From NCBI RefSeq assembly GCF_001687605.2, contig NZ_CP016539.2, positions 2,882,501 to 2,946,500 of the forward strand: DNA of 64,000 bases, in the 5' to 3' direction. The notes under the pieces are model-generated. The model ran no database searches and was not told where the DNA came from. It saw only the letters and a program-made list of their open reading frames with translations. Origin of the DNA: Planococcus plakortidis. GTDB lineage: Bacteria; Bacillota; Bacilli; Bacillales_A; Planococcaceae. The position numbers were made by a program, and so were the translations under genes. Below are positions 1-64,000 of the stretch, one piece after another (the stretch's first letter is position 1; each line of letters opens with the position of its first letter).

Positions 1-125
1 GTTTTTTCTTCGATGACATAACGTACCGTCTCGCGGGGACGCGTCCAAATGGCTGTAAACGGATTCAATTCAGCGTATGCAGCCGGCTTATTCATGAAGA
101 TACCTCTTGTGTTTTGCTTGTTCAT
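1..125 (-). CDS. Yip1-family membrane protein, N-terminal fragment
   Basis: Only the first 41 codons are in the window; the gene continues off the left edge. The visible N-terminus contains LNPFTAIWTRPRETVRYV, a pattern that in bacterial Yip1-domain proteins lies just before the first membrane helix. In-frame ATGs occur at 125 and 95. The one at 125 is preferred because GGGGGAGAG lies about 11 nt upstream. Yip1-domain proteins are polytopic and of unknown role in Bacillota. The family call is tentative because no membrane segment is visible. Confidence 0.5.
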   Translation of the reverse strand, partial: MNKQNTRGIFMNKPAAYAELNPFTAIWTRPRETVRYVIEEK

Positions 126-220
126 TACCCATGACTCTCTCCCCCTTTTATTTCCATCTAATCATACCGTTCTATATTTGTAAATGAATGGAAAGGAAAG
201 TTTGTACCCTTTCTACAGCA

Positions 221-253
221 AAAAAAAGCTTAAGCAGCTATCGCTTAAGCTTT
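221..253 (-). terminator. Rho-independent terminator of the SDR pair
   Basis: GCTTAAGC arms (228-235 and 243-250) form a hairpin. Read on the minus strand it is followed by a run of eight T (A run at 220-227). The right arm overlaps the TAA stop of the dehydrogenase that ends at 245. Confidence 0.75.
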
Positions 254-1132
254 CGGGTTGCTATCGTCAGGTTCTTTCGCTGCGTTTTCCGGTTCATGGA
301 GCGTTCCGCTATGCGGTGCTTCCGGCGGTGTTTTCTCCAAATTCATCTTGATGAAGTTTGCCGAGCGCTTTTCCAGCATCTTCGGGGCCATCCGCGTCAA
401 TAAACGCACGGTTTTCATCTTCCGGCCGACTTCCACGACTTCCTTCGGCTCATCAATCAAATCGATGATCGCCTTGACTGCTTGCATCGGGTCATCCATG
501 GGCTTCATGTCGACCACATGGCCCGAGTAGTTGCCGGCGTGTTCGAACCATGGGGTATCGGTCGCCCACGGAAGCACCGAGCAGACATGGATGTCGCCGT
601 AACCCTCGAGTTTCACTTCTTCATTGAGCGCCGAACTGAAACCGAGGACGGCGTGCTTGCTGGCGCTGTAGCCGGTGAAATAAGGAAATGCGACATCGCT
701 CGCCACCGATCCGATATTGATCAAAATGCCGCTTCCGGCCTCCTTGAAATGGCGAAGCGCAAAATGGCTGCCGTTGACCGTCCCTTTGACGTTCACTTCC
801 ACCATGCGCGCGAGATCTTCCAGCGGGATTTCAGTAAATGGGCCGATCACGCCGACGCCTGCGTTATTGATCCACACATCGATCCTGCCGAAACTGGTCA
901 GCGCTTCTTCGAATAGCCACGCGACATCCGCTTCACGGCTGACATCCATCGTAACCGCAATGGCGTTCGGGCCGAGTTCGCTCGCAAGCGCTTCGATCAA
1001 GCCGGTGCGCCGTGCCGCCAGGACCAGATTCGCGCCATCCTTCGCCAATTGGCGCGCCACTTCTTTGCCGAGCCCGCTGGAGGCGCCGGTGATGACGATT
1101 GTCTTGCCGCGCCGTGATTTTTCCTGTACCAT
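245..1132 (-). CDS. SDR family NAD(P)-dependent oxidoreductase (downstream paralogue)
   Basis: Classical short-chain dehydrogenase of 295 aa. It has the cofactor glycine motif TGASSGLG near residue 17, NNAGVGV near residue 90, a catalytic Ser in INIGSVAS and the YSASK active-site pair near residue 155. The C-terminal ~60 residues are a charged tail seen in the broad-specificity cytosolic SDR group. The ATG at 1132 follows an AAGGAGGGGG site. It is the second gene of a tandem pair: the upstream paralogue ends only 18 nt before this start, so the two are probably co-transcribed and share a terminator. The sequences align along their whole length, implying tandem duplication. Substrate is unknown. 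Confidence 0.85.
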   Translation of the reverse strand: MVQEKSRRGKTIVITGASSGLGKEVARQLAKDGANLVLAARRTGLIEALASELGPNAIAVTMDVSREADVAWLFEEALTSFGRIDVWINNAGVGVIGPFTEIPLEDLARMVEVNVKGTVNGSHFALRHFKEAGSGILINIGSVASDVAFPYFTGYSASKHAVLGFSSALNEEVKLEGYGDIHVCSVLPWATDTPWFEHAGNYSGHVVDMKPMDDPMQAVKAIIDLIDEPKEVVEVGRKMKTVRLLTRMAPKMLEKRSANFIKMNLEKTPPEAPHSGTLHEPENAAKEPDDSNPKA

Positions 1133-1150
1133 GCCGCCCCCCTCCTTTCG

Positions 1151-2059
1151 TCACTGTTCTTCTTGTTGTTCAAAGCGTTCCCGCAAATCCCCTGTCACCG
1201 CATGGCCCTCTTCCACCGGCTCGTGCAGGCTGCCGGAAGTCAGTTCCGCTGCCGGCGCCGATTCAATCATTTCCTTAAGTTCTTCGCCACTGAGGCCTTT
1301 CGCGAATGATGGCAGGAACTGCCCGAGAAAGGCTGCGGCTTTTCCCTTGCCGCCGACTTCCACATTCTTTTTCGGCTCCTCGATCAACTCGAGAATGGCA
1401 TCGATCACCTTGGCCGGATCGTCCGGCGGCCCGACCAGTATTTCATGCCCGGAGTAATTGGCTGCATGTTCTGTCCACGGCGTGTCGGTGACCCATGGGT
1501 CGATTGAACAGACATGGATATCGGGGTAGTCTTCCAGCCGGAGTTCCTCGTACAAACCGTTCGATAATCCGCTGACGCCGAATTTACTGCCGGTATAGGC
1601 AGCCCCGTAAGGCATCGGGATCTTGCTCGCAAATGACGAGACATTGATCAAGATGCCGGACTGCTGCTGTTTGAATCGGCGCAACGCAAAATGGCTGCCA
1701 TACATGGTGCCGAGCAGATTCACTTCCACCGTCCGGTTCAAATCACGCAGCGGTGTATCGATAAAGGGGCCGTAGACGCCGATTCCTGCGTTGTTGATCC
1801 ACACGTCGATGCGCCCGAAATTATTCACCGCCGCCCTGTGCAAACTTTCCACATCCTTCACCTGGCTGACATCAGCTGTCACCGGGATGACCAATGGCCC
1901 GAGCGAGTCCGCGAGCTCTTCGATGAGCCGTGTCCTGCGGGCAGCAATGACCAATTTCGCTTGTTCACCCGCCAAACGTTCCGCCAGCCCGCGGCCGATT
2001 CCGCTTGACGCTCCTGTAATGACCACGACTTTGCCTTGATTCGAATGCCTTGCCCCCAC
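1151..2059 (-). CDS. SDR family NAD(P)-dependent oxidoreductase (upstream paralogue)
   Basis: A 302-aa short-chain dehydrogenase closely resembling the next gene. TGASSGIG binds the cofactor; NNAGIGV, INVSSFAS and YTGSK supply the Asn-Ser-Tyr-Lys catalytic tetrad. Conserved paralogue-specific strings such as FGRIDVWINNAG, GSHFALRRFK and NYSGH occur in both genes. The C-terminus is more acidic (ending near FEQQEEQ) than that of the partner. No dedicated regulator is adjacent. The start at 2059 is the furthest in-frame start and leaves the fold intact. The reaction is inferred only at class level (NAD(P)-dependent carbonyl/alcohol oxidoreduction). Confidence 0.85.
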   Translation of the reverse strand: MGARHSNQGKVVVITGASSGIGRGLAERLAGEQAKLVIAARRTRLIEELADSLGPLVIPVTADVSQVKDVESLHRAAVNNFGRIDVWINNAGIGVYGPFIDTPLRDLNRTVEVNLLGTMYGSHFALRRFKQQQSGILINVSSFASKIPMPYGAAYTGSKFGVSGLSNGLYEELRLEDYPDIHVCSIDPWVTDTPWTEHAANYSGHEILVGPPDDPAKVIDAILELIEEPKKNVEVGGKGKAAAFLGQFLPSFAKGLSGEELKEMIESAPAAELTSGSLHEPVEEGHAVTGDLRERFEQQEEQ

Positions 2060-2230
2060 AGCGCTCGCCTCCTTCTTAAAAAAGCGCAGAATTTTGTATT
2101 AATTTACCCTTTTTAAACATCCAAGAAACGCTTCATGCCGCCAGTTGAAAAGAACAGTTCTAAAGGTTTACTTGGGTTTCCCCTTCCCCGCCCAAACGCC
2201 TACGCAAGGGGAGTGTTCCTCGTTTTTGTA

Positions 2231-2270
2231 TAGAAAAAGAGCGGCACCGGTAAAAGGGCCGCTCTTTCTA
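2231..2270 (-). terminator. Terminator of the sigma/anti-sigma operon
   Basis: AGAGCGGC (2238-2245) pairs with GCCGCTCT (2258-2265), extended by AAA/TTT flanks. On the minus strand it lies just after the anti-sigma stop codon. Confidence 0.75.
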
Positions 2271-2290
2271 AACATCATGCGGAAACGCAT

Positions 2291-3040
2291 TTATGCTTCG
2301 GGATCGATCGCTGCGCTCAGGACGATTTCTCCCTGCGGCGCCGTATTTCCGCGGTTCGGTTCCAATGTCACCGCGATGGTATCCCATCCTTCTGTATCTT
2401 CATCGAGACTGAAGAAGACCGCACCTTCATTTTCCTGGCTTGGCGTGAATGCGCCGGCCGGAATCGGCTGGCCGTCTTTCAATAGCCATACTTGATAGAC
2501 TTGGTCTCCGCTCGTCGGTTCGAGCTGATTTGCCTGAACCAAGAGATTCAATGCCCCTTCTTCATGGACCAGGGCAGCTGTACCGGTTCCTTCAAATGCT
2601 TCGCTTGCCTGCAAATCCACTGTTTCAAAAGCGACTTCAGGCGCTGCCGGCGCGTCCGGGCGGTCATTCAATTCATAGAACGCATACGCGTTCCCGAGCA
2701 GCGACACAAGCAGCGCCGCCGCGACGAGCGGTGTCCACTTCGATGTTCTGAATCCGCGCTTTGCCATGGTGGCAGGAGGCGCCGGTCTATCGCGTGTTGG
2801 CCGCTCTTCTGCCAAAGGTGCCGGTTGCTCCTCCTCGTCGAAGACCGCATCCAAAATACGGGCTTTCATGCCGGCATCCGGTTCAACCGGTTCTGCAAGA
2901 TAAGGGAGTTCGCCTGTCGCGTCAACGATTTCACGACATTCCGGACATTCCGCTAAATGTGCTTCAAATTGCTTTCGTTCTTCTTCATTCAATGTGCCGT
3001 TCAGGTAATCGATCAAGTGGTCACAATTCGCGTTTGTCAT
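2291..3040 (-). CDS. Anti-sigma factor, zinc-finger and RskA type
   Basis: The 249-aa membrane protein has an N-terminal anti-sigma zinc finger (His28-x3-Cys32-x2-Cys35 in HLAECPEC, residues 1-40), a linker, one transmembrane helix near residues 100-120 (WTPLVAAALLVSLLGNAYAF) and an extracytoplasmic RskA-like domain with the GDQVYQVWLLKDGQPIPAGAF motif. Such proteins hold a cognate ECF sigma factor at the membrane and release it on proteolysis. Its start lies inside the 3' end of the sigma gene (20-nt overlap), so the pair is translationally coupled. The trigger and the regulon are not visible. No protease gene is adjacent. Confidence 0.85.
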   Translation of the reverse strand: MTNANCDHLIDYLNGTLNEEERKQFEAHLAECPECREIVDATGELPYLAEPVEPDAGMKARILDAVFDEEEQPAPLAEERPTRDRPAPPATMAKRGFRTSKWTPLVAAALLVSLLGNAYAFYELNDRPDAPAAPEVAFETVDLQASEAFEGTGTAALVHEEGALNLLVQANQLEPTSGDQVYQVWLLKDGQPIPAGAFTPSQENEGAVFFSLDEDTEGWDTIAVTLEPNRGNTAPQGEIVLSAAIDPEA

Positions 3041-3599
3041 CCGGAATTCCCCCTTCCTGCACCAGTTGCAAGGATGTCTTCAATTTCTTTAATGCCAAGC
3101 GGATCCTGCTCTTGACGGTACCGAGCGGAATGCCGCATTGTTCGGCAATCGTTTCATGCGTATAACCCTTGAAATAAAATAGCTGCACCATTTTTTGCTG
3201 TTCCTCCGATAAATGCCGGACGGCTTGATGGATCTGTTCGCTCTTCTCTTGCCATTCGGCCGTTTCTTCAACCGAAGAATCGGTACTTTCCACTTCCGCG
3301 ATGTCATCCAGCGGAACGGAAGGTTTTTTCTGTTTGCGGATCAAATCCACTGCCGCATTGCGCGACATCGTCACCAGCCAGGCAACGAACTTTCCTTTAC
3401 TCTCGTCATAACTGCCAACTCCGCGCCACACTTTAACGAATACTTCCTGCAATGCTTCCTCTGCCAAACCACGGTCTCCCGTCATTTTGCATAAATAGGA
3501 AAACAGCATTTTTTCGTAGCGGTCGTACAATTCCTCGAGCGCGGCCTTATCTTTACCCCTGACGCGCTCGTACAGCAATGCGTCTGAATTTTTTTCCAT
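3021..3599 (-). CDS. ECF RNA polymerase sigma factor, SigK/RpoE-like
   Basis: A 192-aa group IV sigma factor. Region 2 (about residues 22-95) includes YDRYEKMLFSYLCKMTGD and the DNA-melting segment around FVAWLVTMSRNAAVDLIRKQ. Region 4 (about 130-185) has the helix-turn-helix YTHETIAEQCGIPLGTVKSR. There is no region 1 or 3, as expected for ECF factors. The gene is upstream of, and overlaps, an RskA-type anti-sigma gene, the standard arrangement for a membrane-signalled regulator. Whether it controls its own operon is unknown; no promoter was confidently recognised upstream. Confidence 0.9.
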   Translation of the reverse strand: MEKNSDALLYERVRGKDKAALEELYDRYEKMLFSYLCKMTGDRGLAEEALQEVFVKVWRGVGSYDESKGKFVAWLVTMSRNAAVDLIRKQKKPSVPLDDIAEVESTDSSVEETAEWQEKSEQIHQAVRHLSEEQQKMVQLFYFKGYTHETIAEQCGIPLGTVKSRIRLALKKLKTSLQLVQEGGIPDDKREL

Positions 3600-3976
3600 G
3601 CCGTGTCCCCTTTGTTACAGATTTCGTATACCTAGCTTACTATATTCCGCGGCATTTCGCTTAATTGACTCTGTTTGCTTGTTACTTATTCAACGCAGCA
3701 TAAACGGATATAGTTCACTTTTTCTTTACTATATCTTCCCTTTTCGCCGCTAAATGTGTCTAAAAAAGGGCAATTGCTAATTTTTCATTTCCACCAAAAA
3801 AACTTCCTTTCCAGTGATCTAAATTACTATTTTTTTCGTTATTACAATATATGGACTATAATAATCGAATCTATGCTTCAGGAATTCAGCATCAATTCAA
3901 GCACTGTGATCCGCTTGCATGCTATTACTTATGAATAAAGCCATCAATTACAGGACCACGAAAGGTGGATGTGCAG
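3600..3976. other. Intergenic region between divergent sigma and sortase genes
   Basis: AT-rich DNA between two divergent genes. It must hold both promoters, but I could not pick an unambiguous -35/-10 pair or operator. Short open frames here have no ribosome-binding site and no recognisable product. Confidence 0.5.
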
Positions 3977-4960
3977 ATGAGACAATATTTAATCATGGGA
4001 TTGGCCACAGCCCTTTGTATCACCTTATTTTTCATTTTAGATCCGCTGAATGGAAACAATCCCGCAAAACCCGAACCCAAACAACAAGAGACGGCGCAGG
4101 CCACAGCCAAACCGGCTGAACAGAAAACGCCGAGCGAGCGCTTGGATACGCAGTACAAAGACAAGATCGCCGAATTCCCGGTGCGCCCAGCACAGCAGGA
4201 AAAGCTTTCTGAACTGCGCCAAGAGCGGCTGGACAATCTCCAGGGCATGAAGCCTGTACGCATTTCAATTCCTTCCATCGGCGTCGATGCGGCGATTGAA
4301 GAAACCGGCGTCTTGGACAACGGCGAGATGGGCGTGCCGGAAGACGTCGACCAAGTCGGTTGGTTCGAACCGGGCTTTCAAGCCGGCGCAGAAGGAAACG
4401 CTGTGCTGGCAGGGCACGTCGACAGCCTCACCGGCCCCGCCGTCTTTTATGAACTGGACCAGCTGGAAAAAGGCGATCAATTCACGCTGGCGGATGCAGA
4501 TGGGCGCGAGATGGTGTTCGAAGTCCGCGGCACCTCGAGTTACATCACGGACGAAGCGCCCGTCGAAGAAATCTTCGGCCGCTCGGACCAGCGCATGGTC
4601 AACTTGATCACCTGTACTGGCGACTTTAACCGCGATATCGGCTCACACGAAGAACGCCTCGTCGTCTCAGCTGAACTCATCTCCGATTCCGCAATGAAAG
4701 AACAGGCACCCGATGCACCCGACAATCTGAAACTTACGGCCACCGCCTTATCCTGGCACGCCGTACGCGACGATGCAGTCATCGGCTACCGCGTCTACGA
4801 AGAAGACCTCGAGAGCGGCGAATCCGAACAAATCGCCACCGTTTCCTTATTCGAACGCAAAAGCATCCCGCTTAAAGCCGACGAATCGAAGCGCTATTAC
4901 GTCGTAGCCGTCAACGTCGATTTGAAAGAATCCAAGAAAGCCTATATACCTGAAGAATAA
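3977..4960 (+). CDS. Sortase with C-terminal fibronectin-III-like domain
   Basis: Membrane-anchored transpeptidase of 327 aa. An N-terminal signal anchor (residues 1-25) is followed by a Lys/Gln/Pro-rich linker and a sortase domain (about 90-235) with catalytic His147 in AGHVD, Cys213 in LITCTGD and Arg227 in EERLVV. This resembles the class F/small sortases. The remaining ~90 residues look like a fibronectin type III fold (ALSWHAVRDDAVIGYRVYEE). A GTG at 3965 is in frame, but the ATG at 3977 is better placed behind AAAGGTGG. A possible substrate with an MPSTG motif is encoded at 6214-7572. The FN3 tail on a sortase is uncommon and may position the enzyme in the wall. Confidence 0.85.
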   Translation: MRQYLIMGLATALCITLFFILDPLNGNNPAKPEPKQQETAQATAKPAEQKTPSERLDTQYKDKIAEFPVRPAQQEKLSELRQERLDNLQGMKPVRISIPSIGVDAAIEETGVLDNGEMGVPEDVDQVGWFEPGFQAGAEGNAVLAGHVDSLTGPAVFYELDQLEKGDQFTLADADGREMVFEVRGTSSYITDEAPVEEIFGRSDQRMVNLITCTGDFNRDIGSHEERLVVSAELISDSAMKEQAPDAPDNLKLTATALSWHAVRDDAVIGYRVYEEDLESGESEQIATVSLFERKSIPLKADESKRYYVVAVNVDLKESKKAYIPEE

Positions 4961-4962
4961 CG

Positions 4963-5001
4963 AATCCCCTTGTCCGGTCATGCCGGGCAGGGGATTTTTT
5001 T
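4963..5001 (+). terminator. Terminator of the sortase gene
   Basis: ATCCCCTTGTCCGG pairs imperfectly with CCGGGCAGGGGAT, followed by TTTTTTT. It lies directly after the sortase stop. Confidence 0.8.
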
Positions 5002-5070
5002 ATGTAAGACAGGAAGTGTGAAAGTGAATAAAAGAATTATAGGAAAAGCTCTCGCTTTTCGACTGCGTTG

Positions 5071-5180
5071 CAGGGGCACGCTTTCCGGAGGGCTCGCATT
5101 GAGCCGCTTCGTCGCTGCGCTCCTGCAGGGTCTCAATTGTCTCGCTAATCCTCCCGGAGTCGGCCCCTTCCACTCCGTCT
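5071..5180. repeat. Bacillales-type intergenic repeat, copy 1
   Basis: GC-rich element with the conserved wording ACGCTTTCCGG, GAGCCGCTTCGTCGCTGCGC, TCCTGCAGGGTCTC and CCCGGAGTC. CCGGAGG/CCTCCCGG and CATTGAG/CTCAATTG are inverted pairs, so a transcript could fold. Elements with this wording are familiar between genes in Bacillus relatives; their function is not established. A truncated copy occurs at 13170-13219. Confidence 0.6.
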
Positions 5181-5348
5181 CTAGTTTTAGAAGTAAAAGA
5201 ATTTTTTATGTACACTCAATTAAAAATGTGGAAATACTTCATATTTTGCACCTCATATCTTTTGTAGCAAAGAGAATGAGATTTTTTGGCCTAATCTTCA
5301 AACAAGATATTCGGTTCAAGCACCAATTCGTCAGATGCCACATCTTAA

Positions 5349-6111
5349 GAAGCGATTCCCCCACTAGCCGGCAACTGCATATAGAAGCAGATCCATTTGA
5401 ACAAACTGCACACAACGAAATCTCCAAGCCACCTAGCGCCTAGGGTGAGCCGACGCCGTAAGACAGGTGCTTTTCCTGGCTTGCGGCTAAAGGCCAACCC
5501 AAAGCAAGGCGGCGACTATGAACGTGAAGCCAGAATCGAATGCCAAAGCAGTTTGTCAGGCAAACTCTCACTACCTGCTTCAAGCTTGTCTCAGGAAGCG
5601 ATTCCCCCACTTGCCGGCAACTGCGTATTGAAGCAGATCTGATTAAACGCATCCGACTCAACGAAATCTCCCAGCCGCCGAGCGCCAAGGGTGAGCCGAT
5701 GCCGTAAGACAAGCGCTCTTCTTGGCTTACGGCAAGAGGCCAACCCAAAGCAAGGCGGCGACTATTCAGATGACACTTTAATAGAATACCGGAACAATTC
5801 CACAAGCAAACCCTCGCTATCTCATTACACACTAGACTTGGGAAGCGATTCCCCCACTAGACGGCAACTGACTAAAGAAGCAAATCCGATTAAACAATCT
5901 GCACACAATCAAAGCTCCCAGCCGCCGAGCGCCAAGGGTGAGCCGATGCTGTAAGACAAGTGCTCTTCTTGGCTTATGGCAACAGGCCAACCCAAAGCAA
6001 GGCGGCGACTGCCAACATGAAACCCAAATCGAATGTCGAAACAGTTTCACACGTAAACTCCCGCTAACTTCATTCCCTTACTGCTCGTAAAGCGACCTCC
6101 CCACTAGCCAG
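5349..6111. repeat. Tandem array of ~247-bp repeats
   Basis: Three units start with GAAGCGATTCCCCCAC at 5349, 5595 and 5842, and a truncated fourth starts at 6089 (spacing 246, 247 and 247 bp). Each unit carries GCCGGCAACTG-like, GCGCCAAGGGTGAGCCGA, CCGTAAGACAAG and CCAACCCAAAGCAAGGCGG blocks separated by diverged AT-rich DNA. GCCGCCGAGCG and GCAAGGCGGCG within a unit are complementary, so each unit could form a long stem. Frames through it are stop-rich or low complexity and no ribosome-binding site precedes them, so I do not call proteins here. The array fills the gap between the sortase and its likely substrate. Confidence 0.8.
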
Positions 6112-6160
6112 CAAATTGATTGAAAAAGAACCCAGAAAATTCTCCACCTTATTTTCACCA

Positions 6161-6197
6161 TAAAAAAAGCCGGAGAGCTTCAATCCTCTCCGGCTTT
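6161..6197 (-). terminator. Terminator of the surface-protein gene
   Basis: AAAGCCGGAGAG (6166-6177) pairs with CTCTCCGGCTTT (6186-6197). On the minus strand it is followed by seven T. Confidence 0.85.
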
Positions 6198-6213
6198 CAA
6201 AATCATTTCGTCA

Positions 6214-7572
6214 TTATTGTTTTCTTGTGCGAACAGCGACTGTCGTGATCAATGCCGCAAGCAATAGTCCAGCCAATACGTATAGGTAAGGGGCTGTTGA
6301 GTTGGCACTCATGCCGCCCATTCCTGTTGAAGGCATTTCGGATGGCATTGCCGCTTCACCGAATTCTTCAGGGAACTGGTCCGTGATCGCTGCGGACAAT
6401 CCAGCAGCCGGCATCGTCATGTGCGCGTAAGCTTCGCGGATTGAAGCGTAAGCCGTTTCGTAATCTCCAGCGACATAGCTGTCGAATGCTGTCAGCAATT
6501 GATCGACGTGCGCCGTCAAGCCTTCTTCCAGTGCATCCGCCGGTACGCGGCCTTCTGTTGCAGCGTCAAGAAGTGCTGCTTGCTCGACGATGTACTCGTC
6601 AAGGTCCGCTTTCGCTTGTTCTTGGCCTTCTGTATTTTCTTCTGCAGTGGCCGTTACATAATCAACGAAGTAGCCGATGTGGGAGCCCCAGATTTCAGAG
6701 AACTGCTGCCCGGCTTCTTCGCCGTAAACAGAACCGACCGCTGCAGACAGGTCATCTGCGTTCGCGAGGAGCGCCGCCGCTGCCTGATCGAAGCTTTCCG
6801 CCCCGTCAACGCCGTCTTGCATCGCCATTGCCGCGAGTCCCGCATGTTCCGTGAACGTCATGTTCAATCCTGCACGAAGGTCAACAGCTGGCGTATCCGG
6901 ATTGGTGTTATCGAACTTCTCAGGGAACTGGTCCGTGATGGCGATCGACAATGTTTCCGCGAACATGCTCATATGGTGGATGGATTCGCGCTCTGAAGCG
7001 TAAGCCGTTTCGAAATCGCCTTCAGCGTATGCGTCGAACGCTGTGATCAATTGATCAACGTGCGCATCCAAGCCTTCTGTGACAGCGGATTCCGTCAAAC
7101 GCCCTTCTGTTGCCGTATCGAAGAATTTCGCTTGCTCGGTTTTGTAAGCGTCCAAGTCGGCCAATGCTTTTTCACGGCCTTCTTCATTGCCTTCTGCCGT
7201 TGCTGTCACGTAATCAACGAAATAGCCGATGTGTGACTGCCAGATGGCGTCGAACTGCTCTGCGCCTTCATCGCCGTAAACGGAAGCGACTGCCGCTTTC
7301 AAGTCTTCCGCGTTTGCCAATAACGCGCCGGATGCCTGTTCGAAATCTTCCGCGCCGTCCACGCCTTTACGCATCGCTTCGACTGCCAGGAAAGCATGTT
7401 CAGTCAATACCGTATCCAGTGCGATGCGAAGTTCCGCCGCTTTCGTTGCTGTCGGCGCTTCCATCTGCGCTTCGCTGTGCCCTCCGCCGTGGCTGTCTGC
7501 AAGTGCTGCTGTCGGTACTAATAAGGATAGGCTTAGTGGAAGTGCCACCAATAGTTTATTCATCTTCATCAT
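6214..7572 (-). CDS. Repeat-containing surface protein with LPXTG-like sorting signal
   Basis: A secreted 452-aa protein. Signal peptide residues 1-25 (LLVALPLSLSLLVPTAALA) are followed by two homologous ~175-residue helical domains (about 45-220 and 230-405). Each has the order LTEHA/FTEHA, SHIGYFVDYVTATAE, AHVDQL-x-TAFD, ETAYAS and AITDQFPE. The C-terminus reads MPSTGMGG, then a hydrophobic helix and RTRKQ, matching the layout of a sortase sorting signal with Met in place of Leu. The regularly placed His residues could bind metal, but that is conjecture. The domain family was not recognised. GAGGAG precedes the start. The nearby sortase is the natural candidate to anchor it. Confidence 0.7.
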   Translation of the reverse strand: MMKMNKLLVALPLSLSLLVPTAALADSHGGGHSEAQMEAPTATKAAELRIALDTVLTEHAFLAVEAMRKGVDGAEDFEQASGALLANAEDLKAAVASVYGDEGAEQFDAIWQSHIGYFVDYVTATAEGNEEGREKALADLDAYKTEQAKFFDTATEGRLTESAVTEGLDAHVDQLITAFDAYAEGDFETAYASERESIHHMSMFAETLSIAITDQFPEKFDNTNPDTPAVDLRAGLNMTFTEHAGLAAMAMQDGVDGAESFDQAAAALLANADDLSAAVGSVYGEEAGQQFSEIWGSHIGYFVDYVTATAEENTEGQEQAKADLDEYIVEQAALLDAATEGRVPADALEEGLTAHVDQLLTAFDSYVAGDYETAYASIREAYAHMTMPAAGLSAAITDQFPEEFGEAAMPSEMPSTGMGGMSANSTAPYLYVLAGLLLAALITTVAVRTRKQ

Positions 7573-7735
7573 CCATCACTCCTCAGTTGTTTTTAGTGTT
7601 CTACTAGCTCAACGGGAGGGAGATCGGTTTAGATCACTTTTTTTCAAAAAACTTTTTAAATTTGCAGAATCCACTGATTCCATGCAACAAATCGATGCTA
7701 TGCTAAATGAAAATGAACGGACAGGAGCGACGCAT

Positions 7736-8206
7736 ATGCAGGCTTTTTGCGAACAGGTATTTCATCAATTGGAACTGATCGTCACATCCACCAGCGAATT
7801 GATCTCTTCCATAGAAGAAAGCGATTGGGAGATGCGGCCGACTGCCGGGAGATTTTCGATAGGGGAACTCGCCGGCCACATTGCACTGATCTGCGAAGCA
7901 GACACACGCATTGCAAATGGGGCGTCCGAAGCCGAAATGAAGGCATTTTACAGTTCGAGGACACCCATTTCAAAAAAACAAGCCCTTATTGAATTGGCGC
8001 ACAGCTTTGAGGAGCTGAAAAACAATTATCTTCCATTAACTGAAAGCGAACTCCGGAAAATCCACATCGCTTATTGGGGCGTCAGTTACAGCCGCTTCGA
8101 ATGGCTGCTCGAAACCCTCGTCCATCTCACCCATCACCGCGGGCAATTACATGCCATGCTGGTCCATCATGCCGGAAAGGATCCAAAGATTGCACTTTTC
8201 GAATAA
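7736..8206 (+). CDS. DinB-family metal-dependent hydrolase/transferase fold protein
   Basis: A 156-aa DinB/YfiT-like four-helix protein. The three expected metal-ligand positions are visible: His in ELAGHIALI and the HHRGQL motif in VHLTHHRGQLHAML. Other members are small-thiol-dependent enzymes (for example bacillithiol transferases) or of unknown function, so the reaction is not assigned. The ATG at 7736 is chosen because AGGAG lies 8 nt before it. The same frame is open upstream, but this region overlaps the promoter zone of the divergent surface-protein gene. It stands as a single gene. Confidence 0.75.
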   Translation: MQAFCEQVFHQLELIVTSTSELISSIEESDWEMRPTAGRFSIGELAGHIALICEADTRIANGASEAEMKAFYSSRTPISKKQALIELAHSFEELKNNYLPLTESELRKIHIAYWGVSYSRFEWLLETLVHLTHHRGQLHAMLVHHAGKDPKIALFE

Positions 8207-8302
8207 ACTCCCCGAAACACATGGCGCTGTGCTTATGTATTTTCTGTTTCGGGTATGGACAAAGACCTAATCGAAAACAAACGGAAAGCCAGGTGCATTT
8301 AC

Positions 8303-8605
8303 ATGTTTCCATTCAACCAGCCCGATCTGTCGCGCATTAAAGAAGTAAATCCCGAGACGCTCGGCGAAGAGTATCCGATTCGGCGCCCGGTCGTCGAAAC
8401 GACGCTGTATTCGGCCTATTTCGTCCCGGCACAAGGAACGGAAGGCCCGCCGTATGACATCCTTATCATCAAGCACCCGCCCGCCACACCGGTTTCAGCT
8501 TTTCTTTGGTGCCGGCGCATCGAAGGCACCGGGACCAAAATGGAAGTCGTCAAGGAACTTCATCATGCCATCGATTATATGAAGACCTCGCGCCACAGCT
8601 ACTAA
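8303..8605 (+). CDS. Conserved-looking protein of unknown function, 100 aa
   Basis: Not recognised. The small soluble protein reads MFPFNQPDLSRIKEV and then a mixed alpha/beta pattern with hydrophobic strands (YSAYFVPA, YDILIIKH, VSAFLWCRRI) and a C-terminal helix. There is no signal or membrane segment. The ATG at 8303 follows AGGTG by 8 nt; an upstream ATG at 8255 lacks a site. It sits between the DinB-like gene and the c-di-GMP enzyme, all on the plus strand but with separate spacing, so no functional link is claimed. Confidence 0.6.
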   Translation: MFPFNQPDLSRIKEVNPETLGEEYPIRRPVVETTLYSAYFVPAQGTEGPPYDILIIKHPPATPVSAFLWCRRIEGTGTKMEVVKELHHAIDYMKTSRHSY

Positions 8606-8744
8606 TTGTGGACATATTTTTTCTTGTTTAGTTGCCAAAATTTCCTTTTGAATATAATCTATATGGGTATTTTTTCTGTACTTTTGAACTGCCGAACTGG
8701 GATATAATAATCCCCATACTATCATCGCGAAAGGATTGTTCCCC

Positions 8745-11700
8745 ATGCCCCTCGAATTTGCCCGCCTCGTCTTCATCGCATTTTCCGTCTTGACGGCGAT
8801 TGCCGCTTCCTATATTGCCCTCCTCTTGATCGGCCGTATCGCCGAGCGGAGCCGGAACCACCCGCTTTGGTGGGTGGGCGGCAGCTCACTCGTGTTCGGT
8901 ACGGGCATCTTTTCCATGCATTTCATCGGCATCTTGACCTACCATTCCGCAGCGCCTGTCCAATACGATCCCGTTTTACTGGCCATTTCACTGGCCGGGG
9001 CAATCGGCGCCTCATTTCCGGCTTTCTATGTACTGCGCTCTCCCAGCCCGCCTGCTGCCCATCTGTACTTGAGCGGATTTTCCATCGGTTTTGGGGTGCT
9101 GTTCATGCATTACATCGGCAATGCAGCCGCACAGGTGCCCGGCACTGCCCAATTCAATATGGCGCCGTTTTTACTTTCCATTGCCATCGCATTCGGCTTT
9201 TCACTTGCCGCCTTGCGTATTTTCTCGCGCAACCGCAAGCGCCCCGATTCGACGTCCCGAAAACTCGCAAGCGCCGTCATTCTCGGCGTGATGATCTCTG
9301 CCGCCCATTATAGCGGGATGCAGGCTGTCAGCTATCCCACGGCCGCTGCAGGGCCCACATCTTTCACCAATATGGGGCTCGCTTTCGTCGTGTCCGCACT
9401 GATCCTGCTGTTGCTCGCCATCGCCGGCTACCTGGCTTTTCTCGACAGCAGGCAGCTGAGCAATGAACAGCGTTACCTGCGGAAGATCCGCGAAAGCGAA
9501 CGGCGTTTCCGCAGGCTGGCGGAAGTGTCGCCCGAAGCGATTGCCATCCATAACGGCGGCAAGCTCTTGTATGTAAACAAAGCGTGCCTGCAAATGTTCG
9601 GCGAGTCGGATGCCGATCAATTGATTGGCACCAATGTGCTGGATTACGTCCATCCGGATTATCATGAAAAAGCCAAAGCTCGCATCGAGTCGATGAGCCG
9701 CGGCCTCAGCACACCGCCCGCCGAACAGCTCTGGATCACGCCGAAAGGATCGGTCCATGAAGTCGAATTGACGGGAATGAGCATTGAATTCGAGGGCAAT
9801 GCCGCGGTCCAGCTGTTGATCCGCGACATCACCGAGCAAAAGAAAATCGCGCGCGAACTCGAATTGAACCGGCAGCGCTATGAATCACTGTTCCACAACA
9901 ATCCGGACGGCATCTTCTCGATGGATGCGAAAGGCCATCTGCTCGATGTCAACGATGCGCTCGTCCGACTACTCGGCTATACACGGGAGGAATTGACCGA
10001 AACCACTTTCCATACGGTCGTCGAGAGCTGCCATCTGGACTCTACCGAAGTGAAGTTCCGCCTCGCATTGGAAGGCGTGACCCAGCATTACGAGACGGTG
10101 GGCATCCACAAATCCGGCCGGCGCGTCTCGTTGCGCATCACGAATATGCCGATTCTGACCGAGGGTATCGTGACCGGCGTCTACGGCATCGCAAAAGATA
10201 TTTCCGCTGAAAAGCGGGCGCTCGCCTTGCTCGCCGAAAGCGAGGAAAAATACCGCTCGCTGTTCGACTATAACCTCGACGCCGTCTTTGAAATGGATAT
10301 AGCCGGGCGCTTCGTCAATGCCAACGCGATGACCGAAGAATTGAGCAATTATGCGCGCGATGAATTGATCGGCATCGATTTCAAGCCGCTCATCGCCGAA
10401 AACCTCGAACGCGTGCAAAGCTTTTTCGCTTCCGCCTTGTCGGGGGAAGCCGTCAATTTTGAGCAACGCATCAAGCGAAAAGACGGTGCCATCATCGAAG
10501 TCGATATCAATGCCGTCCCAAAACGCAGGAACGGCGAAATCGACGGCGTCTTCGCTATTGTCCGGGATATCACCGAGAAAAAATCGAATGCGCAGGAAAT
10601 CAACCGCCTCGCCTTCACCGACCAGCTGACAGGCCTGCCGAACCGCCACTGGTTTTACCAGAATATCCGCAACGTCCTCGCCAGGGCCGAAGAACACCAG
10701 CGGAAAATCGCTGTCCTGCTGGTCGATTTCGATGATTTCAAAAGCGTCAACGACCTGCTCGGGCATTTCGGCGGCGACCAATTCCTGAAAATCGTCGCCA
10801 ACCGCATCCATTCCTGCCTTGGCCCGGATGATGCGATTTCACGCTTCGGCGGCGATGAATTCATCATCGTGTTGGAAAACACCAGCGAATCGCAAGCCCA
10901 CGCCCTCGCCCAGACGATTCTCCACGTGATGCGCGAACCGGTGCAATTGCTCGGCCAGGAATTTTCCGTGACCTTGAGCATCGGCATCGCTGTGCAGACC
11001 GGATGTGAAAGCGATGGCGAGGAACTCATCAAAGAAGCCGATTTTGCCATGTATTCCGCGAAGGAAAACGGCAAGAACAATGTGCAAGTGTTCACCCGTG
11101 AACTTGACAGCCAGATGACGCGCAAAAGCCAGATGGAACAGGCATTGAAAAAAGCGCTCGATGAACAGCAATTCGCGCTTCATTACCAGCCGCAGGTGAA
11201 CTTGGCGAATGGTGAAGTGATCGGCTATGAAGCGCTTTTGCGCTGGCAATCCCCGTTCGGCAATGTGCCGCCATCGGAATTCATCCCGATGGCAGAGGAA
11301 ACCGGCTTGATCGTGCCGATCGGCGAATGGGCATTGCGCCAGGCATGCCGTGACGCCAAAGAGTTTTGCGCCCTTGGGCGTGTCGCGGAAAATATTTCTG
11401 TCAATGTCTCGGCGCGCCAATTCAAGGATCCGGACTTCAGCGAAAAAGTACGCGCCATCTTCGAAGAGGAAAACGTGGACCCGAGGCGCTTTGAAATCGA
11501 GATCACAGAAAGTGTCATGCTCGACATCGAACAGTCCGCGCGCATCATCTGCGAACTGAAAGCGCTGGGGCTGCGTATCGCCATCGATGATTTCGGCGCC
11601 GGCTATTCTTCGCTGAATGTCGTGAAAAATGTTGAAATCGACACCTTGAAGATCGACAAGTCCCTAATCGACGAAGTGCTCATCAACCGGCGCAACCTGT

Positions 11701-11918
11701 TCATCCTTGCGGCCATCATCGAAGTCGGGAAAAACCTCGAGGCCCGCATCGTCATCGAAGGCATCGAACTCGAAGAACAGGGAGAACTCTTGCAGCCCTT
11801 CGGCATCGTCGGGCAAGGGTATTTGTTCAGCCGCCCATTGCCGCCAGGAAACCTCGAGGCGTTTCTAAGCGAGTCGAAGTACATCGCGGCAAGCGCCGCG
11901 GCGAAGCCATCGGAATAA
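8745..11918 (+). CDS. MHYT-PAS-GGDEF-EAL bifunctional c-di-GMP signalling protein
   Basis: A 1057-aa inner-membrane regulator. Residues 1-240 form a seven-helix MHYT sensor with MHFIGI, MHYIGN and AHYSGM repeats, thought to bind metal or a gas ligand. Three PAS domains follow (about 255-370, 380-490, 500-615). The GGDEF domain (about 620-785) has intact RFGGDEF, so cyclase activity is possible, but the allosteric I-site RxxD is replaced by GPDD. The EAL domain (about 800-1045) keeps YEALLRW, NVSARQF, ITESV and DDFGAGYSSL, so phosphodiesterase activity is likely. The ATG at 8745 lies 9 nt behind GAAAGGA; a TTG at 8736 is less likely. Monocistronic. Confidence 0.92.
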   Translation: MPLEFARLVFIAFSVLTAIAASYIALLLIGRIAERSRNHPLWWVGGSSLVFGTGIFSMHFIGILTYHSAAPVQYDPVLLAISLAGAIGASFPAFYVLRSPSPPAAHLYLSGFSIGFGVLFMHYIGNAAAQVPGTAQFNMAPFLLSIAIAFGFSLAALRIFSRNRKRPDSTSRKLASAVILGVMISAAHYSGMQAVSYPTAAAGPTSFTNMGLAFVVSALILLLLAIAGYLAFLDSRQLSNEQRYLRKIRESERRFRRLAEVSPEAIAIHNGGKLLYVNKACLQMFGESDADQLIGTNVLDYVHPDYHEKAKARIESMSRGLSTPPAEQLWITPKGSVHEVELTGMSIEFEGNAAVQLLIRDITEQKKIARELELNRQRYESLFHNNPDGIFSMDAKGHLLDVNDALVRLLGYTREELTETTFHTVVESCHLDSTEVKFRLALEGVTQHYETVGIHKSGRRVSLRITNMPILTEGIVTGVYGIAKDISAEKRALALLAESEEKYRSLFDYNLDAVFEMDIAGRFVNANAMTEELSNYARDELIGIDFKPLIAENLERVQSFFASALSGEAVNFEQRIKRKDGAIIEVDINAVPKRRNGEIDGVFAIVRDITEKKSNAQEINRLAFTDQLTGLPNRHWFYQNIRNVLARAEEHQRKIAVLLVDFDDFKSVNDLLGHFGGDQFLKIVANRIHSCLGPDDAISRFGGDEFIIVLENTSESQAHALAQTILHVMREPVQLLGQEFSVTLSIGIAVQTGCESDGEELIKEADFAMYSAKENGKNNVQVFTRELDSQMTRKSQMEQALKKALDEQQFALHYQPQVNLANGEVIGYEALLRWQSPFGNVPPSEFIPMAEETGLIVPIGEWALRQACRDAKEFCALGRVAENISVNVSARQFKDPDFSEKVRAIFEEENVDPRRFEIEITESVMLDIEQSARIICELKALGLRIAIDDFGAGYSSLNVVKNVEIDTLKIDKSLIDEVLINRRNLFILAAIIEVGKNLEARIVIEGIELEEQGELLQPFGIVGQGYLFSRPLPPGNLEAFLSESKYIAASAAAKPSE

Positions 11919-11919
11919 C

Positions 11920-11955
11920 AAAAAGGCGCGCAGCTGATCAGCTGCGCGCCTTTTT
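11920..11955. terminator. Bidirectional terminator, perfect 36-bp palindrome
   Basis: AAAAAGGCGCGCAGCTGA is followed immediately by its exact reverse complement. It lies between the convergent c-di-GMP and LLM genes and has T runs on both strands. Confidence 0.9.
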
Positions 11956-11964
11956 CATATGGTG

Positions 11965-13022
11965 TTAATCTTTACGCGTATATTTGCGAACGGCCGGCAG
12001 GATTTCCGACGCCAATAAGTCCAGATTGCGCTCGAGGCGCTCCATCGGCACGCCGCCGAAATCCATTTGAGCGATGTAGCGCTGATGGCCGTAGAGTTCG
12101 TGCTGGTAAAGAATCTTTTCGATGATCTGCTGCGGGCTGCCGATATTCATGACGCTCTCTTTTGTCGCGCCGTGTTGAAACGCTTCCTGTGGATAACCGC
12201 GGCCGTTGGTCTTGACCATCCCTTTATCCACATGTGGATAATATTCCGCAAGCGCCTGCTGGGTCGTTTCCGCGGCGTTGAAGAAGCCGGCTGTCGCGAC
12301 CGGCAATTGGGAAGTATCGTGCCCCGCTTCTATCGCGGCATTGCGGTAAGCATCGATGGTCATCTTGAACGTTTCCGCAGGGCCGCCAAGTGTCGCGAGC
12401 ATCATCGGCACGCCCGCCTTTCCCGCTTTGACGGCGCTTGAGGGATGCCCCCGACTGCGCGCCAAATCGGCAGCCGCCCGTGTTCCGGACGCGGCAAAAT
12501 CTGCGCGTCTTTCAGCGATGCGCGGAAACGGCCGTTCCAATTGACGGTTTCCCGTTCGTTGATTTCCAGCAATAACTTGAATTTCTCTTCGTACAATTCC
12601 TCGTAGTAGCGGATATCGTAGCCGAGCAAATCGAACAGCCCGACACGCGATGCCCGCCCGGCGATGATTTCCGCGCGGCCTTCCGAGATCAAATCGATCG
12701 TCGCGAAATCCTCGAAGACGCGCACCGGGTCGGAAGTGGAAATGATCGTCGAAGAACTCGAGACTTTAATCTTGTCCGTTGCCTGCGCGATCGCCGACAG
12801 GACGACCGAATGCGCTTGCGTCGCGAAATATTCCTGATGGCTTTCGCCGACGCTGAAAAAGTCGACGCCTGCCTGTTCGGCAAGCTGCGCGAAGCGGATG
12901 ATCTCGCGCACCCGCTCCCCTTCCGATTGTCGTTTTCCTGTATGCGGGTCCGGCAAATGATCGCCGAGTGTATAGATGCCGAACTCGAGGCCGTTGTTCG
13001 GATTGATGCGGTATTGTTCCAT
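11965..13022 (-). pseudogene. LLM-class (luciferase-like) flavin-dependent oxidoreductase, frameshifted
   Basis: The N-terminal part starts at ATG 13022 (GGACGGAGAAC site) with LEFGIYTLGDHLPD, VDFFSVGESHQEY and ISEGRAEIIAGRAS, typical of the flavin-dependent luciferase superfamily. It runs in one frame to WRAVGG. The rest (HPSSAVKAGKAGVPMMLATL through FGGVPMERLERNLDLLASEI) continues in another frame. Joining at the C5 run at 12448-12452 with one extra base gives an uninterrupted ~352-aa protein, the normal family length. The break is therefore one missing G on the coding strand, either a real mutation or a sequencing indel. Substrate is unknown; members oxidise diverse organics with FMNH2. 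Confidence 0.8.
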
Positions 13023-13169
13023 GTTCTCCGTCCTTTCGCCATGCATTTTTCCCCAATCCTTTTCAGTATAACGGCAGGCGGGCCACTGTGGAAATCATCC
13101 ATTCGGCTGAAAAAGGGAGGAAAATAGGGTTCTTCTAGTGAAGTGTATATTAGTGAAAAACTTAAACTC

Positions 13170-13219
13170 GTTCTGGGCGGACGCTTTCCGCGGACACGGC
13201 TGGAGCCTCCCCCCTCCAC
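13170..13219. repeat. Bacillales-type intergenic repeat, truncated copy 2
   Basis: GGACGCTTTCCGCGGACACG followed by GCTGGAGCCTCC matches the start of the widespread Bacillales intergenic element also seen at 5071-5180. The second half is missing. Confidence 0.5.
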
Positions 13220-13291
13220 TCTTTAATCGCTAATATTCTATTCATTGTAAAACAAACTCAAAGTTATAGCATAAGCTTAGGAGGCCTATGG

Positions 13292-14575
13292 ATGAAAAAA
13301 TGGACAGCCGCTCTACTGGCGCTTGCAGGGATCCTGCTCGCTGCCGGATGTTCCGGCGGGAACGACGAAGACGCAGATACGAATGAAACGGCAGGGGAAA
13401 TCGACGGGTTCTGGCAAGGGGCGATTGAAGTGCCGGGACAGCCGATCCCTTTTTCGATCGAGTTCACTGGAGGCGAAGGAGCACTAAGCATCCCGCTTCA
13501 GGGTGTCGAGAACTATCCATTATCGACGGTTAAATTCGATGAACCGGAAGTGGCGTTCGACGCCACGCTGCAAGGCGAACGCCTGGTTTTCGAAGGTACA
13601 CTGGAAGCGGAGAAGATCACGGGTACGATGACACAGCGAAACCAGAAGTTCCCGTTTGAACTTGAACGCGGCGAGAAAGAACAAGCCGCCGATCCCGAAA
13701 AGATCATCGAAACGGAAGTCGCAGGCGGCATGATGCAGGCGCTTGAGGAAATCCCTGAAACGGACGGCCCCCATCCTGTCGCGATTTTGATTGCCGGTTC
13801 CGGCCCGACCGATAAAGACGGCAACTCGCTGACGCTCACGGGCAAAAACAATAGCCTGAGAATGCTCGCGGAACAATTGAAAGCGGAAGGCATCGCCGTG
13901 ATCCGCTACGACAAACGCGCAATCGGCGACAACCGTTCACTTGCCGTCCAGGAATCGGAACTGCGCTTTGATGACTATGTCCAGGATGCGGCCGCCTGGG
14001 TGCGCTTCGCAAAAGCAGACGAACGCTTCACGGACGTCGCCGTCATCGGTCACAGCGAAGGGGCGCTCGTCGGGCTCGCCGCAGCCAATCAGGAAGGCGT
14101 CGACTCTTATGTATCCTTGACCGGCGTCGGGCGCCCGGCCGATGAACTGCTGAAAGAACAGCTCAGCACTTTGCCGGCCGCACAGCGGGAGGAGGCGGAA
14201 GCGATTCTCGCCCAACTCGCACAAGGCGAAACGGTGGATGACGTGAGCCCGGAACTCCAGCAAATCCTCCGGCCATCCATCCAGCCGTATCTGCAGTCGT
14301 GGATGGCATATGACCCGCTCGAACAAGCGAAAAATCTGGAAGCCGAGGCGCTGTTTGTCGGCGGCACACGCGATTTGCAGGTGCCGGTGCGAGATGCGGA
14401 ACTATTGCACGAAGCGAAACCCGGTTCTGAGCTGCTCATTGTCGACGGCATGAACCACGTCTTAAAGCAAGTCCCGGATGACCGGGAAGCGAATATGGCG
14501 GCATATAGCGACCCGGAACTGCCGCTCGCCGACGGGCTGGTGGACCGGATTGCGGAGTTTTTGAAAACGGAATAA
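13292..14575 (+). CDS. Lipoprotein alpha/beta hydrolase
   Basis: A 427-aa exported lipoprotein. Signal peptide and lipobox LLAAGC put the lipidated Cys near residue 20. Residues 40-140 form a beta-rich N-terminal domain (GFWQGAIEVPGQPIPFSIEF). An alpha/beta-hydrolase domain follows with nucleophile Ser in VIGHSEGALVG, acid Asp in GGTRDLQVPV and His in DGMNHVLKQ, so the catalytic triad is complete. Related proteins are annotated as S9-like peptidases or acyl hydrolases; the substrate cannot be read from sequence. GGAGG sits 8 nt before the start. It is a single gene with its own terminator and is expected on the outer face of the membrane. Confidence 0.85.
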   Translation: MKKWTAALLALAGILLAAGCSGGNDEDADTNETAGEIDGFWQGAIEVPGQPIPFSIEFTGGEGALSIPLQGVENYPLSTVKFDEPEVAFDATLQGERLVFEGTLEAEKITGTMTQRNQKFPFELERGEKEQAADPEKIIETEVAGGMMQALEEIPETDGPHPVAILIAGSGPTDKDGNSLTLTGKNNSLRMLAEQLKAEGIAVIRYDKRAIGDNRSLAVQESELRFDDYVQDAAAWVRFAKADERFTDVAVIGHSEGALVGLAAANQEGVDSYVSLTGVGRPADELLKEQLSTLPAAQREEAEAILAQLAQGETVDDVSPELQQILRPSIQPYLQSWMAYDPLEQAKNLEAEALFVGGTRDLQVPVRDAELLHEAKPGSELLIVDGMNHVLKQVPDDREANMAAYSDPELPLADGLVDRIAEFLKTE

Positions 14576-14577
14576 CG

Positions 14578-14612
14578 AAAAAGCGGCTGAACGCAATGTT
14601 CAGCCGCTTTTC
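14578..14612. terminator. Bidirectional terminator between hydrolase and ABC permease
   Basis: AAAAGCGGCTGAAC pairs with GTTCAGCCGCTTTT across a 5-nt loop. It lies between convergent genes and has A/T runs on both sides. Confidence 0.85.
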
Positions 14613-15311
14613 TTATTGGTCCTTCAAGCGCTTTTTATACAAGATGAACGATATGGCTGTCAGCGCCGCTGCCCACAATGTGATGACCACTAAAGGCTCC
14701 ACGGCATCTGTGCCGGATGCTCCGCCCAGCAGCTCCATCAATTGGCTGCTCGGCAAATAGCGCGCAGCTTCCAGCACCGGGAACTTGTCAGCAAAAAGCT
14801 GCGCATATGGCCCGGCCGTGAAAATGATCAGTACCGGGAACACCGATAATGTTGCTTCCATTACCGTTCTCGAATACAGGCCGCAGATTGTTCCGACGGC
14901 GACATAGAGAACGATCGATACAGCCACAGCGAAAAGAAGCACCGGCAGATTCGTCGGCTCATAGCCATAAATATACGTCGACAAAGCCAATACCGCGGCC
15001 GACATCGTAAAGACGAGCGCGCTTTTTCCGAGCAGGACGTCAAGCATTGAAGCCGGTGTCATCATCAAGGAACGCAGCGTGTTGCGTTCTTTTTCCTCCG
15101 CAATCAGGCAAGCCTGGATGAAGCTCGTCATCATGGCGAGGGAGAAATTGAGGATGAAGGCATAAATCTCGCCTTGCGGTTCCCCGGTCCCCCGGTATAA
15201 AAAGGCGAAGAAGATCGGAAACAGCAGCATGATCGACACCGCATAGTTCCTGGAAAACTCTTTATAATCCTTAATGAAAATAGCCCCTACCCGTTTCATT
15301 GAAATATTCAT
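14613..15311 (-). CDS. ABC-2 type transporter permease
   Basis: A 232-aa polytopic membrane protein with about six hydrophobic segments. It carries the ABC-2 signature region AEEKERNTLRSLMMTPASML near residues 70-90, which is the loop of daunorubicin/NatB-like export permeases. The start overlaps the ATPase stop by 4 nt (ATGA), giving a coupled two-gene transporter. Substrate is unknown; small ABC-2 pairs of this kind export peptides, antibiotics or sodium. The LytTR-type regulator upstream is probably its controller. Confidence 0.85.
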   Translation of the reverse strand: MNISMKRVGAIFIKDYKEFSRNYAVSIMLLFPIFFAFLYRGTGEPQGEIYAFILNFSLAMMTSFIQACLIAEEKERNTLRSLMMTPASMLDVLLGKSALVFTMSAAVLALSTYIYGYEPTNLPVLLFAVAVSIVLYVAVGTICGLYSRTVMEATLSVFPVLIIFTAGPYAQLFADKFPVLEAARYLPSSQLMELLGGASGTDAVEPLVVITLWAAALTAISFILYKKRLKDQ

Positions 15312-16153
15312 ACTAGTTCACTCCCCGTCAGTTTGATGAAGATTTCCCCTAAGCTCGGCTCATTCGTATACAGGCGCTCAATCTGCCCCGATTGCATCCA
15401 TTCCGTAATCACCCCGGCGGACTGCCCGTTCAGCGGCAATCGCTCGGTTTCGCCCGATGTCAGCTCCACTGTCAACATGCCGTCGCGGTGCTCTCGGCGC
15501 AATTCCGCCGGCGCCCCGAGCGCCCGGATTTCGCCTTTATGCAAAATCGCCACCCGGCCGCACAAGGCTTCCGCTTCCTGCATATCGTGCGTCGTCAGGA
15601 AAATCGTCGTCCCGCGTTCGTTCAAATGACGCAAGCCTTTATGGATATGGGCCGTGTTTACGGGGTCCAAAGCGGAGGTCGGTTCATCGAGAAACAGCAG
15701 TTCCGGCTCATGGATAATCGCACATGCCAATGTTACGCGCTGGCGCATCCCCTTCGATAAGACGGAGATTTTCTTTTTGCGCTCCCCCCGCAAATTGACG
15801 AAGTCGAGCACTTGATCGATGGAATCTTTTGGAAGGTTATACAATCGCCGAAAGACGTCCAAGTTCTCTTCAATCGTCAGCCGTTCATACAAGCCGCTGT
15901 TATCGGTCAAAATCCCGAAGCGCCTTTTCTGGCCCGTTTTCTGCATCGCACCGGCAGGCATCCCCAAAACTTTGGCGGTGCCGCCGTTTACTTTCAACTG
16001 GGCTGTCAGAATCTTGATCAAGGTAGTCTTGCCCGATCCGCTCGGGCCGAGAAAACCGAAGATTTCCCCTTGAGGTATTTCAAATGAGACATCTTTCAGC
16101 GCTGGAATTCCCGAGAAAGTTTTTTGGATATTTTCAACGGTGATCGCTTTCAT
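15308..16153 (-). CDS. ABC transporter ATP-binding protein
   Basis: A 281-aa ATPase with Walker A GPSGSGKT near residue 38, signature LSKGMRQR, Walker B LLFLDEP and switch His in TTHDMQEA, so all catalytic motifs are intact. The last ~70 residues are the accessory domain usual in drug or NatA-like ATPases. The start is the ATG at 16153, 8 nt behind AAAGGAG; the long upstream extension of the frame covers promoter DNA and is not coding. It partners with the overlapping permease. A pair of LytTR boxes lies upstream at 16223-16252. Confidence 0.9.
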   Translation of the reverse strand: MKAITVENIQKTFSGIPALKDVSFEIPQGEIFGFLGPSGSGKTTLIKILTAQLKVNGGTAKVLGMPAGAMQKTGQKRRFGILTDNSGLYERLTIEENLDVFRRLYNLPKDSIDQVLDFVNLRGERKKKISVLSKGMRQRVTLACAIIHEPELLFLDEPTSALDPVNTAHIHKGLRHLNERGTTIFLTTHDMQEAEALCGRVAILHKGEIRALGAPAELRREHRDGMLTVELTSGETERLPLNGQSAGVITEWMQSGQIERLYTNEPSLGEIFIKLTGSELV

Positions 16154-16222
16154 ATACGCCACTCCTTTTTTGTTGTTAGAGCAAGCATATAAAGAAAAAA
16201 AGACCCCCTCAGCCGATTTCCG

Positions 16223-16252
16223 CCGAACTGTACCATATACATGTTGAACGGT
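16223..16252 (-). promoter_or_regulatory. Direct-repeat LytTR-type binding site upstream of the ABC operon
   Basis: On the minus strand ACCGTTCAA and ACAGTTCGG lie in the same orientation with exactly 12 bp between them (21-bp period). This matches the 9-bp repeats with 12-bp spacing bound by LytTR regulators such as AgrA. It lies 70-100 bp upstream of the ATPase start and directly downstream of a LytTR-domain gene. Confidence 0.6.
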
Positions 16253-16347
16253 ACCCGTTGCGGCTTGGTAAAAGATAACTTTCCCTCCCCCAACCACAGC
16301 TTCAGCACATGTACGGGCAAAGCGGGCGAAGGTTATTTCCCGGGAAA

Positions 16348-17283
16348 TTAAATATTCAGCAAGCTTTTCAATTCCGCGAGTTTCGTCCTCGACAGCGGCA
16401 CGACCGAATCTTTTCCGGTCGTCAAGCGCAGGCTATAGCTGTTTTTCGTCCACGTGATCAATTCCCGCACTTTCTGGAGATTGACGATATACGAACGGTG
16501 GCAGCGGAAAAAACCGTAATGCTGGAGCCTTTCTTCCAATTCCGCCAAGGTCAGTGCGCACACATAGGTCTCCCCTGCCACGTGCACCACTGCCGAACTA
16601 TTGATGCTTTCGATATAATCAATTTCCGGCGGATTGAACAAAATGGTTTTGTCGTTCTTTTTGGTCGGGATTTTTTGGATCTTGAACTCCGCTTCACCAG
16701 GCTCATCTAAAGCTTCCATTTCATCCTCAGCATCTGTAATATCCAATAAATGCAATCCCGCTTCGTCCAAACGGTAGACTGTATCGCAACTGATCAGCGC
16801 ATCTTCCAGATTGGCGGTGAGGATCAGGATCTGTTTTTCTTCCACCAATTCTTCCAATAGCCGCTTAAATGCCAATTGATCGGGTTCTTCGAGCTGGAAA
16901 TACGGCTCTTCCAGAATGATTGCGGGCTGCTGTGCGTAATAAACCCGCAGCAAAGACAAATAGATTTTTTTCGACGCCGGCAAATCGGCAATTTTCACTT
17001 TCCGGTATTCCCCGAGCTGAAACAGCTGGAGCATCGAACGGACCGGTTGGCCATGGCCGCTGAGCGACTTCATGAAGCGCAATAGTTCCTCGACGGTCAA
17101 ACGCGTGTATTCGCCTTGTTCCGCAAGCGACAAATACATATCTTGCCGCTCCGCAAATTGGGCCAAGAGCATTTTCTTGCGCTGGACATTCGTCTGTATC
17201 CCCAATATGATGCCTTTTTCCATGTTCAATTCCAGCGGCGGAATGATGCGTTGCCCATTCACGCTCATTTCTCGAATGTTCAT
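16348..17283 (-). CDS. LytTR transcriptional regulator fused to a degenerate ABC-ATPase domain
   Basis: In this 311-aa protein the C-terminal ~100 residues are a LytTR DNA-binding domain (IDYIESINSSAVVHVAGETY, FFRCHRSYIVNL, NSYSLRLTTG). The N-terminal ~200 residues keep the order of an ABC ATPase but not its chemistry. The Walker A position reads GIQTNVQRKKMLL without GxxGxGKT, the signature is reduced to LPASKKIYLSLL, and only a Walker-B-like PAIILEEP remains. ATP hydrolysis is therefore unlikely; the domain may sense or dock with the adjacent transporter. Upstream of and collinear with the ABC pair. CDS start at 17283 follows a GGAG-like site. Confidence 0.8.
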   Translation of the reverse strand: MNIREMSVNGQRIIPPLELNMEKGIILGIQTNVQRKKMLLAQFAERQDMYLSLAEQGEYTRLTVEELLRFMKSLSGHGQPVRSMLQLFQLGEYRKVKIADLPASKKIYLSLLRVYYAQQPAIILEEPYFQLEEPDQLAFKRLLEELVEEKQILILTANLEDALISCDTVYRLDEAGLHLLDITDAEDEMEALDEPGEAEFKIQKIPTKKNDKTILFNPPEIDYIESINSSAVVHVAGETYVCALTLAELEERLQHYGFFRCHRSYIVNLQKVRELITWTKNSYSLRLTTGKDSVVPLSRTKLAELKSLLNI

Positions 17284-17383
17284 AGTCTCCTCCTAATTCT
17301 CGAAAAGATTCTTACAATTATTGTAACCTTTCTTTTGCCGCTAGAGACAGTTTCGTTTTGGAAATTTTGTTTTTCACCATACA

Positions 17384-17417
17384 AAAGACGGCACCCCATT
17401 GGATACCGCCTTGCCGT
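17384..17417 (-). terminator. Probable terminator after the RDD gene
   Basis: ACGGCA (17388-17393) pairs with TGCCGT (17412-17417), with internal complementarity and CTTTTGT on the minus strand. It starts right after the stop codon. Confidence 0.45.
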
Positions 17418-17804
17418 TTACTTATCGAGTTCACGCACTACAGTGTGGGCGTACCGGTCATGCGGCATTTGCGCACTCGTCTCCTGCCCGCGTTCTTTAA
17501 GCCATTGAAGCGTCATAATCGAATCGCGGTGTGCGACGCGCTTCAAGATCTGTTCATCCGTCAGTTCGCCGCCGTCTGCGTTTTCGATTTTGATGCCAGC
17601 GATTTTGTGACCGACCGTCTGTCCGCACGTTTTCAATTGGATGTATTCAAGCCCCCAAAACACCACAGTCGGCGTAACGAGCGCATGCACCCACTCTTGC
17701 TTAAGCTTTTTCCGGAGCAGCGGCTCTACTGCCGCGGTGACCACTGCAGAAGCCATCACGTCGATCGCGAGTGCCTTGCCGCGTTTTTTCAACAATTTGT
17801 CCAT
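17418..17804 (-). CDS. RDD family membrane protein
   Basis: A short (128 aa) RDD-domain protein. The Arg of the first RDD segment is in KRGKALAIDVMASAVV, a second hydrophobic stretch is around HALVTPTVVFWGLEYIQL, and the typical QTVGHKIAGIKI follows. The C-terminus is hydrophilic. RDD proteins are small membrane proteins of mostly unknown role, some acting in ion homeostasis. The second of two in-frame ATGs (17804) is preferred because the GGGAGGA site sits too close to the first. It is a single gene. Confidence 0.75.
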   Translation of the reverse strand: MDKLLKKRGKALAIDVMASAVVTAAVEPLLRKKLKQEWVHALVTPTVVFWGLEYIQLKTCGQTVGHKIAGIKIENADGGELTDEQILKRVAHRDSIMTLQWLKERGQETSAQMPHDRYAHTVVRELDK

Positions 17805-17920
17805 TCCCATTCCTCCCTGATTTTCCGTCTCTTTCCATTATACCGCATGGGCTCCGCAAAGACAGCTGGAGCAGTATGCGTTAAGATAAGGAAAAATCAA
17901 GGAAAAACGGGGTGACACGC

Positions 17921-18523
17921 ATGGCATTTCTCGCGATATGGCTATTGATGATTGCATACGCTGTCTTTTTTGCGCCTTCGGGTTCCGGCGGATACCAATT
18001 CGGACCGCTGCTGATGGGCGAATGGGAAGGAATCGATCCGCTCATCCTCGCTGTCTTTAACTCGCTCGGCATCTTCCCGCTCGTCTTCTTGACGCTCCTA
18101 TTGCCGAATGACCGTTTCCGCTGGCCGGCGTGGCCGTTTGCACTTGTGTCCTTTGGCGTCGGTGCGTTCTCGCTATTGCCGTATTTCGCGTTCGGCGACA
18201 AGCCGCCGGAGAAACAGCGCCGCGGGCCGAATTGGCTGCACCGCATACTGCGCTCAAAAGCGTGGCTGATCTTTGTCGCCGCCATCAGCACCATCAATTT
18301 CCTCACCGTCTTCCGCGGTTTCTCGCCACAAGCCTACGTGGAAGCATTCCAGACCTCGAGTTTGGTATCGGTCATGACCATCGACTGGTTCGTGCTGTGG
18401 GGCCTATCGGTCTATGCCACGTACCGCTTCTTGCCCGAAGCGCGATTCAAGCAATTGGCTTTGTTGCCGGTAGTCGGGCCGGTACTGGTATTATTGTTTA
18501 ACCGCAATGCAAAAGAAGAATAA
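17921..18523 (+). CDS. Polytopic membrane protein of unknown function
   Basis: A ~200-aa protein with about five hydrophobic helices: an N-terminal FLAIWLLMIAYAVFFA, ILAVFNSLGIFPLVFLTLLL, PFALVSFGVGAFSLLPYFAF, WLIFVAAISTINFL and the final LALLPVVGPVLVLLF. A basic loop PPEKQRRGPNWLHRI lies between helices 3 and 4. I do not recognise a function; similar proteins occur in plants and bacteria without assignment. The start could be ATG 17921 (behind GGGGTGA) or GTG 17912. It is followed by a strong terminator. Confidence 0.65.
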   Translation: MAFLAIWLLMIAYAVFFAPSGSGGYQFGPLLMGEWEGIDPLILAVFNSLGIFPLVFLTLLLPNDRFRWPAWPFALVSFGVGAFSLLPYFAFGDKPPEKQRRGPNWLHRILRSKAWLIFVAAISTINFLTVFRGFSPQAYVEAFQTSSLVSVMTIDWFVLWGLSVYATYRFLPEARFKQLALLPVVGPVLVLLFNRNAKEE

Positions 18524-18526
18524 TAG

Positions 18527-18562
18527 AAAGCGTTCCTGGCACTGTGCCAGGAACGCTTTTTC
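18527..18562. terminator. Bidirectional terminator
   Basis: AAAGCGTTCCTGGCA and TGCCAGGAACGCTTT are perfectly complementary around a 3-nt loop, followed by TTTTC on the plus strand. It separates the membrane-protein gene from the convergent ABC-F gene. Confidence 0.85.
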
Positions 18563-18580
18563 TTGTTTGAATCCAATTGG

Positions 18581-20203
18581 TCATTGCAAGATGCCGTGAG
18601 CGTTTTTTTGCTTTTCCGATGCCCAGTCATACGAACCTTCATGCAAGGTGAGGGTTTGCCCTTCAATCCAAGCGATTTTCGTGAACAGCTTCTGCAGGAA
18701 ATAGCGGTCGTGACTGATCGCGATGATCGTGCCGTTGAATTCTTTCAAGGTTTCTTCTAGCACTTCGCGCGATTCGATGTCGAGGTGGTTGGTCGGCTCA
18801 TCCAACACGAGCACGTTGCAGTCTTCCTGCATGAGCTGAGCGAGACGCAAACGCATTTTTTCGCCCCCGCTGAGATCCTTGACGCGCTTGAAGACGTCGT
18901 GGCCGTAGAACAGGAATTGCGCGAGCAGATGGCGGGCGTCGCCTTCTGTCACCGACAAATTATCGCGGAACGCCTCAATGACGCGCGCCTCTCCGTCGAA
19001 CGCTTCAAACTGCTGGGCGAGGTAGCCGATTTTCACATTGCTGCCTCGGCGCACTTCCCCATCCACCGGTTCGATGTCGCCAAGCAAGATCTTCAGCAAA
19101 GTCGATTTGCCGGTGCCGTTGTCGCCGACAATCGCCAAGCGGTCCTGCCAGTAAACGGCAAGTTCGACATCGGCAAACAGCACTTCATCGCCGAAGCCGT
19201 GGAACACATCCTGCAGCTCGAAAACCCGTTTGCCGCTGCGGTCATTGGCTTGCAGCTTCAGCTTCATCGCCTTTTCCGCTGCCGGCCGCTTGACGAGCTC
19301 CATACGCTCGAGCATCTTCTCCATCGTCTTCGCTTTGCGGAACAGATCCGGATTCGGCGGCGAGGCTTCATTCGCCCATTGGCGCAGGCGGCGAATCGAT
19401 TCCTTGATCTTCTGGATTTTCTTCTGCTGCTCTTTATACGCCGCAAATTGCTGCTCCATCTTCGCCTGCTTGTTACGCAAGTAAGCGTCGTAATCGCCTT
19501 TACTTTCCCACATTTCGCCGTCTTCGATTTCATACACTTTGTGCACGACATTGTTCAAGAACTGCCGGTCATGCGAAATGACGACGACCGTGCCGCTGTA
19601 ATACTCCAAATAATGCTCGAGCCATTCGATTGCCGACAGATCCAAATGATTCGTCGGTTCATCGAGCAACAGGACCGACGGCTTGCGCAAAATGAGCTGC
19701 GCGAGCATCACTTTCGTCTTCTCGCCGCCGCTCAGCGAGTCAAATCGCTGGCCCATCAGATGCGCGACGCCAAGTCCATTTGCCACGGCGGCGATCTTAG
19801 ATTCCGTTTCATAACCGCCGGCCTCCATAAACTGCTCCTGCAGTTCGCCGTATTGCCGCAGCACGCGCTCGTCCGCACCGTTCGCAAGCCCGGTTTCCAG
19901 TTCACTGAGCCGCTTCTGCATCCCGTGCAAGTCGCTGAAGCTTTCGTTCAACACTTCGTAGACGCTGTACCCCGGGTAGTCGGGGATTTGGTGCAGATAG
20001 CCGATCTGGGTGTTCTTCGTGCGGATGATCGTGCCGGCGTCCGGCTCTTCCAGCCCCGCGAGCAGCTGAAATAAAGTCGTCTTACCCGAGCCGTTGCGGC
20101 CGACGATGGCGATCCGTTCTTTTTCGTTGATTTCGAATGATAAATTGGCGAAGATTTCGTTGCCGCCAATGGATTTCGTTAGTTGTTGTGCTGTGATTTG
20201 CAT
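18581..20203 (-). CDS. ABC-F family ATPase
   Basis: A 540-aa soluble protein with two ABC cassettes in one chain and no membrane part. Cassette 1 has GRNGSGKTT, LSGGEKTKV and LLLDEPTNHLD; cassette 2 has GDNGTGKST, LSGGEKMRLR and VLDEPTNHLDIES. The interdomain linker (about 235-320) is a charged helical hairpin (YKEQQKKIQKIKESIRRLR), the P-site tRNA interaction motif region of ABC-F translation factors. Such proteins act on the ribosome, either resolving stalls or protecting against antibiotics; the subfamily cannot be decided by eye. AGGAGG-like GGAGGCG precedes ATG 20203. It is a single gene. Confidence 0.88.
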   Translation of the reverse strand: MQITAQQLTKSIGGNEIFANLSFEINEKERIAIVGRNGSGKTTLFQLLAGLEEPDAGTIIRTKNTQIGYLHQIPDYPGYSVYEVLNESFSDLHGMQKRLSELETGLANGADERVLRQYGELQEQFMEAGGYETESKIAAVANGLGVAHLMGQRFDSLSGGEKTKVMLAQLILRKPSVLLLDEPTNHLDLSAIEWLEHYLEYYSGTVVVISHDRQFLNNVVHKVYEIEDGEMWESKGDYDAYLRNKQAKMEQQFAAYKEQQKKIQKIKESIRRLRQWANEASPPNPDLFRKAKTMEKMLERMELVKRPAAEKAMKLKLQANDRSGKRVFELQDVFHGFGDEVLFADVELAVYWQDRLAIVGDNGTGKSTLLKILLGDIEPVDGEVRRGSNVKIGYLAQQFEAFDGEARVIEAFRDNLSVTEGDARHLLAQFLFYGHDVFKRVKDLSGGEKMRLRLAQLMQEDCNVLVLDEPTNHLDIESREVLEETLKEFNGTIIAISHDRYFLQKLFTKIAWIEGQTLTLHEGSYDWASEKQKNAHGILQ

Positions 20204-20240
20204 AGTTTACGCCTCCAGGGCGCAGCTGAAAATCGGTACA

Positions 20241-20270
20241 AAAAAAGACTGCCGCGTATCGGGCAGTCTT
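20241..20270 (-). terminator. Terminator after the 44-aa gene
   Basis: AAGACTGCC and GGGCAGTCTT form the stem; on the minus strand it is followed by a T7 run. It lies 28 nt after the stop of the small gene. Confidence 0.75.
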
Positions 20271-20297
20271 CTCCACTGGTGAAAAGAATGTCAGATA

Positions 20298-20432
20298 TCA
20301 GCTGCGCGTGATTTTGAAATTGACTAAAAAAGGGCAGACTTCTCCCGTCGGCGTCAAATCAAACGTAATGACACGTGTGAAATACAAAGCTTCCTCCATT
20401 TTCACACCCATCACCGCAGCACATTTCTCCAT
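20298..20432 (-). CDS. Small protein of 44 aa, unknown function
   Basis: A short gene starting MEKCAAVMGVKMEEALYFTR and ending NFKITRS, with a very strong GGAGGTGAAAAGA ribosome-binding site 5-10 nt before ATG 20432 and its own terminator at 20241-20270. Two Cys (positions 4 and 33) are present. There is no membrane helix or signal. No family was recognised. The combination of a near-perfect Shine-Dalgarno sequence, compact spacing and a dedicated terminator is the reason for calling it real despite its size. Confidence 0.6.
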   Translation of the reverse strand: MEKCAAVMGVKMEEALYFTRVITFDLTPTGEVCPFLVNFKITRS

Positions 20433-20526
20433 TCTTTTCACCTCCGTTTCGTTTAATTGTCTCAATATTACCACATCTATTCATGGAAGGGAATATCCAA
20501 ATGCGCCCTTTCTGTCAATTCGTTGA

Positions 20527-21189
20527 TTATCCTTTGACCTGCACCTGCGCCAACACGTTTCTCAAATCCGCCAAGCTATCAATCACCACGTCCGCTTCTT
20601 TCAACTCCTGTTCCTGCGCAAAATCAAAACGGCAGCCGACCGCGAGCAAACCGTTCGCTTTCGCCGCGCGGATATCGGAGATGCGGTCTCCGACAACCGC
20701 CCCTTCCGTTACGCCGTATTTCTCTTTGATCATGCGCACGAGTTCCGCTTTATCGGGTATGGCGGCTTGTTCGATGCTGAAGGTTTCCGTCACCCATTCG
20801 TCCAAGCCGTAATGCGAAACGATTGCCGCCAAGTAGCGCACAAGCCCATTGCTCGCAATGAAGATCCGGTAGCCTTCTGCACACAGCCTGGCGAACACTT
20901 CCGTAACGTGAGGATACAATGCCCCTTTGCCTTCTTCAATATTTGCGATCAACCGTTCAAGGAAATACGCATCCATCTCGCGCTTGGTCTCCTCGGATTT
21001 CCCGGGCAACAGCGTTTCCCATACCGCAGGCAGCGGCACGCCCATGATGTCCCGGTACGCCTCGATCGGCGCCGCGCCTTGCCATTCGCCCGTTTCGCGC
21101 AGAACCGCGAACGCTTCTTCCAGGGATTGCTCCAAAATCGTGTCGGTCTGGAACAAAGTGCCGTCCATATCAAAAATAACAGCTTTCAT
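20527..21189 (-). CDS. HAD-superfamily phosphatase
   Basis: A 220-aa haloacid dehalogenase-type hydrolase. Motif I FDMDGTLF (nucleophile Asp9 and acid/base Asp11), motif II IASNG, motif III Lys in IPDKAELV and motif IV VVGDRISDI are all present. The helical cap (residues 15-85) identifies a subfamily I phosphoglycolate phosphatase or beta-phosphoglucomutase-like enzyme; the exact substrate is open. The start is ATG 21189, 7 nt behind AGGAGG; the frame extension upstream is not coding. It is a single gene. Confidence 0.85.
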   Translation of the reverse strand: MKAVIFDMDGTLFQTDTILEQSLEEAFAVLRETGEWQGAAPIEAYRDIMGVPLPAVWETLLPGKSEETKREMDAYFLERLIANIEEGKGALYPHVTEVFARLCAEGYRIFIASNGLVRYLAAIVSHYGLDEWVTETFSIEQAAIPDKAELVRMIKEKYGVTEGAVVGDRISDIRAAKANGLLAVGCRFDFAQEQELKEADVVIDSLADLRNVLAQVQVKG

Positions 21190-21272
21190 CTGCCTACCTC
21201 CTGTTCTCCTATAAAGATCGAACCTGCCTATGGAAAGTTCCATCCAATGCGGCAAAACTTCCCTGAACCTTG

Positions 21273-21300
21273 AAAAACCGGCGCGCCATTGCGCACCGGT
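21273..21300 (-). terminator. Terminator of the aldo/keto reductase gene
   Basis: ACCGGCGCGC pairs with GCGCACCGGT (one G-U type mismatch). On the minus strand the stem is followed by TTTTT. Confidence 0.75.
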
Positions 21301-21313
21301 CAGATATTGCGAG

Positions 21314-22381
21314 TTATTTAAGGCCCATCGTTTTCTTGTAAGCGTCCAAATACACTTTCTCGGACGGGCTCGCTTGGTCCGGCCCGCTCATGGCGCGGTG
21401 CCAATGCGGATAGAATGGCGCCGGACGGGCTGCCGCTTCGATCAAGTCGTGCTCATCGCGCTTGAGCTTGATCTTGTAGGATGCGATGTTTTCTTCGAGC
21501 TGCTCTTCATTGCGCGCCGCGATGACGATCGGCCCGACGTTCGGGCGGTCGCGCACCCACGCATAGGCGATTTGCGGCACGCTGGCGTTGTGGTTTGCCG
21601 CCACTTCCTCCAAGGCATCGATGACGGTATACAAACGCTCCTGGTCATACACCCAAGGCTCCGGCCAGCCGCCGCCTTGGCGGGTATCTTCCGGCGCTTC
21701 CTTATCCCGGCCGATCTTGCCGGTCAACAGACCTTCACCGAGCGGGCTCCAGATCATCGAGCTGACGCCGAGCTCCGCCCCTGCTGGAAGCAGTTCGTAT
21801 TCCGATTCGCGCGCTTCCGGGGTGTAGTAGATCTGCTGGGTGACCGGCGGGATCTTGCCGTTCTGTTCCGCGAAAGTATGCGTCTTCGCGAGCGCCCAGC
21901 CGCTGTAGTTCGAGACGCCCCAATGGCGGATCTTGCCGGCCTTGATCAGATCGTTCATCGTCTCGACCGTCTCCTCGACCGGCGTCTGCCCGTCCCACAA
22001 GTGGACGAAATACAAGTCGATGTAATCCGTGCCGAGCCGCTCGAGCGATTCATCGATGGATTTCATCAAATTGTTACGGGAAGCTCCCCGTTCATTCGGA
22101 TGGCTGTCGAACGGAAACCCGGTCTTCGACGAAATCAGCACCTTGTCGCGCTTGCCCCGTATCGCCGCACCGAGCACCTTTTCAGCGTTCCCTTTCGAAT
22201 ACAGGTTCGCCGTATCGAACATATTGATCCCGGCATCGATCGACATGTCCACCATGCGGTTTGCGGTGTTCTCCTGTACATTACCTGCCGCTTCAAAGCC
22301 GTTCGTCCCGCTGAACGGGATCGTGCCGAGAATGTATTTCGGGACGCGCAGCCCCGATTTGCCCAAATTGATATAATCCAT
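21314..22381 (-). CDS. Aldo/keto reductase
   Basis: A 355-aa (beta/alpha)8 NADPH-dependent oxidoreductase. Active-site Asp and Tyr are in [18 protein letters not shown], Lys in VLISSKTGF and His in [11 protein letters not shown]. The C-terminal NADPH-binding segment includes [16 protein letters not shown]. It resembles the YhdN/Tas-like bacterial AKRs acting on small aldehydes and ketones; the natural substrate is unknown. The start is ATG 22381, 8 nt behind GAGGAGG; a more distal ATG at 22399 lacks a site. It is a single gene with its own terminator. Confidence 0.88.
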
Positions 22382-22491
22382 TGAAGAAATCCTCCTCATT
22401 GCTTGCCTGTTTTTTTATTCATGGGAATTAAATACCCTTTCCGAATTCCGTTAAACAAGGCCGCCGTCTTTCACTCCCGCTTCCAAGCGTA

Positions 22492-22524
22492 AATAAAAAA
22501 GGGGCAAAGCATATGCTTCGCCCC
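22492..22524 (-). terminator. Terminator of the 117-aa gene
   Basis: GGGGCAAAGC pairs with GCTTCGCCCC around an ATAT centre; T6 follows on the minus strand. Confidence 0.8.
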
Positions 22525-22548
22525 TGCTCTCCGTATCCACAAAATCGG

Positions 22549-22902
22549 CTACGCCCATATGACCCGGTACGAGCCGCCCGCTTCCTGTTCCAGGCGGCAA
22601 TTATCGGACAGAATCTGGCGGAAGCTCTCCGCTTGCGCTTCGTCCAAGGCAAGCCCTGAAAGCCCCTGTTCGGTCTCAGTATAATCAAGGTCCGCTTCCT
22701 GGCCGAATTTGATGCGCAGCAAATTCTTCGCGCCGTTCACCGTCAGGAATTTCACCTGATAGCCGTCACGAAACACCGTCTCGAGATCCGTTCCGAGCGA
22801 GGCGAAATTCTCGTGTTTCAGAAGCTCGCCGATCTCTACCCCGTCACGGCGGGCCTTTTCAATCCGGATCGCATCCGGCATGGAAATTTTAATCAATGTC
22901 AT
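22549..22902 (-). CDS. Protein of unknown function, 117 aa
   Basis: A small soluble protein not recognised. It starts MTLIKISMPDAIRIEKARRD, has an alpha/beta pattern (YQVKFLTVNGAKNLLRIKFG), a C-terminal helix LDEAQAESFRQIL and ends in GSYRVIWA. GAGGGATGAC precedes the ATG. It lies 36 nt downstream of the MBL-fold gene on the same strand, so the two may form an operon. No catalytic motif is visible. Confidence 0.65.
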   Translation of the reverse strand: MTLIKISMPDAIRIEKARRDGVEIGELLKHENFASLGTDLETVFRDGYQVKFLTVNGAKNLLRIKFGQEADLDYTETEQGLSGLALDEAQAESFRQILSDNCRLEQEAGGSYRVIWA

Positions 22903-22938
22903 GTCATCCCTCTTTCCAGATTGTTGGTAACCTCCATT

Positions 22939-24111
22939 CTAGAAGAAGAACGCGCGAATCTCAAACCTTGGGGATCCGGCGGCAAGCTCCATTCCGTTAC
23001 CGCCTTTCCCACCAGCGCGCCGACACGCAGCAATCAAGCCGCGACAGCGAGAGCGTCTCGCCGATCTTCGGGTGAGCAAATCCACGCCCAAACGCTGCGC
23101 TTCTGCCGTTGCCCGCTCGATCGGGTCCGTCCAGCTATGGAACGCCAAAGTGAACGCCGCCCAGTGGACGAGCATCATCCGCTCGCCCCGGACATCCAGC
23201 GCCGCCTGTACCGCCTGTTCCGGCGTCATATGGGATGTTTCCCAGCGCTCATCGTACTGCCCGCCTTCCATCAGCACGAGGTCGAACGGGCCGTAACGCT
23301 CGCCGATGGCCTTGAAATGGCTGCCATAGCCCCCGTCGCCGCTTGTGTAAAAGCGGATATCGCGGCCAAGCACGATCCAGCCGCCCCACAGCGTCGAATT
23401 GCGGTTGAACAAGCCGCGCCCGGAGAAATGCTGCGACGGGGCCAATGCGAGCGTCAAGCCTTGAAACTGCGTTTCCTCCCACCAATCCAGTTCGGTGATG
23501 CGCGCCACTTCCACGCCCCAGCGCTTAAGGTGCGCCCCGACACCGAGCGGCACGAAGAAATGCCCGACTTTGCTTTTCAGCGCGCGGATCGACCCGTAAT
23601 CGAGGTGATCGTAATGGTCATGCGTCAACAACACCGCGTCAATGTCCGGCAGCTGTCCGATGCTGCCGAGCCAATCCACACTATAGCGCGCACTGCCGGC
23701 AAACGAAACGGGAGACGCCCGATGCCCGAGCATCGGGTCGATGAACAGTTTTTTCCCGTCGAGGCTCAACAAAAATGCTGAATGCCCGAACCAGGTCAAG
23801 CTGTCTTCGCCGCTTGCGATGAGCGCCCAATCGATATCCGCCAGCGGCAAGCTGCCCGCCGGCCGGCGCTGGACCTCACACGCAAAAACGGAATCCTTCA
23901 GCATCGACAGTCCCGCCGAAACGCTGATGTTCATATCGGCTTGTTCCAGGTTGGCGAACTTGCCGCTCTCGTCATGCCCGCGCTGCGCAAAAGCCGCCCG
24001 CTGCCCTTTATCCGGCGTCGCCCCGAGCGGCGCATAGCTTCTTAACAACAATGCCGATACGGCAGATGCGGCCGCAACGCCCGCAAGAGAATACAAAGCG
24101 AATTTTTTCAT
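22939..24111 (-). CDS. MBL-fold metallo-hydrolase, C-terminus altered by a probable frameshift
   Basis: A 390-aa reading frame with an N-terminal membrane anchor (LYSLAGVAAASAVSALLL) and a metallo-beta-lactamase domain resembling the NAPE-PLD/UlaG-like group. Metal ligands are in LLTHDHYDHLDY, later His in SQHFSGRG, Asp in TSGDGGYG and His in MMLVHWAAF. The last ~50 residues become Arg/Gly-rich and unlike the family. Adding one C in the CCC at 23070-23072 (coding strand) restores GVDLLTPKIGETLSLSRLD and a natural end at 22997 (…ARWWERR), giving ~371 aa. The break is thus probably a single-base deletion. GGAGGAGCC precedes ATG 24111. Confidence 0.8.
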   Translation of the reverse strand: MKKFALYSLAGVAAASAVSALLLRSYAPLGATPDKGQRAAFAQRGHDESGKFANLEQADMNISVSAGLSMLKDSVFACEVQRRPAGSLPLADIDWALIASGEDSLTWFGHSAFLLSLDGKKLFIDPMLGHRASPVSFAGSARYSVDWLGSIGQLPDIDAVLLTHDHYDHLDYGSIRALKSKVGHFFVPLGVGAHLKRWGVEVARITELDWWEETQFQGLTLALAPSQHFSGRGLFNRNSTLWGGWIVLGRDIRFYTSGDGGYGSHFKAIGERYGPFDLVLMEGGQYDERWETSHMTPEQAVQAALDVRGERMMLVHWAAFTLAFHSWTDPIERATAEAQRLGVDLLTRRSARRSRCRGLIAACRRAGGKGGNGMELAAGSPRFEIRAFFF

Positions 24112-24462
24112 GGCTCCTCCAAAATGGAAATGTAATGGATTCGTTTCCTGGCTTTCAGAATAACCGGATGATCATCAAACCACCGGCACAACAAGAAAAG
24201 CCTGGCTCCCCGTTTTTTTCGACAAAGGGCCGGGCTTTTCCTGTTCATTGGTAAAACAGCCGCTCCTTCGGCAACTCCAATGGATAAGTTTTCATTTTCA
24301 GCCTTTACCATGGAATTTTCCTGCATAGAATGTAAATGATTGGTATCATTAATAAAAAAGGAGGATATTGCTAGTTCATTGGCGATATTCAATCCATCAA
24401 GCAGAACTTCATCCCCTTCCGCAGCCCATCCGGAGAATACACAACCAGAGGAGTGTCTTTAC
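24112..24462. other. Divergent intergenic region
   Basis: Contains a terminator-like hairpin (AAAAGCCTGGC 24196-24206 with GCCGGGCTTTT 24229-24239) with no obvious upstream gene, and an AAAGGAGG box near 24357 that does not precede a convincing frame. It presumably holds the promoters of the MBL and nuclease genes. Confidence 0.4.
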
Positions 24463-25461
24463 ATGAAAAAACGAATGAATTACTGGATCGTCTTGCTGCT
24501 GGCCGCCTTCATGGCCGGCTGCACCGAAACCGAACAAGCCGTAACCCCGGAAGCCGATGTGCAACAAGAAAGTTCCGCGGAAACGGAAGCCCCTGACGAA
24601 ACGGCCACCGAAACCGAAGCGCCTGATGAGGCAGAGAAAGAAACAGCCCCAAGCGAAGCGGAACAGCCAGCTGCAGATGCACCCGAAGAAGAAACGGCCG
24701 CACACCCTGCGGAAGCACCGTTCGAAGGATACGAACTCATCGAAGTGGACGGCGGCGATTTGTCCGGCCACCGTGAACCGAACACCGTCGTCTCCATCGG
24801 TTACGGAGAACGCGAATACTGGGCGTTCACGAATGAACACGGCCAATTGGAACGCGTCATTGCGGATGAAATCATTTTGCAGGACGACACGAGCGAGCCG
24901 GTCCTCGACTCAGGACGCTATTATTCCGACGAAGCCAAAGTGCCGGGTGTCGAAAGCGACATTCTGGACGAAGGACACGTCATCGCCGATTCACTCGGCG
25001 GGGTCTCGAACGCCTATAACATCACTCCGCAAGAAAGCACGCTCAACCGCCACGGCGACCAGGCGTATATGGAAGACGTCATTCGCGATGCGGGCGGCGC
25101 CACCGATTTCGAAGCGATCATCACCTATCCCGATACCGAGACGCAAGTGCCGTCCAGCTATCAATACAGCTATACCGTCAGAGGCAACGAAGTGGTCGAC
25201 ACATTCGACAACGTCAACCCCGATGAAGTCAACGCCTCCCTCGGCTTAACGGACAGCGCAACTACGGATGCTGAATCCAGTCCACCGGAAACTAGCAGCC
25301 CAGAAACAGGCGGTGACGTCTCGAGCGTCGACACAAACGGCAACGGCCAAGTGACGATCCAGGAAGCAAAAGACGCCGGGTTTACGATGCCCATCATGAG
25401 CGATCATTGGCTGTATCCGCATATGCGCGATAACGATAATGACGGGATGGTCGGGGAATAA
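24463..25461 (+). CDS. Lipoprotein with DNA/RNA non-specific endonuclease-like and calcium-binding domains
   Basis: A 332-aa exported protein. The lipobox FMAGC anchors the protein near residue 20. A long Glu/Ala/Pro/Thr-rich spacer follows (about 25-90), then a domain with DEGHVIADSLGG, NAYNITPQESTLNRHGDQAY and mixed strands, resembling the NUC-type ββα-metal nucleases where the DxGH His is the general base and the later Asn binds metal. The C-terminus (about 285-332) has two acidic loops, VDTNGNGQVTIQEAKDAGF and DNDNDGMVGE, of EF-hand/Excalibur type. It is likely a surface nuclease needing divalent cations. The start is ATG 24463 behind GAGGAG. Confidence 0.72.
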   Translation: MKKRMNYWIVLLLAAFMAGCTETEQAVTPEADVQQESSAETEAPDETATETEAPDEAEKETAPSEAEQPAADAPEEETAAHPAEAPFEGYELIEVDGGDLSGHREPNTVVSIGYGEREYWAFTNEHGQLERVIADEIILQDDTSEPVLDSGRYYSDEAKVPGVESDILDEGHVIADSLGGVSNAYNITPQESTLNRHGDQAYMEDVIRDAGGATDFEAIITYPDTETQVPSSYQYSYTVRGNEVVDTFDNVNPDEVNASLGLTDSATTDAESSPPETSSPETGGDVSSVDTNGNGQVTIQEAKDAGFTMPIMSDHWLYPHMRDNDNDGMVGE

Positions 25462-25497
25462 AATTGCACGAAATGCTTTCAACCGAAAATCAGCCAC

Positions 25498-25530
25498 AAA
25501 AAACACTGAAATCACTTCAGTGTTTTTTCT
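25498..25530 (+). terminator. Terminator of the nuclease lipoprotein
   Basis: AAAAAACACTGAA (25498-25510) pairs with TTCAGTGTTTTTT (25516-25528). Confidence 0.8.
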
Positions 25531-25540
25531 TTTGGGCACT

Positions 25541-25570
25541 AAAAAAAACATCGCTCAAAGCGATGCTTTT
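25541..25570 (-). terminator. Terminator of the DUF4357 gene
   Basis: CATCGCT and AGCGATG form a hairpin with a T8 run on the minus strand. It is convergent with the preceding terminator. Confidence 0.7.
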
Positions 25571-25622
25571 GCCGTCTCCTATACAATTGTGCACTGGGAA
25601 TCACCTTCATATAATACCGTAC

Positions 25623-26057
25623 TTAAATTTTCTTCCAATCATGCGCTCCCTTCGCCCAGCCGCCGATCGCGACACCCATCGCAATCAGAGGCGACGCGAA
25701 TTCCACATCTTCCATCACCAAATACTGGTGGCCGAGCGGCGTCAGTTTCCCAGACAGCAACAGCTCTTCCCTTAGCTTCAAATAACGCTTCGGGCATTTT
25801 GGCGTGGTCGTGCCCGCAAACTTCGAGCCGCGCTGCACGATAAACTGCTCGCCCTGGTAAAATCCGCTCGCATCCGCCCCGCGTTTCGACGTGATGTAGA
25901 ACAACTCCGGCGGTGCCTCCTGGTAGCGTCTCACCATCCCGCTGTCGAACGGGTCAACCGCCTGTTCCTCCCCCGTCTGCGGATCCACTTCCAAAAAGCG
26001 ATACACTTCCCCATACTCCGGATGCTCGAGCACCTCAACAAAAAACTCCTTTTCCAT
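25623..26057 (-). CDS. DUF4357 domain-containing protein
   Basis: A 144-aa soluble protein. The C-terminal half (about 60-140) has the DUF4357 pattern: ASGFYQGEQFIVQRGS, a CPKRYLKLREELLLSGKL helix and LVMEDVEFASPLIAMGVAIG followed by GGWAKGAHDWK. The domain is often appended to nucleases or helicases, but here it is nearly alone. The start is ATG 26057 (GGGGGAAAGC site); an ATG at 26093 is less likely. Function is unknown. Confidence 0.75.
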   Translation of the reverse strand: MEKEFFVEVLEHPEYGEVYRFLEVDPQTGEEQAVDPFDSGMVRRYQEAPPELFYITSKRGADASGFYQGEQFIVQRGSKFAGTTTPKCPKRYLKLREELLLSGKLTPLGHQYLVMEDVEFASPLIAMGVAIGGWAKGAHDWKKI

Positions 26058-26231
26058 CAGCTTTCCCCCTATGCTAAGAAAATTGCCTTTCATCTCTTAG
26101 ATAGACGGAAACTGCGAAAAAGGAGACAGGATGTTGAAATTTTTTATAAATTATTAACGAGAAATCAAGATTTATACTTTAATGTTTCCCCATGAAGTAA
26201 CGTAGCTAGTTTTATCCGACCTCTGAACGGC

Positions 26232-27404
26232 TCACTTCGCCAGCTTCAAGACACTGCCGAGCAAAACATTCGCGCCATTCTCCATATCATCTGCTGCCGC
26301 AAATTCTTTCGAGTTGTGGCTGATGCCTGCTAAGCAGGGAATGAATACCAGAGCTGAATTCATAACTGAAGCTAGCGAATTGGCATCGTGGTTTGCCCCG
26401 CTCATCATCGATTCATAAGGAATGCCCGCTTCCTGGCTTGCCTGTCCGACAATTGCAGAAAGGGTTTCAGACAAGGAGGACGGCGCCTTTTCGATATTCG
26501 GTGTAATGGAGACAGAATGATTCACGGACGCATAATCGGAAATCTGGTCTGTAATCTCGCGCATCACTTCAAGCTCAGTCCCTCTTACTTCGAGCGTCAA
26601 ATCGACACGCCCCGGCACGACATTCGGCAAGTTCGGGTGCATATGCAATTCGCCAATCGTCCCGACATTCGGTTCACCGAATGATTTGACGAGGCGCTCG
26701 AATTCGAGAATAATGTGGGCGGCGGACGTCAATGCGTCGTCTCGTTCATTCATTCCCATCGTTCCAGAATGAGCAGCTTCCCCGTAAACCGCCACATCCA
26801 AGCGCTTAATGCCCGCGATTGCATGGACGACGCCGATTGCTGAACCGTTTGATTCAAGTTTTTTCCCTTGCTCGATGTGGAGCTCCAGATAATCGCTATA
26901 GCGTTCATATCCCACTGTGTCTTTGACTTGTTGGAGAGTGAAAGGAGTACTTTTAAGCCGCTCGCTGAACGATGTATCAAATTCAATATTTCCGCAAAAT
27001 GCCCGGCTTCCGAATGTGCCGCCAAGGATATTCGCTTCTTCCCCACGAAAAGAAACGACGGTCACTGGCCGCTTCAACTGCACACCGATTTCCTGCAAGA
27101 TGAGCAATATCTCAAGCCCTGCAACCACCCCAAGCGCACCATCGTATTTGCCGCCGTTTTTCACCGTGTCAAGGTGAGAACCAATCAAGACACCATTCCC
27201 ACTGTCTGGTCCAACCGTTCCGAATACATTGCCAATTGCATCCCGGTGCGTTCTAATGGAATGTCGTTCACATGTGTCGATAAACCAATCTAAGGCCTCT
27301 TGTTCTTTCCGAGAATATGCAAGGCGAGTGATGCCTTCCCCCTCTTCGGTGATGTTATTTACTTGTTCCAACATGTCCACCAAGCGCTGCTTGTTTATCT
27401 TCAT
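26232..27404 (-). CDS. M20-family Zn-dependent hydrolase (allantoate amidohydrolase / N-carbamoyl-L-amino acid hydrolase type)
   Basis: A 390-aa member of the hydantoinase/carbamoylase subgroup of M20. Metal ligands are His77 in GSHLDTV, Asp88 in KYDGA, Glu122/123 in FRGEEANILGG, His in ELHIEQGKKLE and the late His in MSGANHDANSLA. A dimerisation (satellite) domain lies around residues 210-320. Enzymes of this group hydrolyse carbamoyl or ureido groups of allantoate, N-carbamoyl amino acids or beta-ureidopropionate. Its start lies inside the amidohydrolase gene (50-nt overlap, GAGGTGA site), so the two are coupled and likely act in sequence: ring opening, then deamidation. The exact ureide is not decidable from sequence. 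Confidence 0.85.
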   Translation of the reverse strand: MKINKQRLVDMLEQVNNITEEGEGITRLAYSRKEQEALDWFIDTCERHSIRTHRDAIGNVFGTVGPDSGNGVLIGSHLDTVKNGGKYDGALGVVAGLEILLILQEIGVQLKRPVTVVSFRGEEANILGGTFGSRAFCGNIEFDTSFSERLKSTPFTLQQVKDTVGYERYSDYLELHIEQGKKLESNGSAIGVVHAIAGIKRLDVAVYGEAAHSGTMGMNERDDALTSAAHIILEFERLVKSFGEPNVGTIGELHMHPNLPNVVPGRVDLTLEVRGTELEVMREITDQISDYASVNHSVSITPNIEKAPSSLSETLSAIVGQASQEAGIPYESMMSGANHDANSLASVMNSALVFIPCLAGISHNSKEFAAADDMENGANVLLGSVLKLAK

Positions 27405-28764
27405 CGCGATTCACCTCCCCGGGTTTGATGAACCGGCCTGCAGTCTGCGTATTGATTCCGCCTTCATGACTGTACACTAGATGTCCGCGTACAAATGTCG
27501 CCTCTATACGGTTGTGCACTGTATGCTCATGGAAAGGCGAAACATCCGATACAGAAAGGAAGTCGTTTTCGTCGATGCGCCATGGCGCACCTCTTTTAAT
27601 GACTACAATATCGGCGTCTTTGCCGGTTTCAATCGAGCCTTTATCCACAAGTCTGAACCGTCGGGCTGGTGCCAGGGCTAGCAGTTCCGCAAAACGGGCT
27701 GGAGAAATTCCTTTTTGATCTACAAGATGGTCGAACAACAAAGGCACCATGATTTCAAGACCTGGAGAACCGGATTTCGCCTTGAAGATATCGTACTCGC
27801 CGATGGTTTTATCCGCTTTTTGCCATGGTGCATGATCGGAAGTGATAAAGTCGATTTGGCCTTCGAGTAATTTCCGCTCCAGCGCTTCAACTTGTTCCGG
27901 CAATCTCAGAGGTGGGTTGATTTTCGCTTTCGGGCCAAATTTCTTGAGATCTTCCGTCGTCAGCAACAAATAATTATAGCAAGTCTCCGCCGTTACGTTC
28001 GTTCCTTGCTGCTTGAACCACTCGACATAATCGATACTCCGCGCATGGCTGACATGGACGATATGCAGTTTCGCACCGGACCACGAAGCCATGTCCAATA
28101 ATTTAACGACTGCGGTCGTTTCCGTCACCGGTGGCCTCGTCAAGTTATGATGGATCGCCTCCTTTTGGCCTGCTTTTTTAGCATCTTCAATATAACGCGT
28201 CAGCATTTCATCATTTTCTGCGTGAAATGCGATAACCAAATTATGGGCCGCCGTTTTCTTCATCGCTTCCAATATATCCGCGTCTTCAATGCGGGGAAAA
28301 CGGTACGGATCCGTTTCGAAGGTCGACAATTTGAAACCGGCGACGCCAGCCTCTGCCAATTCATCGATGACCTGTGCTCCGTTCTCTTTCGGAATGGTGC
28401 CCCATAAGGCGATGTCCACTACCGCCTGTTCGTTAACCTCAGCAATTTTCTCCTCCAATACGCTGACATTGCTGATTGGTACAGGCAGATCGTACGGCAT
28501 ATCCAAGAAGCTTGTAATTCCGCCCTTTGCCGCTGCAGAAGATGCTTTTCGAATGCCTTCGTTCGGGTTGCTGAAGCAATGAACGTGTGCATCAATAAAA
28601 CCAGGGAAGACAAAATCCTCCCCAAAATCAACGGTCTCCTCTCCATGCAACATTCCTTTCCTATCCGAGACTTCTAGGATTTTCCCATTATTTATTCCGA
28701 TTTCACCAGAAAAGTCTCCTTCAGGAGTTACGATATGCCCTTGAATCACTTTTTCGAATTTCAT
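27355..28764 (-). CDS. Cyclic amidohydrolase (allantoinase / hydantoinase type)
   Basis: A 469-aa amidohydrolase with a binuclear-metal active site: His60 and His62 in DAHVHCF, Lys in GVAGFKLSTF (carboxylated bridging Lys), His in AFHAENDEM, His in LHIVHVSHA and Asp in FITSDHAPW. AAAKGGITSFLDMP is the allantoinase-like segment. It opens cyclic ureides such as allantoin, hydantoins or dihydropyrimidines. It overlaps the transporter gene upstream by 44 nt and the amidase gene downstream by 50 nt, a tightly packed operon. AAGGAG precedes ATG 28764. The substrate is inferred from the operon rather than from a diagnostic residue. Confidence 0.85.
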   Translation of the reverse strand: MKFEKVIQGHIVTPEGDFSGEIGINNGKILEVSDRKGMLHGEETVDFGEDFVFPGFIDAHVHCFSNPNEGIRKASSAAAKGGITSFLDMPYDLPVPISNVSVLEEKIAEVNEQAVVDIALWGTIPKENGAQVIDELAEAGVAGFKLSTFETDPYRFPRIEDADILEAMKKTAAHNLVIAFHAENDEMLTRYIEDAKKAGQKEAIHHNLTRPPVTETTAVVKLLDMASWSGAKLHIVHVSHARSIDYVEWFKQQGTNVTAETCYNYLLLTTEDLKKFGPKAKINPPLRLPEQVEALERKLLEGQIDFITSDHAPWQKADKTIGEYDIFKAKSGSPGLEIMVPLLFDHLVDQKGISPARFAELLALAPARRFRLVDKGSIETGKDADIVVIKRGAPWRIDENDFLSVSDVSPFHEHTVHNRIEATFVRGHLVYSHEGGINTQTAGRFIKPGEVNRDEDKQAALGGHVGTSK

Positions 28765-30157
28765 GCTGTCTCTCCTTTGCTTTGTTGAATGCTGCTACAA
28801 CGGCTAGTCCCACCAGTGATGCAGCGAGGCCATAAATGACATAGATGTCCGCACCGAGAAAATGCGCAATGCCCGATCCACCGATTCCCATGACGATACT
28901 GGCGATTCCTGCGCGATGGTCAAGGATGTTTTTATCCCTTAAGATGAAGCCGCCGAGAATCGGCACCAATAGAGCCGATACCGAATAAGCGAACGAAGCG
29001 ACAATCCAGCCGAGCGCTTGCGGGAAAAAGATTGCCATGGAAACCGCTAAAGCCAATACCGCCACTGAAACAACGCGCGATACGGAAATCAGCTTTTTTT
29101 CTTCAATGTCTGGATTTACATAATTCGTATAAATATCTTTTGTAATCGTCACCACAACCGACTGAACCGCACTACTGAGCGTCGACATGATGGTTGCGAC
29201 GATGAACACCGCAAACATGATCAAGAACCAATCCGGTGTCTGCGTTAAAAACCATCCGGTTGCATTTTCAGCGTTATCAAGTGACGGATTCAAAGAGCGC
29301 ACCGTCAACCCGATCGTCGAGGACCAGAAAGTTGCAACAGCAAATAACACAGCTGTCACTCCAATGGAAATCGTCGCATTCCGCGAATTGTCAGCGGAGT
29401 AGATACGCTGATACAGTTGCTGATTGGTTAAATTTCCAGGCATGACGCCAAAAATCCAAAACAAGATAGTCCCCATTCCTACGCCGGCAAGACCACTTGG
29501 GAAATCGGAAATTTCACTCGGTGTATTGGACATGATTGTCTGGAAACCATCCCCAATATCCATCGCCATGAAGAATGCAATGACCGCACCGACAGCCATG
29601 GCACACCCGAAAATAAAATCAGTCCAGGCAACTGACGTCATCCCCGCTGGCAGAACGAAAGCCAAGCTGATTACAGCGAACGCCGCCACCATCAGCGGTG
29701 CGTCTACGCCAGTGATGGTTGAAAAGATTTTTCCAAACCCGACCAATTGGGTAATCATCCAGCCGAACGGCACGATGAGTGTACTCAGGATGACCAGTAT
29801 CGATAATACCGGATGACGGCCATAAATTTTCGTGATGATGTCAGGCATCGTCTCGAACTCACTATTGCGCAGCCATTTCGCCATAAACAAAAACGGGATA
29901 AACCCAATCATTGTCAATAAGCCATATGTCAATGTGGACCAGCCACTCGAATAGGCGGTTCCAACAAGACCGACGATGACCGCGCCCCCCATAACCGTCG
30001 CAAATTGCGTTCCGATCTGAACATATAGCGGTAATGATCGTCCACCTACGTACCAGTTTTCTACTCCTTGTTTTTTACGTCCCAAAATGTAAGAAAAAAC
30101 AATTATCCCTGAAAGTACCACAGCAATAGATAGAAACAAAATCACAGTTGTATTCAT
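28721..30157 (-). CDS. Sodium:solute symporter (SSS family)
   Basis: A 478-aa membrane protein with about 13 transmembrane helices. The family start pattern YILGRKKQGVENWYVGGRSLP is followed by GLVGTAYSSGWSTLTYG, and the sodium-binding region lies around LSSAVQSVVVTITKDIY. It is the first gene of the ureide operon and presumably imports its substrate (allantoin, hydantoin or related). The start is ATG 30157, 8 nt behind AAGGGG; the upstream extension of the frame overlaps the divergent regulator's promoter. The C-terminus ends in a charged tail overlapping the amidohydrolase start. Confidence 0.85.
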   Translation of the reverse strand: MNTTVILFLSIAVVLSGIIVFSYILGRKKQGVENWYVGGRSLPLYVQIGTQFATVMGGAVIVGLVGTAYSSGWSTLTYGLLTMIGFIPFLFMAKWLRNSEFETMPDIITKIYGRHPVLSILVILSTLIVPFGWMITQLVGFGKIFSTITGVDAPLMVAAFAVISLAFVLPAGMTSVAWTDFIFGCAMAVGAVIAFFMAMDIGDGFQTIMSNTPSEISDFPSGLAGVGMGTILFWIFGVMPGNLTNQQLYQRIYSADNSRNATISIGVTAVLFAVATFWSSTIGLTVRSLNPSLDNAENATGWFLTQTPDWFLIMFAVFIVATIMSTLSSAVQSVVVTITKDIYTNYVNPDIEEKKLISVSRVVSVAVLALAVSMAIFFPQALGWIVASFAYSVSALLVPILGGFILRDKNILDHRAGIASIVMGIGGSGIAHFLGADIYVIYGLAASLVGLAVVAAFNKAKERQHEIRKSDSRAYRNS

Positions 30158-30210
30158 CACAAAACCCCTTTTGTATTGATGTATTATTTGAAAGAGTATA
30201 GTATGAAGAA

Positions 30211-30236
30211 TATTAAGACAAATTAAATGTCTAATA
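30211..30236. promoter_or_regulatory. Palindrome in the divergent IclR/symporter promoter
   Basis: TATTAAGACA, seven A/T bases, then TGTCTAATA form an imperfect dyad between the IclR-type regulator and the ureide operon. Its position fits an operator for the regulator. Confidence 0.5.
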
Positions 30237-30262
30237 TTTTGAGACAAAAAGAGGTGTTTTTT

Positions 30263-30967
30263 ATGAATTTGAAAATACTGCAATTGTTCCGCACCCACGG
30301 ATCGCCTCTACATATCGATGAAATGCTGCAAGCAATTGACGTTCCAAGAAGCTCGCTTTACCGCCAAATTAAAGGATTGACACAGTCGGGCCTAATCGAA
30401 ATGGCCGGAAAAGGGCTGTACGCTCCCGGCTGGCTGGCGGATGAGCTGTCGCGGGTCAAAGAAAATTCTTTCTCTCCTTTAATCGAGTCAGCATTGCCGA
30501 TCATGCAGGAGTTGAATGAAGATCTCGGAGAATCGGTTAACCTGACTGCAATCAAAGGCGCCAAAGTCCAAGTGCTTGCCCACCTCGAATGTAAGCATAA
30601 ATTGAAGTATTCCTACGAGGAAGGCCAAGTGCTAGATTTGTTTAAGGGAGCCTCTTCGAAAATCTTACTGGCATACCTGCCGCAAGAACAAAGCGATTTC
30701 CTCATCGATTCGGATTTACCTGAAGCAGAAGGCGACCGATTGAAAGCTGAACTCAGCAGAATTAATCAAAATGGCTACGCATTGACTAATTCCGAAGTCG
30801 ACGAAAACGCGATTGGTATATCCACCCCGATACTGCGCAACGGCAAATACTTGATGGGGGGCCTGTCCATCGCCGGCCCGTCCTTCCGAATCAATGACAC
30901 TGAAATCGGCACCTATATCGAACGCTTGAAAGAAGCGGCAGCCGATGTTTCATTAATGCTCAGCTAG
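30263..30967 (+). CDS. IclR-family transcriptional regulator
   Basis: A 234-aa regulator. The N-terminal winged helix-turn-helix (about 1-60) reads LKILQLFRTHGSPLHIDEML and VPRSSLYRQIKGLTQSGLI. The C-terminal IclR effector domain has the AHLECKHKLKY segment, LFKGASSKILLAYL, INQNGYALTNSEVDENAIGI and a SIAGP motif. It is divergent from the symporter-amidohydrolase-amidase operon, whose substrate is probably its ligand. The start is ATG 30263 behind GAGGTG. A strong terminator follows. Confidence 0.85.
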   Translation: MNLKILQLFRTHGSPLHIDEMLQAIDVPRSSLYRQIKGLTQSGLIEMAGKGLYAPGWLADELSRVKENSFSPLIESALPIMQELNEDLGESVNLTAIKGAKVQVLAHLECKHKLKYSYEEGQVLDLFKGASSKILLAYLPQEQSDFLIDSDLPEAEGDRLKAELSRINQNGYALTNSEVDENAIGISTPILRNGKYLMGGLSIAGPSFRINDTEIGTYIERLKEAAADVSLMLS

Positions 30968-31000
30968 AACGCAATATTGCAGGTTACACTTAAAAAGAAT

Positions 31001-31059
31001 AAAAAACTCCTGTACATGTTGTTTTACGGTTCATACCGAAAACAATGTACAGGAGTTTT
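31001..31059. terminator. Terminator between IclR and glutaredoxin genes
   Basis: AAAAACTCCTGTACAT and TGTACAGGAGTTTTT form a long stem, extended by GTTTT/AAAAC. T runs on both strands serve the convergent genes. Confidence 0.85.
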
Positions 31060-31087
31060 TAAATTCTATGGCAGTATTTCTGTATAC

Positions 31088-31324
31088 TTACTGCTTCAAC
31101 AAAGATTGGACGCGCTGCGGGTCAAAGCCGAGCACCCACTCGCCGTTGATGTTCGTCTGCGGAACCCCCATTTGGCCGGTTGCCTGGACAAGGCGGCTAG
31201 CCGCTACTGGATCTTTCTGGACATTGACGTCTGTGTAAGCGATGCCGTTTTGGTCCAGGAAATTCTTGAGCATCGTGCAGTATGGGCATGTGTTCGTTGA
31301 GTAGACAGTTACTTGGTTAGTCAT
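31088..31324 (-). CDS. Glutaredoxin-family protein
   Basis: A 78-aa thioredoxin-fold protein with the dithiol active site CPYC (residues 11-14), the cis-Pro in MGVPQTNI and a C-terminal helix DPQRVQSLLKQ. Bacillota lacking glutathione use such proteins with other thiols; reduction of disulfides or persulfides is likely, with NrdH-like ribonucleotide-reductase support as an alternative. The start is ATG 31324 right behind CAGGAGGAATC. The promoter at 31365-31393 contains a CsoR/CstR-like operator, which suggests induction by copper or reactive sulfur species. Confidence 0.85.
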   Translation of the reverse strand: MTNQVTVYSTNTCPYCTMLKNFLDQNGIAYTDVNVQKDPVAASRLVQATGQMGVPQTNINGEWVLGFDPQRVQSLLKQ

Positions 31325-31364
31325 ATGGATTCCTCCTGTTTGAGTAATATCTTTGATTAACTTT

Positions 31365-31393
31365 ATAATACCCATTGGGGTATATTTTTTCAA
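31365..31393 (-). promoter_or_regulatory. Sigma-A promoter with CsoR/CstR-like operator in the spacer
   Basis: TTGAAA (31393-31388), a 17-nt spacer and TATTAT (31370-31365) on the minus strand. The palindrome ATACCCATTGGGGTAT (31368-31383) lies in the spacer and touches the -10. It matches the TACCC…GGGTA dyads bound by CsoR-family repressors, so binding would block polymerase. Confidence 0.65.
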
Positions 31394-31495
31394 GCAGATT
31401 GCTCACTGATTCTAAGTAATCCGTTGGAAACTTAGTAAAAAGAATTGGTTCTTAACCTCTCAATTTTGCAATATCTTTTTTTAATTAGTCATATT

Positions 31496-31538
31496 AAAAA
31501 CGGCAGGATGAGTTTTATAATCACTCTTCCTGCCGTTA
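31496..31538 (-). terminator. Terminator of the helicase operon
   Basis: AACGGCAGGATGAGT pairs with ACTCTTCCTGCCGTT around a 9-nt AT loop. T5 on the minus strand follows. Confidence 0.8.
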
Positions 31539-31540
31539 CT

Positions 31541-33961
31541 TTAGTTTCTATTAATCGCTTTCCTCTCAAAATAAGCATGCAGCCGATATTCAGCAATTTC
31601 CTTCGTCCACTCATGCAGAATTCGCTGATGTTCAATACTTGGCGATAGATTCAAAGTAAACGATCCTCCTTCAAATGTCACCAGGCCGCCTTTTGCACTG
31701 CCGCTCCACTTCGTCATCGGCATCCGCTCAATCAGATCTGCGATTTTCTTTTCATCGTAGTCTCTGAGCTTTCTTCCCTGCACATCATTGAAATCAGCAT
31801 TCAAGCGGTATTGTTTCGCCGTCAGGAACTCATGGAAATACGGTGCTGCTTCCACTGGCGTGATCGGCTCCAGCCAGTTCTCCACGCCTTGTGACAACAT
31901 GTAACTCAAGACAACCATCTTATAGCTTTTGTTCATTCCGGTCTTCTCGACTTCCAACAACCAATTCTGGTGCTTCGTCCATACTTCAATCTCTTCTGCA
32001 TTCAACTCCGCCGCATAAGCGAGCAGGCCGAACCAGCTGCCGAATTCCTGCCTGATCGTTTTCGATTCCGCCGTCCCTTGGAGATGAAATTCTAAATAAG
32101 TAGGACGCCTGCCGAGCTCCCGCTTTAATTCGCGGTAAGCAAGAACCATTGCTTCTTTTCTAGGCGCGCGTTTCTTCCGCAGCTCTACCAATAAATTGAC
32201 GACTGCCAATTCTAAATTGAAATCGCAATTCGCAGGGACTAAAGGTGCGACGCCTTGAGGTTTTCCTTTAGCTTGAGGCACTGTATCAAATACCGAAAGC
32301 TTCAAATCGGCGTTGCGGTAATTGCCGATAAAGTCAATAATCACGCAATGATCCTTTTCGTCCGCAATGCGCAGTCCCCGGCCGATTTGCTGGGTGTAGA
32401 CTGTGAGCGACTCAGTCGGTCGGATAAACAGCAAGGTATCGACTTTCGGAATATCGACACCTTCATTGAACAAATCGACCGTGAAGATGATTTCCAACTC
32501 TCCTGAATCCAATTGTGCTCTCGCCGCTTTCCGCTCTTCTGCAGGCGTACCGCCCGACAAACTCATCGAACGAATGCCGCGCTCCCGGAAAAACTGGTCC
32601 ATAAATTGTGTCTGCCGGACCGTCGAACAAAAGACGATCGTGCGGGTCTGCTTATGCTTTTGCCACGCTTCGAATACTGCTTCAGCATAGTCTTCCCTCA
32701 ACTGCGCCTGAAGCAGTTCTTCTTCGTCGTAGCGGTTTCCGAGCCAGCGAATCTTCGAGTAATCGGTATTGTCGTATACGCCAAAATAACGAAACGGCGC
32801 CAGCCAATTGCGCTCGATGGCATCGAGGAAATGAATCGAAATCGCGACATTGCCATCACATAGGGCATACACATCCTGATTGTCCATGCGGTCAGGTGTT
32901 GCCGTGATCCCAAGCAAAAACTGCGGATCGAAATGCTCCAGCAGCCTTCTATAAGTCGGGGAAGCTGCATGGTGGAATTCATCTACCACAATTAAATCGA
33001 ACGCATCCCGCTCGAATTGATCTAAGTGATACTCACTTCCCAGTGTATAGATGGAAGCAAACAGAAAATCTGCGGAGGTATCCTTTTCTGTCGCATGGTA
33101 AAACGCGGATTTTTTATGCGGGTGAACTTTTTGGAACGATTCTTTTGCCTGGTGAAGGATCTCCTGGCGATGCGCAACAAACAACACCCGTTTGAACTTC
33201 TTCGCAAAAAACGCCGCGAGATAGGTTTTCCCGAGCCCTGTCGCAAGCACAGCCATCGCGCGAGTATATTCTTCTTCCATCACCGTATCGAGTGCACCGA
33301 GTGCTTCCTGCTGGGCGGGCCGTGGCTTTAATTCAGTTATGTATGGGGCTCCTGTTTCTACGATTTCCTGAGGCTGCGATGCCCCCAGCATAAGTCCCGT
33401 TTCTTCCGCTTCCGACCAAACCGGGCTGATTGGCCGTTTGAGATTTGCTTTTTCATGAAGCATTTTATATTCCTGAAGCGTTTCTTTATTCAAAGGAATC
33501 GTTTCATCCGCGTAGAAATACGCTAAAAATTGCTCTGCCGCTTCATCAAATACCGTCTCATCTACTGAAGTTGGCGCGATTAAATTCCATTCCACACCTT
33601 CCGTCAATGCGGAGCGGGATAAATTGGACGATCCAACGATCAGGTGCGACGTTTCTTCACCGCGGAATAAGTAAGACTTGGGATGAAATGAAGCACCTCC
33701 GCTTTTCCATAAACGTATTTCAGCGGAAGGCAATTCATCCAACAACATCTCAAGTGCTTCCGGCTGTGTCACAAAAAGATAGTCACCAATCAATAGTTTG
33801 ATTGGCACACCACGGTCTGCGGCTTCTTTCAAGAATGGTGTCACGATTCTCACACCGGACTTCATTGCAAACGCCGTAATCCAGTTAATATCAACAGCTT
33901 CTTTCGAAAGCTGGTTCAAGTGGCTCACGAGCTGTGAAGTGACCAGCTGCAATTTACTCAT
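31541..33961 (-). CDS. PLD-domain superfamily 2 helicase
   Basis: An 806-aa multidomain protein. Residues 1-170 form a phospholipase-D-like nuclease half with FHPKSYLF and GSSNLSRSAL (HxK and downstream Asn). The SF2 helicase core (about 215-550) follows, with Walker A MAVLATGLGKTYLA, DEFH box VVDEFHHA, motif III ITATPDR, FCSTVRQTQFMDQFF and motif VI QQIGRGLRI. The C-terminal ~230 residues are helical and unassigned; the DUF3427 domain of relatives is not evident. Such PLD-helicases are found in accessory and restriction-like loci. ATG 33961 overlaps the MazG-like gene by 8 nt, so the pair is coupled. Confidence 0.82.
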   Translation of the reverse strand: MSKLQLVTSQLVSHLNQLSKEAVDINWITAFAMKSGVRIVTPFLKEAADRGVPIKLLIGDYLFVTQPEALEMLLDELPSAEIRLWKSGGASFHPKSYLFRGEETSHLIVGSSNLSRSALTEGVEWNLIAPTSVDETVFDEAAEQFLAYFYADETIPLNKETLQEYKMLHEKANLKRPISPVWSEAEETGLMLGASQPQEIVETGAPYITELKPRPAQQEALGALDTVMEEEYTRAMAVLATGLGKTYLAAFFAKKFKRVLFVAHRQEILHQAKESFQKVHPHKKSAFYHATEKDTSADFLFASIYTLGSEYHLDQFERDAFDLIVVDEFHHAASPTYRRLLEHFDPQFLLGITATPDRMDNQDVYALCDGNVAISIHFLDAIERNWLAPFRYFGVYDNTDYSKIRWLGNRYDEEELLQAQLREDYAEAVFEAWQKHKQTRTIVFCSTVRQTQFMDQFFRERGIRSMSLSGGTPAEERKAARAQLDSGELEIIFTVDLFNEGVDIPKVDTLLFIRPTESLTVYTQQIGRGLRIADEKDHCVIIDFIGNYRNADLKLSVFDTVPQAKGKPQGVAPLVPANCDFNLELAVVNLLVELRKKRAPRKEAMVLAYRELKRELGRRPTYLEFHLQGTAESKTIRQEFGSWFGLLAYAAELNAEEIEVWTKHQNWLLEVEKTGMNKSYKMVVLSYMLSQGVENWLEPITPVEAAPYFHEFLTAKQYRLNADFNDVQGRKLRDYDEKKIADLIERMPMTKWSGSAKGGLVTFEGGSFTLNLSPSIEHQRILHEWTKEIAEYRLHAYFERKAINRN

Positions 33962-34280
33962 CTTCAACCTCGATTAAAAAGATTCTTTCTTTAAATCCGC
34001 CGCGTTTTTCCGCTTTTTTTACTCGCACTTCTTCTACTTCTTCAAACGAAGATCCATTGAGTTCAGCAGCTGCATGAATCAGCTCGAGAATGTCTGCAAG
34101 CTCTTCAACCGCATCTTTTGGATTATCAGTTTCCTCATATTCATGAAGCTCCTCAGTGAGTTTCTTCGTTACCTCTGTTTTATACTCTTCTTCTGATAAA
34201 ATACGGGTTTCGAATTGAAGACCGCTGTTTTCGATTACTTGTGGGATTTTGTCTCTAACTAGCTTGTTATATGCTGGCAT
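33954..34280 (-). CDS. MazG-like nucleotide pyrophosphohydrolase
   Basis: A 108-aa all-alpha NTP pyrophosphatase-like protein. It begins with the family pattern YNKLVRDKIPQVIE and carries the acidic helices KKLTEELHEYEE and DAVEELADILELI that supply the metal-binding ExxE and ExxD residues. Homologues hydrolyse phosphoribosyl-ATP-like or noncanonical nucleotides; stand-alone members of this type occur beside defence or mobile genes. It overlaps the downstream PLD-helicase gene by 8 nt, implying joint expression. Neighbours give no clue of a biosynthetic role. Confidence 0.8.
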   Translation of the reverse strand: MPAYNKLVRDKIPQVIENSGLQFETRILSEEEYKTEVTKKLTEELHEYEETDNPKDAVEELADILELIHAAAELNGSSFEEVEEVRVKKAEKRGGFKERIFLIEVEDE

Positions 34281-34311
34281 CCTAAGTCCTCCTCCATTTC
34301 CAAAAATGCTA

Positions 34312-34554
34312 TTAACTCAATTCTTTATACATTCCCGGATACACATACAAAGATTTAAAATAACTAACTGAGCTAGCCTCTTTAGTTAACTTTTTCGCGC
34401 ATTCGGATGAAATGTATATAATATCATTCTCATAATAAATATCTTCATTCAAGTCGTAATCTAAAATCATTACTACTTCTTCATTTTCAGCTTTTAGCTT
34501 CTTAAACCATATTAAAGAATCTATATGATTACCCAAAATTAAATTAATACGCAT
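34312..34554 (-). CDS. Protein of unknown function, 80 aa
   Basis: Not recognised. A small acidic alpha/beta protein (MRINLILGNHIDSLIWFKKL, DYDLNEDIYYENDIIYISSE, a Tyr-rich end LYVYPGMYKELS) with no membrane segment. GAGGG precedes ATG 34554. It lies 31 nt upstream of the MazG-like gene on the same strand and may be the first gene of that operon. Codon usage is AT-rich like the DNA to its right. Confidence 0.55.
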   Translation of the reverse strand: MRINLILGNHIDSLIWFKKLKAENEEVVMILDYDLNEDIYYENDIIYISSECAKKLTKEASSVSYFKSLYVYPGMYKELS

Positions 34555-34884
34555 ACTAATATTCCCTCACACTTTCATAACATTGTGAAATTTTTAGATA
34601 GATAATTAGGATTTCCTCTAATGAGCTCAATAAACATTAGTATTAACAATAGTAGAATGCCTCACTTTATAAATTATAACTATTGTTAAAAACTTTTTTG
34701 AAAGGTTTGATGCAATGCCTATAAAAACTAGTTACCTTTAAGATAATATTTTACAGGTAAATAGCAGTTTATCGAGTAGTTTTTCTAATAGCCTATAAAA
34801 TTTAAATGTAATATCTATGTAACTAGAGGTTAGGACAAACACCGAGCATATACATCATCTCAACTGACCACTGCATAAAATCGA
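34555..34884. other. AT-rich intergenic DNA
   Basis: No gene, RNA or clear repeat recognised. Composition is distinctly more AT-rich than the DNA left of 34 kb. It presumably holds the promoter of the 34312-34554 operon. Confidence 0.4.
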
Positions 34885-35013
34885 GCAAATGAAGACGTAG
34901 CTGTCAGCAAGCGATTGATGGATGCCGGCGAGCTGATTGGCATTGAAGTGTTGGATTCACTGATTGTCAGCCAAAAAGACGGCGTTTCCTTGAGGGAAAT
35001 CGGGGTTATTTAA
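34885..35013 (+). pseudogene. RadC/JAB-domain protein, C-terminal fragment
   Basis: A 42-codon open segment reading ANEDVAVSKRLMDAGELIGI and continuing EVLDSLIVSQKDGVSLREIG before a stop. This is the conserved end of RadC-like JAB proteins (typically SxEDxxVTKRLxxAGxxLGIEVLDHLI). The catalytic HxHPSGDP part upstream is absent, and no start or ribosome-binding site is present. RadC-like genes are common on mobile elements, so this is probably a remnant of an integrated element. Confidence 0.75.
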
Positions 35014-35171
35014 AAACCCCGTCCCTACGGGATTCTCAGACGAAATGAATCGCATCTTCCATCGTCTCAGAAAAGATAAATCCCTCAGAAGGCGAATCTC
35101 AGACATGGGATTCGTCTTTTGTAAGGGGAATTCCTCAAACCTCATAGCTGCGCTAAAAGAATGGCAGGGAA

Positions 35172-35219
35172 AAAAGAAAATGACCGATGCAAAATAGGTT
35201 GCATCGGTCATTTTCTTTT
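35172..35219. terminator. Bidirectional terminator after the YolD gene
   Basis: GAAAATGACCGATGCAA and TTGCATCGGTCATTTTC are perfectly complementary, with A/T runs outside. Confidence 0.85.
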
Positions 35220-35230
35220 GATCATTTGAA

Positions 35231-35593
35231 TCAATCCACTAACTGAATGCCTACCAAGCTCTCAATCGGCAATCGCTGCCGTCCGGATTCGTCTTCATAA
35301 ACCAGTTGCCCATTCCTCAAATCGATTTCTTGAATCACCCCAGTATGCGTAAAAAACGCGCCGTTTTTCCATGTCTTCAGTTGGACCTCACATCTTCGGC
35401 TCATGGCGATTTCCACTTCTTCCTGGATGGCTTGCAAATCAAAATCGGTCAATTCGGGTTTCGGCACCTGGTCCTGTTCCTCGTAAAATTCTTTGATCAA
35501 CCGGACATGTTCCGTCAGCAGCATCCCTTGCCATTTAATTAACCCTCGATCGCTGACAGCCCCTACTTGTTTTGTGTGTTTCGTTGTTTTCAT
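35231..35593 (-). CDS. YolD-like family protein
   Basis: A 120-aa protein with the YolD hallmark DRGLIKWQGMLLTEHVRLIK near residues 15-35 and the C-terminal part QIDLRNGQLVY-like (VIQEIDLRNGQLVYEDESG). In Bacillota yolD is usually next to a Y-family translesion polymerase (UvrX/YqjW) on phages or SOS-controlled loci; no polymerase is present here. The start is ATG 35593 right behind AGGAGGCGATAGC. It is isolated with its own terminator, suggesting a leftover of a mobile element. Confidence 0.8.
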   Translation of the reverse strand: MKTTKHTKQVGAVSDRGLIKWQGMLLTEHVRLIKEFYEEQDQVPKPELTDFDLQAIQEEVEIAMSRRCEVQLKTWKNGAFFTHTGVIQEIDLRNGQLVYEDESGRQRLPIESLVGIQLVD

Positions 35594-35782
35594 GCTATCG
35601 CCTCCTTTCAATTAAAAAGAACATACGTTCTTATCATACCACTTTAGAAACGCTCTGAATCCTCCCTTTATAAATAAGCATACAAAAACCCATTCTCTTG
35701 AAGACCAAGAAAATGGGTTCTCGCTATTTTTCGGATCAAATCATTAAGTTTATTGCTGTTGGTGCAGAAAGAGTCTCTTATA

Positions 35783-36178
35783 TTATCGACATCTTGCTTG
35801 TAGACCCTCCAAAGGTTGTTTGATGCCTACCGCAAAGTAATCCTCACCGTCATGCTCAATTCGTGTTCGTGCGTATATTTCTTGTGATTCATCCCAGATT
35901 TCAAGGGGACTGCCCGACGTAAAGTAATCTTCAGCGCCTTCGATTTCATAACGTCCGTCTGACCGTTTAATAACTCTTCCACTGGCTTGAATCGGTTTCT
36001 GAAGGTACTCAACCGAATAAATTAAGCTATACAGATGGTCTGCCACTTTCCGCATTTCTCGCTCTTCAAAGCGTTGTTCCGGATCTTCATGGTCGTGCTC
36101 AAACTCTTCTTCTTTTGATATCCCTTTTAAAGCAGGCAACGTAGCCGCCAACTTTTTATTGGCCTCTTCTAATCTCAA
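35783..36178 (-). CDS. DUF5348 domain-containing protein
   Basis: A 131-aa protein. The N-terminal half is helical and charged (EEEFEHDHEDPEQRFEEREM); the C-terminal half has the DUF5348 sequence SGRVIKRSDGRYEIEGAE…GSPLEIW and RTRIEHDGEDYFAVG, a small beta fold found on conjugative elements, phages and plasmids. The start is TTG 36178, 7 nt behind GAGGGGG. Function is unknown. With YolD and the RadC tail it points to an old integrated element here. Confidence 0.75.
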   Translation of the reverse strand: MRLEEANKKLAATLPALKGISKEEEFEHDHEDPEQRFEEREMRKVADHLYSLIYSVEYLQKPIQASGRVIKRSDGRYEIEGAEDYFTSGSPLEIWDESQEIYARTRIEHDGEDYFAVGIKQPLEGLQARCR

Positions 36179-36749
36179 GTAAATGCCCCCTCAATGTTTG
36201 TTGCAGTTTCTCGGATGAACAAGTTCTTTCTATTATATCGCATTTATACACTGAACTTTAAGCTATCTTTTTCATTCTTTACCTTTTGATTCGCGTTCTT
36301 CTATTTTTCTTTTTCGAAAAGTCGTTGTCAATACATCCATTCGCCTTGTGATTTCATTGTTCAGAATTTTTTCCAGTATCGTTAAAATAACCTCTAGCTC
36401 TCTCTCTGTAAATCCTCAATATAGCCGATTTTCTTCATATCGATCAAATCGAATCACTATTCCGGCACCTCTCTGTACTTTTTTAAGTAATTATTCTATA
36501 TATTTAGATATGGAGTACACCAAAGTTCACTTTCCTCCTCTATCTTTATGGATTCTCTTTTAAGAGTCATAGATAAAAGGGCAACAAAGTAGGCTTTAAC
36601 CAGACTTACTTAGCCCTTTCTATTTATATAACTGCTAATTCTCCATCGTAATTTCAATCAGAACATTTAAATTACTAGCTATACTCGACACTTTTTTCAC
36701 ATTTAAAGTTTATTATCTAATAAATAAACTACTTATATGGGGGATAATA
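36179..36749. other. AT-rich intergenic region without a convincing gene
   Basis: Contains a hairpin (AAAAGGGC 36575-36582 with GCCCTTT 36613-36619, inner AAGTA/TACTT) and a start-less minus-strand frame at 36272-36415 resembling a regulator tail (FTERELEVILTILEKI). Nothing here is supported as functional. Confidence 0.4.
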
Positions 36750-37241
36750 ATGAAAATTGAAATCATTCAACCAATCGTGGAACGGAAAGAGATTTTAAAG
36801 AATTTATTGGAATTGTACCAATATGATTTTTCAGAGTTTGAATCTGAAGATGTAGATGAAAATGGATTGTTTGGCTATAAATATCTGGATTGTTATTGGA
36901 ACGAACCAAACCACTATCCATTTTTATTTCAAGTGGACGGTAAGTATGCAGGATTTGCTTTGGTACGTAAGATAACTGTTGAAGATGCAAGTAATCCTTC
37001 TTATATGAAAATGTGTGAGTTTTTTGTAATGAGAAAATATCGAAAAGAAGGTGTTGGAAAACGAGCAGCCTTTCATATTTTCAATCTCTTTCAAGATACT
37101 TGGGAAGTGGCGGAACTTGAAACCAACCTTCCAGCTCAAAAGTTTTGGAGAGAGGTAATTTCTGAGTATACTAACAATAATTACTCGGAATTTTATCTAG
37201 ACCAATGGCCTGGACCGATTCAAAGATTCTTCACAGTTTAG
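36750..37241 (+). CDS. GNAT-family N-acetyltransferase
   Basis: A 163-aa acyltransferase-fold protein. Strand 4 and the acetyl-CoA loop are visible as MKMCEFFVMRKYRKEGVGKR, with the Q/RxxGxG/A motif as RKEGVG, followed by helix AAFHIFNLF. The N-terminal part (ILKNLLELYQYDFSEF) is typical of GNATs that act on small molecules or proteins; the substrate is unknown. The codon choice is AT-rich like the rest of this island. It is a single gene followed by a long terminator. Confidence 0.8.
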   Translation: MKIEIIQPIVERKEILKNLLELYQYDFSEFESEDVDENGLFGYKYLDCYWNEPNHYPFLFQVDGKYAGFALVRKITVEDASNPSYMKMCEFFVMRKYRKEGVGKRAAFHIFNLFQDTWEVAELETNLPAQKFWREVISEYTNNNYSEFYLDQWPGPIQRFFTV

Positions 37242-37273
37242 CTTATAAACACGCTTCAAATAATATAACCAGA

Positions 37274-37323
37274 AAAAACCCCCGACTGGTAGTCACTTTC
37301 TTAAAGTGTCTACCAATCGGGGG
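37274..37323. terminator. Terminator of the acetyltransferase gene
   Basis: CCCCCGACTGGTAG and CTACCAATCGGGGG flank a loop with its own CACTTT/AAAGTG pairing; A6 precedes it on the left. Confidence 0.75.
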
Positions 37324-37440
37324 TCAGTTCAGTTTTTTAAAAGATAATTCTTCCTCAACTTCTAAAATTTAATTGTGTCACTCGATCTCTTAAAGCTCTT
37401 AAACTAAAACGTCGGGCTTGTTTTAAATACGCTTCAATAA

Positions 37441-37474
37441 AAAAAGGCCAAGGAAAAAATTCCATAGGCCTTTG
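37441..37474 (-). terminator. Terminator of the cop-bdb-resA operon
   Basis: AAAGGCC (37443-37449) with GGCCTTT (37467-37473) and inner GGAA/TTCC; T6 on the minus strand. Confidence 0.75.
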
Positions 37475-37523
37475 CTTTAAAACAAAGGAATTTAAACAGA
37501 GAGCTGTTCTCTTATTAACCCCT

Positions 37524-38066
37524 TCAGGAAGCTTTTGGTTTAATCTCTTCCATGTACCTTCTTATGTCTTCCTCCGACATTTCACCGGTAATGATTTTTA
37601 CGATATCTCCATCTGGATTGATCAACATGGTAGTAGGAAGTGGGCGAATGTTGTATGCCTCCATTACACTTTTATTTTTATCAATAACAATTGGGAAGGT
37701 TAAGTTTTTTTGTTCTGCATATTGTTTCACTTCATAGTCAGACTGAGCAATATTTACAGCCAATATTTGCACGCCTTGATCCTTGTAATTCTGGTATTGC
37801 TTTTCCATCAATGGAAACTCTTTCTCACATGGTTTGCACCAAGTTCCCCAAAAGTTTACAAAAACTCCTTGTCCTCTATACTCAGATAGTTGCTGGCGCT
37901 GCCCATTTAAGTCAGTTAAGGTGAAATCAGGTGCCTTGTCTCCTACCTGTAATACCTCACTTTGCTCTTTCGTTAGTGCATTATAAATCGTAAATATGAT
38001 GGCACCCGTCATGACAAGCAAGATAACACTTCTCAAAATTAAACGTTGCTTTTTTCTTACAGCCAT
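37524..38066 (-). CDS. resA: ResA-like thiol-disulfide oxidoreductase
   Basis: A 180-aa membrane-anchored thioredoxin-like protein. One N-terminal helix (LRSVILLVMTGAIIFTIY) is followed by APDFTLTDLNGQ, the active site FWGTWCKPCEKEFP (WCKPC) and the cis-Pro in RPLPTTMLINPDG. This is the normal ResA length. ResA reduces apocytochrome c haem-binding Cys pairs outside the cell. Here it is the last gene of a copC-copD-bdbD-bdbC-resA unit, so it may instead serve a copper- or metal-stressed thiol protein. The start is ATG 38066 behind GAGGGGGG; a longer frame upstream is not needed. A decayed second copy lies at 54360-54620. Confidence 0.88.
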   Translation of the reverse strand: MAVRKKQRLILRSVILLVMTGAIIFTIYNALTKEQSEVLQVGDKAPDFTLTDLNGQRQQLSEYRGQGVFVNFWGTWCKPCEKEFPLMEKQYQNYKDQGVQILAVNIAQSDYEVKQYAEQKNLTFPIVIDKNKSVMEAYNIRPLPTTMLINPDGDIVKIITGEMSEEDIRRYMEEIKPKAS

Positions 38067-38170
38067 ACGTTCCCCCCTCAGTACTAATCTTTCATCTTTA
38101 CTAGACCCAAAACCATAGAAATTGTTAAACCTCACAGCAAAGACAGAATAACTTGAGATGCATATACAGA

Positions 38171-38611
38171 TTAAGAACGAGATTCTCTAAATGCCAGTAA
38201 TAGCATAGTTACCGTGATTAAAACAAAGGCAATCAATGCCAAGAATGGAATCGTGATGAAACCTGCCCAATTGATATATTCTGAGCTGCATGGAACCCCA
38301 TTGACACAGGGCTTGAATCCACCAAACCCAGGAATTTTTTGTTCCAAGTAGTGCAGAACGGAAATACTCCCACCCAAAAGGGAGAGTGGCAAAACGTAAC
38401 GAGGCGCTTTAGTGTCGTTTGTAAAGGTTGCAATGCCCAAAATCAGCACTAAGGGATACATGGCAATCCGTTGATACCAGCAAAGTTCGCACGGAATAAA
38501 ACCTTGCACTTCACTGAAGTATAGGCTTCCCAGCATCGCTACTAGGGAAACAAACCACGCACTATAGAGTAGAATCCCCGTTTTTCCAGACTGTCCTTGT
38601 TCTTTCGCCAT
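38171..38611 (-). CDS. bdbC: BdbC/DsbB-type disulfide bond formation protein
   Basis: A 146-aa protein with four transmembrane helices and the two redox Cys pairs of DsbB-like quinone-linked oxidases: FIPCELCWYQRIAMYP after helix 1-2 and PCVNGVPCSSEYINWAGF between helices 3 and 4. It reoxidises a DsbA-like partner (the upstream BdbD) using membrane quinone. The ATG at 38611 overlaps the bdbD stop by one base (TGATG), so the two are translationally coupled. The short C-terminal tail is basic. Confidence 0.9.
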   Translation of the reverse strand: MAKEQGQSGKTGILLYSAWFVSLVAMLGSLYFSEVQGFIPCELCWYQRIAMYPLVLILGIATFTNDTKAPRYVLPLSLLGGSISVLHYLEQKIPGFGGFKPCVNGVPCSSEYINWAGFITIPFLALIAFVLITVTMLLLAFRESRS

Positions 38612-39288
38612 CACTCTGCACCTTCCAATTCTTGATCAATCAAGGCTTTGATCGCATCATAATCAAAGGGGTCTTCCAATTGTTGGCCGTTAACTGAAAT
38701 AGTAGGTGTTTGAGAAACACCAGCTTCTTCCACTAGAGCTTCATCCTTTTGGAGCTGTTCTTGTTGTGACACTTGTTCGATGTCTTCCTTTAGACGAACC
38801 TGGTCAATCTCTGGAAATGCTGATGCTACTTCCATCAATTTTTCTGGCGTAATCCATGCGGCATCATGGTCTTCTACTGGTTGGGCATCATAAAGAGCTT
38901 TATGAAACTCCCAATAAATTTCTGGGCTCTGCTCATAAACCGACTCCGCAGCCAAAGAACCTAATACAGACTCATTTCCGTGAAAAAATACATTAATATA
39001 AGAAAACTTCACCTTTCCTGTTTCCACATAGTCCTCTACAAGCTGAGGATATACCATTTCTCCCCAAGCTTTACAAGATGGGCACTTAAAGTCACCGTAT
39101 TCCACTACTGTCACTGGAGCATTGCCCTCACCTAAAGTGGGCTGTCCGGAAACATCCACTTGTGCTGTTTCTACAGCGGGTGCTTCCTCTTGATTCAGAA
39201 ATACCACTATGACGGATACAATTACTGCTAATACAGCGGTTGCTAGGACGATCCATTTCATTTTAGATTGCTTCGATTTATTTCCCAT
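38611..39288 (-). CDS. bdbD: BdbD/DsbA-type thiol-disulfide oxidoreductase
   Basis: A 225-aa protein with an N-terminal membrane anchor (MKWIVLATAVLAVIVSVIVVF) and a DsbA-fold domain. Its active site is YGDFKCPSCKAWGEM (CPSC), with cis-Pro in VSQTPTISVNGQ. It introduces disulfides into exported proteins and is recharged by BdbC. ATG 39288 is preferred behind AGAGGA; a TTG at 39321 would overlap copD. Placement inside a copper-handling operon suggests that it oxidises or protects a secreted metal-binding client, but no client is identified. Confidence 0.88.
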   Translation of the reverse strand: MGNKSKQSKMKWIVLATAVLAVIVSVIVVFLNQEEAPAVETAQVDVSGQPTLGEGNAPVTVVEYGDFKCPSCKAWGEMVYPQLVEDYVETGKVKFSYINVFFHGNESVLGSLAAESVYEQSPEIYWEFHKALYDAQPVEDHDAAWITPEKLMEVASAFPEIDQVRLKEDIEQVSQQEQLQKDEALVEEAGVSQTPTISVNGQQLEDPFDYDAIKALIDQELEGAE

Positions 39289-39313
39289 TTTTATATCCTC
39301 TTTTCTACTTTTA

Positions 39314-40408
39314 TTATCCAACGCTGAGCATTAAGCCTACATAAAAACTCAACACACAAAACAATCCCATCACCAATGTCAAATATACAGGGATTTTTTG
39401 CTTGAAACTATAAATGACAAGACTGCCAAAGGCTGTGCCGAGAAACAAAAATAAAACGCCAAGAATGCTCCACTCAAATTGCAGATGCATCGCAGTATCC
39501 ATCGAACCAGTATGAAAATAAGCAAAAAGATTGGAAGCTCCATTCATTCTTATAAACGATTCGATTGAATGGGGAGGTTCTTGTTGCCCTAATACTGCAG
39601 TTGCCGACAATACAAGTAACAATACAACGCTTTCTGCTCTGGCCCAAGGCAATGGATTTACCTTTTTCCCTCTGCTTAATTTCGCTCTAATGAATATGCC
39701 ATTGATGAAAGCAAAGAGTAATACTGGAAGAATTAATAAATGTTTCACTAAAATTGCTTGGCCATATGGCATTTGCCACGCATCCGTATAGTCTTTTAAA
39801 TTCAACGCCAAAGTCATGATATATAATCCTGAAGCCGAAATGATAATTAAACATATGATAGCAAGTGGAGTGAACCATTTTATAAATGGGAGCCAGTTTT
39901 TAGAAGACACTGAAAACCAGCTAACAATAAGTAAAATACCTATCCAAACCGTTGCAGCTGTAAAGTGTAAAGTATGAAAAATAAATCCACTTCCATCTGT
40001 TAATGAAGCTGCATGGCTTCCCCATCCCAACGCGAGAAGGAGCAGAAAAGTAAAAACGAGGGAGACAACGATCAATACTTTGCTCTTAAAAACGGGAGTA
40101 ACTGATACGAAAAAATAGAAAAAAAGAGAAGTTAAAACCGTTACTGACCACGCTTGCCCTACCTCGAATTCCCCGACTACATTTTGAACGGTCAATAAAA
40201 GACCGATATCTTCGTATAGAAATACTACAAGCCGAATGACGGGAGCTGTCGATAAAAAAGCAATGCCCAAGATGGAAATTTGTAGGACGCGTTTATTTAT
40301 TACCAGATCCGGCTTTTTATTGGCTGGAACTAAGTGAATAAGCAACGAGCCAATTAAAAGCGAAAAACAGAGATATAGAAGCATTTCAGCTATGTATAGC
40401 CAGATCAT
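39314..40408 (-). CDS. copD: CopD-family copper resistance/uptake membrane protein
   Basis: A 364-aa protein with about nine transmembrane helices and the CopD pattern TLHFTAATVWIGILLIVSWF, with several membrane His and Met residues including WGSHAA and AILVKHLLILP. CopD works with CopC to move copper across the membrane. The stop of copC and the start of copD are adjacent (copC ends at 40409), so they are co-translated. Unlike some Bacillus relatives (YcnJ), CopC and CopD are separate proteins here. Confidence 0.85.
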   Translation of the reverse strand: MIWLYIAEMLLYLCFSLLIGSLLIHLVPANKKPDLVINKRVLQISILGIAFLSTAPVIRLVVFLYEDIGLLLTVQNVVGEFEVGQAWSVTVLTSLFFYFFVSVTPVFKSKVLIVVSLVFTFLLLLALGWGSHAASLTDGSGFIFHTLHFTAATVWIGILLIVSWFSVSSKNWLPFIKWFTPLAIICLIIISASGLYIMTLALNLKDYTDAWQMPYGQAILVKHLLILPVLLFAFINGIFIRAKLSRGKKVNPLPWARAESVVLLLVLSATAVLGQQEPPHSIESFIRMNGASNLFAYFHTGSMDTAMHLQFEWSILGVLFLFLGTAFGSLVIYSFKQKIPVYLTLVMGLFCVLSFYVGLMLSVG

Positions 40409-40966
40409 TTAACTTTTTCGCCTCTCCAGCGCCCACATGAATGTACCAGCTGCGATTATCGCCAAAATAATAAAAATGATTATTACGGCATACGGAGGAC
40501 TGGATGTTGTCGTTTCGCTAGTTTGCTGATCCGTTTCAAAGGTTTGTGTTTCTTTAGTTGGTACCTCTGAAAGGGAACCTGTAATTTGCTCTTCTGTATC
40601 CTCTGTTTTCTTCACCTCTCCTGTTTTTGCGGTAAAGCTTAAAATACCTTCAATTGGATGCCCATCCGCGCCGATTATTTTCCATTTCACAGTATAGTCC
40701 CCATCAGGCATGCTGCCCTTAGGATTCCCACTCATTGATTGTTCCAAGAGCTGAACATTGAAAGGAACTTCCTCGCCCTCTTGGTTTTCCACGGTAAAGT
40801 TGCTGCCTTTCTCCAAGGCGGTATTGAATTCAAGAACAATTTCATTAAGTTCTTCAGTCACTGTAGCTCCATCACTCGGCACACTTTTTTCGAGTGCAGT
40901 ATGAGCAGAAACAGTAGTCGAACACATAAGCAGTATCAATACTGCCATTATCCATATTTTTTTCAT
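40409..40966 (-). CDS. copC: CopC-domain copper-binding protein
   Basis: A 185-aa protein. Signal peptide residues 1-21 end at VSA, and the mature protein begins with His, as in CopC/YcnJ (AHTALEKSVPSDGATV), where the N-terminal His binds Cu(II). The beta-sandwich domain (22-120) includes YTVKWKIIGADGHPIEG with the second conserved His. A Thr/Glu-rich stalk and a C-terminal membrane helix (VIIIFIILAIIAAGTFMWAL) anchor it to the outer membrane face. It is the first gene of the copC-copD-bdbD-bdbC-resA operon. GGAGG precedes ATG 40966. It diverges from cadC. Confidence 0.88.
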   Translation of the reverse strand: MKKIWIMAVLILLMCSTTVSAHTALEKSVPSDGATVTEELNEIVLEFNTALEKGSNFTVENQEGEEVPFNVQLLEQSMSGNPKGSMPDGDYTVKWKIIGADGHPIEGILSFTAKTGEVKKTEDTEEQITGSLSEVPTKETQTFETDQQTSETTTSSPPYAVIIIFIILAIIAAGTFMWALERRKS

Positions 40967-41018
40967 TTGCTAAAAACCTCCAGAATGGGTTGTTTTTATT
41001 TAATAAGCCACTTTCCCT

Positions 41019-41046
41019 CTTATAAAGTCTACCAAGAATCTTTGAA
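41019..41046 (-). promoter_or_regulatory. Possible copC promoter
   Basis: Minus-strand TTCAAA, 16 nt, TATAAG upstream of copC. The -35 box abuts a TTCAAAC-type half-site shared with the cad promoters, so CadC might influence it. Confidence 0.4.
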
Positions 41047-41050
41047 CATT

Positions 41051-41124
41051 AAAACAACCGTTTGAATATTAGAATTGACAAATCAACGAACTCTTTCTAA
41101 ACTAATACTCAAACGAACATTTGA
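41051..41124 (+). promoter_or_regulatory. cadC-cadA promoter and CadC-type operator
   Basis: TTGACA (41075-41080), 17 nt, TAAACT (41098-41103), then the dyad TCAAACGAACATTTGA (41109-41124) overlapping the likely start of transcription. This matches the CTCAAAT…ATTTGAATG operator of cadmium CadC systems. A second block, ACCGTTTGAATATT, lies just upstream of the -35. The same two elements recur before cadD. Confidence 0.75.
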
Positions 41125-41137
41125 ATGAGGTGTAAAA

Positions 41138-41515
41138 ATGGAGGAAATCGAAATTAGTAAAAAGAATGATACATGCCAAACTTTCTGTTATGACGAAGAA
41201 GTGATTGGAAGGGTTCAACCTAAGATGGTCGGCATTCGTGGGGTGGAGTTAATCTTCAAAGCACTTTCTGATGCGACCCGACTGAAAATTGCTTATGCTT
41301 TGACACTGGAAAAAGAATTATGTGTTTGTGACGTGGCCAATATTCTAGGGACAACCACAGCTACTGCTTCGCACCATCTGCGCTATTTGCGTAATATGGG
41401 ATTGGCAGATTATGAAAAACGCGGGAAATTGGTTTTTTATTCACTAGCTGATGATCATGTGCACCAGTTAGTCCGCATTGCTTGCGAGCATGCAGAGGAG
41501 GACCGATACAAATGA
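41138..41515 (+). CDS. cadC: CadC, ArsR/SmtB-family metal-responsive repressor
   Basis: A 125-aa winged helix-turn-helix repressor. The soft-metal site of the CadC type is complete: Cys13 and Cys17 in [10 protein letters not shown] plus Cys62 and Cys64 in ELCVCDVA. The recognition helix is in [16 protein letters not shown]. The C-terminal [17 protein letters not shown] offers the alpha5 zinc-site His/Asp pattern. It binds the operator at 41109-41124 and releases it on Cd(II), Pb(II) or Zn(II). Its stop overlaps the cadA start (ATGA), the classical cadCA order. Confidence 0.92.
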
Positions 41516-43625
41516 GCGAAACTCAGGACCAACACATTTACAAGCTCCAAAATCTATCCTGCACCAGCTGTGCCGCTAAGTTCGAAAAAAACATCCGAGA
41601 AATTCCTACAGTTGAAGACGTGAAACTAAACTTTGGAGCTTCAAAAATCACCATCGCTGGACAAGCCTCAATTGAACAATTAGAGCAAGCCGGTTCTTTC
41701 GATGGCATCCTGGTATATCCTGAACACCAACGATTGCCTGAAACCAAAGAGCCGTTTTGGAAGCAACGAGCGAATCAAACCACCATGGTTTCTCTCTTCT
41801 TTTTGATTCTCGGCTATATATCATCACTTCAAATTGGCGAAGAAGAAGTTATTACTATCGGCCTTTTTGGTCTAGCGATTTTGACAGGCGGTCTCAGTCT
41901 TTTCAAGGAAGGGCTTAAAAATCTTATTAAGTTCCAATTCGATATGACAACGTTAATGACCATCGCGGTCATTGGAGCTGCAGTTATTGGCGAATGGGGA
42001 GAAGGTGCTGTCGTAGTCTTTTTGTTTGCAATCAGTGAAGCATTGGAAACCTACTCCATGGACAAAGCAAGAAACTCCATTCGTTCACTAATGGACATCG
42101 CACCTAATACAGCTACAATCAAACGTGGAACACAAGAGTTCGAAGTAGATGTAGAGGACATTCAGGTCGGTGACATCATGATCATTAAACCAGGACAAAA
42201 ATTGGCAATGGACGGCGTTGTCGCAAAAGGGAATTCGTCAATTAATCAGGCAGCAATTACAGGCGAATCTTTGCCTGTCCATAAAAGTGCTGGAGATGAA
42301 GTATTTGCAGGCACACTCAATGAAGAGGGTGCATTGGAAGTCCGGATCACCAAGAGAACTGAAGACACTACGATTGCAAAGATTATTCACTTAGTTGAGG
42401 AAGCCCAGGCAGAGCGTGCCCCTTCCCAGCAGTTCGTAGACAAGTTCGCAAAGTATTACACACCAGCTATATTAATTATCTCCCTTTTAGTCGCTGTCCT
42501 CCCCCCCTTACTTATAAATGGGGAATGGAACGAATGGATTTATCGCGGCTTAGCAGTTCTAGTTGTGGGGTGCCCTTGTGCTCTCGTCATTTCTACGCCT
42601 GTCGCTATTGTCACAGCAATCGGCAATGCTGCTAGAAATGGCGTATTGATTAAAGGGGGATCCACTTAGAAGAAACTGGCCGTCTCAAAGTCATTGCTTT
42701 TGATAAAACGGGGACACTAACGCATGGAACTCCCGAAGTAACGAATATTGTTTCCCTGTCAACCATGACTGAAAAAGAAGTCCTTAAAACAGCTGCATCC
42801 ATTGAAAACCTCTCTCAACATCCGCTGGCGGCTGCTGTTTTGCGAAAAGCGCAGAGCTCCAATATTATTTTAGCTGAAGTAGAGAACTTCCAGTCCATGA
42901 CCGGCAAAGGCGCAAAAGCCGAAGTCGACGGCCAACTGTATTACATTGGCAGTCCTCATCTGTTTACAGCTGAATTAGAACGGTCACCTGAAATTTCAGC
43001 GGGTATTGAAGCGCTTCAAGCTGACGGCAAGACCGTAATGCTGTTAGGGTCCCACACTGGGATCAAAGGATATATAGCAGTAGAAGACCAGGTCAGATCC
43101 GCTAGCTCTACTATCATTCAAAAACTATACGATTTGGGCATTCAGAAAACGATTATGCTCACAGGTGATAATAAACTGGCAGCTACTTCAATCGGCAATA
43201 AACTTCATTTGACTGAAGTTAGATCAGATTTAATGCCCGAAGATAAATTAGATGCCATTAAATCTTTACGAAAACAGTTTGGCAAGGTTGCAATGATTGG
43301 CGATGGAGTAAACGATGCGCCGGCACTAGCAACTTCTACTGTCGGAATTGCCATGGGCGGGGCCGGGACTGACACAGCGTTAGAAACGGCAGATATCGCA
43401 CTTATGGCAGATGATTTAGATAAACTCCCTTATACTATTGGGTTAAGCAGAAAAACTTTGAAAATCATCTTTCAAAACGTAGCTTTTGCTTTAGGGCTTA
43501 AATTGCTAGCCTTGCTGTTAATCATTCCTGGATGGTTAACACTATGGATGGCCATATTTGCTGATATGGGTGCCACATTGATTGTCGTATTGAATTCTCT
43601 GCGCCTCATGAAAACCAAATATTGA
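41512..43625 (+). pseudogene. cadA: CadA, cadmium/zinc/lead-exporting P1B-type ATPase, frameshifted
   Basis: The 5' part encodes a metal-binding HMA domain ([12 protein letters not shown]), membrane helices, the actuator TGESLP and the CPC metal site in [13 protein letters not shown], and stops at TAG 42667 just after VLIKGGST. One base further on, the other frame continues [19 protein letters not shown] (phosphorylation Asp), [15 protein letters not shown] and the last helices to 43625. One extra base at 42661-42664 (GGATCCAC) would restore ~704 aa. The break is therefore a single-base deletion, real or technical. If real, the pump is inactive and CadD or the CDF proteins must carry the resistance. 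Confidence 0.88.
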
Positions 43626-43674
43626 GCCAACCCCGCATAACCCGGATCGTTTTATCCTGGAATCCTAACTAATA

Positions 43675-43715
43675 AAAAGAGCCAGCCGTTCATTTATTGA
43701 ACGGCTGGCTCTTTT
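43675..43715. terminator. Terminator between cadA and the M23 gene
   Basis: AAAAGAGCCAGCCGTTCA pairs perfectly with TGAACGGCTGGCTCTTTT; it serves both convergent genes. Confidence 0.9.
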
Positions 43716-43745
43716 GGATAGAAACATGGTGAAAAGATTTGCTTA

Positions 43746-45164
43746 TCAAGAACCGATGTAGTTTCTTGGATCTACTGCATTTGAACTTGAACCATTCCAG
43801 ATACCAATGTGAATTTCAAAATGAAGATGTGACCCTGTAGAACGGCCAGTACTTCCCATTCCGCCGATTCGTTGTCCCTGAGTCACTTTTTGTCCTTCAG
43901 ATACGTTAAGCGCGCTCATATGGCCATATACAGTAGTGAACGTTTGTCCGTTGACGGAATGGGTGATAACTACCGCATTTCCTAATCCCCCCATAACACC
44001 TGCATGAGAAACATATCCATCTGCAGCAGCTGTTATTGCTGTACCGACACCATTTGCAATATCCATGCCTGAAGTAAACTCAGGTCCATCACCAATATCA
44101 CGCCATCCAAAGTTAGATGTCACTCGTCCAGTAGTCGGCCGAATGAAGGGAGATCCTGACGATACAGCTGGGGTAGCCTGAGCTTCTGGCTCGCTTGCTA
44201 ATACAGCCGATTCTGTAGATTTTGACGAACTTTCAACAGACTCCGCAGATTTTTCGGCTTTTTGTTCTTGCGCTTTTTGTGCTTGTACTTTTTGTGCTTG
44301 TGCTTTTTTCTTTGCTGCCTGCTCTGCTGCTGCTTTACGTTCCTGAGCTAACTTACGTTTTCGTTCTTCTTCAGCTTTTCTAGCTACTTCGGCTAGACGT
44401 TCTTGCTCTTTGGTAATTTGATTTTCTAAATCTGCTGATACATCAAGTGCTTCAGAACGTTGTTGCTCTAAATCGGATTTTTCTGCTGCCAATCGCTGCT
44501 GTTCTGCCTTCAAATCTTTTGCGAGACCATCTTGTTCAGCTTTTTGTCCATTGAGCTCATTTCTAAGTTTTTCAAGCTCTGCTCTACGCTCTTCTTGTTT
44601 AGCAAGCTTGGTTTCCACCTGGGCCTTTTGATTTGCCAATAATTCTTTATCTTCTTCTTGGGTACGCATGATTTCACGGTCGGCTTCAATTAACGTATTA
44701 ACAGCCGAAAATCGATCAATAAAATCAACAAAATCCTCAGCCCCAAGCAAAACATCTATATAATCAACGGATCCGCCACTCATTTGGATAGCTCGTGCCC
44801 GTTCTTTCAGTAATTCTGTTCGCTCATCAATTTTTTTCTTTAACTTAGCGATTGAATCTTGTAAATCCTTTATTTCCGCTGTCGTTTGTTCAATTTCGCC
44901 TTCGACAACTGCAACTTTTGATGTCGTTTCTTGAATTTGTTTATCCAAGCTTTGAATTTCTTCCATGATTTTTTCCAGAGCTGATTGATTCTTGGAAATT
45001 TCGTTTGCTTTATTATTAATTCCTTTGTTTAAATCATTCTGTTTTTGCTCTATTTCCTGTTTCTCTTGTTCGAGTTCACTCAATTTATCCGCATTTACTG
45101 TAGGCATTAAAATGGAGAATGCCAAAATAGAAGATAAACCGGTTAATAACCACTGCTTTCTCAT
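43746..45164 (-). CDS. Coiled-coil M23-like murein hydrolase activator
   Basis: A 472-aa secreted protein. Signal peptide residues 1-25 are followed by a long coiled coil (about 28-290, rich in Glu/Lys/Gln, with a central hinge around VDYIDVLLGAEDFVDFIDRF), a Lys/Ala/Gln then Ser/Ala-rich linker and a LytM/M23 domain (about 345-472). The second zinc motif HLHFEIH and the VYGHMS His are present. In the first HxxxD motif the His is replaced (FTSGMDIA, Thr for His). It may therefore be an EnvC-type activator or a weakened endopeptidase. It is similar in layout to cell-division hydrolase regulators. Single gene. Confidence 0.85.
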   Translation of the reverse strand: MRKQWLLTGLSSILAFSILMPTVNADKLSELEQEKQEIEQKQNDLNKGINNKANEISKNQSALEKIMEEIQSLDKQIQETTSKVAVVEGEIEQTTAEIKDLQDSIAKLKKKIDERTELLKERARAIQMSGGSVDYIDVLLGAEDFVDFIDRFSAVNTLIEADREIMRTQEEDKELLANQKAQVETKLAKQEERRAELEKLRNELNGQKAEQDGLAKDLKAEQQRLAAEKSDLEQQRSEALDVSADLENQITKEQERLAEVARKAEEERKRKLAQERKAAAEQAAKKKAQAQKVQAQKAQEQKAEKSAESVESSSKSTESAVLASEPEAQATPAVSSGSPFIRPTTGRVTSNFGWRDIGDGPEFTSGMDIANGVGTAITAAADGYVSHAGVMGGLGNAVVITHSVNGQTFTTVYGHMSALNVSEGQKVTQGQRIGGMGSTGRSTGSHLHFEIHIGIWNGSSSNAVDPRNYIGS

Positions 45165-45576
45165 TGTTACTTCCCCTCTCGTACTTTAACTCTTATTTCT
45201 TTATGTATAGGTCAGTACTACATCATTTAAAATTCGCGCTAAAATATATCGTTTTATAATCAGTTGTCTTCCAGGACTCACCAGTCATTTCAAAACACTT
45301 TATTATCCTAGAAACCCGATTTTAAAATCCAACTGTACCAGTGTATCATGGTGCTCTTTTACATTTGTTACAGGAACCTTGCAATTTCGTTTTTAATTCA
45401 AGGTATTTCCCAGTGCAGAATCTCAGCTTTTTTATTCATTTTTTTCTGTAAGTACCAATCGATGCTCCTAATTAGGAGATAACGGAATCAAATAAAGATG
45501 CTTGGATATATAACATACCCAAGCATCTTGAACGATTCTAAAGCCACTATGACCGTATTGAATTTTTAAGGAGGAA
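45165..45576. other. Intergenic region with the terminator of the GH13-like gene
   Basis: No gene recognised. It contains the promoter zone of the M23-like gene and, at 45494-45529, a terminator. Confidence 0.5.
45494..45529 (-). terminator. Terminator of the GH13-like gene
   Basis: AAGATGCTTGG pairs with CCAAGCATCTT around a 13-14-nt AT loop; TTTATTT follows on the minus strand. Confidence 0.8.
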
Positions 45577-47022
45577 TTATTTTTTAGCAGTGGCAGCCTT
45601 CTTTTTCTTTCTTCCTCGACGCCAAGCTAAAAACAAGAACGTTAAGAAGGAGATATATAAGACTACTAACGCCGCGATATAGGCTTTATTGAAGCCTTTT
45701 TGTTCGATGATATTGAAAGCTTCTCCTAATTCTCTATCTAAAGTGATCCGGTAATTTCCCTCTTCATCCTGACGCGCAATATTGTTTTCGAATAATCCAC
45801 GCAATTCCTTATCGTCGCCAACTACACTGGCTGGCAAAGTCAAACTTTGTGTAGAGGAAGAATTGTTAATGGCGATAATCCAGGCTTCTTCTTCGTTTGA
45901 CCGCTTATATACAAACCAGCCGTCTTCCTCGTGTAATACTTCCATACTACCCGTCCGCAAGGCTGCCGATTGATTACGCAGAGAAGTCAAGTTGGCTATA
46001 TGGTCGATTAATTCCTCGTCTACTCCTAAATCCAAGATCGGATGGGTATCAGGAGTCGTTCGCCCGTTAACAGCAATTTCAGAACCATATTGTATGACAG
46101 GAATCCCTGGCATAGTTAATAATTGAAAGGTAAGCAACTTCCATCGTGTTGGCGGGAAGCCGCCTTCTTGGACGGTGTCCGCAGTGAACCGGGAAGTGAG
46201 GAGAGAATCAACTTGAATCAGCTTGCCCTCTGCTTCTTCCCAAGAACCGGAAAGCTCTGTTTCATTAGGGTTAAAACTCTTATAGCTATCTCTTAAAGCA
46301 GTCTCAATTCCTGGCATGACCACAGCATCAAGGCCGTCTTGAGGCGGTGTTACATCATCGCTTATTACATAGAGATCCCGAATGCTTTTTAGGCTTTCAG
46401 AAAATCGAGTTATAAAGGCTGGATCCAAGCTATCTGCCTTTTTTATTCGAATACCGTCAATCGCATATTTTTCGATGAAGCCTTCAAATTGTTCAATTAA
46501 TTGATCTTGTACTTGACGATTAGCGGTCTCCAGAGCGACGGTTCCATTTTTATTTTCAACAAACCATTCAGGATGACTTTCCCGCCACACATGTTGTTCA
46601 CTCAATTCCTGAGTCGGCAGATCAATCATTACCTTTAAATCCAGTTCGTGGGCTTTGTTTATAACTTCTTTCCATTCCTCCTGAGTACCAAAACGTGACT
46701 CTAACTCATCGTAATCCACTACGGCTGTCCCATCATAGGAAGTCGCAGAGAAGATAGGCCCAACGGAAATCATGGTAAACCCCATATCTTTGATGTACTG
46801 CATTTCGCTGCTTAGTCCTGCAAAATCTCCCCCGCTAAATGAATTAGGGTCTAGGGAATTCACATTGATATCATTTTGAATTCCCTTATTAAAGAATCGA
46901 TCCACCAATAGGTCATAAATAATTTCATCTTGCAACTCATTATTCTCTGAAGCTTCTATCGGCCTTGCTAAATTGAATAGTAAAAATCCCACCAACAGGA
47001 TTGAAACCCATCTCTTTTTCAC
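45577..47022 (-). CDS. Membrane-anchored GH13-like protein lacking catalytic residues
   Basis: A 481-aa protein with a signal peptide (1-24), a GH13-type TIM barrel (LVDRFFNKG, SFSGGDFAGLSSEMQYIKDM, YEELESRFGT-like segment, PGIPVIQYGSEIAVNGRTTPD), a C-terminal beta domain and a membrane helix plus KKKK tail. The fold landmarks match alpha-amylases, but the catalytic positions do not: region II reads GIRIKKADSL (nucleophile Asp replaced by Lys), region III reads ISDDV without Glu, and region IV lacks NHD. Activity is therefore unlikely; a binding or structural role on the cell surface is more plausible. GAGGA precedes ATG 47022. Confidence 0.8.
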   Translation of the reverse strand: MKKRWVSILLVGFLLFNLARPIEASENNELQDEIIYDLLVDRFFNKGIQNDINVNSLDPNSFSGGDFAGLSSEMQYIKDMGFTMISVGPIFSATSYDGTAVVDYDELESRFGTQEEWKEVINKAHELDLKVMIDLPTQELSEQHVWRESHPEWFVENKNGTVALETANRQVQDQLIEQFEGFIEKYAIDGIRIKKADSLDPAFITRFSESLKSIRDLYVISDDVTPPQDGLDAVVMPGIETALRDSYKSFNPNETELSGSWEEAEGKLIQVDSLLTSRFTADTVQEGGFPPTRWKLLTFQLLTMPGIPVIQYGSEIAVNGRTTPDTHPILDLGVDEELIDHIANLTSLRNQSAALRTGSMEVLHEEDGWFVYKRSNEEEAWIIAINNSSSTQSLTLPASVVGDDKELRGLFENNIARQDEEGNYRITLDRELGEAFNIIEQKGFNKAYIAALVVLYISFLTFLFLAWRRGRKKKKAATAKK

Positions 47023-47327
47023 ACAATTTTCCTCCTCAAAAATACCAAACTCGTTTTCAGATTCGGTTCAGTGTAACAAATATCAATTTTCTCTTCTATA
47101 TAAAATCAAATACTTCATAAACTCTGCTTAAAGTTTTATCGATCCTGTGAATATTTAAGCTTACTTGGATGAAGCTTCAGTAGGTTAAGCTATTAGTACA
47201 CTTTATTCTGTAATTAAGGAGGCAATAGGTATTGATTTTCTCGAAACATGTATTACAGTTAAACAGGATATTAACAATGGTCCAAAAATAAAATATCGCT
47301 CTTTCAATAATTCTAAGGAGGAATATC
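47023..47327. other. Intergenic region
   Basis: AT-rich DNA between divergent genes. An AAGGAGG at 47216 precedes no usable frame. No repeat or RNA recognised. Confidence 0.4.
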
Positions 47328-47558
47328 ATGCTCTCTTCAAATAAAAAGCCACAAGATAAATCGACGACTTTTGGATTTCTATTTTACTTTATAGCCTTGC
47401 TCGGCTGGTCTATTTATGACTTTTTTGTCACGGGTACCACTGGATGGCAAGTACCGATTCTATTCCTTGGGTTTGCCATCTATTTATGGTCAAAAGTGTT
47501 TTATCAGCAACGAAAAATAAGAGAGACAGTAAAAGAGTCCGAGTTGAAACTCAAGTGA
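47328..47558 (+). CDS. Small two-helix membrane protein
   Basis: A 76-aa protein with two transmembrane helices (FGFLFYFIALLGWSIYDFF and VPILFLGFAIYLWSKVFY) and a basic C-terminus (RKIRETVKESELKLK). The AAGGAGGAATATC site right before ATG 47328 and its own terminator support it. No function recognised. It lies between the GH13-like protein and the CDF genes but is transcribed alone. Confidence 0.7.
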   Translation: MLSSNKKPQDKSTTFGFLFYFIALLGWSIYDFFVTGTTGWQVPILFLGFAIYLWSKVFYQQRKIRETVKESELKLK

Positions 47559-47574
47559 ATGATAAGGGAACAAT

Positions 47575-47609
47575 AAAAAAGAGCGACGGGCTTTCCGTCG
47601 CTCTTTTTT
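47575..47609 (+). terminator. Terminator of the small membrane protein gene
   Basis: GAGCGACGG and CCGTCGCTC with A6 and T7 flanks; it can work in both directions. Confidence 0.85.
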
Positions 47610-47667
47610 ATCAAAATATTTTTGAACACTCTATTCCAAGCACTTTCAAATGAAGTATCTGCAAAAG

Positions 47668-48597
47668 CTAACGGGAGTCTTCTAAATCCTTCAAATCCCC
47701 ATGAATAGACTCTATATGAGGATGGTCTTGTGATTCCAATTGAATTGTTATATGGGTAATTTGTTGTTTTATCATTGCAGCCTCAATTTCTCTTAATATG
47801 AGTTGGCTTTCTTCGAAAGAAAGGCCATTCTCTATCACCACATGGCCCGATAATGCGTTTTTTCCGCTAGTGATGCTCCAGACATGCAAATCGTGTATAT
47901 TATTTACTCCTGGGATTTTTTCAATTGTATCTGTTATGCGATCGATACTTACATCTGTCGGAGTCCCTTCCATCAATACATGAATAGCTTCCTTTGTGAC
48001 ACGCCAACCACTTATTAAAACAAGTATGGCCACAACGACACTAGCTAAAGGATCGGCCCATGCCCAGCCGAAAAAGATTATTAGCAATGCGGCTGTTATA
48101 GCTCCTACAGAACCCAACAAATCACTCAGTACATGTAGGAAGGCGGCTCGGAGATTCAAATTGTCCTTAGTATCTCCGCCTCTGGTCAAAATCCAGGCAA
48201 CCAATATATTTACTAATAGACCGATAATGGCAATAATCAACATGCCTGTTGTAGCGACTTCTGGCGGATCAGAAAACCGATGGTAGGCCTCGTAAAAAAT
48301 GTAAAGTGAGATTAACACCAACGTTACTCCATTGAAGACGGCAGCTAAGATTTCAAACCTCTTGTAACCATAAGTCTTAGCTTGATCCGCTGCCTTTTCC
48401 CCAATTGTAAAAGCTAAAAAACCAATTCCTAAGGAAATCGAATCGCTCAACATATGTCCAGCATCCGCGATCAATGCCAGGCTATTTGTCAGAAAGCCGC
48501 CAATCGCTTCTACAACCATATAAACCGTAATAATCAAAAAAGAAATTAATAAGGTTTTTTTATTGCGTCCATGTGCGTGGTCATGGTCACTTCCCAT
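47668..48597 (-). CDS. Cation diffusion facilitator (CzcD/ZitB type)
   Basis: A 309-aa CDF metal exporter with six helices. The His-rich N-terminus (SDHDHAHGRN), the transport-site motifs ALIADAGHMLSD (HxxxD, helix 2) and FLHVLSDLLGSVG (helix 5), and a cytosolic ferredoxin-like domain with VHVLMEGTP and NIHDLHVWSIT are visible. CDF proteins exchange Zn(II), Cd(II) or Co(II) for protons. It is paired with a second, more divergent CDF gene just upstream on the same strand. The start is ATG 48597 behind GGGAGGTG. Confidence 0.9.
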   Translation of the reverse strand: MGSDHDHAHGRNKKTLLISFLIITVYMVVEAIGGFLTNSLALIADAGHMLSDSISLGIGFLAFTIGEKAADQAKTYGYKRFEILAAVFNGVTLVLISLYIFYEAYHRFSDPPEVATTGMLIIAIIGLLVNILVAWILTRGGDTKDNLNLRAAFLHVLSDLLGSVGAITAALLIIFFGWAWADPLASVVVAILVLISGWRVTKEAIHVLMEGTPTDVSIDRITDTIEKIPGVNNIHDLHVWSITSGKNALSGHVVIENGLSFEESQLILREIEAAMIKQQITHITIQLESQDHPHIESIHGDLKDLEDSR

Positions 48598-48676
48598 TTA
48601 CGACACCTCCCTTATTGGACATCTTTACAAAAGTAAAATTGATCAACTGGTTATTCCCATGACGGGACCTTGGCAA

Positions 48677-49525
48677 TCACTGAGTCTTCCAGTCCATTTC
48701 AATTGTGGAGTGAATGATTTGAAGATCCGAAATTGTACTCCGGACCTTTTCCTTAATTGCAGTTGAATCTGCCAAGTTTTCGCCTGTGACCGACAGGCAC
48801 ACATTCATCGCATGCTCCTCCCCATCAATTGACCATATATGCAGATCCTTTACTGAAAGCACCCCAGGAATTTTCTCAATTCTTGAATGGACTTCATCCA
48901 AATCGATCTCCTGAGGTACACCTTCAAGCAAGATTTTCATGGTTTTCGATAAATTCCGAAAGACATTGAACAGTATAAATAAAGCAATGGCAATCGATAA
49001 AATGGGATCAAGTATATGGATGTCTTTGAACAACAAAACGATACCTACTATTAGTACGGCAACCCAACCTAGGACGTCTTCTAACAGATGCCAAGTAAGC
49101 ACGCCTTCATTTACTGACTTGCCTTTATGTAGCCTGTATGCCGCAAATCCATTTAACAACACACCGGCAATTGCAAACCAAACCATTCCTTGGGCATTGG
49201 AGTGCTCGGGGTTGAATAGAAGAGGTATGGCTTGAAAGAAAATATAAACAGAACCCGCAATTAAAATGAGTGCATTAATCAAAGCTCCCAGCAGCGAAAA
49301 ACGCTTGTAACCGAAACTGAACTTTTGGTCGCCTTCCTTCTTCGAGAATTTTTGCAGAAACCAAGAAAGCCCCAATGCTGTTGCATCCCCCAAGTCATGT
49401 ACAGCGTCAGACATAATAGCCACGCTATTAATTAAGAAGCCCCCAATGAATTCACCTATAGAAAAAAGCAAGTTGATGAAAAAAGCCAACTTGATATTTT
49501 TCTCATCCTTATGAGCTGTTGCCAT
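48677..49525 (-). CDS. Cation diffusion facilitator, second paralogue
   Basis: A 282-aa CDF-family exporter. Transport-site motifs are SDAVHDLGDATALG (helix 2) and WHLLEDVLGWVAV (helix 5). The C-terminal domain carries EGVPQEIDLDEVHSRIEKIP and VKDLHIWSIDGEEH. Compared with the neighbour, it lacks the N-terminal His cluster and has Asp to His changes that may shift metal preference. GGAGGAG precedes ATG 49525; an in-frame ATG at 49585 is less likely. It may be co-transcribed with the following CDF gene (79-nt gap). Confidence 0.88.
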   Translation of the reverse strand: MATAHKDEKNIKLAFFINLLFSIGEFIGGFLINSVAIMSDAVHDLGDATALGLSWFLQKFSKKEGDQKFSFGYKRFSLLGALINALILIAGSVYIFFQAIPLLFNPEHSNAQGMVWFAIAGVLLNGFAAYRLHKGKSVNEGVLTWHLLEDVLGWVAVLIVGIVLLFKDIHILDPILSIAIALFILFNVFRNLSKTMKILLEGVPQEIDLDEVHSRIEKIPGVLSVKDLHIWSIDGEEHAMNVCLSVTGENLADSTAIKEKVRSTISDLQIIHSTIEMDWKTQ

Positions 49526-49825
49526 CTGTTCTCCTCCTTTCTCAATACAGTTAAATAAAAAATGACGTACAAATTTTGATTTCACCCAAGGCTTAACTCA
49601 CTCCATGTCACTGAGTAGTTTATATATTCCCCAAAGCTCATGAAATACACCTTGGTAAATGATAGGCGCAATTTCCATAATTGCTTATGAAGAAGAGTTT
49701 CGGCAAGCAGGAAATTAAGGAAGAGATAAAGAATGTGACAGAGAAAAAGGAATGTCAAACTCCTTTTCATCTGTTCTATCCTTGCCTATACCAAATATGG
49801 ACATTCTAACTGGGAGGTAGAGAGA

Positions 49826-50443
49826 GTGAACAATGCTTGGAATAAAATAATGTATAGGATTTGGTCGCCTATCTATGATCAGATCTTCAATACTGGGCCT
49901 TTCTTAGAAGCCAGGAAGAAAGTTTTCCAAGATGTGAAGTTTGAAAAGCACTCAAATCTATTATTTGTAGGAGTGGGGACAGGAGCCGACTTGGAGTTAT
50001 TCAATCCTCAACACTTTACTATTACCGCGATTGACTTATCTCTCGACATGTTAGAAAAGGCGCGCAAAAAATATCCTGATTCTGCTATTAGTTTTTTAGA
50101 AATGGATGCTCAAAAACTGGATTTTGATGACGATCAGTTTGATTTTGTCATTGCCAGCTTGATACTTTCTGTTGTACCTGATCCGAATAGTTGTTTGCGA
50201 GAAATGACACGCGTACTTAAAAATGGTGGGGAACTCATTATTTTCGATAAATTTTCTTCAATTGAAACAAGCTCTTCAGTTCGACGAAGACTAGCCAGGC
50301 CTTTCGTCAAAATACTTGGGACCGATATCGCCTTGAATTTTGAAGCCTTGTTCGAAGAAAACAAATATTATCTAAAGCTCATAGACAAAAGCCCTGTTAT
50401 GTTTAACGGTTTTTATACTAAAATCCGCCTCAGAAAAGATTAA
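49826..50443 (+). CDS. Class I SAM-dependent methyltransferase
   Basis: A 205-aa methyltransferase with motif I LLFVGVGTGADLELF, the acidic motif II in ITAIDLSLDML, FLEMDAQKLDF and the post-motif LKNGGELIIFDKF. The N-terminus (YRIWSPIYDQIFN) resembles UbiE/phospholipid methyltransferases. The substrate is unknown; nearby metal-resistance genes leave open a role in metalloid methylation, but no arsenite-type Cys pattern is present. The start is GTG 49826 behind GGGAGGTAGAG. Single gene followed by a VanZ-like gene 93 nt downstream. Confidence 0.82.
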   Translation: MNNAWNKIMYRIWSPIYDQIFNTGPFLEARKKVFQDVKFEKHSNLLFVGVGTGADLELFNPQHFTITAIDLSLDMLEKARKKYPDSAISFLEMDAQKLDFDDDQFDFVIASLILSVVPDPNSCLREMTRVLKNGGELIIFDKFSSIETSSSVRRRLARPFVKILGTDIALNFEALFEENKYYLKLIDKSPVMFNGFYTKIRLRKD

Positions 50444-50536
50444 ATACTTTAATTGATCCCTTTTGTCTTTGTCTTATTCAAAACCTTTTCGAAAATTTAG
50501 TTGGGTTTCTACTTAAACTAAGAAAGGACAGTGTCG

Positions 50537-50965
50537 ATGCGATTCCCTCTCTTTTTAATAATTCTATGGGCATCAGTGATTTTAGCGGTGATGTCCACAA
50601 GCGATGCATATGCTTTTTTAGTTGATCAAGTTGTAGAATATCAGATAAACTTGCAGCCTAATTTTCTTGAATTACTGAAATTTAGTGACGTTGCTTTCAA
50701 TGATGCTTTTTACTTAGCACAAAAAACTGGCCATTTGTTATCCTTTGGGATTCTATATATTTTAATGTTCATTTGGCTAAAGCAAACTTTCTATTCCTGG
50801 TTTTTATGCACATCGTTTGCCTTTTTCTCAGAAGTTTTTCAGTTGTTTTTCGATAGAAACGGTAGGCTCTTTGATGTGGGCATCGATTTAATTGGTATTT
50901 TTCTAGCCCATCACCTGATTATCAGAGTTCTCAACTTTAAAAATGAATTCAGCAAAAATGGCTAG
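50537..50965 (+). CDS. VanZ-like membrane protein
   Basis: A 142-aa protein of the VanZ family with four helices. The characteristic KTGHLLSFGILYILMFIWL and the C-terminal FAFFSEVFQLFFDRNGRLFD and VGIDLIGIFLAHHL are visible. VanZ proteins are small membrane proteins, in some cases lowering teicoplanin susceptibility; most have no known role. ATG 50537 is preferred behind AAAGGA; a GTG at 50531 is possible. Same strand as the methyltransferase, possibly co-transcribed. Confidence 0.75.
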   Translation: MRFPLFLIILWASVILAVMSTSDAYAFLVDQVVEYQINLQPNFLELLKFSDVAFNDAFYLAQKTGHLLSFGILYILMFIWLKQTFYSWFLCTSFAFFSEVFQLFFDRNGRLFDVGIDLIGIFLAHHLIIRVLNFKNEFSKNG

Positions 50966-51023
50966 GAGACGATGCTTTTCTAGCTAACCGCAATAATCCG
51001 TACTGAGAAGAATAAAACAAGTC

Positions 51024-51311
51024 TCAAGTTCTCCATAGCCCAATAATGCCTTTTCTACGGTATATAATCTGATGGCATTCAAGAATTTTTAATATCTTAG
51101 TAAGTCGATAAGTCGACAAATTCAAATCCTTCTCTACCTCTTTAGTATTTTTGACTAGCACTCCGTAGGAAGTAGAATTCCTCAAAAAATACGTTATAAA
51201 TCTAAGTCCACTACTCAGTGTTTCTTTCTTCTCTTCTGCTAAGCATTTCCTGACTTCTTTTATGACCCTAGTTTCTAAATTCGAAAAAGAAAACTCATTT
51301 TTATTTTTCAC
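51024..51311 (-). CDS. Small winged-helix-like protein, possibly replication-related
   Basis: A 95-aa protein with an N-terminal charged helix and a C-terminal helix-turn-helix pattern (VEKDLNLSTYRLTKILKILE) ending in RRKGIIGLWRT, a wing-like segment. It resembles the DNA-binding half of RepL-type or other small plasmid replication/regulatory proteins, but the similarity is by eye only. There is no membrane segment. The ATG at 51311 follows AAGGAG. It may be a remnant of an integrated plasmid, or a regulator of unknown target. Confidence 0.5.
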   Translation of the reverse strand: MKNKNEFSFSNLETRVIKEVRKCLAEEKKETLSSGLRFITYFLRNSTSYGVLVKNTKEVEKDLNLSTYRLTKILKILECHQIIYRRKGIIGLWRT

Positions 51312-51663
51312 TAATAAATCTCCTTACTTTTTATATTTCGAAACTAAACCAATAGATTAAGCTATTACTTTAATAGGATATACTAACACCCACACACTTA
51401 TTTACATTCAATAAAGTTAATCTATTAACTAACTTCATATAAAAATGTTCGATGAAAAAAGAAGCGATGATTGAGCCAAGGAAACGGAAATCACACATGC
51501 TATACTTGTTTGACTCTTGCTTTTGGTAACTTTTAAGACTCCCATCAGTTAATCAAACACAAAGCTAATTGCTTCATAGGCAGTATAAATAATTTAAGGA
51601 CTTCAAACTAATCAGGTAAACGCCGAAAAGATATACAAGCTCCAAATGATAAATCGACCATAA
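51312..51663. other. AT-rich intergenic DNA
   Basis: No supported gene. It contains long A/T runs and short frames without ribosome-binding sites. Confidence 0.4.
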
Positions 51664-51858
51664 GTAAAATATGTAGTTTCGGAGTTTAGTGACAAGCACA
51701 GCATATACAATAATATATTTATTGAAAAGGGAAGAATACAAGATTTTTTCCAGCAAATAGATTATAGAAAATACATTCAACATTATTACGACCCTGGAGT
51801 CGTTCAGCCATCCGTTCGTAAAGTCAAGATAGCTCTAAATGAATACATCTCTAATTAA
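51664..51858 (+). pseudogene. Start-less 64-codon protein remnant, unknown family
   Basis: An open segment without ATG, GTG or TTG start near its 5' end. It encodes a plausible globular tail (SEFSDKHSIYNNIFIEKG, then KYIQHYYDPGVVQPSVRKVK, then a closing helix) before TAA at 51856-51858. Directly upstream in frame is a stop. It is probably the C-terminal remnant of a degraded gene. The family was not recognised. Confidence 0.3.
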
Positions 51859-51914
51859 CGCGCTGCTTTATGAATCAAGTTACCATACAAGTTTTCAAAA
51901 GAAGCTGATATATG

Positions 51915-51952
51915 AAGCTCATGGAGAAGTGAGCTTTACTTAGCTTTTTTTA
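51915..51952 (+). terminator. Possible terminator upstream of the ZIP gene
   Basis: AAGCTC (51915-51920) and GAGCTT (51931-51936) form a short stem, followed within 8 nt by a T7 run. It would end transcription through the remnant at 51664-51858. Confidence 0.4.
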
Positions 51953-52045
51953 TTGGATTTAATTAACTGAACCGAAATTTCTGACTGAAAACAAAACAAA
52001 GAATCAAGTTTTTAGAAATATATTTTTCATAGGAGGAAAATTAGA

Positions 52046-52861
52046 ATGATAGAGTTATTTAAAGATCTAGATCCGGTTGTTCAAGCATTTATTGGCACGT
52101 TATTTACATGGGGCATGACGGCACTAGGGGCGGCGTTAGTATTTACTACAAAAGGCGTCAATCAACGTTTCCTGGATAGCATGCTCGGGTTTGCTGGAGG
52201 GGTAATGATTGCGGCAAGTTATTGGTCGCTTCTTGCTCCTGCCATTGATATGGGGGAAGGTGGTTCCTTTCCAGCTTGGATGCCTGCAGCCATCGGATTT
52301 TTACTGGGTGGCATATTTTTATGGTCAATAGATAAAGTCCTCCCTCACCTTCATCCAAATGCATCCTTAGAAAAAGCTGAGGGATTCCACTCAGCTAAAA
52401 GAAAGAAGAGTTCTTTGCTTGTATTTGCCATTACACTCCACAATATTCCGGAAGGGCTAGCAATCGGCGTTGCGTTCGGAGCTGTGGCTGCAGGATTTCC
52501 GTCGGCCTCTCTAACAGGTGCAATTGCTTTGGCAATCGGCATCGGTATCCAGAACTTCCCAGAAGGCCTAGCTGTCTCCATGCCTCTTCGACGCGATGGA
52601 TTTTCGCGGCGAAAAAGCTTTCTTTACGGTCAATTCTCTGGAATGGTTGAACCAGTCGCCGCCATCATCGGTGCGCTGGCAGTGGTGTTTATCGAACCTT
52701 TACTGCCTTATGCATTGAGCTTAGCAGCAGGTGCAATGATTTTTGTAGTCGTCGAAGAAGTAATTCCAAGCTCCCAAGAAAAAGGAAACTCTGATTTGGC
52801 TTCGATGAGTTTAATGGTTGGGTTTACAATTATGATGATCCTTGATGTCGCCCTCGGCTAA
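52046..52861 (+). CDS. ZIP-family metal transporter
   Basis: A 271-aa protein with eight helices and the ZIP binuclear-site motifs [12 protein letters not shown] (helix 4) and [13 protein letters not shown] (helix 5); His in LPHLHPNA lies in the cytosolic loop. The GufA/ZupT-like subfamily imports Zn(II), Fe(II) or other divalent ions. An importer within a metal-efflux island suggests balance of zinc under cadmium stress, or an export mode, but direction cannot be inferred. GGAGG precedes ATG 52046. Single gene. Confidence 0.88.
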
Positions 52862-52906
52862 TTTCAAGTAAGCTTTGACCCTTGGCCTGTGAAACGGATA
52901 TCCTAT

Positions 52907-53869
52907 TTAGCTTTCTCCTATATTTCCTCTCCTTGTAGAAAGCAACAACTGAGAGACGAGTGCTAGAATGGGCAATTCGATCAACGGACCGATAACTAAG
53001 GCCAAGGCGATTAAAGGCTGATACGGAAAGGCGACAACTGCAATGGCCAATGAAACAGGCGAATTACGTGCGATAGTCGTCAGGCTTAAGCTCACCGTAT
53101 CTTCATAGGAAAACTTTAGGGCTTTCCCTACTGTTTGCGCCAAAATAAAATTAACAACAAAGAACAATAAAACAGGCAGCAGCAAGGTTGAAATGACTTC
53201 AAGATTAGTGAGTAGGTACTTCCCTTGCGAAGCAAACATCGCCATAATCGCCAAAGATAAAAAGAAAATCTGTGCCGTAGCAAAAAAAGGGACGAGTTTC
53301 TCATTCAAGAAGGCTTTCCTCTTCCGCAGAGCATAGCGCGTCAAATGCGCCAGGACAAATGGAATAATCAGTACCAGGATGATGCTTTCGGTAAGGGTCA
53401 ACAATGGTATTGGCTCAATCGTGCCAGCGAAAATGAATAGGTAAACCGGCAACAGCACGACCTGCAGAATCAAATTAATCGGCAAAACGGACATGGATAA
53501 GGGTACATTCCCTTTCGCAATGGCAGTGAACATCAGGTACCAGTCTGTACAAGGTGTCACCATCAGCATGATAAACCCAATCCACAGGGCTGGATGATCC
53601 GCAAGGAAGATTGCCCCAAGTCCCCAGGCCACTAAAGGCGTCCAGACAAAATTGGTAAGCATGCTGACAGTGAAAAAATTGCGATTTTTAAAAGCATCCT
53701 TCAGGTGCTGCAATGGAGTGATTAAAAATAATCCATACAGCATCAGCAATAAAAATGGCACGATGAAGGATTCTGCATATTGTTCATAAAAGTGGACCTG
53801 CCCCATCAATAGACCGATCCCCACTGCTGTCAAAATAATGATGGTTTGAAACTTCTCAACTATATTCAT
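52907..53869 (-). CDS. ACR3/BASS-family transporter (arsenite or organic anion type)
   Basis: A 320-aa protein with ten predicted helices. The segment MLMVTPCTDWYLMFTAIAKG carries the conserved membrane Cys of ACR3-type arsenite permeases, and TTIARNSPVSLAIAVVAFP is the second family motif. It belongs to the bile acid:sodium symporter superfamily, and arsenite export is plausible in this neighbourhood. No arsR or arsC gene is adjacent, so the call is provisional. The start is ATG 53869, 8 nt behind AAGGAG; the upstream frame is not coding. Confidence 0.75.
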   Translation of the reverse strand: MNIVEKFQTIIILTAVGIGLLMGQVHFYEQYAESFIVPFLLLMLYGLFLITPLQHLKDAFKNRNFFTVSMLTNFVWTPLVAWGLGAIFLADHPALWIGFIMLMVTPCTDWYLMFTAIAKGNVPLSMSVLPINLILQVVLLPVYLFIFAGTIEPIPLLTLTESIILVLIIPFVLAHLTRYALRKRKAFLNEKLVPFFATAQIFFLSLAIMAMFASQGKYLLTNLEVISTLLLPVLLFFVVNFILAQTVGKALKFSYEDTVSLSLTTIARNSPVSLAIAVVAFPYQPLIALALVIGPLIELPILALVSQLLLSTRRGNIGES

Positions 53870-54290
53870 GAAAAAACTCCTTTTATAATAGAAAGAACGT
53901 GCGCTCGATCGATTATTCTTTAAAAGCATAACGGAAGTGCTACCCTATTAATCTTGAGTTTGAATCCGAACGGAGGAAAAGTATCCAGAGTGCTTTTAAA
54001 GAAGTCTGGGAATCTCCCCTTCACTCCTTGCATTAAGCTCGAAGCGATAAATCCAAGGGATCACTAAGAAATCTGCTTAATACATTACTGCTATAAGATT
54101 AGAAGTATGAAACAATGACATCGCACAGTTCACTGAAAAACTCAAAACTGTGGAAGGAAAGAAAAATTGTTGCAAATAACATCTTATTTCCTTTCTGTTT
54201 ATACAGCCTCAGATAAATATAATGATATGCAAACTTTAACTCTGATTACCTAGAAGTTTAAGTTATGGGAAAAATATAGTTGAACAGATT
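53870..54290. other. Intergenic region upstream of the ACR3-like gene
   Basis: No gene recognised. The DNA is not obviously repetitive. It includes the promoter of the ACR3-like gene, which I could not define. Confidence 0.4.
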
Positions 54291-54323
54291 AAAGCGCCTG
54301 AAGATTAAACGGTTAGGCGCTTT
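54291..54323 (-). terminator. Terminator of the decayed resA copy
   Basis: AAAGCGCCT pairs with AGGCGCTTT across an AT loop, on the side downstream of the resA remnant. Confidence 0.6.
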
Positions 54324-54359
54324 GCAATGTAAATTAATTCGTAGGTGTCCATCTTTTTC

Positions 54360-54620
54360 TCAAAGACCTGTCGTGTTGTTTTGTTTCATAAAGCTTTGAA
54401 TATCTTCCTCAAACATTTTCCCGGCGACGATTTTCTCTATGTTTCCATCCGTATTCACCAGAAGAGTTGCCCCTCACCTCAACTGGTTGCTATTATAGAT
54501 TTTTATGACTCTCTTGTTCTTGTCAATGACAATGAAGAACATCAAATCGCGCAGTTCTGAGCATTTTTTTACTTCAAACTCTAGGTGAGCAATATTGACG
54601 GTGAAATAGCAGAATTTGAT
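54360..54620 (-). pseudogene. Degraded ResA-like thiol-disulfide oxidoreductase
   Basis: The minus-strand translation in one frame gives VNIAHLEFEVKKCSELRDL, FIVIDKNKRVIKIYN, an internal stop, then TLLVNTDGNIEKIVAGKMFE and EDIQSFMKQNN. This aligns in order with the C-terminal half of the intact ResA at 37524-38066 (VNIAQSDYEVK, IVIDKNKSVMEAYN, TTMLINPDGDIVKIITGEMS, EEDIRRYM). The active-site CxxC half is absent. It diverges from cadD, just as the cop-resA operon diverges from cadC, pointing to a duplicated and then decayed arrangement. Confidence 0.8.
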
Positions 54621-54678
54621 CTTCAATGTGATATTTTCCTTCGTTCTCTTTTCATTTGAAGAAATATGCTAAAACACT

Positions 54679-54753
54679 AAAACGACCGCTTGAATATATA
54701 ATTGACAAGCTATCGGTATATTCATACACTTAGATAATCAAACTTTCGTTTGA
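54679..54753 (+). promoter_or_regulatory. cadD promoter and CadC-type operator
   Basis: TTGACA (54702-54707), 17 nt, TACACT (54725-54730), then TCAAACTTTCGTTTGA (54738-54753). The upstream block AAAACGACCGCTTGAATAT matches that before cadC almost base for base. CadC is the likely regulator, acting in trans. Confidence 0.7.
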
Positions 54754-54808
54754 ATGTCTAAGTATTAGAATTGTAATAGGGAGCACTATATTCACAAAGG
54801 AGTTGGTA

Positions 54809-55426
54809 ATGCTGATAGGTACGATTTTCACCGCGGTTGCCGCTTATGCTGCGACCAGTATTGATTATGTTATCATTTTGCTGATTCTTTTTTCACAAAC
54901 GTTGAAAAAAGGTCAGTTAAAATCCATTGTCATCGGCCAGTATCTAGGAACTGCCATTTTGGTAGGCGTCAGCCTTTTAGCTGCGTACGGTCTAACGCTT
55001 GTGCCCCCTCACTTGGTGGGCTTATTGGGTCTCATCCCCATTTATCTAGGTATTCGCATTTGGAAGCGAGAAGAAGACGAGAACAACGAAGAGAATATCC
55101 TCTCCCGTTTGTCTTCCGGAAACCCCAATCGCTTGTTTATCACCATCACCGCCATTACTCTGGCGGCCGGCGGCGATAACCTCGGTGTTTACATACCGTA
55201 TTTTTCCACTCTGAATCCAAGCGAAACCATTGTAATGCTGATCGTCTTTGCCATCCTAGTTGCCGTCTTGTGTTATCTCAGTTACCAGTTAGCATCCGTT
55301 AAAAAGGTTTCGAAAACGATCGAGAAGTGGGAGCGCTGGATTGTACCGATTATCTTCATTGGATTGGGTCTTATGATTCTGCTGGAGAATGAAACCTTCC
55401 ATTTTCTTTGGGGTTTGGTAATCTAA
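54809..55426 (+). CDS. cadD: CadD-family cadmium resistance transporter
   Basis: A 205-aa membrane protein with about five helices. CadD signatures include AAYAATSIDYVIILLILFSQ near the start, the acidic loop KREEDENNEENI, and ITLAAGGDNLGVYIPYFSTL in the middle. Its length matches the staphylococcal CadD/CadX-associated transporters (about 205-209 aa). ATG 54809 is 7 nt behind AAAGGAG. Its promoter carries the same operator as cadCA, so it is likely CadC-regulated although cadA lies more than 10 kb away. It may be the functional cadmium exporter if cadA is truly broken. Confidence 0.88.
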   Translation: MLIGTIFTAVAAYAATSIDYVIILLILFSQTLKKGQLKSIVIGQYLGTAILVGVSLLAAYGLTLVPPHLVGLLGLIPIYLGIRIWKREEDENNEENILSRLSSGNPNRLFITITAITLAAGGDNLGVYIPYFSTLNPSETIVMLIVFAILVAVLCYLSYQLASVKKVSKTIEKWERWIVPIIFIGLGLMILLENETFHFLWGLVI

Positions 55427-55580
55427 AGTGATTCTTAAATTGAACTGCAAATGGTAATTTTAAAAGTTATCTCCATTTGATTAATTCTTTGGTAACCACA
55501 GTGCTTGTTTTTATTTAGTTCGCTAATTTTTTTATACACTTGTTTTTCGATTGTTCGTAAAAAAGGCACTTTACCGAATA

Positions 55581-55606
55581 AAAAAAGAAGAAGCTGAAGC
55601 TTCTTC
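55581..55606 (-). terminator. Minus-strand terminator
   Basis: GAAGAAGC and GCTTCTTC around TGAA; T6 on the minus strand. Likely for the 55798-56244 gene. Confidence 0.65.
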
Positions 55607-55696
55607 CGATAAGGGGTCATATGTAAATGTTAATGACGCCTGATTTTGTCTATGCCTCGACGCACTAGTAAAAGTACTGGCTAGCCGATAATCATT

Positions 55697-55740
55697 AAGG
55701 CAAGAAGAATCGCTAGAATTAGCTTCTTCTTGCCTTTTTT
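55697..55740 (+). terminator. Plus-strand terminator
   Basis: AAGGCAAGAAGAA pairs with TTCTTCTTGCCTT and is followed by T4 on the plus strand. It may end the cadD transcript. Confidence 0.7.
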
Positions 55741-55797
55741 CTTTGTACAGCTTCCGATAACCTCATGATATGTAAACTATAGAGTGAAAACGCGTTA

Positions 55798-56244
55798 TTA
55801 AGGAGTAATTTCGAAAATCCTGCCAGTGTCTGGTATAAAGAGAAGTGAGGTATGCTCCTCTTCAACTGACGGAACGGTCCCCAAGAAAGCGTATCCCCAA
55901 TTAGGGGCAAAGGGATTCCAGGCTTCATTCCGATCGAGTGGTAAATTTTCCTGGATGGTCAGCTCCATATCTAAGCCATAAGTAACCAAAATTTGTTCTT
56001 GGGCTTGCTGATGAGTGTATTTTGGTAGCGAAAAGATGATGGATACCCCCACCATTAGGACAAAAAAGAAGTAGACTCCATATCTTTTCTCGGGTATAAG
56101 ATATCTGTAAATCATGACATGAAGCGTTAAGAGAGTGATGGGAGCACTTAAAGGCATCACATTGTGGTAAAATTGCGTATTTACACTCAAAAGAAGAATA
56201 AAAACAACCGCAGATAAAATAAGACCAATCCTATATTCTCTCAA
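55798..56244 (-). CDS. Membrane protein of unknown function
   Basis: About 148 aa: an N-terminal helix (GLILSAVVFILLLSV), a second (LSAPITLLTLHVMIY), a third (VYFFFVLMVGVSIIFSL) and a soluble C-terminal domain (NAWNPFAPNWGYAFLG-like, ending IPDTGRIFEITP). Not recognised. A TTG at 56244 is preferred because GGAGG lies 9 nt upstream; the frame stays open to 56355 without a site, so a longer form is possible. It is the last of four small minus-strand genes in the palindrome-bounded stretch. Confidence 0.55.
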   Translation of the reverse strand: MREYRIGLILSAVVFILLLSVNTQFYHNVMPLSAPITLLTLHVMIYRYLIPEKRYGVYFFFVLMVGVSIIFSLPKYTHQQAQEQILVTYGLDMELTIQENLPLDRNEAWNPFAPNWGYAFLGTVPSVEEEHTSLLFIPDTGRIFEITP

Positions 56245-56431
56245 AATCTTCAGCCTCCGCCTACTTGTTGCGAATATGACTTTTTCTAAATTAATTGTGT
56301 GTTTTTGGCAAATGGAAACGAGCAGGCATATCGCAATGAAATACCAGTAAAACAAAGACTTTTAATGTATCATTTTTTCTAGAAAGTTTACTTTTCTAGA
56401 TCTATTAATTAAGTCAATAAAATAATAAATT

Positions 56432-56465
56432 TGAATGTAACTTAATTAGGATTAAGTTACATTCA
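56432..56465. repeat. 34-bp palindrome, copy 1
   Basis: TGAATGTAACTTAAT, TAGG, ATTAAGTTACATTCA: perfect 15-bp arms. It lies 40 nt beyond the stop of the DUF3885 gene. No T run, so not a standard terminator. Confidence 0.9.
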
Positions 56466-56505
56466 GATCAAAGCAATAGCATATTATTTTCTTGGACCTA
56501 ACTGG

Positions 56506-57174
56506 TTACGCAAACAACTGTTTCATATCTTCACGGTTATATTCATAGAGCCAATCAGAATATTTTTCATACAACGGGCGCAATGTCTCTTTATCAGCTG
56601 CAATCACTTCACACCCTCGATCATCGTAAATAAAGAAGATCGCATTCTTGGTGAGGTTGATGAAAAATGTATCAGGATAATACATCCCCTTTTCTCTTCT
56701 AAATTTAGGCTTCAAGGGAAAATCTTCGTTACAGGCAGCCTGGATCAGCTGATGGTAGCGTAAATCATTTTTCCTGCATTTCAAATGATACTGCGCAGTG
56801 TAGTAGTCTTCTGCTTCTTCTTCCTCATCGAAAACATAGGGCAGTGTGTTTAGCTTTAGTTGTAAAGCCAATTTTTTATTTTTGACGCCATTTTTATATA
56901 CCTTGAACGGTTTTGTTCTTCCGTTGGCATTTTTTCGGTGGTAGACATTCGTTACTAAAACCAATTCATCCTCTTTAGAAAAAAGGTCATTGAAGATTGC
57001 CAAGGTTTGCTTATATGCATTTTCAAACCGGTGCAGATTCAGTTTGTCCCCTTCTTCAAACTGATAGATCCCTAATCCCAGTTCGAAATGAATGCCAGTT
57101 TTCCATTGAAGATAAAGGCTTGGTTTTAAAGCCAGCCCAGGAAAAGTAGTATGTAAATACTCTTGTAGCTCCAT
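56506..57174 (-). CDS. DUF3885 domain-containing protein
   Basis: A 222-aa soluble protein with the DUF3885 pattern: FPGLALKPSLYLQWKTGIHF at the start, FENAYKQTLAIFNDLF, and the C-terminal FFIYDDRGCEVIAADKETLR-PLYEKYSDWLYEY. Function of the family is unknown. The start ATG 57174 follows AAAAGGAG at a long spacing; a GTG at 57234 lies inside the neighbouring palindrome and is rejected. It fills the interval between palindromes 1 and 2, with about 40 nt on each side. Confidence 0.8.
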   Translation of the reverse strand: MELQEYLHTTFPGLALKPSLYLQWKTGIHFELGLGIYQFEEGDKLNLHRFENAYKQTLAIFNDLFSKEDELVLVTNVYHRKNANGRTKPFKVYKNGVKNKKLALQLKLNTLPYVFDEEEEAEDYYTAQYHLKCRKNDLRYHQLIQAACNEDFPLKPKFRREKGMYYPDTFFINLTKNAIFFIYDDRGCEVIAADKETLRPLYEKYSDWLYEYNREDMKQLFA

Positions 57175-57215
57175 TAATTTTTTTGCTCCTTTTTTGAAAA
57201 GAAATTCCTTAAAAC

Positions 57216-57249
57216 TGAATGTAACTGAATTCACATTAAGTTACATTCA
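57216..57249. repeat. 34-bp palindrome, copy 2
   Basis: TGAATGTAACTGAAT, TCAC, ATTAAGTTACATTCA: 15-bp arms with one mismatch. It lies 41 nt upstream of the DUF3885 start and 55 nt beyond the stop of the 81-aa gene. Confidence 0.9.
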
Positions 57250-57304
57250 AAATCGATGTTTTTAGATGACTTGAAGATTATAAAAAAATTGTATTTCAAG
57301 GAAT

Positions 57305-57550
57305 TTATGAGTTTGAATCATCAAATGCAGCATATACTTTATATTTATTTTCCGCATTTTCATCCTTGGTATATACTCTGCAGTTTTCGATGGCAGCTAA
57401 TCTGAAAGCTAAAGCATAAGCTATTTTATAGTCAGGAGTACTATAACTATCATAAAGCCTTCCGTACATTTCATTTGCAATTGAATCAGCCCATACATCA
57501 GCTTCACGCATCGTATCGAATATGATTTCCTCTTCTTTGCATCTACTCAT
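57305..57550 (-). CDS. Protein of unknown function, 81 aa
   Basis: A small acidic helical protein (EEEIIFDTMREADVWADSIA, YKIAYALAFRLAAIE, ending NKYKVYAAFDDSNS). Not recognised. GGAGATGAAAATGCG precedes ATG 57550. It occupies the interval between palindromes 2 and 3, repeating the one-gene-per-interval layout. There is no membrane segment. It could be an immunity-type or antitoxin-type protein, but that is only a guess from size and charge. Confidence 0.55.
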   Translation of the reverse strand: MSRCKEEEIIFDTMREADVWADSIANEMYGRLYDSYSTPDYKIAYALAFRLAAIENCRVYTKDENAENKYKVYAAFDDSNS

Positions 57551-57615
57551 CGCATTTTCATCTCCAGTATGAAAATTTATCTTACCGTGTGCCTCTCTTA
57601 GTTACTTGCTTGATC

Positions 57616-57649
57616 TGAATGTAACTTATCTGCACTTAAGTTACATTCA
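57616..57649. repeat. 34-bp palindrome, copy 3
   Basis: TGAATGTAACTTA, TCTGCACT, TAAGTTACATTCA: perfect 13-bp arms around an 8-bp centre. It lies 66 nt upstream of the 81-aa gene. Confidence 0.9.
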
Positions 57650-57805
57650 CTTCCAAACATTCTCTACATTTAGATTAACATTAATTCCCATAATATATAG
57701 ATGAGATGATCAGTATTGCTTTCTCGAAGAAAAGTGTTTGAAAAAGTACATCTATACTAAAGAGGAGAAAAAATGTGATAGTGTTCGCATCTTCTCTTCA
57801 TCCTT

Positions 57806-57964
57806 TTAATTTTCACTCTTCTCTCTGATTTCCATAATAATTAGGGCAAGTGTGCTTATAAGAGCTATTACATACATAATTGTTTTACTCGTTTCTCCCC
57901 AAGTATCTATGGCAGCAATAGTAATTACTAATATTAAAAAAATATACCTTAAATACATTTTCAT
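57806..57964 (-). CDS. Small membrane protein, 52 aa
   Basis: A short gene with two hydrophobic helices (YLRYIFLILVITIAAIDTW and TIMYVIALISTLALIIM) and a charged end (EIREKSEN). AAGGGG lies 9-10 nt before ATG 57964. The tidy helix pattern and ribosome-binding site support it despite the size. Unknown function; it lies between palindrome 3 and the res-like repeats. Confidence 0.5.
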   Translation of the reverse strand: MKMYLRYIFLILVITIAAIDTWGETSKTIMYVIALISTLALIIMEIREKSEN

Positions 57965-58082
57965 ATTCTAAGTCCCCTTAATGAGAGAAATTTTGTCTAG
58001 TTAACGTAAGACTATAGTTGAACCTCTTAGTTTAATATACTCAAATTCCAAATGAATAGATAGATAATTCTGGAAGTAAAAC

Positions 58083-58205
58083 CGTTCGTAAAAGTACACT
58101 TTTACGAACGCTTTGGTAAGCACTTAAAAGTACAAAAAAGAGCGTTCGCAAAGGTGTCTACACCATTACCGAACGTTCTAACATTAACTTATACTTTTAC
58201 GAACT
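58083..58205. repeat. Cluster of inverted repeats resembling a resolvase res site
   Basis: Site A at 58083-58110 is CGTTCGTAAAAGT, AC, ACTTTTACGAACG (28 bp, 13-bp arms, 2-bp centre). Site B at 58143-58175 starts CGTTCGCAAAGGT and ends CCGAACG (33 bp, imperfect). Site C runs to 58204 with GTTC at its left and ACTTTTACGAAC at its right. A-B centres are about 63 bp apart. One 28-bp core with a dinucleotide centre plus two longer, weaker sites is the layout of serine-resolvase res sites; a resolvase is encoded at 60670-61233. Iterons or operators are alternatives. Confidence 0.55.
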
Positions 58206-58304
58206 GTTTTTTATACATTCTATATAGTAGAAACTCACTTATATTATCCTTATATCGAACTTCAATCGCAATCGGAATGTGAGAGATACACTAATTAACA
58301 GCAC

Positions 58305-59591
58305 CTAAATAATTTTCTTATTATATAAATACTGAAAAACAGTCGTAAGTAATGAGAGGCAGCGTTTATAAAAGTATTCATAATGTCTATCGTCACTAAT
58401 ATCTACTTTAGTAGTTTCATGATGCCGGATTCTAAAGTTATTTCCGATGACAGTAAGATCATTAAACTCTTTCTTAAACATTTCTATAAAATGCTCTTTT
58501 TCACCACTTATCTCGCTAATAATTTTATTTGCTGACTTTTTCTTGTCCAATTGTGGAGAATAATAAGTTTTTAATCTTTCAAAAGCATCCCAAAGTTTTT
58601 CAGTTGCGATTCTAAAGTTTTCTTTTTCATAATATCTATGTGCTTCTTCGAGCAACTCTTGGAGTCCAACTTCATCAATTAGATTGTAAGAAGTCTTTAC
58701 AAAAGGCCCTTCTAGCTTGGTTTCAATTTTTCCATTATTCAACTTCAAAGAAAAATCATTTAATTCAAAAATCAAATTAATTTCTTTCATAAAACTATCA
58801 TTATTATTTCTATCAAAAAATTCTACTACATCAATTACACAATGAGGAGAAGTGGATAAGACAAAATCTTCTAAACTGTTGGTTTCTACATAATTATTTT
58901 CCTTGAAGCACTTTGGTATATAAAACTTTCTTATTTCATTAAAGAAGCTTTCACTTAGTAATTCATTATATTGATAACCTTCGACACTTTTCCTTTCGGA
59001 ATAATCGTATTGCAATAGTAAATGATGAATTTTCCTTCTTACTTCTTTCTGAATTTTAAGAGGCAATTGTTTTTGTTTTATTGTTTTTTTATATCTTTCA
59101 GAAAAGGGAATAAATATTTCATTTTCTTGTTTATATAATTTCCAATCGTATATATCGCGGTTAGATATTTGATCAATTACATAAAGTTCATATCCATCAT
59201 ATTTTAATAATTTATTTATTTCATTAAGGAATTCTTTCCAATATCCCCCTTCATATCGTACGGCTGGATGAAATATTTCACAAATGAATTTTAAGTAATT
59301 TCTGTCGTCACCATTCATTAGTTGGAATCGATCATCTTCAAATACCCAACAATCTGTGTAATCATCATTGTTTTTTGTGTGCTGCCAAATATCTTCTTCA
59401 GCGTTTGAATACCTAGGGTCCTCACTTATCATGTCTTCCAAGTTGTATATTCTTTTAAGGAAATCTATTTCATCCAGTTCTCCATGATAAGGATAAGTAA
59501 CTTTTTTAGGATCCCATAATTCTACTATTTCCATTCCGTTTTTAAACATTTTCTGAATATCACGTTTTGTTATTTCGCTAATTCGATTCAC
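58305..59591 (-). CDS. AbiJ-like abortive-infection protein (NTD4-type N-terminus, HEPN-like C-terminus)
   Basis: A 428-aa protein. The N-terminus (about 1-140) matches the AbiJ N-terminal domain 4 pattern: ISEITKRDIQKMF, PYHGELDEIDFLKRIYNLED, EEDIWQHTKNNDDY and WVFEDDRFQLMNGDDRNYLK-FICEIFHPAVR. The C-terminus (about 310-428) is helical, with LLEEAHRYYEKENFRIATEK and GNNFRIRHHETTK, an R-x-R-H-H stretch like the HEPN RNase motif. It likely triggers growth arrest or RNA cleavage on phage infection. It is last in a minus-strand unit after the zinc-ribbon HEPN gene and resolvase. GTG 59591 is the start; its ribosome-binding site is weak. Low-GC, foreign-looking. Confidence 0.75.
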   Translation of the reverse strand: MNRISEITKRDIQKMFKNGMEIVELWDPKKVTYPYHGELDEIDFLKRIYNLEDMISEDPRYSNAEEDIWQHTKNNDDYTDCWVFEDDRFQLMNGDDRNYLKFICEIFHPAVRYEGGYWKEFLNEINKLLKYDGYELYVIDQISNRDIYDWKLYKQENEIFIPFSERYKKTIKQKQLPLKIQKEVRRKIHHLLLQYDYSERKSVEGYQYNELLSESFFNEIRKFYIPKCFKENNYVETNSLEDFVLSTSPHCVIDVVEFFDRNNNDSFMKEINLIFELNDFSLKLNNGKIETKLEGPFVKTSYNLIDEVGLQELLEEAHRYYEKENFRIATEKLWDAFERLKTYYSPQLDKKKSANKIISEISGEKEHFIEMFKKEFNDLTVIGNNFRIRHHETTKVDISDDRHYEYFYKRCLSLLTTVFQYLYNKKII

Positions 59592-59681
59592 AATCTATAA
59601 TCAGTCTCCATTCTTATTTTTCATAAAGAACCTCAATTGTAATTTTATTAAAATAAGGCATTTAATTTTCATGCTCAAAAT

Positions 59682-60650
59682 TTAATTCAAGTTTAGATTT
59701 GTTGTTTTATGGATTCCTTCTGATAATTTCTTTATTACCTTTAAAAGTTTTATCACATATTCTTTTTTAGAAACTAGTCTTTGACCTACTCTATATGTAG
59801 TATCATTTGACTTATTCAAATACATATCATCAACCATGCCATTATTATGTTCTAAAAGATGTCTTCTTTGAAACATCAAATTTAAAAAGTCAATTTCTTC
59901 ATTTGTGAGCCATTCCTCATAACTTACCTCATAGTAATCTCTAAACAAGTTACTACCTTTATAGACAATTTGAAAATCATTCGGTCTTACTGTTTTTTTG
60001 CAATTTTTTTTAAAGCTCTCAAAAGCAAACTTTTGAAATGCGGAAATGATTTCCTTCAAACTAGTCTCGATAATATTCTGAACCATATTTGTCGAAGTAT
60101 CTTTATTATATATTTCTTGAAGAATTCCTTGCATCTCATCTAATGAATTAAGTTGATTTTCAATCCTACCTATAGATTCATTAAATACCCGATCTACAGA
60201 ATTATGGCCGCAACATGGACAAAAATATGCTGTACCTATAACACTTGTTTTGGTTTCGCACTGTTCACAAGTAATTATAAGCTCCCATTCTTCAAGTTGA
60301 CCAATCGGATTGTTTTGGAATGAAATTCTTTTTCCTGGTTTATATTTAATATTTACATACTTATTTGAATTTCTTGAAATCTTTTTAAAAGACTCGTGTA
60401 TAGTCTTCTGAACTTCATTGATTGCCCACTGTCTAGCTATATCCCTCATACTATCAAGCTGACCTTGCGTCCACCAAGAATCGGAAGGTGCTGTATGTCC
60501 ACAACGAGGACAATATACTTTTTCATCAGAAACTTTATTTTTCCAATCTAAAATGTAAATTTTGAAAACGAATTCACATTCTTCGTGCGGACATTCTCTA
60601 TCAAAATAACCTTTTTCATCAGAAACAACTTCAATAGGAATTTCCATCTC
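59682..60650 (-). CDS. Zinc-ribbon HEPN-domain protein
   Basis: A 322-aa protein. Two zinc ribbons are at the N-terminus (CPHEEC…CPRCGH, about 20-55) and middle (CEQCET…CPCCGH, about 130-155). A helical C-terminal domain carries RRHLLEHNNGMVDDMY, in which R-x4-H is the catalytic motif of HEPN ribonucleases. Proteins of this type are candidate RNA-targeting toxins or defence effectors. AGGAGG precedes ATG 60650, 19 nt after the resolvase stop, so it is coupled to the resolvase gene. The AbiJ-like gene follows 90 nt downstream. The partner or trigger is not known. Confidence 0.72.
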   Translation of the reverse strand, partial: EMEIPIEVVSDEKGYFDRECPHEECEFVFKIYILDWKNKVSDEKVYCPRCGHTAPSDSWWTQGQLDSMRDIARQWAINEVQKTIHESFKKISRNSNKYVNIKYKPGKRISFQNNPIGQLEEWELIITCEQCETKTSVIGTAYFCPCCGHNSVDRVFNESIGRIENQLNSLDEMQGILQEIYNKDTSTNMVQNIIETSLKEIISAFQKFAFESFKKNCKKTVRPNDFQIVYKGSNLFRDYYEVSYEEWLTNEEIDFLNLMFQRRHLLEHNNGMVDDMYLNKSNDTTYRVGQRLVSKKEYVIKLLKVIKKLSEGIHKTTNLNLN

Positions 60651-60669
60651 CAGCCTCCTTTTGGTAAAA

Positions 60670-61233
60670 CTATATATTTTCAATTTTTTCTTTTTTCAGT
60701 TCCCTGTATAATGTTGCTGCAGAAATACCTGTTGCTTCTTGTATTTCTTTAACACTCATTCTTTTCGAATGGTAAAGGGCAGTTGCTTGATTTAACTTCT
60801 GCTGATTGACTTTTGGTCTTCCTCCCCTTCTCCCTCTTGCACGCGCGGCTTTCAATCCAGCCATCGTTCGTTCACGAATAATATCCCTTTCAAATTCAGC
60901 TAATACCGATAGCATTCCAAACATCGCTTTTCCTGCAGCCGTCCCTGTATCGATATTGTCTTGGATGCTGACGAACTCTACTCCTTTTTCTCGAAGTAGT
61001 TCTGCAATTTCAATCAATCGCTTTGTGGATCTTGCTAATCTATCTAACTTGTAAACTACGAACTTGTCACCAGCTCGTGACATCTTAATTGCTTGTAACA
61101 ATTCAGGGCGATCATCTTTTGCTCCAGATAGTTTCTCCTGGAAAATCTCTTCGCAGCCAAATTCTTTTAAAGCATCCAACTGCAAATTCAGAGATTGATC
61201 AATCGTACTGACTCGAGCATATCCTATAATCAT
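60670..61233 (-). CDS. Serine recombinase, resolvase/invertase family
   Basis: A 187-aa site-specific recombinase. Catalytic Ser9 is in GYARVSTIDQ, with the supporting Arg residues in FVVYKLDRLARSTKRL, the E-helix in KAMFGMLSVLAEFERDIIRE and a C-terminal helix-turn-helix MSVKEIQEATGISAATLYRE. This is the normal length of Tn3-type resolvases and plasmid resolvases. A -10 TATAAT lies at 61272-61267. It is the first gene of the resolvase-HEPN-AbiJ unit. Possible target sites are the repeats at 58083-58205 or AT-rich repeats near 61270-61330. It may move, resolve or regulate the defence cassette. Confidence 0.92.
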   Translation of the reverse strand: MIIGYARVSTIDQSLNLQLDALKEFGCEEIFQEKLSGAKDDRPELLQAIKMSRAGDKFVVYKLDRLARSTKRLIEIAELLREKGVEFVSIQDNIDTGTAAGKAMFGMLSVLAEFERDIIRERTMAGLKAARARGRRGGRPKVNQQKLNQATALYHSKRMSVKEIQEATGISAATLYRELKKEKIENI

Positions 61234-61469
61234 AAAATCCCTCTTCCCACTTCTGTTATCAGATTAATTATATCAAATACATTCGTTTACGACACATAGT
61301 TTTTGATATGAGTTTTGATATAAAAAGAGTATAAAAAAGAAGAAGATTTTCACCTTCTCCTCAACACTCTCAAAAACCATCGTTTTTGATAAAAAAAACA
61401 CAAGTTAAAAGAATTTTATTTGCCATTTTATAGTATGATTATATGAAAAAAGACAATGAGAGGAACAAA
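61234..61469. promoter_or_regulatory. Divergent promoter region of resolvase and metalloprotease
   Basis: Minus-strand TATAAT at 61272-61267 for the resolvase. ATATCAAA…TTTGATAT-type repeats (61271-61327) with GTTTACGACACAT between them could be resolvase binding sites. The plus-strand promoter is not clear. Confidence 0.45.
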
Positions 61470-62525
61470 ATGGGAGATAAAAAATCGGCATATGAACGAT
61501 TTTTAGATGGATTCTTAGGCGGAGTGGGAGATTGGGATAATCATTTGGCCGAAGCCATACATGAGGACGAAAATCCTTACCTTAAAAATCAAATGCTTAA
61601 AATACTAGAAGAACAAGAAGAATTTGGAGATGCAATAAATTTTGGTTTAGGGCGAGAAATCTGGTACAGTAATGACTTTTTTATCAATAGTCTAATTCTA
61701 GATTTTATTACAGCTGCAGAAAATGATAACAATGCAGAGGACGACCTGGTTAATGAGCTAAAACTAATTTGGGTTGGAATGCTTGGAAAATTGGGAGTCG
61801 ATGTAGAAGCAATCAATATGGATGATGGCTTTGAAGGCTATTTAATTACAATGCATTTCGGAATGGAATTAGATATTCAGTTTATCTCTGAACTTGTTGC
61901 ATACCACGTTTATGGTAGGAAAATTAAAGATTTGAGAGAAAGGGCTCAGCTACTTCCAGAAATGGCTAAGTTATTATGGTTTTTGGTTGATAAGGAAGCA
62001 CTGATAAAAGAAGCCACAGAATTGGCACAGTCGGAAGCGGATCAGCAAGTGGATCGTAACTCTCCTAGAGTACACATAGCATCACATCTGTTTGAAGCAG
62101 GGATGAAATTTGTATTAGGTCACGAAATTGGTCATCATTTCTTAAAACATACAGAAACGAATGGAAGAAACATTGTATCAAAATTCATACCAACGGATGT
62201 TACTTTTGATCAAATGCATTTAGATGAATTTGCTGCAGATAATTTTGGATTTGATTTATTAATTAAAGGGAAGAAAGAAAGAAACAACAATGAATTATTG
62301 GCTCCGCTAATGGTAATATTAATGCTGGCTCTTTATGATAAAACCCCTGAAGAACCTAGTCAATATCACCCTTCATTGAGGAATAGGTATCTAAACCTAT
62401 TAAGTAAAGTGTCTGACCATAATGAAGAAATAGCAGCTAACCTTCAACAAATCTTTGATGAAGTAGCTACTTGGATTAATCGTACTTTTTATGATGGCTA
62501 CTGGAAAACAGAATGGTGGAAATAG
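61470..62525 (+). CDS. HExxH metalloprotease, possibly Lit-like (peptidase U49 type)
   Basis: A 351-aa soluble protein. The zincin motif HEIGHHFLKH lies near residue 215, and a downstream acidic ligand region DEFAADNFGFDLL about 35 residues later gives an HExxH…E/D arrangement. The N-terminal ~200 residues are helical and acidic. Phage-exclusion protease Lit shares this general layout, but the match is by pattern only, and ImmA-like or M48-like enzymes are alternatives. ATG 61470 is preferred behind GAGAGGAAC; an ATG at 61443 has none. It diverges from the resolvase-HEPN-AbiJ unit, which strengthens a defence reading. Confidence 0.6.
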   Translation: MGDKKSAYERFLDGFLGGVGDWDNHLAEAIHEDENPYLKNQMLKILEEQEEFGDAINFGLGREIWYSNDFFINSLILDFITAAENDNNAEDDLVNELKLIWVGMLGKLGVDVEAINMDDGFEGYLITMHFGMELDIQFISELVAYHVYGRKIKDLRERAQLLPEMAKLLWFLVDKEALIKEATELAQSEADQQVDRNSPRVHIASHLFEAGMKFVLGHEIGHHFLKHTETNGRNIVSKFIPTDVTFDQMHLDEFAADNFGFDLLIKGKKERNNNELLAPLMVILMLALYDKTPEEPSQYHPSLRNRYLNLLSKVSDHNEEIAANLQQIFDEVATWINRTFYDGYWKTEWWK

Positions 62526-62602
62526 AAAAAGAAACAGGAATATCACAGCTGCTTCCATTTACGGGTTTCCTTCCGTGACCAACCATTTACTAGCTTTCAT
62601 CA

Positions 62603-62640
62603 AAATGATCCTGTGGGATTTTTCCACAGGGTCATTTTTC
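62603..62640 (+). terminator. Terminator of the metalloprotease gene
   Basis: AAATGATCCTGTGG and CCACAGGGTCATTT form the stem, then TTT. Confidence 0.75.
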
Positions 62641-62812
62641 TTATTTCACATTAATTCTTCAGGTACACGAAGCCGTCCCAAGCGGATTTAATGAAGGCTT
62701 TGGAGCGCAAGGCTGGTCTCAGAGAAGAGTAATTTCAAGAAAATTTTCTTGGAAAACAACTAGTCAGTAAACACCTCACATGGGATAATTAAGGAAGCAA
62801 AGGGGGGGTTGG

Positions 62813-63472
62813 ATGGAAGATGAAATAGTCTACAAAGATTACAGAAAAATGCAGATGATAATAGGCAAATTGCTTGATGAAATCGAAGCAGACCTCGATA
62901 AAGAGGAATTGAAATTCGACCCTAAAATTGTTTTATGTGGCCGCTTCGGAGTTGATGTAACTCCAAGACCCAACACTTACAAGTACACTCCTGAAGGCAA
63001 AGAAGACATCGCCTTTAAAGAGAAAAGTAGAGAGCAAATTGAGCACTTGATTGCCCATACATACGGAAACAAATTCAACAGAGAATATAAGGAAGAAATC
63101 GGGATTTTGTCCGATGCTTTCTTATACGGTGATGACATTTTCATCGGACCGATTCACCTGGATTTTCCTTATGAAATTTTTATGGACGTAGCATCAAAGC
63201 AGAACGACTTCTCTGACGGCAAAGAACCTATCGCCATCATTGTTCGCTATTGGGCGGAACTACTGAAGGAAAATGAAGACGTTTTAGAAGACGAAGAAGT
63301 TATTGAAGATAATGCCGAACCTGAAACAGTAGTTAAACCGAAGTTTGGAAAATATGGCTACAACAGAGAAGAAGATCCACACGCATACGAACCATTGCCG
63401 ACACGTTCCAGAGATTTTGATTTCGACGACGATGCCTCCAACTGGTCTTATAATGAACGCCACAACGATTAA
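62813..63472 (+). CDS. Acidic protein of unknown function, 219 aa
   Basis: Not recognised. The first ~150 residues form an alpha/beta domain (VLCGRFGVDVTPRPNTYKYT, HLIAHTYGNKFNREYKEEIG, FIGPIHLDFPYEIFMDVASK). The C-terminus is highly acidic and low complexity (ENEDVLEDEEVIEDNAEPE, FDFDDDASNW). There is no signal or membrane helix. GGGGGGG lies just before ATG 62813. Its acidic tail suggests nucleic-acid mimicry or a disordered linker, but there is no direct evidence. Own terminator downstream. Confidence 0.6.
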   Translation: MEDEIVYKDYRKMQMIIGKLLDEIEADLDKEELKFDPKIVLCGRFGVDVTPRPNTYKYTPEGKEDIAFKEKSREQIEHLIAHTYGNKFNREYKEEIGILSDAFLYGDDIFIGPIHLDFPYEIFMDVASKQNDFSDGKEPIAIIVRYWAELLKENEDVLEDEEVIEDNAEPETVVKPKFGKYGYNREEDPHAYEPLPTRSRDFDFDDDASNWSYNERHND

Positions 63473-63499
63473 GTTTAGAAATTGTTATATCTTTAACAG

Positions 63500-63528
63500 C
63501 CAATCGATTTCTTCGATTGGTTTTTTTA
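63500..63528 (+). terminator. Terminator of the 219-aa gene
   Basis: CCAATCGA and TCGATTGG around TTTCT, followed by T7. Confidence 0.85.
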
Positions 63529-63712
63529 TTAATTTTATATTTCATACCATCTAATATGTTCATACTTTTTATTGTTTAATATAGATAATCCTCTATTATT
63601 TATATTAGTTGTAATTCAGAAATATCAACGAGTTATATCTTTTTTCGAGAAAATCTATTTTAAACTTTTAAAGCTAACGGCAACAATCATTCCAAGTGAC
63701 CTAAGATAGACT

Positions 63713-64000
63713 TCAAAAGGACTCCACCAAATACCGATAAAGCTTCTGCTCCACCGAATTCTTCAACTTCATGTCCATCTGAACCACCGGGGTGTCCCGG
63801 TGGCTTTTGTCTTTCATGAGCGATTGTTGGATGGAGTGTTGATCGGGTGAGGCTTGGCCCAGGTAGTAGAAATCGCCGCCTTCATCGTGATTTTTTTTGA
63901 AGAAGATGTGGATGTCCATGCCGAGCTCTTCGGAGCGAATGATTTTTGGACTTCGTCCGATTGGAGTGTACGGTTGCTGCGGGTGAACCAATGCAGCGTT
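63713..64000 (-). CDS. DUF3427-like C-terminal domain of a helicase, truncated by the window edge
   Basis: A 95-codon C-terminal segment whose frame is still open at base 64000, so the start lies outside. It reads GMDIHIFFKKNHDEGGDFYY-LGQASPD, KDKSHRDTPVVQMDMKLKNS and ends EQKLYRYLVESF. This is the style of the DUF3427 domain that ends PLD-SF2 helicases in Bacillota. If so, it belongs to a second PLD-helicase besides the one at 31541-33961. The DNA here returns to the GC-richer composition of the left part, so it may be the chromosomal flank of the accessory island. Confidence 0.5.
   Translation of the reverse strand, partial: NAALVHPQQPYTPIGRSPKIIRSEELGMDIHIFFKKNHDEGGDFYYLGQASPDQHSIQQSLMKDKSHRDTPVVQMDMKLKNSVEQKLYRYLVESF

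Follow-up and report, generated by a model that had tools for sequence, protein, structure and literature searches.

Ordered palindromic sites bound small-gene cassettes in Planococcus and are probable core sites of a plasmid-encoded Xer-like recombinase

Introduction

To our knowledge, gene-cassette platforms are known mainly from Gram-negative bacteria, as integrons and Acinetobacter dif modules. Integrons have a recombinase gene at one end of the array. Their small cassettes lie mostly in one direction, and arrays lacking a recombinase exist. In engineered recombinase-mediated cassette exchange, which uses heterospecific lox or FRT sites, different spacers separate the slots. A double exchange then swaps the intervening DNA.

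The pdif modules of Acinetobacter, as presented in PMC13141974, are small genes between sites with a variable 6-bp spacer and are moved by XerC and XerD. Recombination is documented to need identical or nearly identical 6-bp spacers. The same text offers single-module exchange, via a cointegrate and its resolution, as a proposal, and describes toxin–antitoxin modules as abundant.

Site-specific cassette modules are already known. Here, we describe a distinct variant from Planococcus, in which the arms are identical and inverted, the sites share one orientation, the cores are ordered and a minimal recombinase is linked to the arrays. Among the papers listed by searches of the open-access PMC literature, we found no description of these arrays. 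In a term search, PMC13209848, a Planococcus paper that names plasmid pPCZ1, gave no mention of a recombinase, palindrome or inverted repeat.

Results

Three palindromes delimit two single-gene intervals

The window is a 64,000-nucleotide stretch of the Planococcus plakortidis genome (contig NZ_CP016539.2, positions 2,882,501 to 2,946,500). An earlier note on this DNA described three 34-bp palindromes with one small gene in each interval. It preferred to read them as tyrosine-recombinase core sites between cassettes, with operators of one regulator as the alternative. We scanned the window for TGAATGTAACTTA-N8-TAAGTTACATTCA, allowing up to three mismatches, and used 100 dinucleotide shuffles as a control. 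Exactly three matches were found, where the shuffles predict 0, and their coordinates agree with those in the note. All three lie in an array read on the minus strand. In gene direction the order is D, C, x, according to the core classes defined below.

The first site, of type D, is at 57616–57649 with the gene-direction centre AGTGCAGA. The second, of type C, is at 57216–57249; its centre is ATGTGAAT and one arm has a mismatch. The last site, at 56432–56465, has the centre ATCCTAAT and belongs to the variable class. Cassette 1 fills the D-C slot (57250–57615, minus strand) and was assigned from its open reading frame (ORF) and by cassette comparison. It contains an 81-aa ORF at 57305–57550 for which no Pfam match was found. 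Cassette 2 fills the C-x slot (56466–57215, minus strand). It carries a DUF3885 gene at 56509–57174, counted from its ATG (Pfam E 2.4e-55), and was also matched by cassette comparison. Each gene is separated from the site on either side by about 40–65 nt, as first described. The 13-8-13 geometry given for the palindromes stands in that the 13-bp arms are identical, but the unit comparable with other systems is 11-6-11. This unit, ATGTAACTTAn-N6-nTAAGTTACAT, is a 6-bp core with one loose base on either side.

A tail follows the last site (56363–56431, minus strand). Sequence comparison places its extra half-site, AGAAAAAATGATACATTA, at an offset of 51 bp from that site. Next is a 185-aa gene (55798–56355, minus strand), 68% identical over 148 aa to a gene of plasmid pPCZ2. 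Beyond this, on the plus strand at 55751–55778, is a second-tier, dif-like site, CTTCCGATAAC-CTCATG-ATATGTAAACT, where near-identity to two other replicons stops.

Each window palindrome would fold as RNA into a stable stem (−12.8 to −15.6 kcal/mol), and a simple terminator scan scored one of the three as terminator-like. An Rfam search of window positions 55000–58500 found nothing at the palindromes and only sub-threshold L20-leader matches near 55573–55746. The stretch at 58007–58210 is a repeat region with hairpin-forming GTTCGTAAAAGT motifs; stretches 76–78% similar occur at L207, L208, L145 and L146 (L-numbers are locus labels of the sequence stretches analysed).

The sites recur throughout the genus

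The window's own genome is a single 3.26-Mb contig. Allowing up to two mismatches, it contains 11 sites, in four clusters. A reversed control pattern gave 0. The four clusters share a succession of centres in gene direction, from the D core GTGCAG to the C core TGTGAA, the latter being TGTAAA in one cluster. The last core is TCCTAA in three of the four. Type B (core TAGCAA), common elsewhere, is absent from this genome.

Sites were matched in 45 of 46 Planococcus genomes, the window's own included, some having only one or two; the reversed control gave one match each in 5 of the 46. A smaller first sample had matches in 35 of 36 genomes of the genus, again counting the window's own. Among other genomes of the family, 5 of 215 contained a match, versus 13 for the reversed control. 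Four of those five had a single match, which is chance level, and one displayed match has two mismatches. The fifth had five matches, with small-contig coordinates equal to those on a Planococcus lenghuensis plasmid. Among the matches listed (at least 118 stretches), 77 of the 80 named contigs with a site belong to Planococcus or Planomicrobium. A PLSDB search with the 34-mer matched 32 records. Twenty-two Planococcus records and one from Lysinibacillus matched at full length; the remaining nine were partial and probably due to chance. A viral contig (L155) and a metagenome-assembled match (L100) were rejected as members, having no recombinase or tail in the available stretch and looking like chance. 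A Gracilibacillus contig (L047) and a plasmid record labelled Stutzerimonas (L088) carry Planococcus-type sites, through transfer or mixed cultures, and L088 also has a tail and a dif-like site. The earlier note had suggested looking for the palindrome between different small genes in related genomes and plasmids. It recurs there in many, and the boundaries of like cassettes coincide exactly with the sites.

Cores within arrays are distinct and ordered

We sampled 157 arrays, as delimited here, in 141 loci. These are 118 from the named scan (matches listed), 15 Planococcus plasmid records, the window, three stretches of its own genome, L186–L188 and L195. The arrays, and the cassette pairs below, are not independent samples, and a few plasmids are near-duplicates.

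The arrays contain 260 distinct cassette intervals (median 494 bp). With duplicates counted, there are 274 intervals; 226 hold a single non-overlapping ORF of at least 50 aa, whereas 15 hold none. The ORF runs in the direction of the array in 220 of 300 cases. The sites are not tied to one gene set. The 300 ORFs fall into 178 families, and 126 representatives matched 78 Pfam families, including GNAT, NUDIX, ParE-like toxin, SUKH and many DUFs (25 displayed).

Read in gene direction, the first site has a AGTGCAGT-like centre (D), the second is ATGTGAAT-like (C), the third TTAGCAAT-like (B) and the last variable (x). Two or more of D, C and B are present in 90 arrays, which give 164 pairs concordant with the order D, C, B and one discordant. 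This sole reversed pair is in L120, perhaps two abutting arrays. In arrays that run from D to a tail (n = 55, last site excluded), C occupies position 2 in 40 of 45 and B occupies position 3 in 19 of 27. The cores next to the tail are of 27 kinds. The same 6-bp core occurred twice within an array in only 3 of 506 pairs, versus a mean of 69.7 and a minimum of 46 in 2000 shuffles. The differing centres had been counted against recombinase sites in the earlier note; with 164 concordant pairs against 1, and cores so rarely repeated, they prove to be ordered. Sites of classes D, C and B lie along the array in 259 cases and inverted in 3, a partly circular count because array orientation was set by majority. 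Neighbouring sites were alike in orientation in 212 cases and unlike or unclassifiable in 23. At their upstream end, 12 of 20 recombinase-bearing arrays have a stop codon 21 bp before D; in 11 it closes a MerR-like gene. The MerR-like protein of L055 is just under the Pfam cut-off.

A small tyrosine recombinase is linked to many arrays

Of the 157 arrays, 91 have a conserved tail beyond the last site; its extra half-site lies at a distance of 49–53 bp in all 91 and of 52 bp in 82. The other 66 have no recognised tail, and room was too short in only 10 of them; others are probably explained by decay, stray single sites and array delimitation. By eye, the plasmid tail (TTGACT, about 17 nt, then an AT-rich −10) has the look of a recombinase promoter plus operator. 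This is poor in the window, where the −35/−10 spacing is 21 nt and the tail is absent from the promoter-scan listing; its promoter may have decayed.

Downstream of 41 of the 157 arrays, in the same direction, is a gene for a 187-aa tyrosine recombinase (38 loci, with one gene counted twice and near-duplicate plasmids included). The distance from the last site is 202–207 bp in 18 arrays and 355–1141 bp in 20, the latter usually with a small gene in between. For 116 of 157 arrays, no recombinase was found within 4 kb downstream. The only Pfam match of the protein is PF00589 (residues 31–175 of 187, E 2.7e-21). Judged by this match, the recombinase is a bare catalytic domain. R47, K71, H135, R138, H161 and Y170 are invariant in 40 sequences, down to 49% identity; we presume their catalytic roles from what is generally known of the family. 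An enzyme with the conserved R-K-H-R-H-Y set is therefore linked to the palindrome. The best solved relatives are XerC-like and XerA proteins, at low similarity (E 1.4e-7 and 3.3e-6).

In a 60-genome sample, the recombinase was present in 14 of 35 other genomes of the genus. There were 31 copies with 88–98% identity, all in the first 22 kb of their contigs and one with an internal stop. Further copies had 67% (one) and 43–44% (two). PLSDB has the recombinase on 15 Planococcus plasmids. The 81-kb plasmid pFN9D of Lysinibacillus capsici (L187) has six places that match the recombinase, the best with 95.7% identity. Within its first 33.6 kb, the stretch covered here, there are tandem units of about 13.5 kb, which have annotated resistance genes outside the array region.

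The window's own genome gave no recombinase match at E 1e-25. Hence, its arrays would either depend on visiting plasmids or be relics. The pPCZ2 homologue of the 185-aa gene sits between tail and recombinase. This match makes the window array resemble a plasmid array whose recombinase end is gone and which now ends at the dif-like site.

Cassettes are shared between arrays and bounded by the sites

Cassettes were counted as a shared pair at 90% or greater identity over at least 90% of their length. Flanks were called unrelated when ungapped identity over 100 bp outside each site was below 0.6. Among the 260 distinct cassettes we found 55 shared pairs (90–99.8% identity). The DNA was unrelated on both sides in 46 of the 53 pairs with measurable flanks; for the other 7, similarity persists on one or both flanks. 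For instance, the D-C cassettes of L049 and L128 are 99.8% identical, and outside the sites identity is only 16% and 28%. Twelve of the 55 pairs connect a recombinase-bearing array with one that ends in a dif-like site.

Both window cassettes take part. The 81-aa cassette has a 96.0% identical copy in the D-C slot of L128, and the DUF3885 cassette has 92.4–92.7% identical copies in the C-x slots of L070 and L106. All three arrays bear a recombinase, and in L070 and L106 the DUF3885 cassette neighbours a gene other than that in the window. This bears out the idea, raised at the outset, that small genes are reassorted. As far as these comparisons go, cassettes move as units between sites.

Shared cassettes mostly occupy like slots. 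In 48 clean pairs, with x treated as a class, the left class was the same in 32 (mean 13.1 and maximum 26 in 2000 shuffles) and the right class in 38 (mean 17.7, maximum 30). Where both members were D, C or B, among all 55 pairs, agreement was 37 of 41 for the left class and 28 of 29 for the right. One left class was kept in only 17 of 27 transferred families. L104 and L217, L053 and L213, and L056 compared with L207 and L102, have cassettes that are 91.5–95.9% identical in different slots. A strict lock of each cassette to one slot was rejected; it holds mostly, and the exceptions are real. We also rejected an integron-like cassette carrying its own site, since near-identical cassettes have different downstream cores (98–99% identity in L055/L061 and L121/L137). 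The loose bases beside the core were tested for travelling with the cassette, as a guide to crossover location, and gave no clear signal.

A second, dif-like site family ends other arrays

We searched the 3 kb after each array for the 28-bp pattern CTTCCGATAAC-N6-ATATGTAAACT, with up to five mismatches. Such a site follows 32 arrays and has the same orientation each time; no array with a recombinase within that range also has one. Recombinase plasmids with a dif-like site elsewhere are L052, L054, L213, L216 and L221. Another 25 tailed arrays have neither in range. The window's genome has five dif-like sites at up to three mismatches, versus one for the control. They lie at window positions 55751–55778 and at 827594, 1617250, 1620350 and 3072959. 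At sites of this 28-bp family, stretches of DNA that are unrelated apart from the site meet in a clean junction, and some loci have two successive sites on either side of a gene. They may be a Gram-positive version of XerCD modules, nested together with the cassette arrays. The same genome has a candidate dif at 1686959, with two mismatches to what we take to be the dif sequence of Bacillus subtilis.

Window positions 36846–55779 (18.9 kb), a region with metal-resistance genes, are 99.97% identical to a plasmid of Planococcus maritimus XJ11 (L207). The stretch 51710–55781 is 98.5% identical to contig L097. On one side of the dif-like site the three replicons are alike; on the other they are unlike and have different cassettes. 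Beyond the site, the only sequences common to the window and L207 are those of the sites, a 128-bp repeat stretch (77%) and a serine-recombinase region (85%). Because the three replicons diverge at the dif-like site, the window island appears to be the product of joining at another type of site, possibly by XerCD. Here the 36846–55779 region is part of a 3.26-Mb contig; either one strain would hold an integrated plasmid region or the other a free one. At window positions 58308–61233, immediately beyond the D end of the array, genes match AbiJ_NTD3/PDC-S32, PDC-M14A and a serine recombinase. In the P. maritimus plasmid this place is occupied by different genes, followed by a related serine recombinase; it may be a defence-gene hotspot.

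Distant recombinases adjoin palindromes with other arms

Related recombinases occur in 821 PLSDB records at E 1e-20. We searched up to 700 bp upstream of 13 distant ones for an 11-6-11 palindrome with 10 or 11 of 11 arm matches. Five have one, versus 45 of 2600 shuffled regions, with arms unlike the Planococcus sequence. For three of the five (Bacillus velezensis, Peribacillus frigoritolerans and B. subtilis), a second copy of the right arm follows about 63 bp later, after promoter-like DNA. The other eight gave no palindrome passing this strict test; in Rummeliibacillus and P. lenghuensis, which failed it, imperfect sites are visible by eye. Three Bacillus and Peribacillus plasmids (L189, L190 and L222) have palindrome, promoter-like DNA, repeated right arm and recombinase in succession, possibly a general resolution system with autoregulation. 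Because distant palindromes precede promoter-like DNA and a right-arm repeat, the layout points to plasmid resolution in which the half-site serves autoregulation. Compared with multimer resolution in Bacillaceae plasmids, as judged from these homologues, the Planococcus layout is the same as in 3 of the 13, but no cassette array was seen at those loci. The Planococcus system probably arose from plasmid multimer resolution, with one site, promoter and half-site, then the recombinase gene.

Discussion

The arrays, the order of their cores, the avoidance of repeated cores, site-bounded cassette sharing and recombinase linkage are all seen directly in the sequences. We put at roughly 80% the probability that the palindromes belong to a plasmid-encoded Xer-like recombinase as its core sites and have become a platform for exchanging cassettes, as the site-bounded sharing and the recombinase beside many plasmid arrays suggest. 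The earlier note had preferred cassettes between tyrosine-recombinase core sites, a reading that this supports. The core site of the small tyrosine recombinase would comprise 11-bp inverted arms and a 6-bp core. In Planococcus this site would have multiplied, with small genes held between the copies as cassettes. Identical cores would undergo strand exchange, and unlike cores rarely or never. Two replicons with D and C in common could then fuse at one and resolve at the other, so that the D-C cassette is swapped slot for slot. Because neighbouring cores differ, an array should not excise itself, and events between matching cores should leave its order D-C-B-x unchanged. Rare mismatched events would be expected to cause deletions, seen as skipped slots (C to x, D to x). 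On plasmids, D is tied to the MerR-like gene and x to the recombinase, and arrays without a recombinase, such as that of the window, would be served in trans. We infer from sequence comparison the action of the recombinase on the palindromes, the requirement for core identity and the cointegrate route. That the cores serve as slot addresses, being ordered, mutually non-recombining and read by the plasmid recombinase for slot-for-slot swaps across the genus while array order stays fixed, is a reading that we favour by a small margin over its negation.

Like integrons, the arrays have mostly co-oriented cassettes, a recombinase gene adjoining one end (41 of 157) and recombinase-less members. The enzyme is not of the IntI type (32.3 bits against NCBIfam integrase_gron, versus a cut-off of 265). 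The sites are near-perfect inverted repeats with identical arms, and core type follows slot position, unlike an attC that travels with its cassette. Engineered lox or FRT exchange has the same slot logic; the Planococcus version looks natural and has three or more ordered site types. The pdif modules, as described in PMC13141974, are like the Planococcus arrays in their small genes, variable 6-bp centre and sequence-inferred exchange between sites. They differ in having distinct XerC and XerD arms, modules that alternate in orientation and chromosomal enzymes. The Planococcus arms are reverse complements of each other, nearly all classed sites point one way, a recombinase gene adjoins many arrays and the cores have a fixed order. 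Because defining tests of both failed, we file the Planococcus system under neither integrons nor XerCD dif modules.

The main competitor, which we consider unlikely, has host chromosomal XerC and XerD moving the cassettes, as in the Acinetobacter modules, and the plasmid recombinase only resolving plasmid multimers. The arm does resemble an XerD half-site (TTAAGTTACAT versus TTATGTTAAAT; with T as the loose base, 9 of 11 positions agree), given what we take to be the E. coli XerD arm. The same arm is printed in PMC13141974. A 6-bp core would suit these enzymes too, as would the 116 arrays without a recombinase nearby. Both arms, however, are one inverted sequence, hence there is no distinct XerC arm, and the window's genome has a candidate dif and a second dif-like family with different arms. 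The fixed spacing between palindrome and recombinase, and the same layout beside other-armed palindromes for some distant recombinases, further argue for the plasmid enzyme.

Less probable still is that core order reflects history only. An ancestral D-C-B array would have spread, with cassettes changed by homologous recombination or decay and cores having no sorting role. A common ancestor is likely anyway, and the stop codon found 21 bp before D in many recombinase-bearing arrays fits one. Yet near-intact shared cassettes with unrelated DNA beyond both sites are not readily produced by homologous recombination with 34-bp anchors. Repeated cores are also strongly avoided within arrays, though fixed slot types alone would do likewise. 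Operators of one regulator, or transcription hairpins between genes, are very improbable. The stable RNA stems, the one terminator-like site and the mostly uniform ORF direction fit this account, which predicts neither ordered, distinct cores, nor site-bounded sharing, nor a recombinase at fixed spacing. The operator alternative in the earlier note fails on the sharing, and a generic repeat was set aside along with the operator and terminator readings. A side role of the palindromes in expression is possible.

Taken as cassette-exchange sites of a plasmid recombinase, with cores as addresses, the arrays would be a natural counterpart of engineered heterospecific cassette exchange, plasmids and recombinase-free arrays included. 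Naturally orthogonal cores would be a ready toolkit for multi-slot cassette exchange. How an array exchanges genes yet keeps its order becomes testable. Planococcus, through a genus-wide system that pairs ordered cores with a minimal recombinase of its own, would have solved separately the problem that integrons and dif modules solve.
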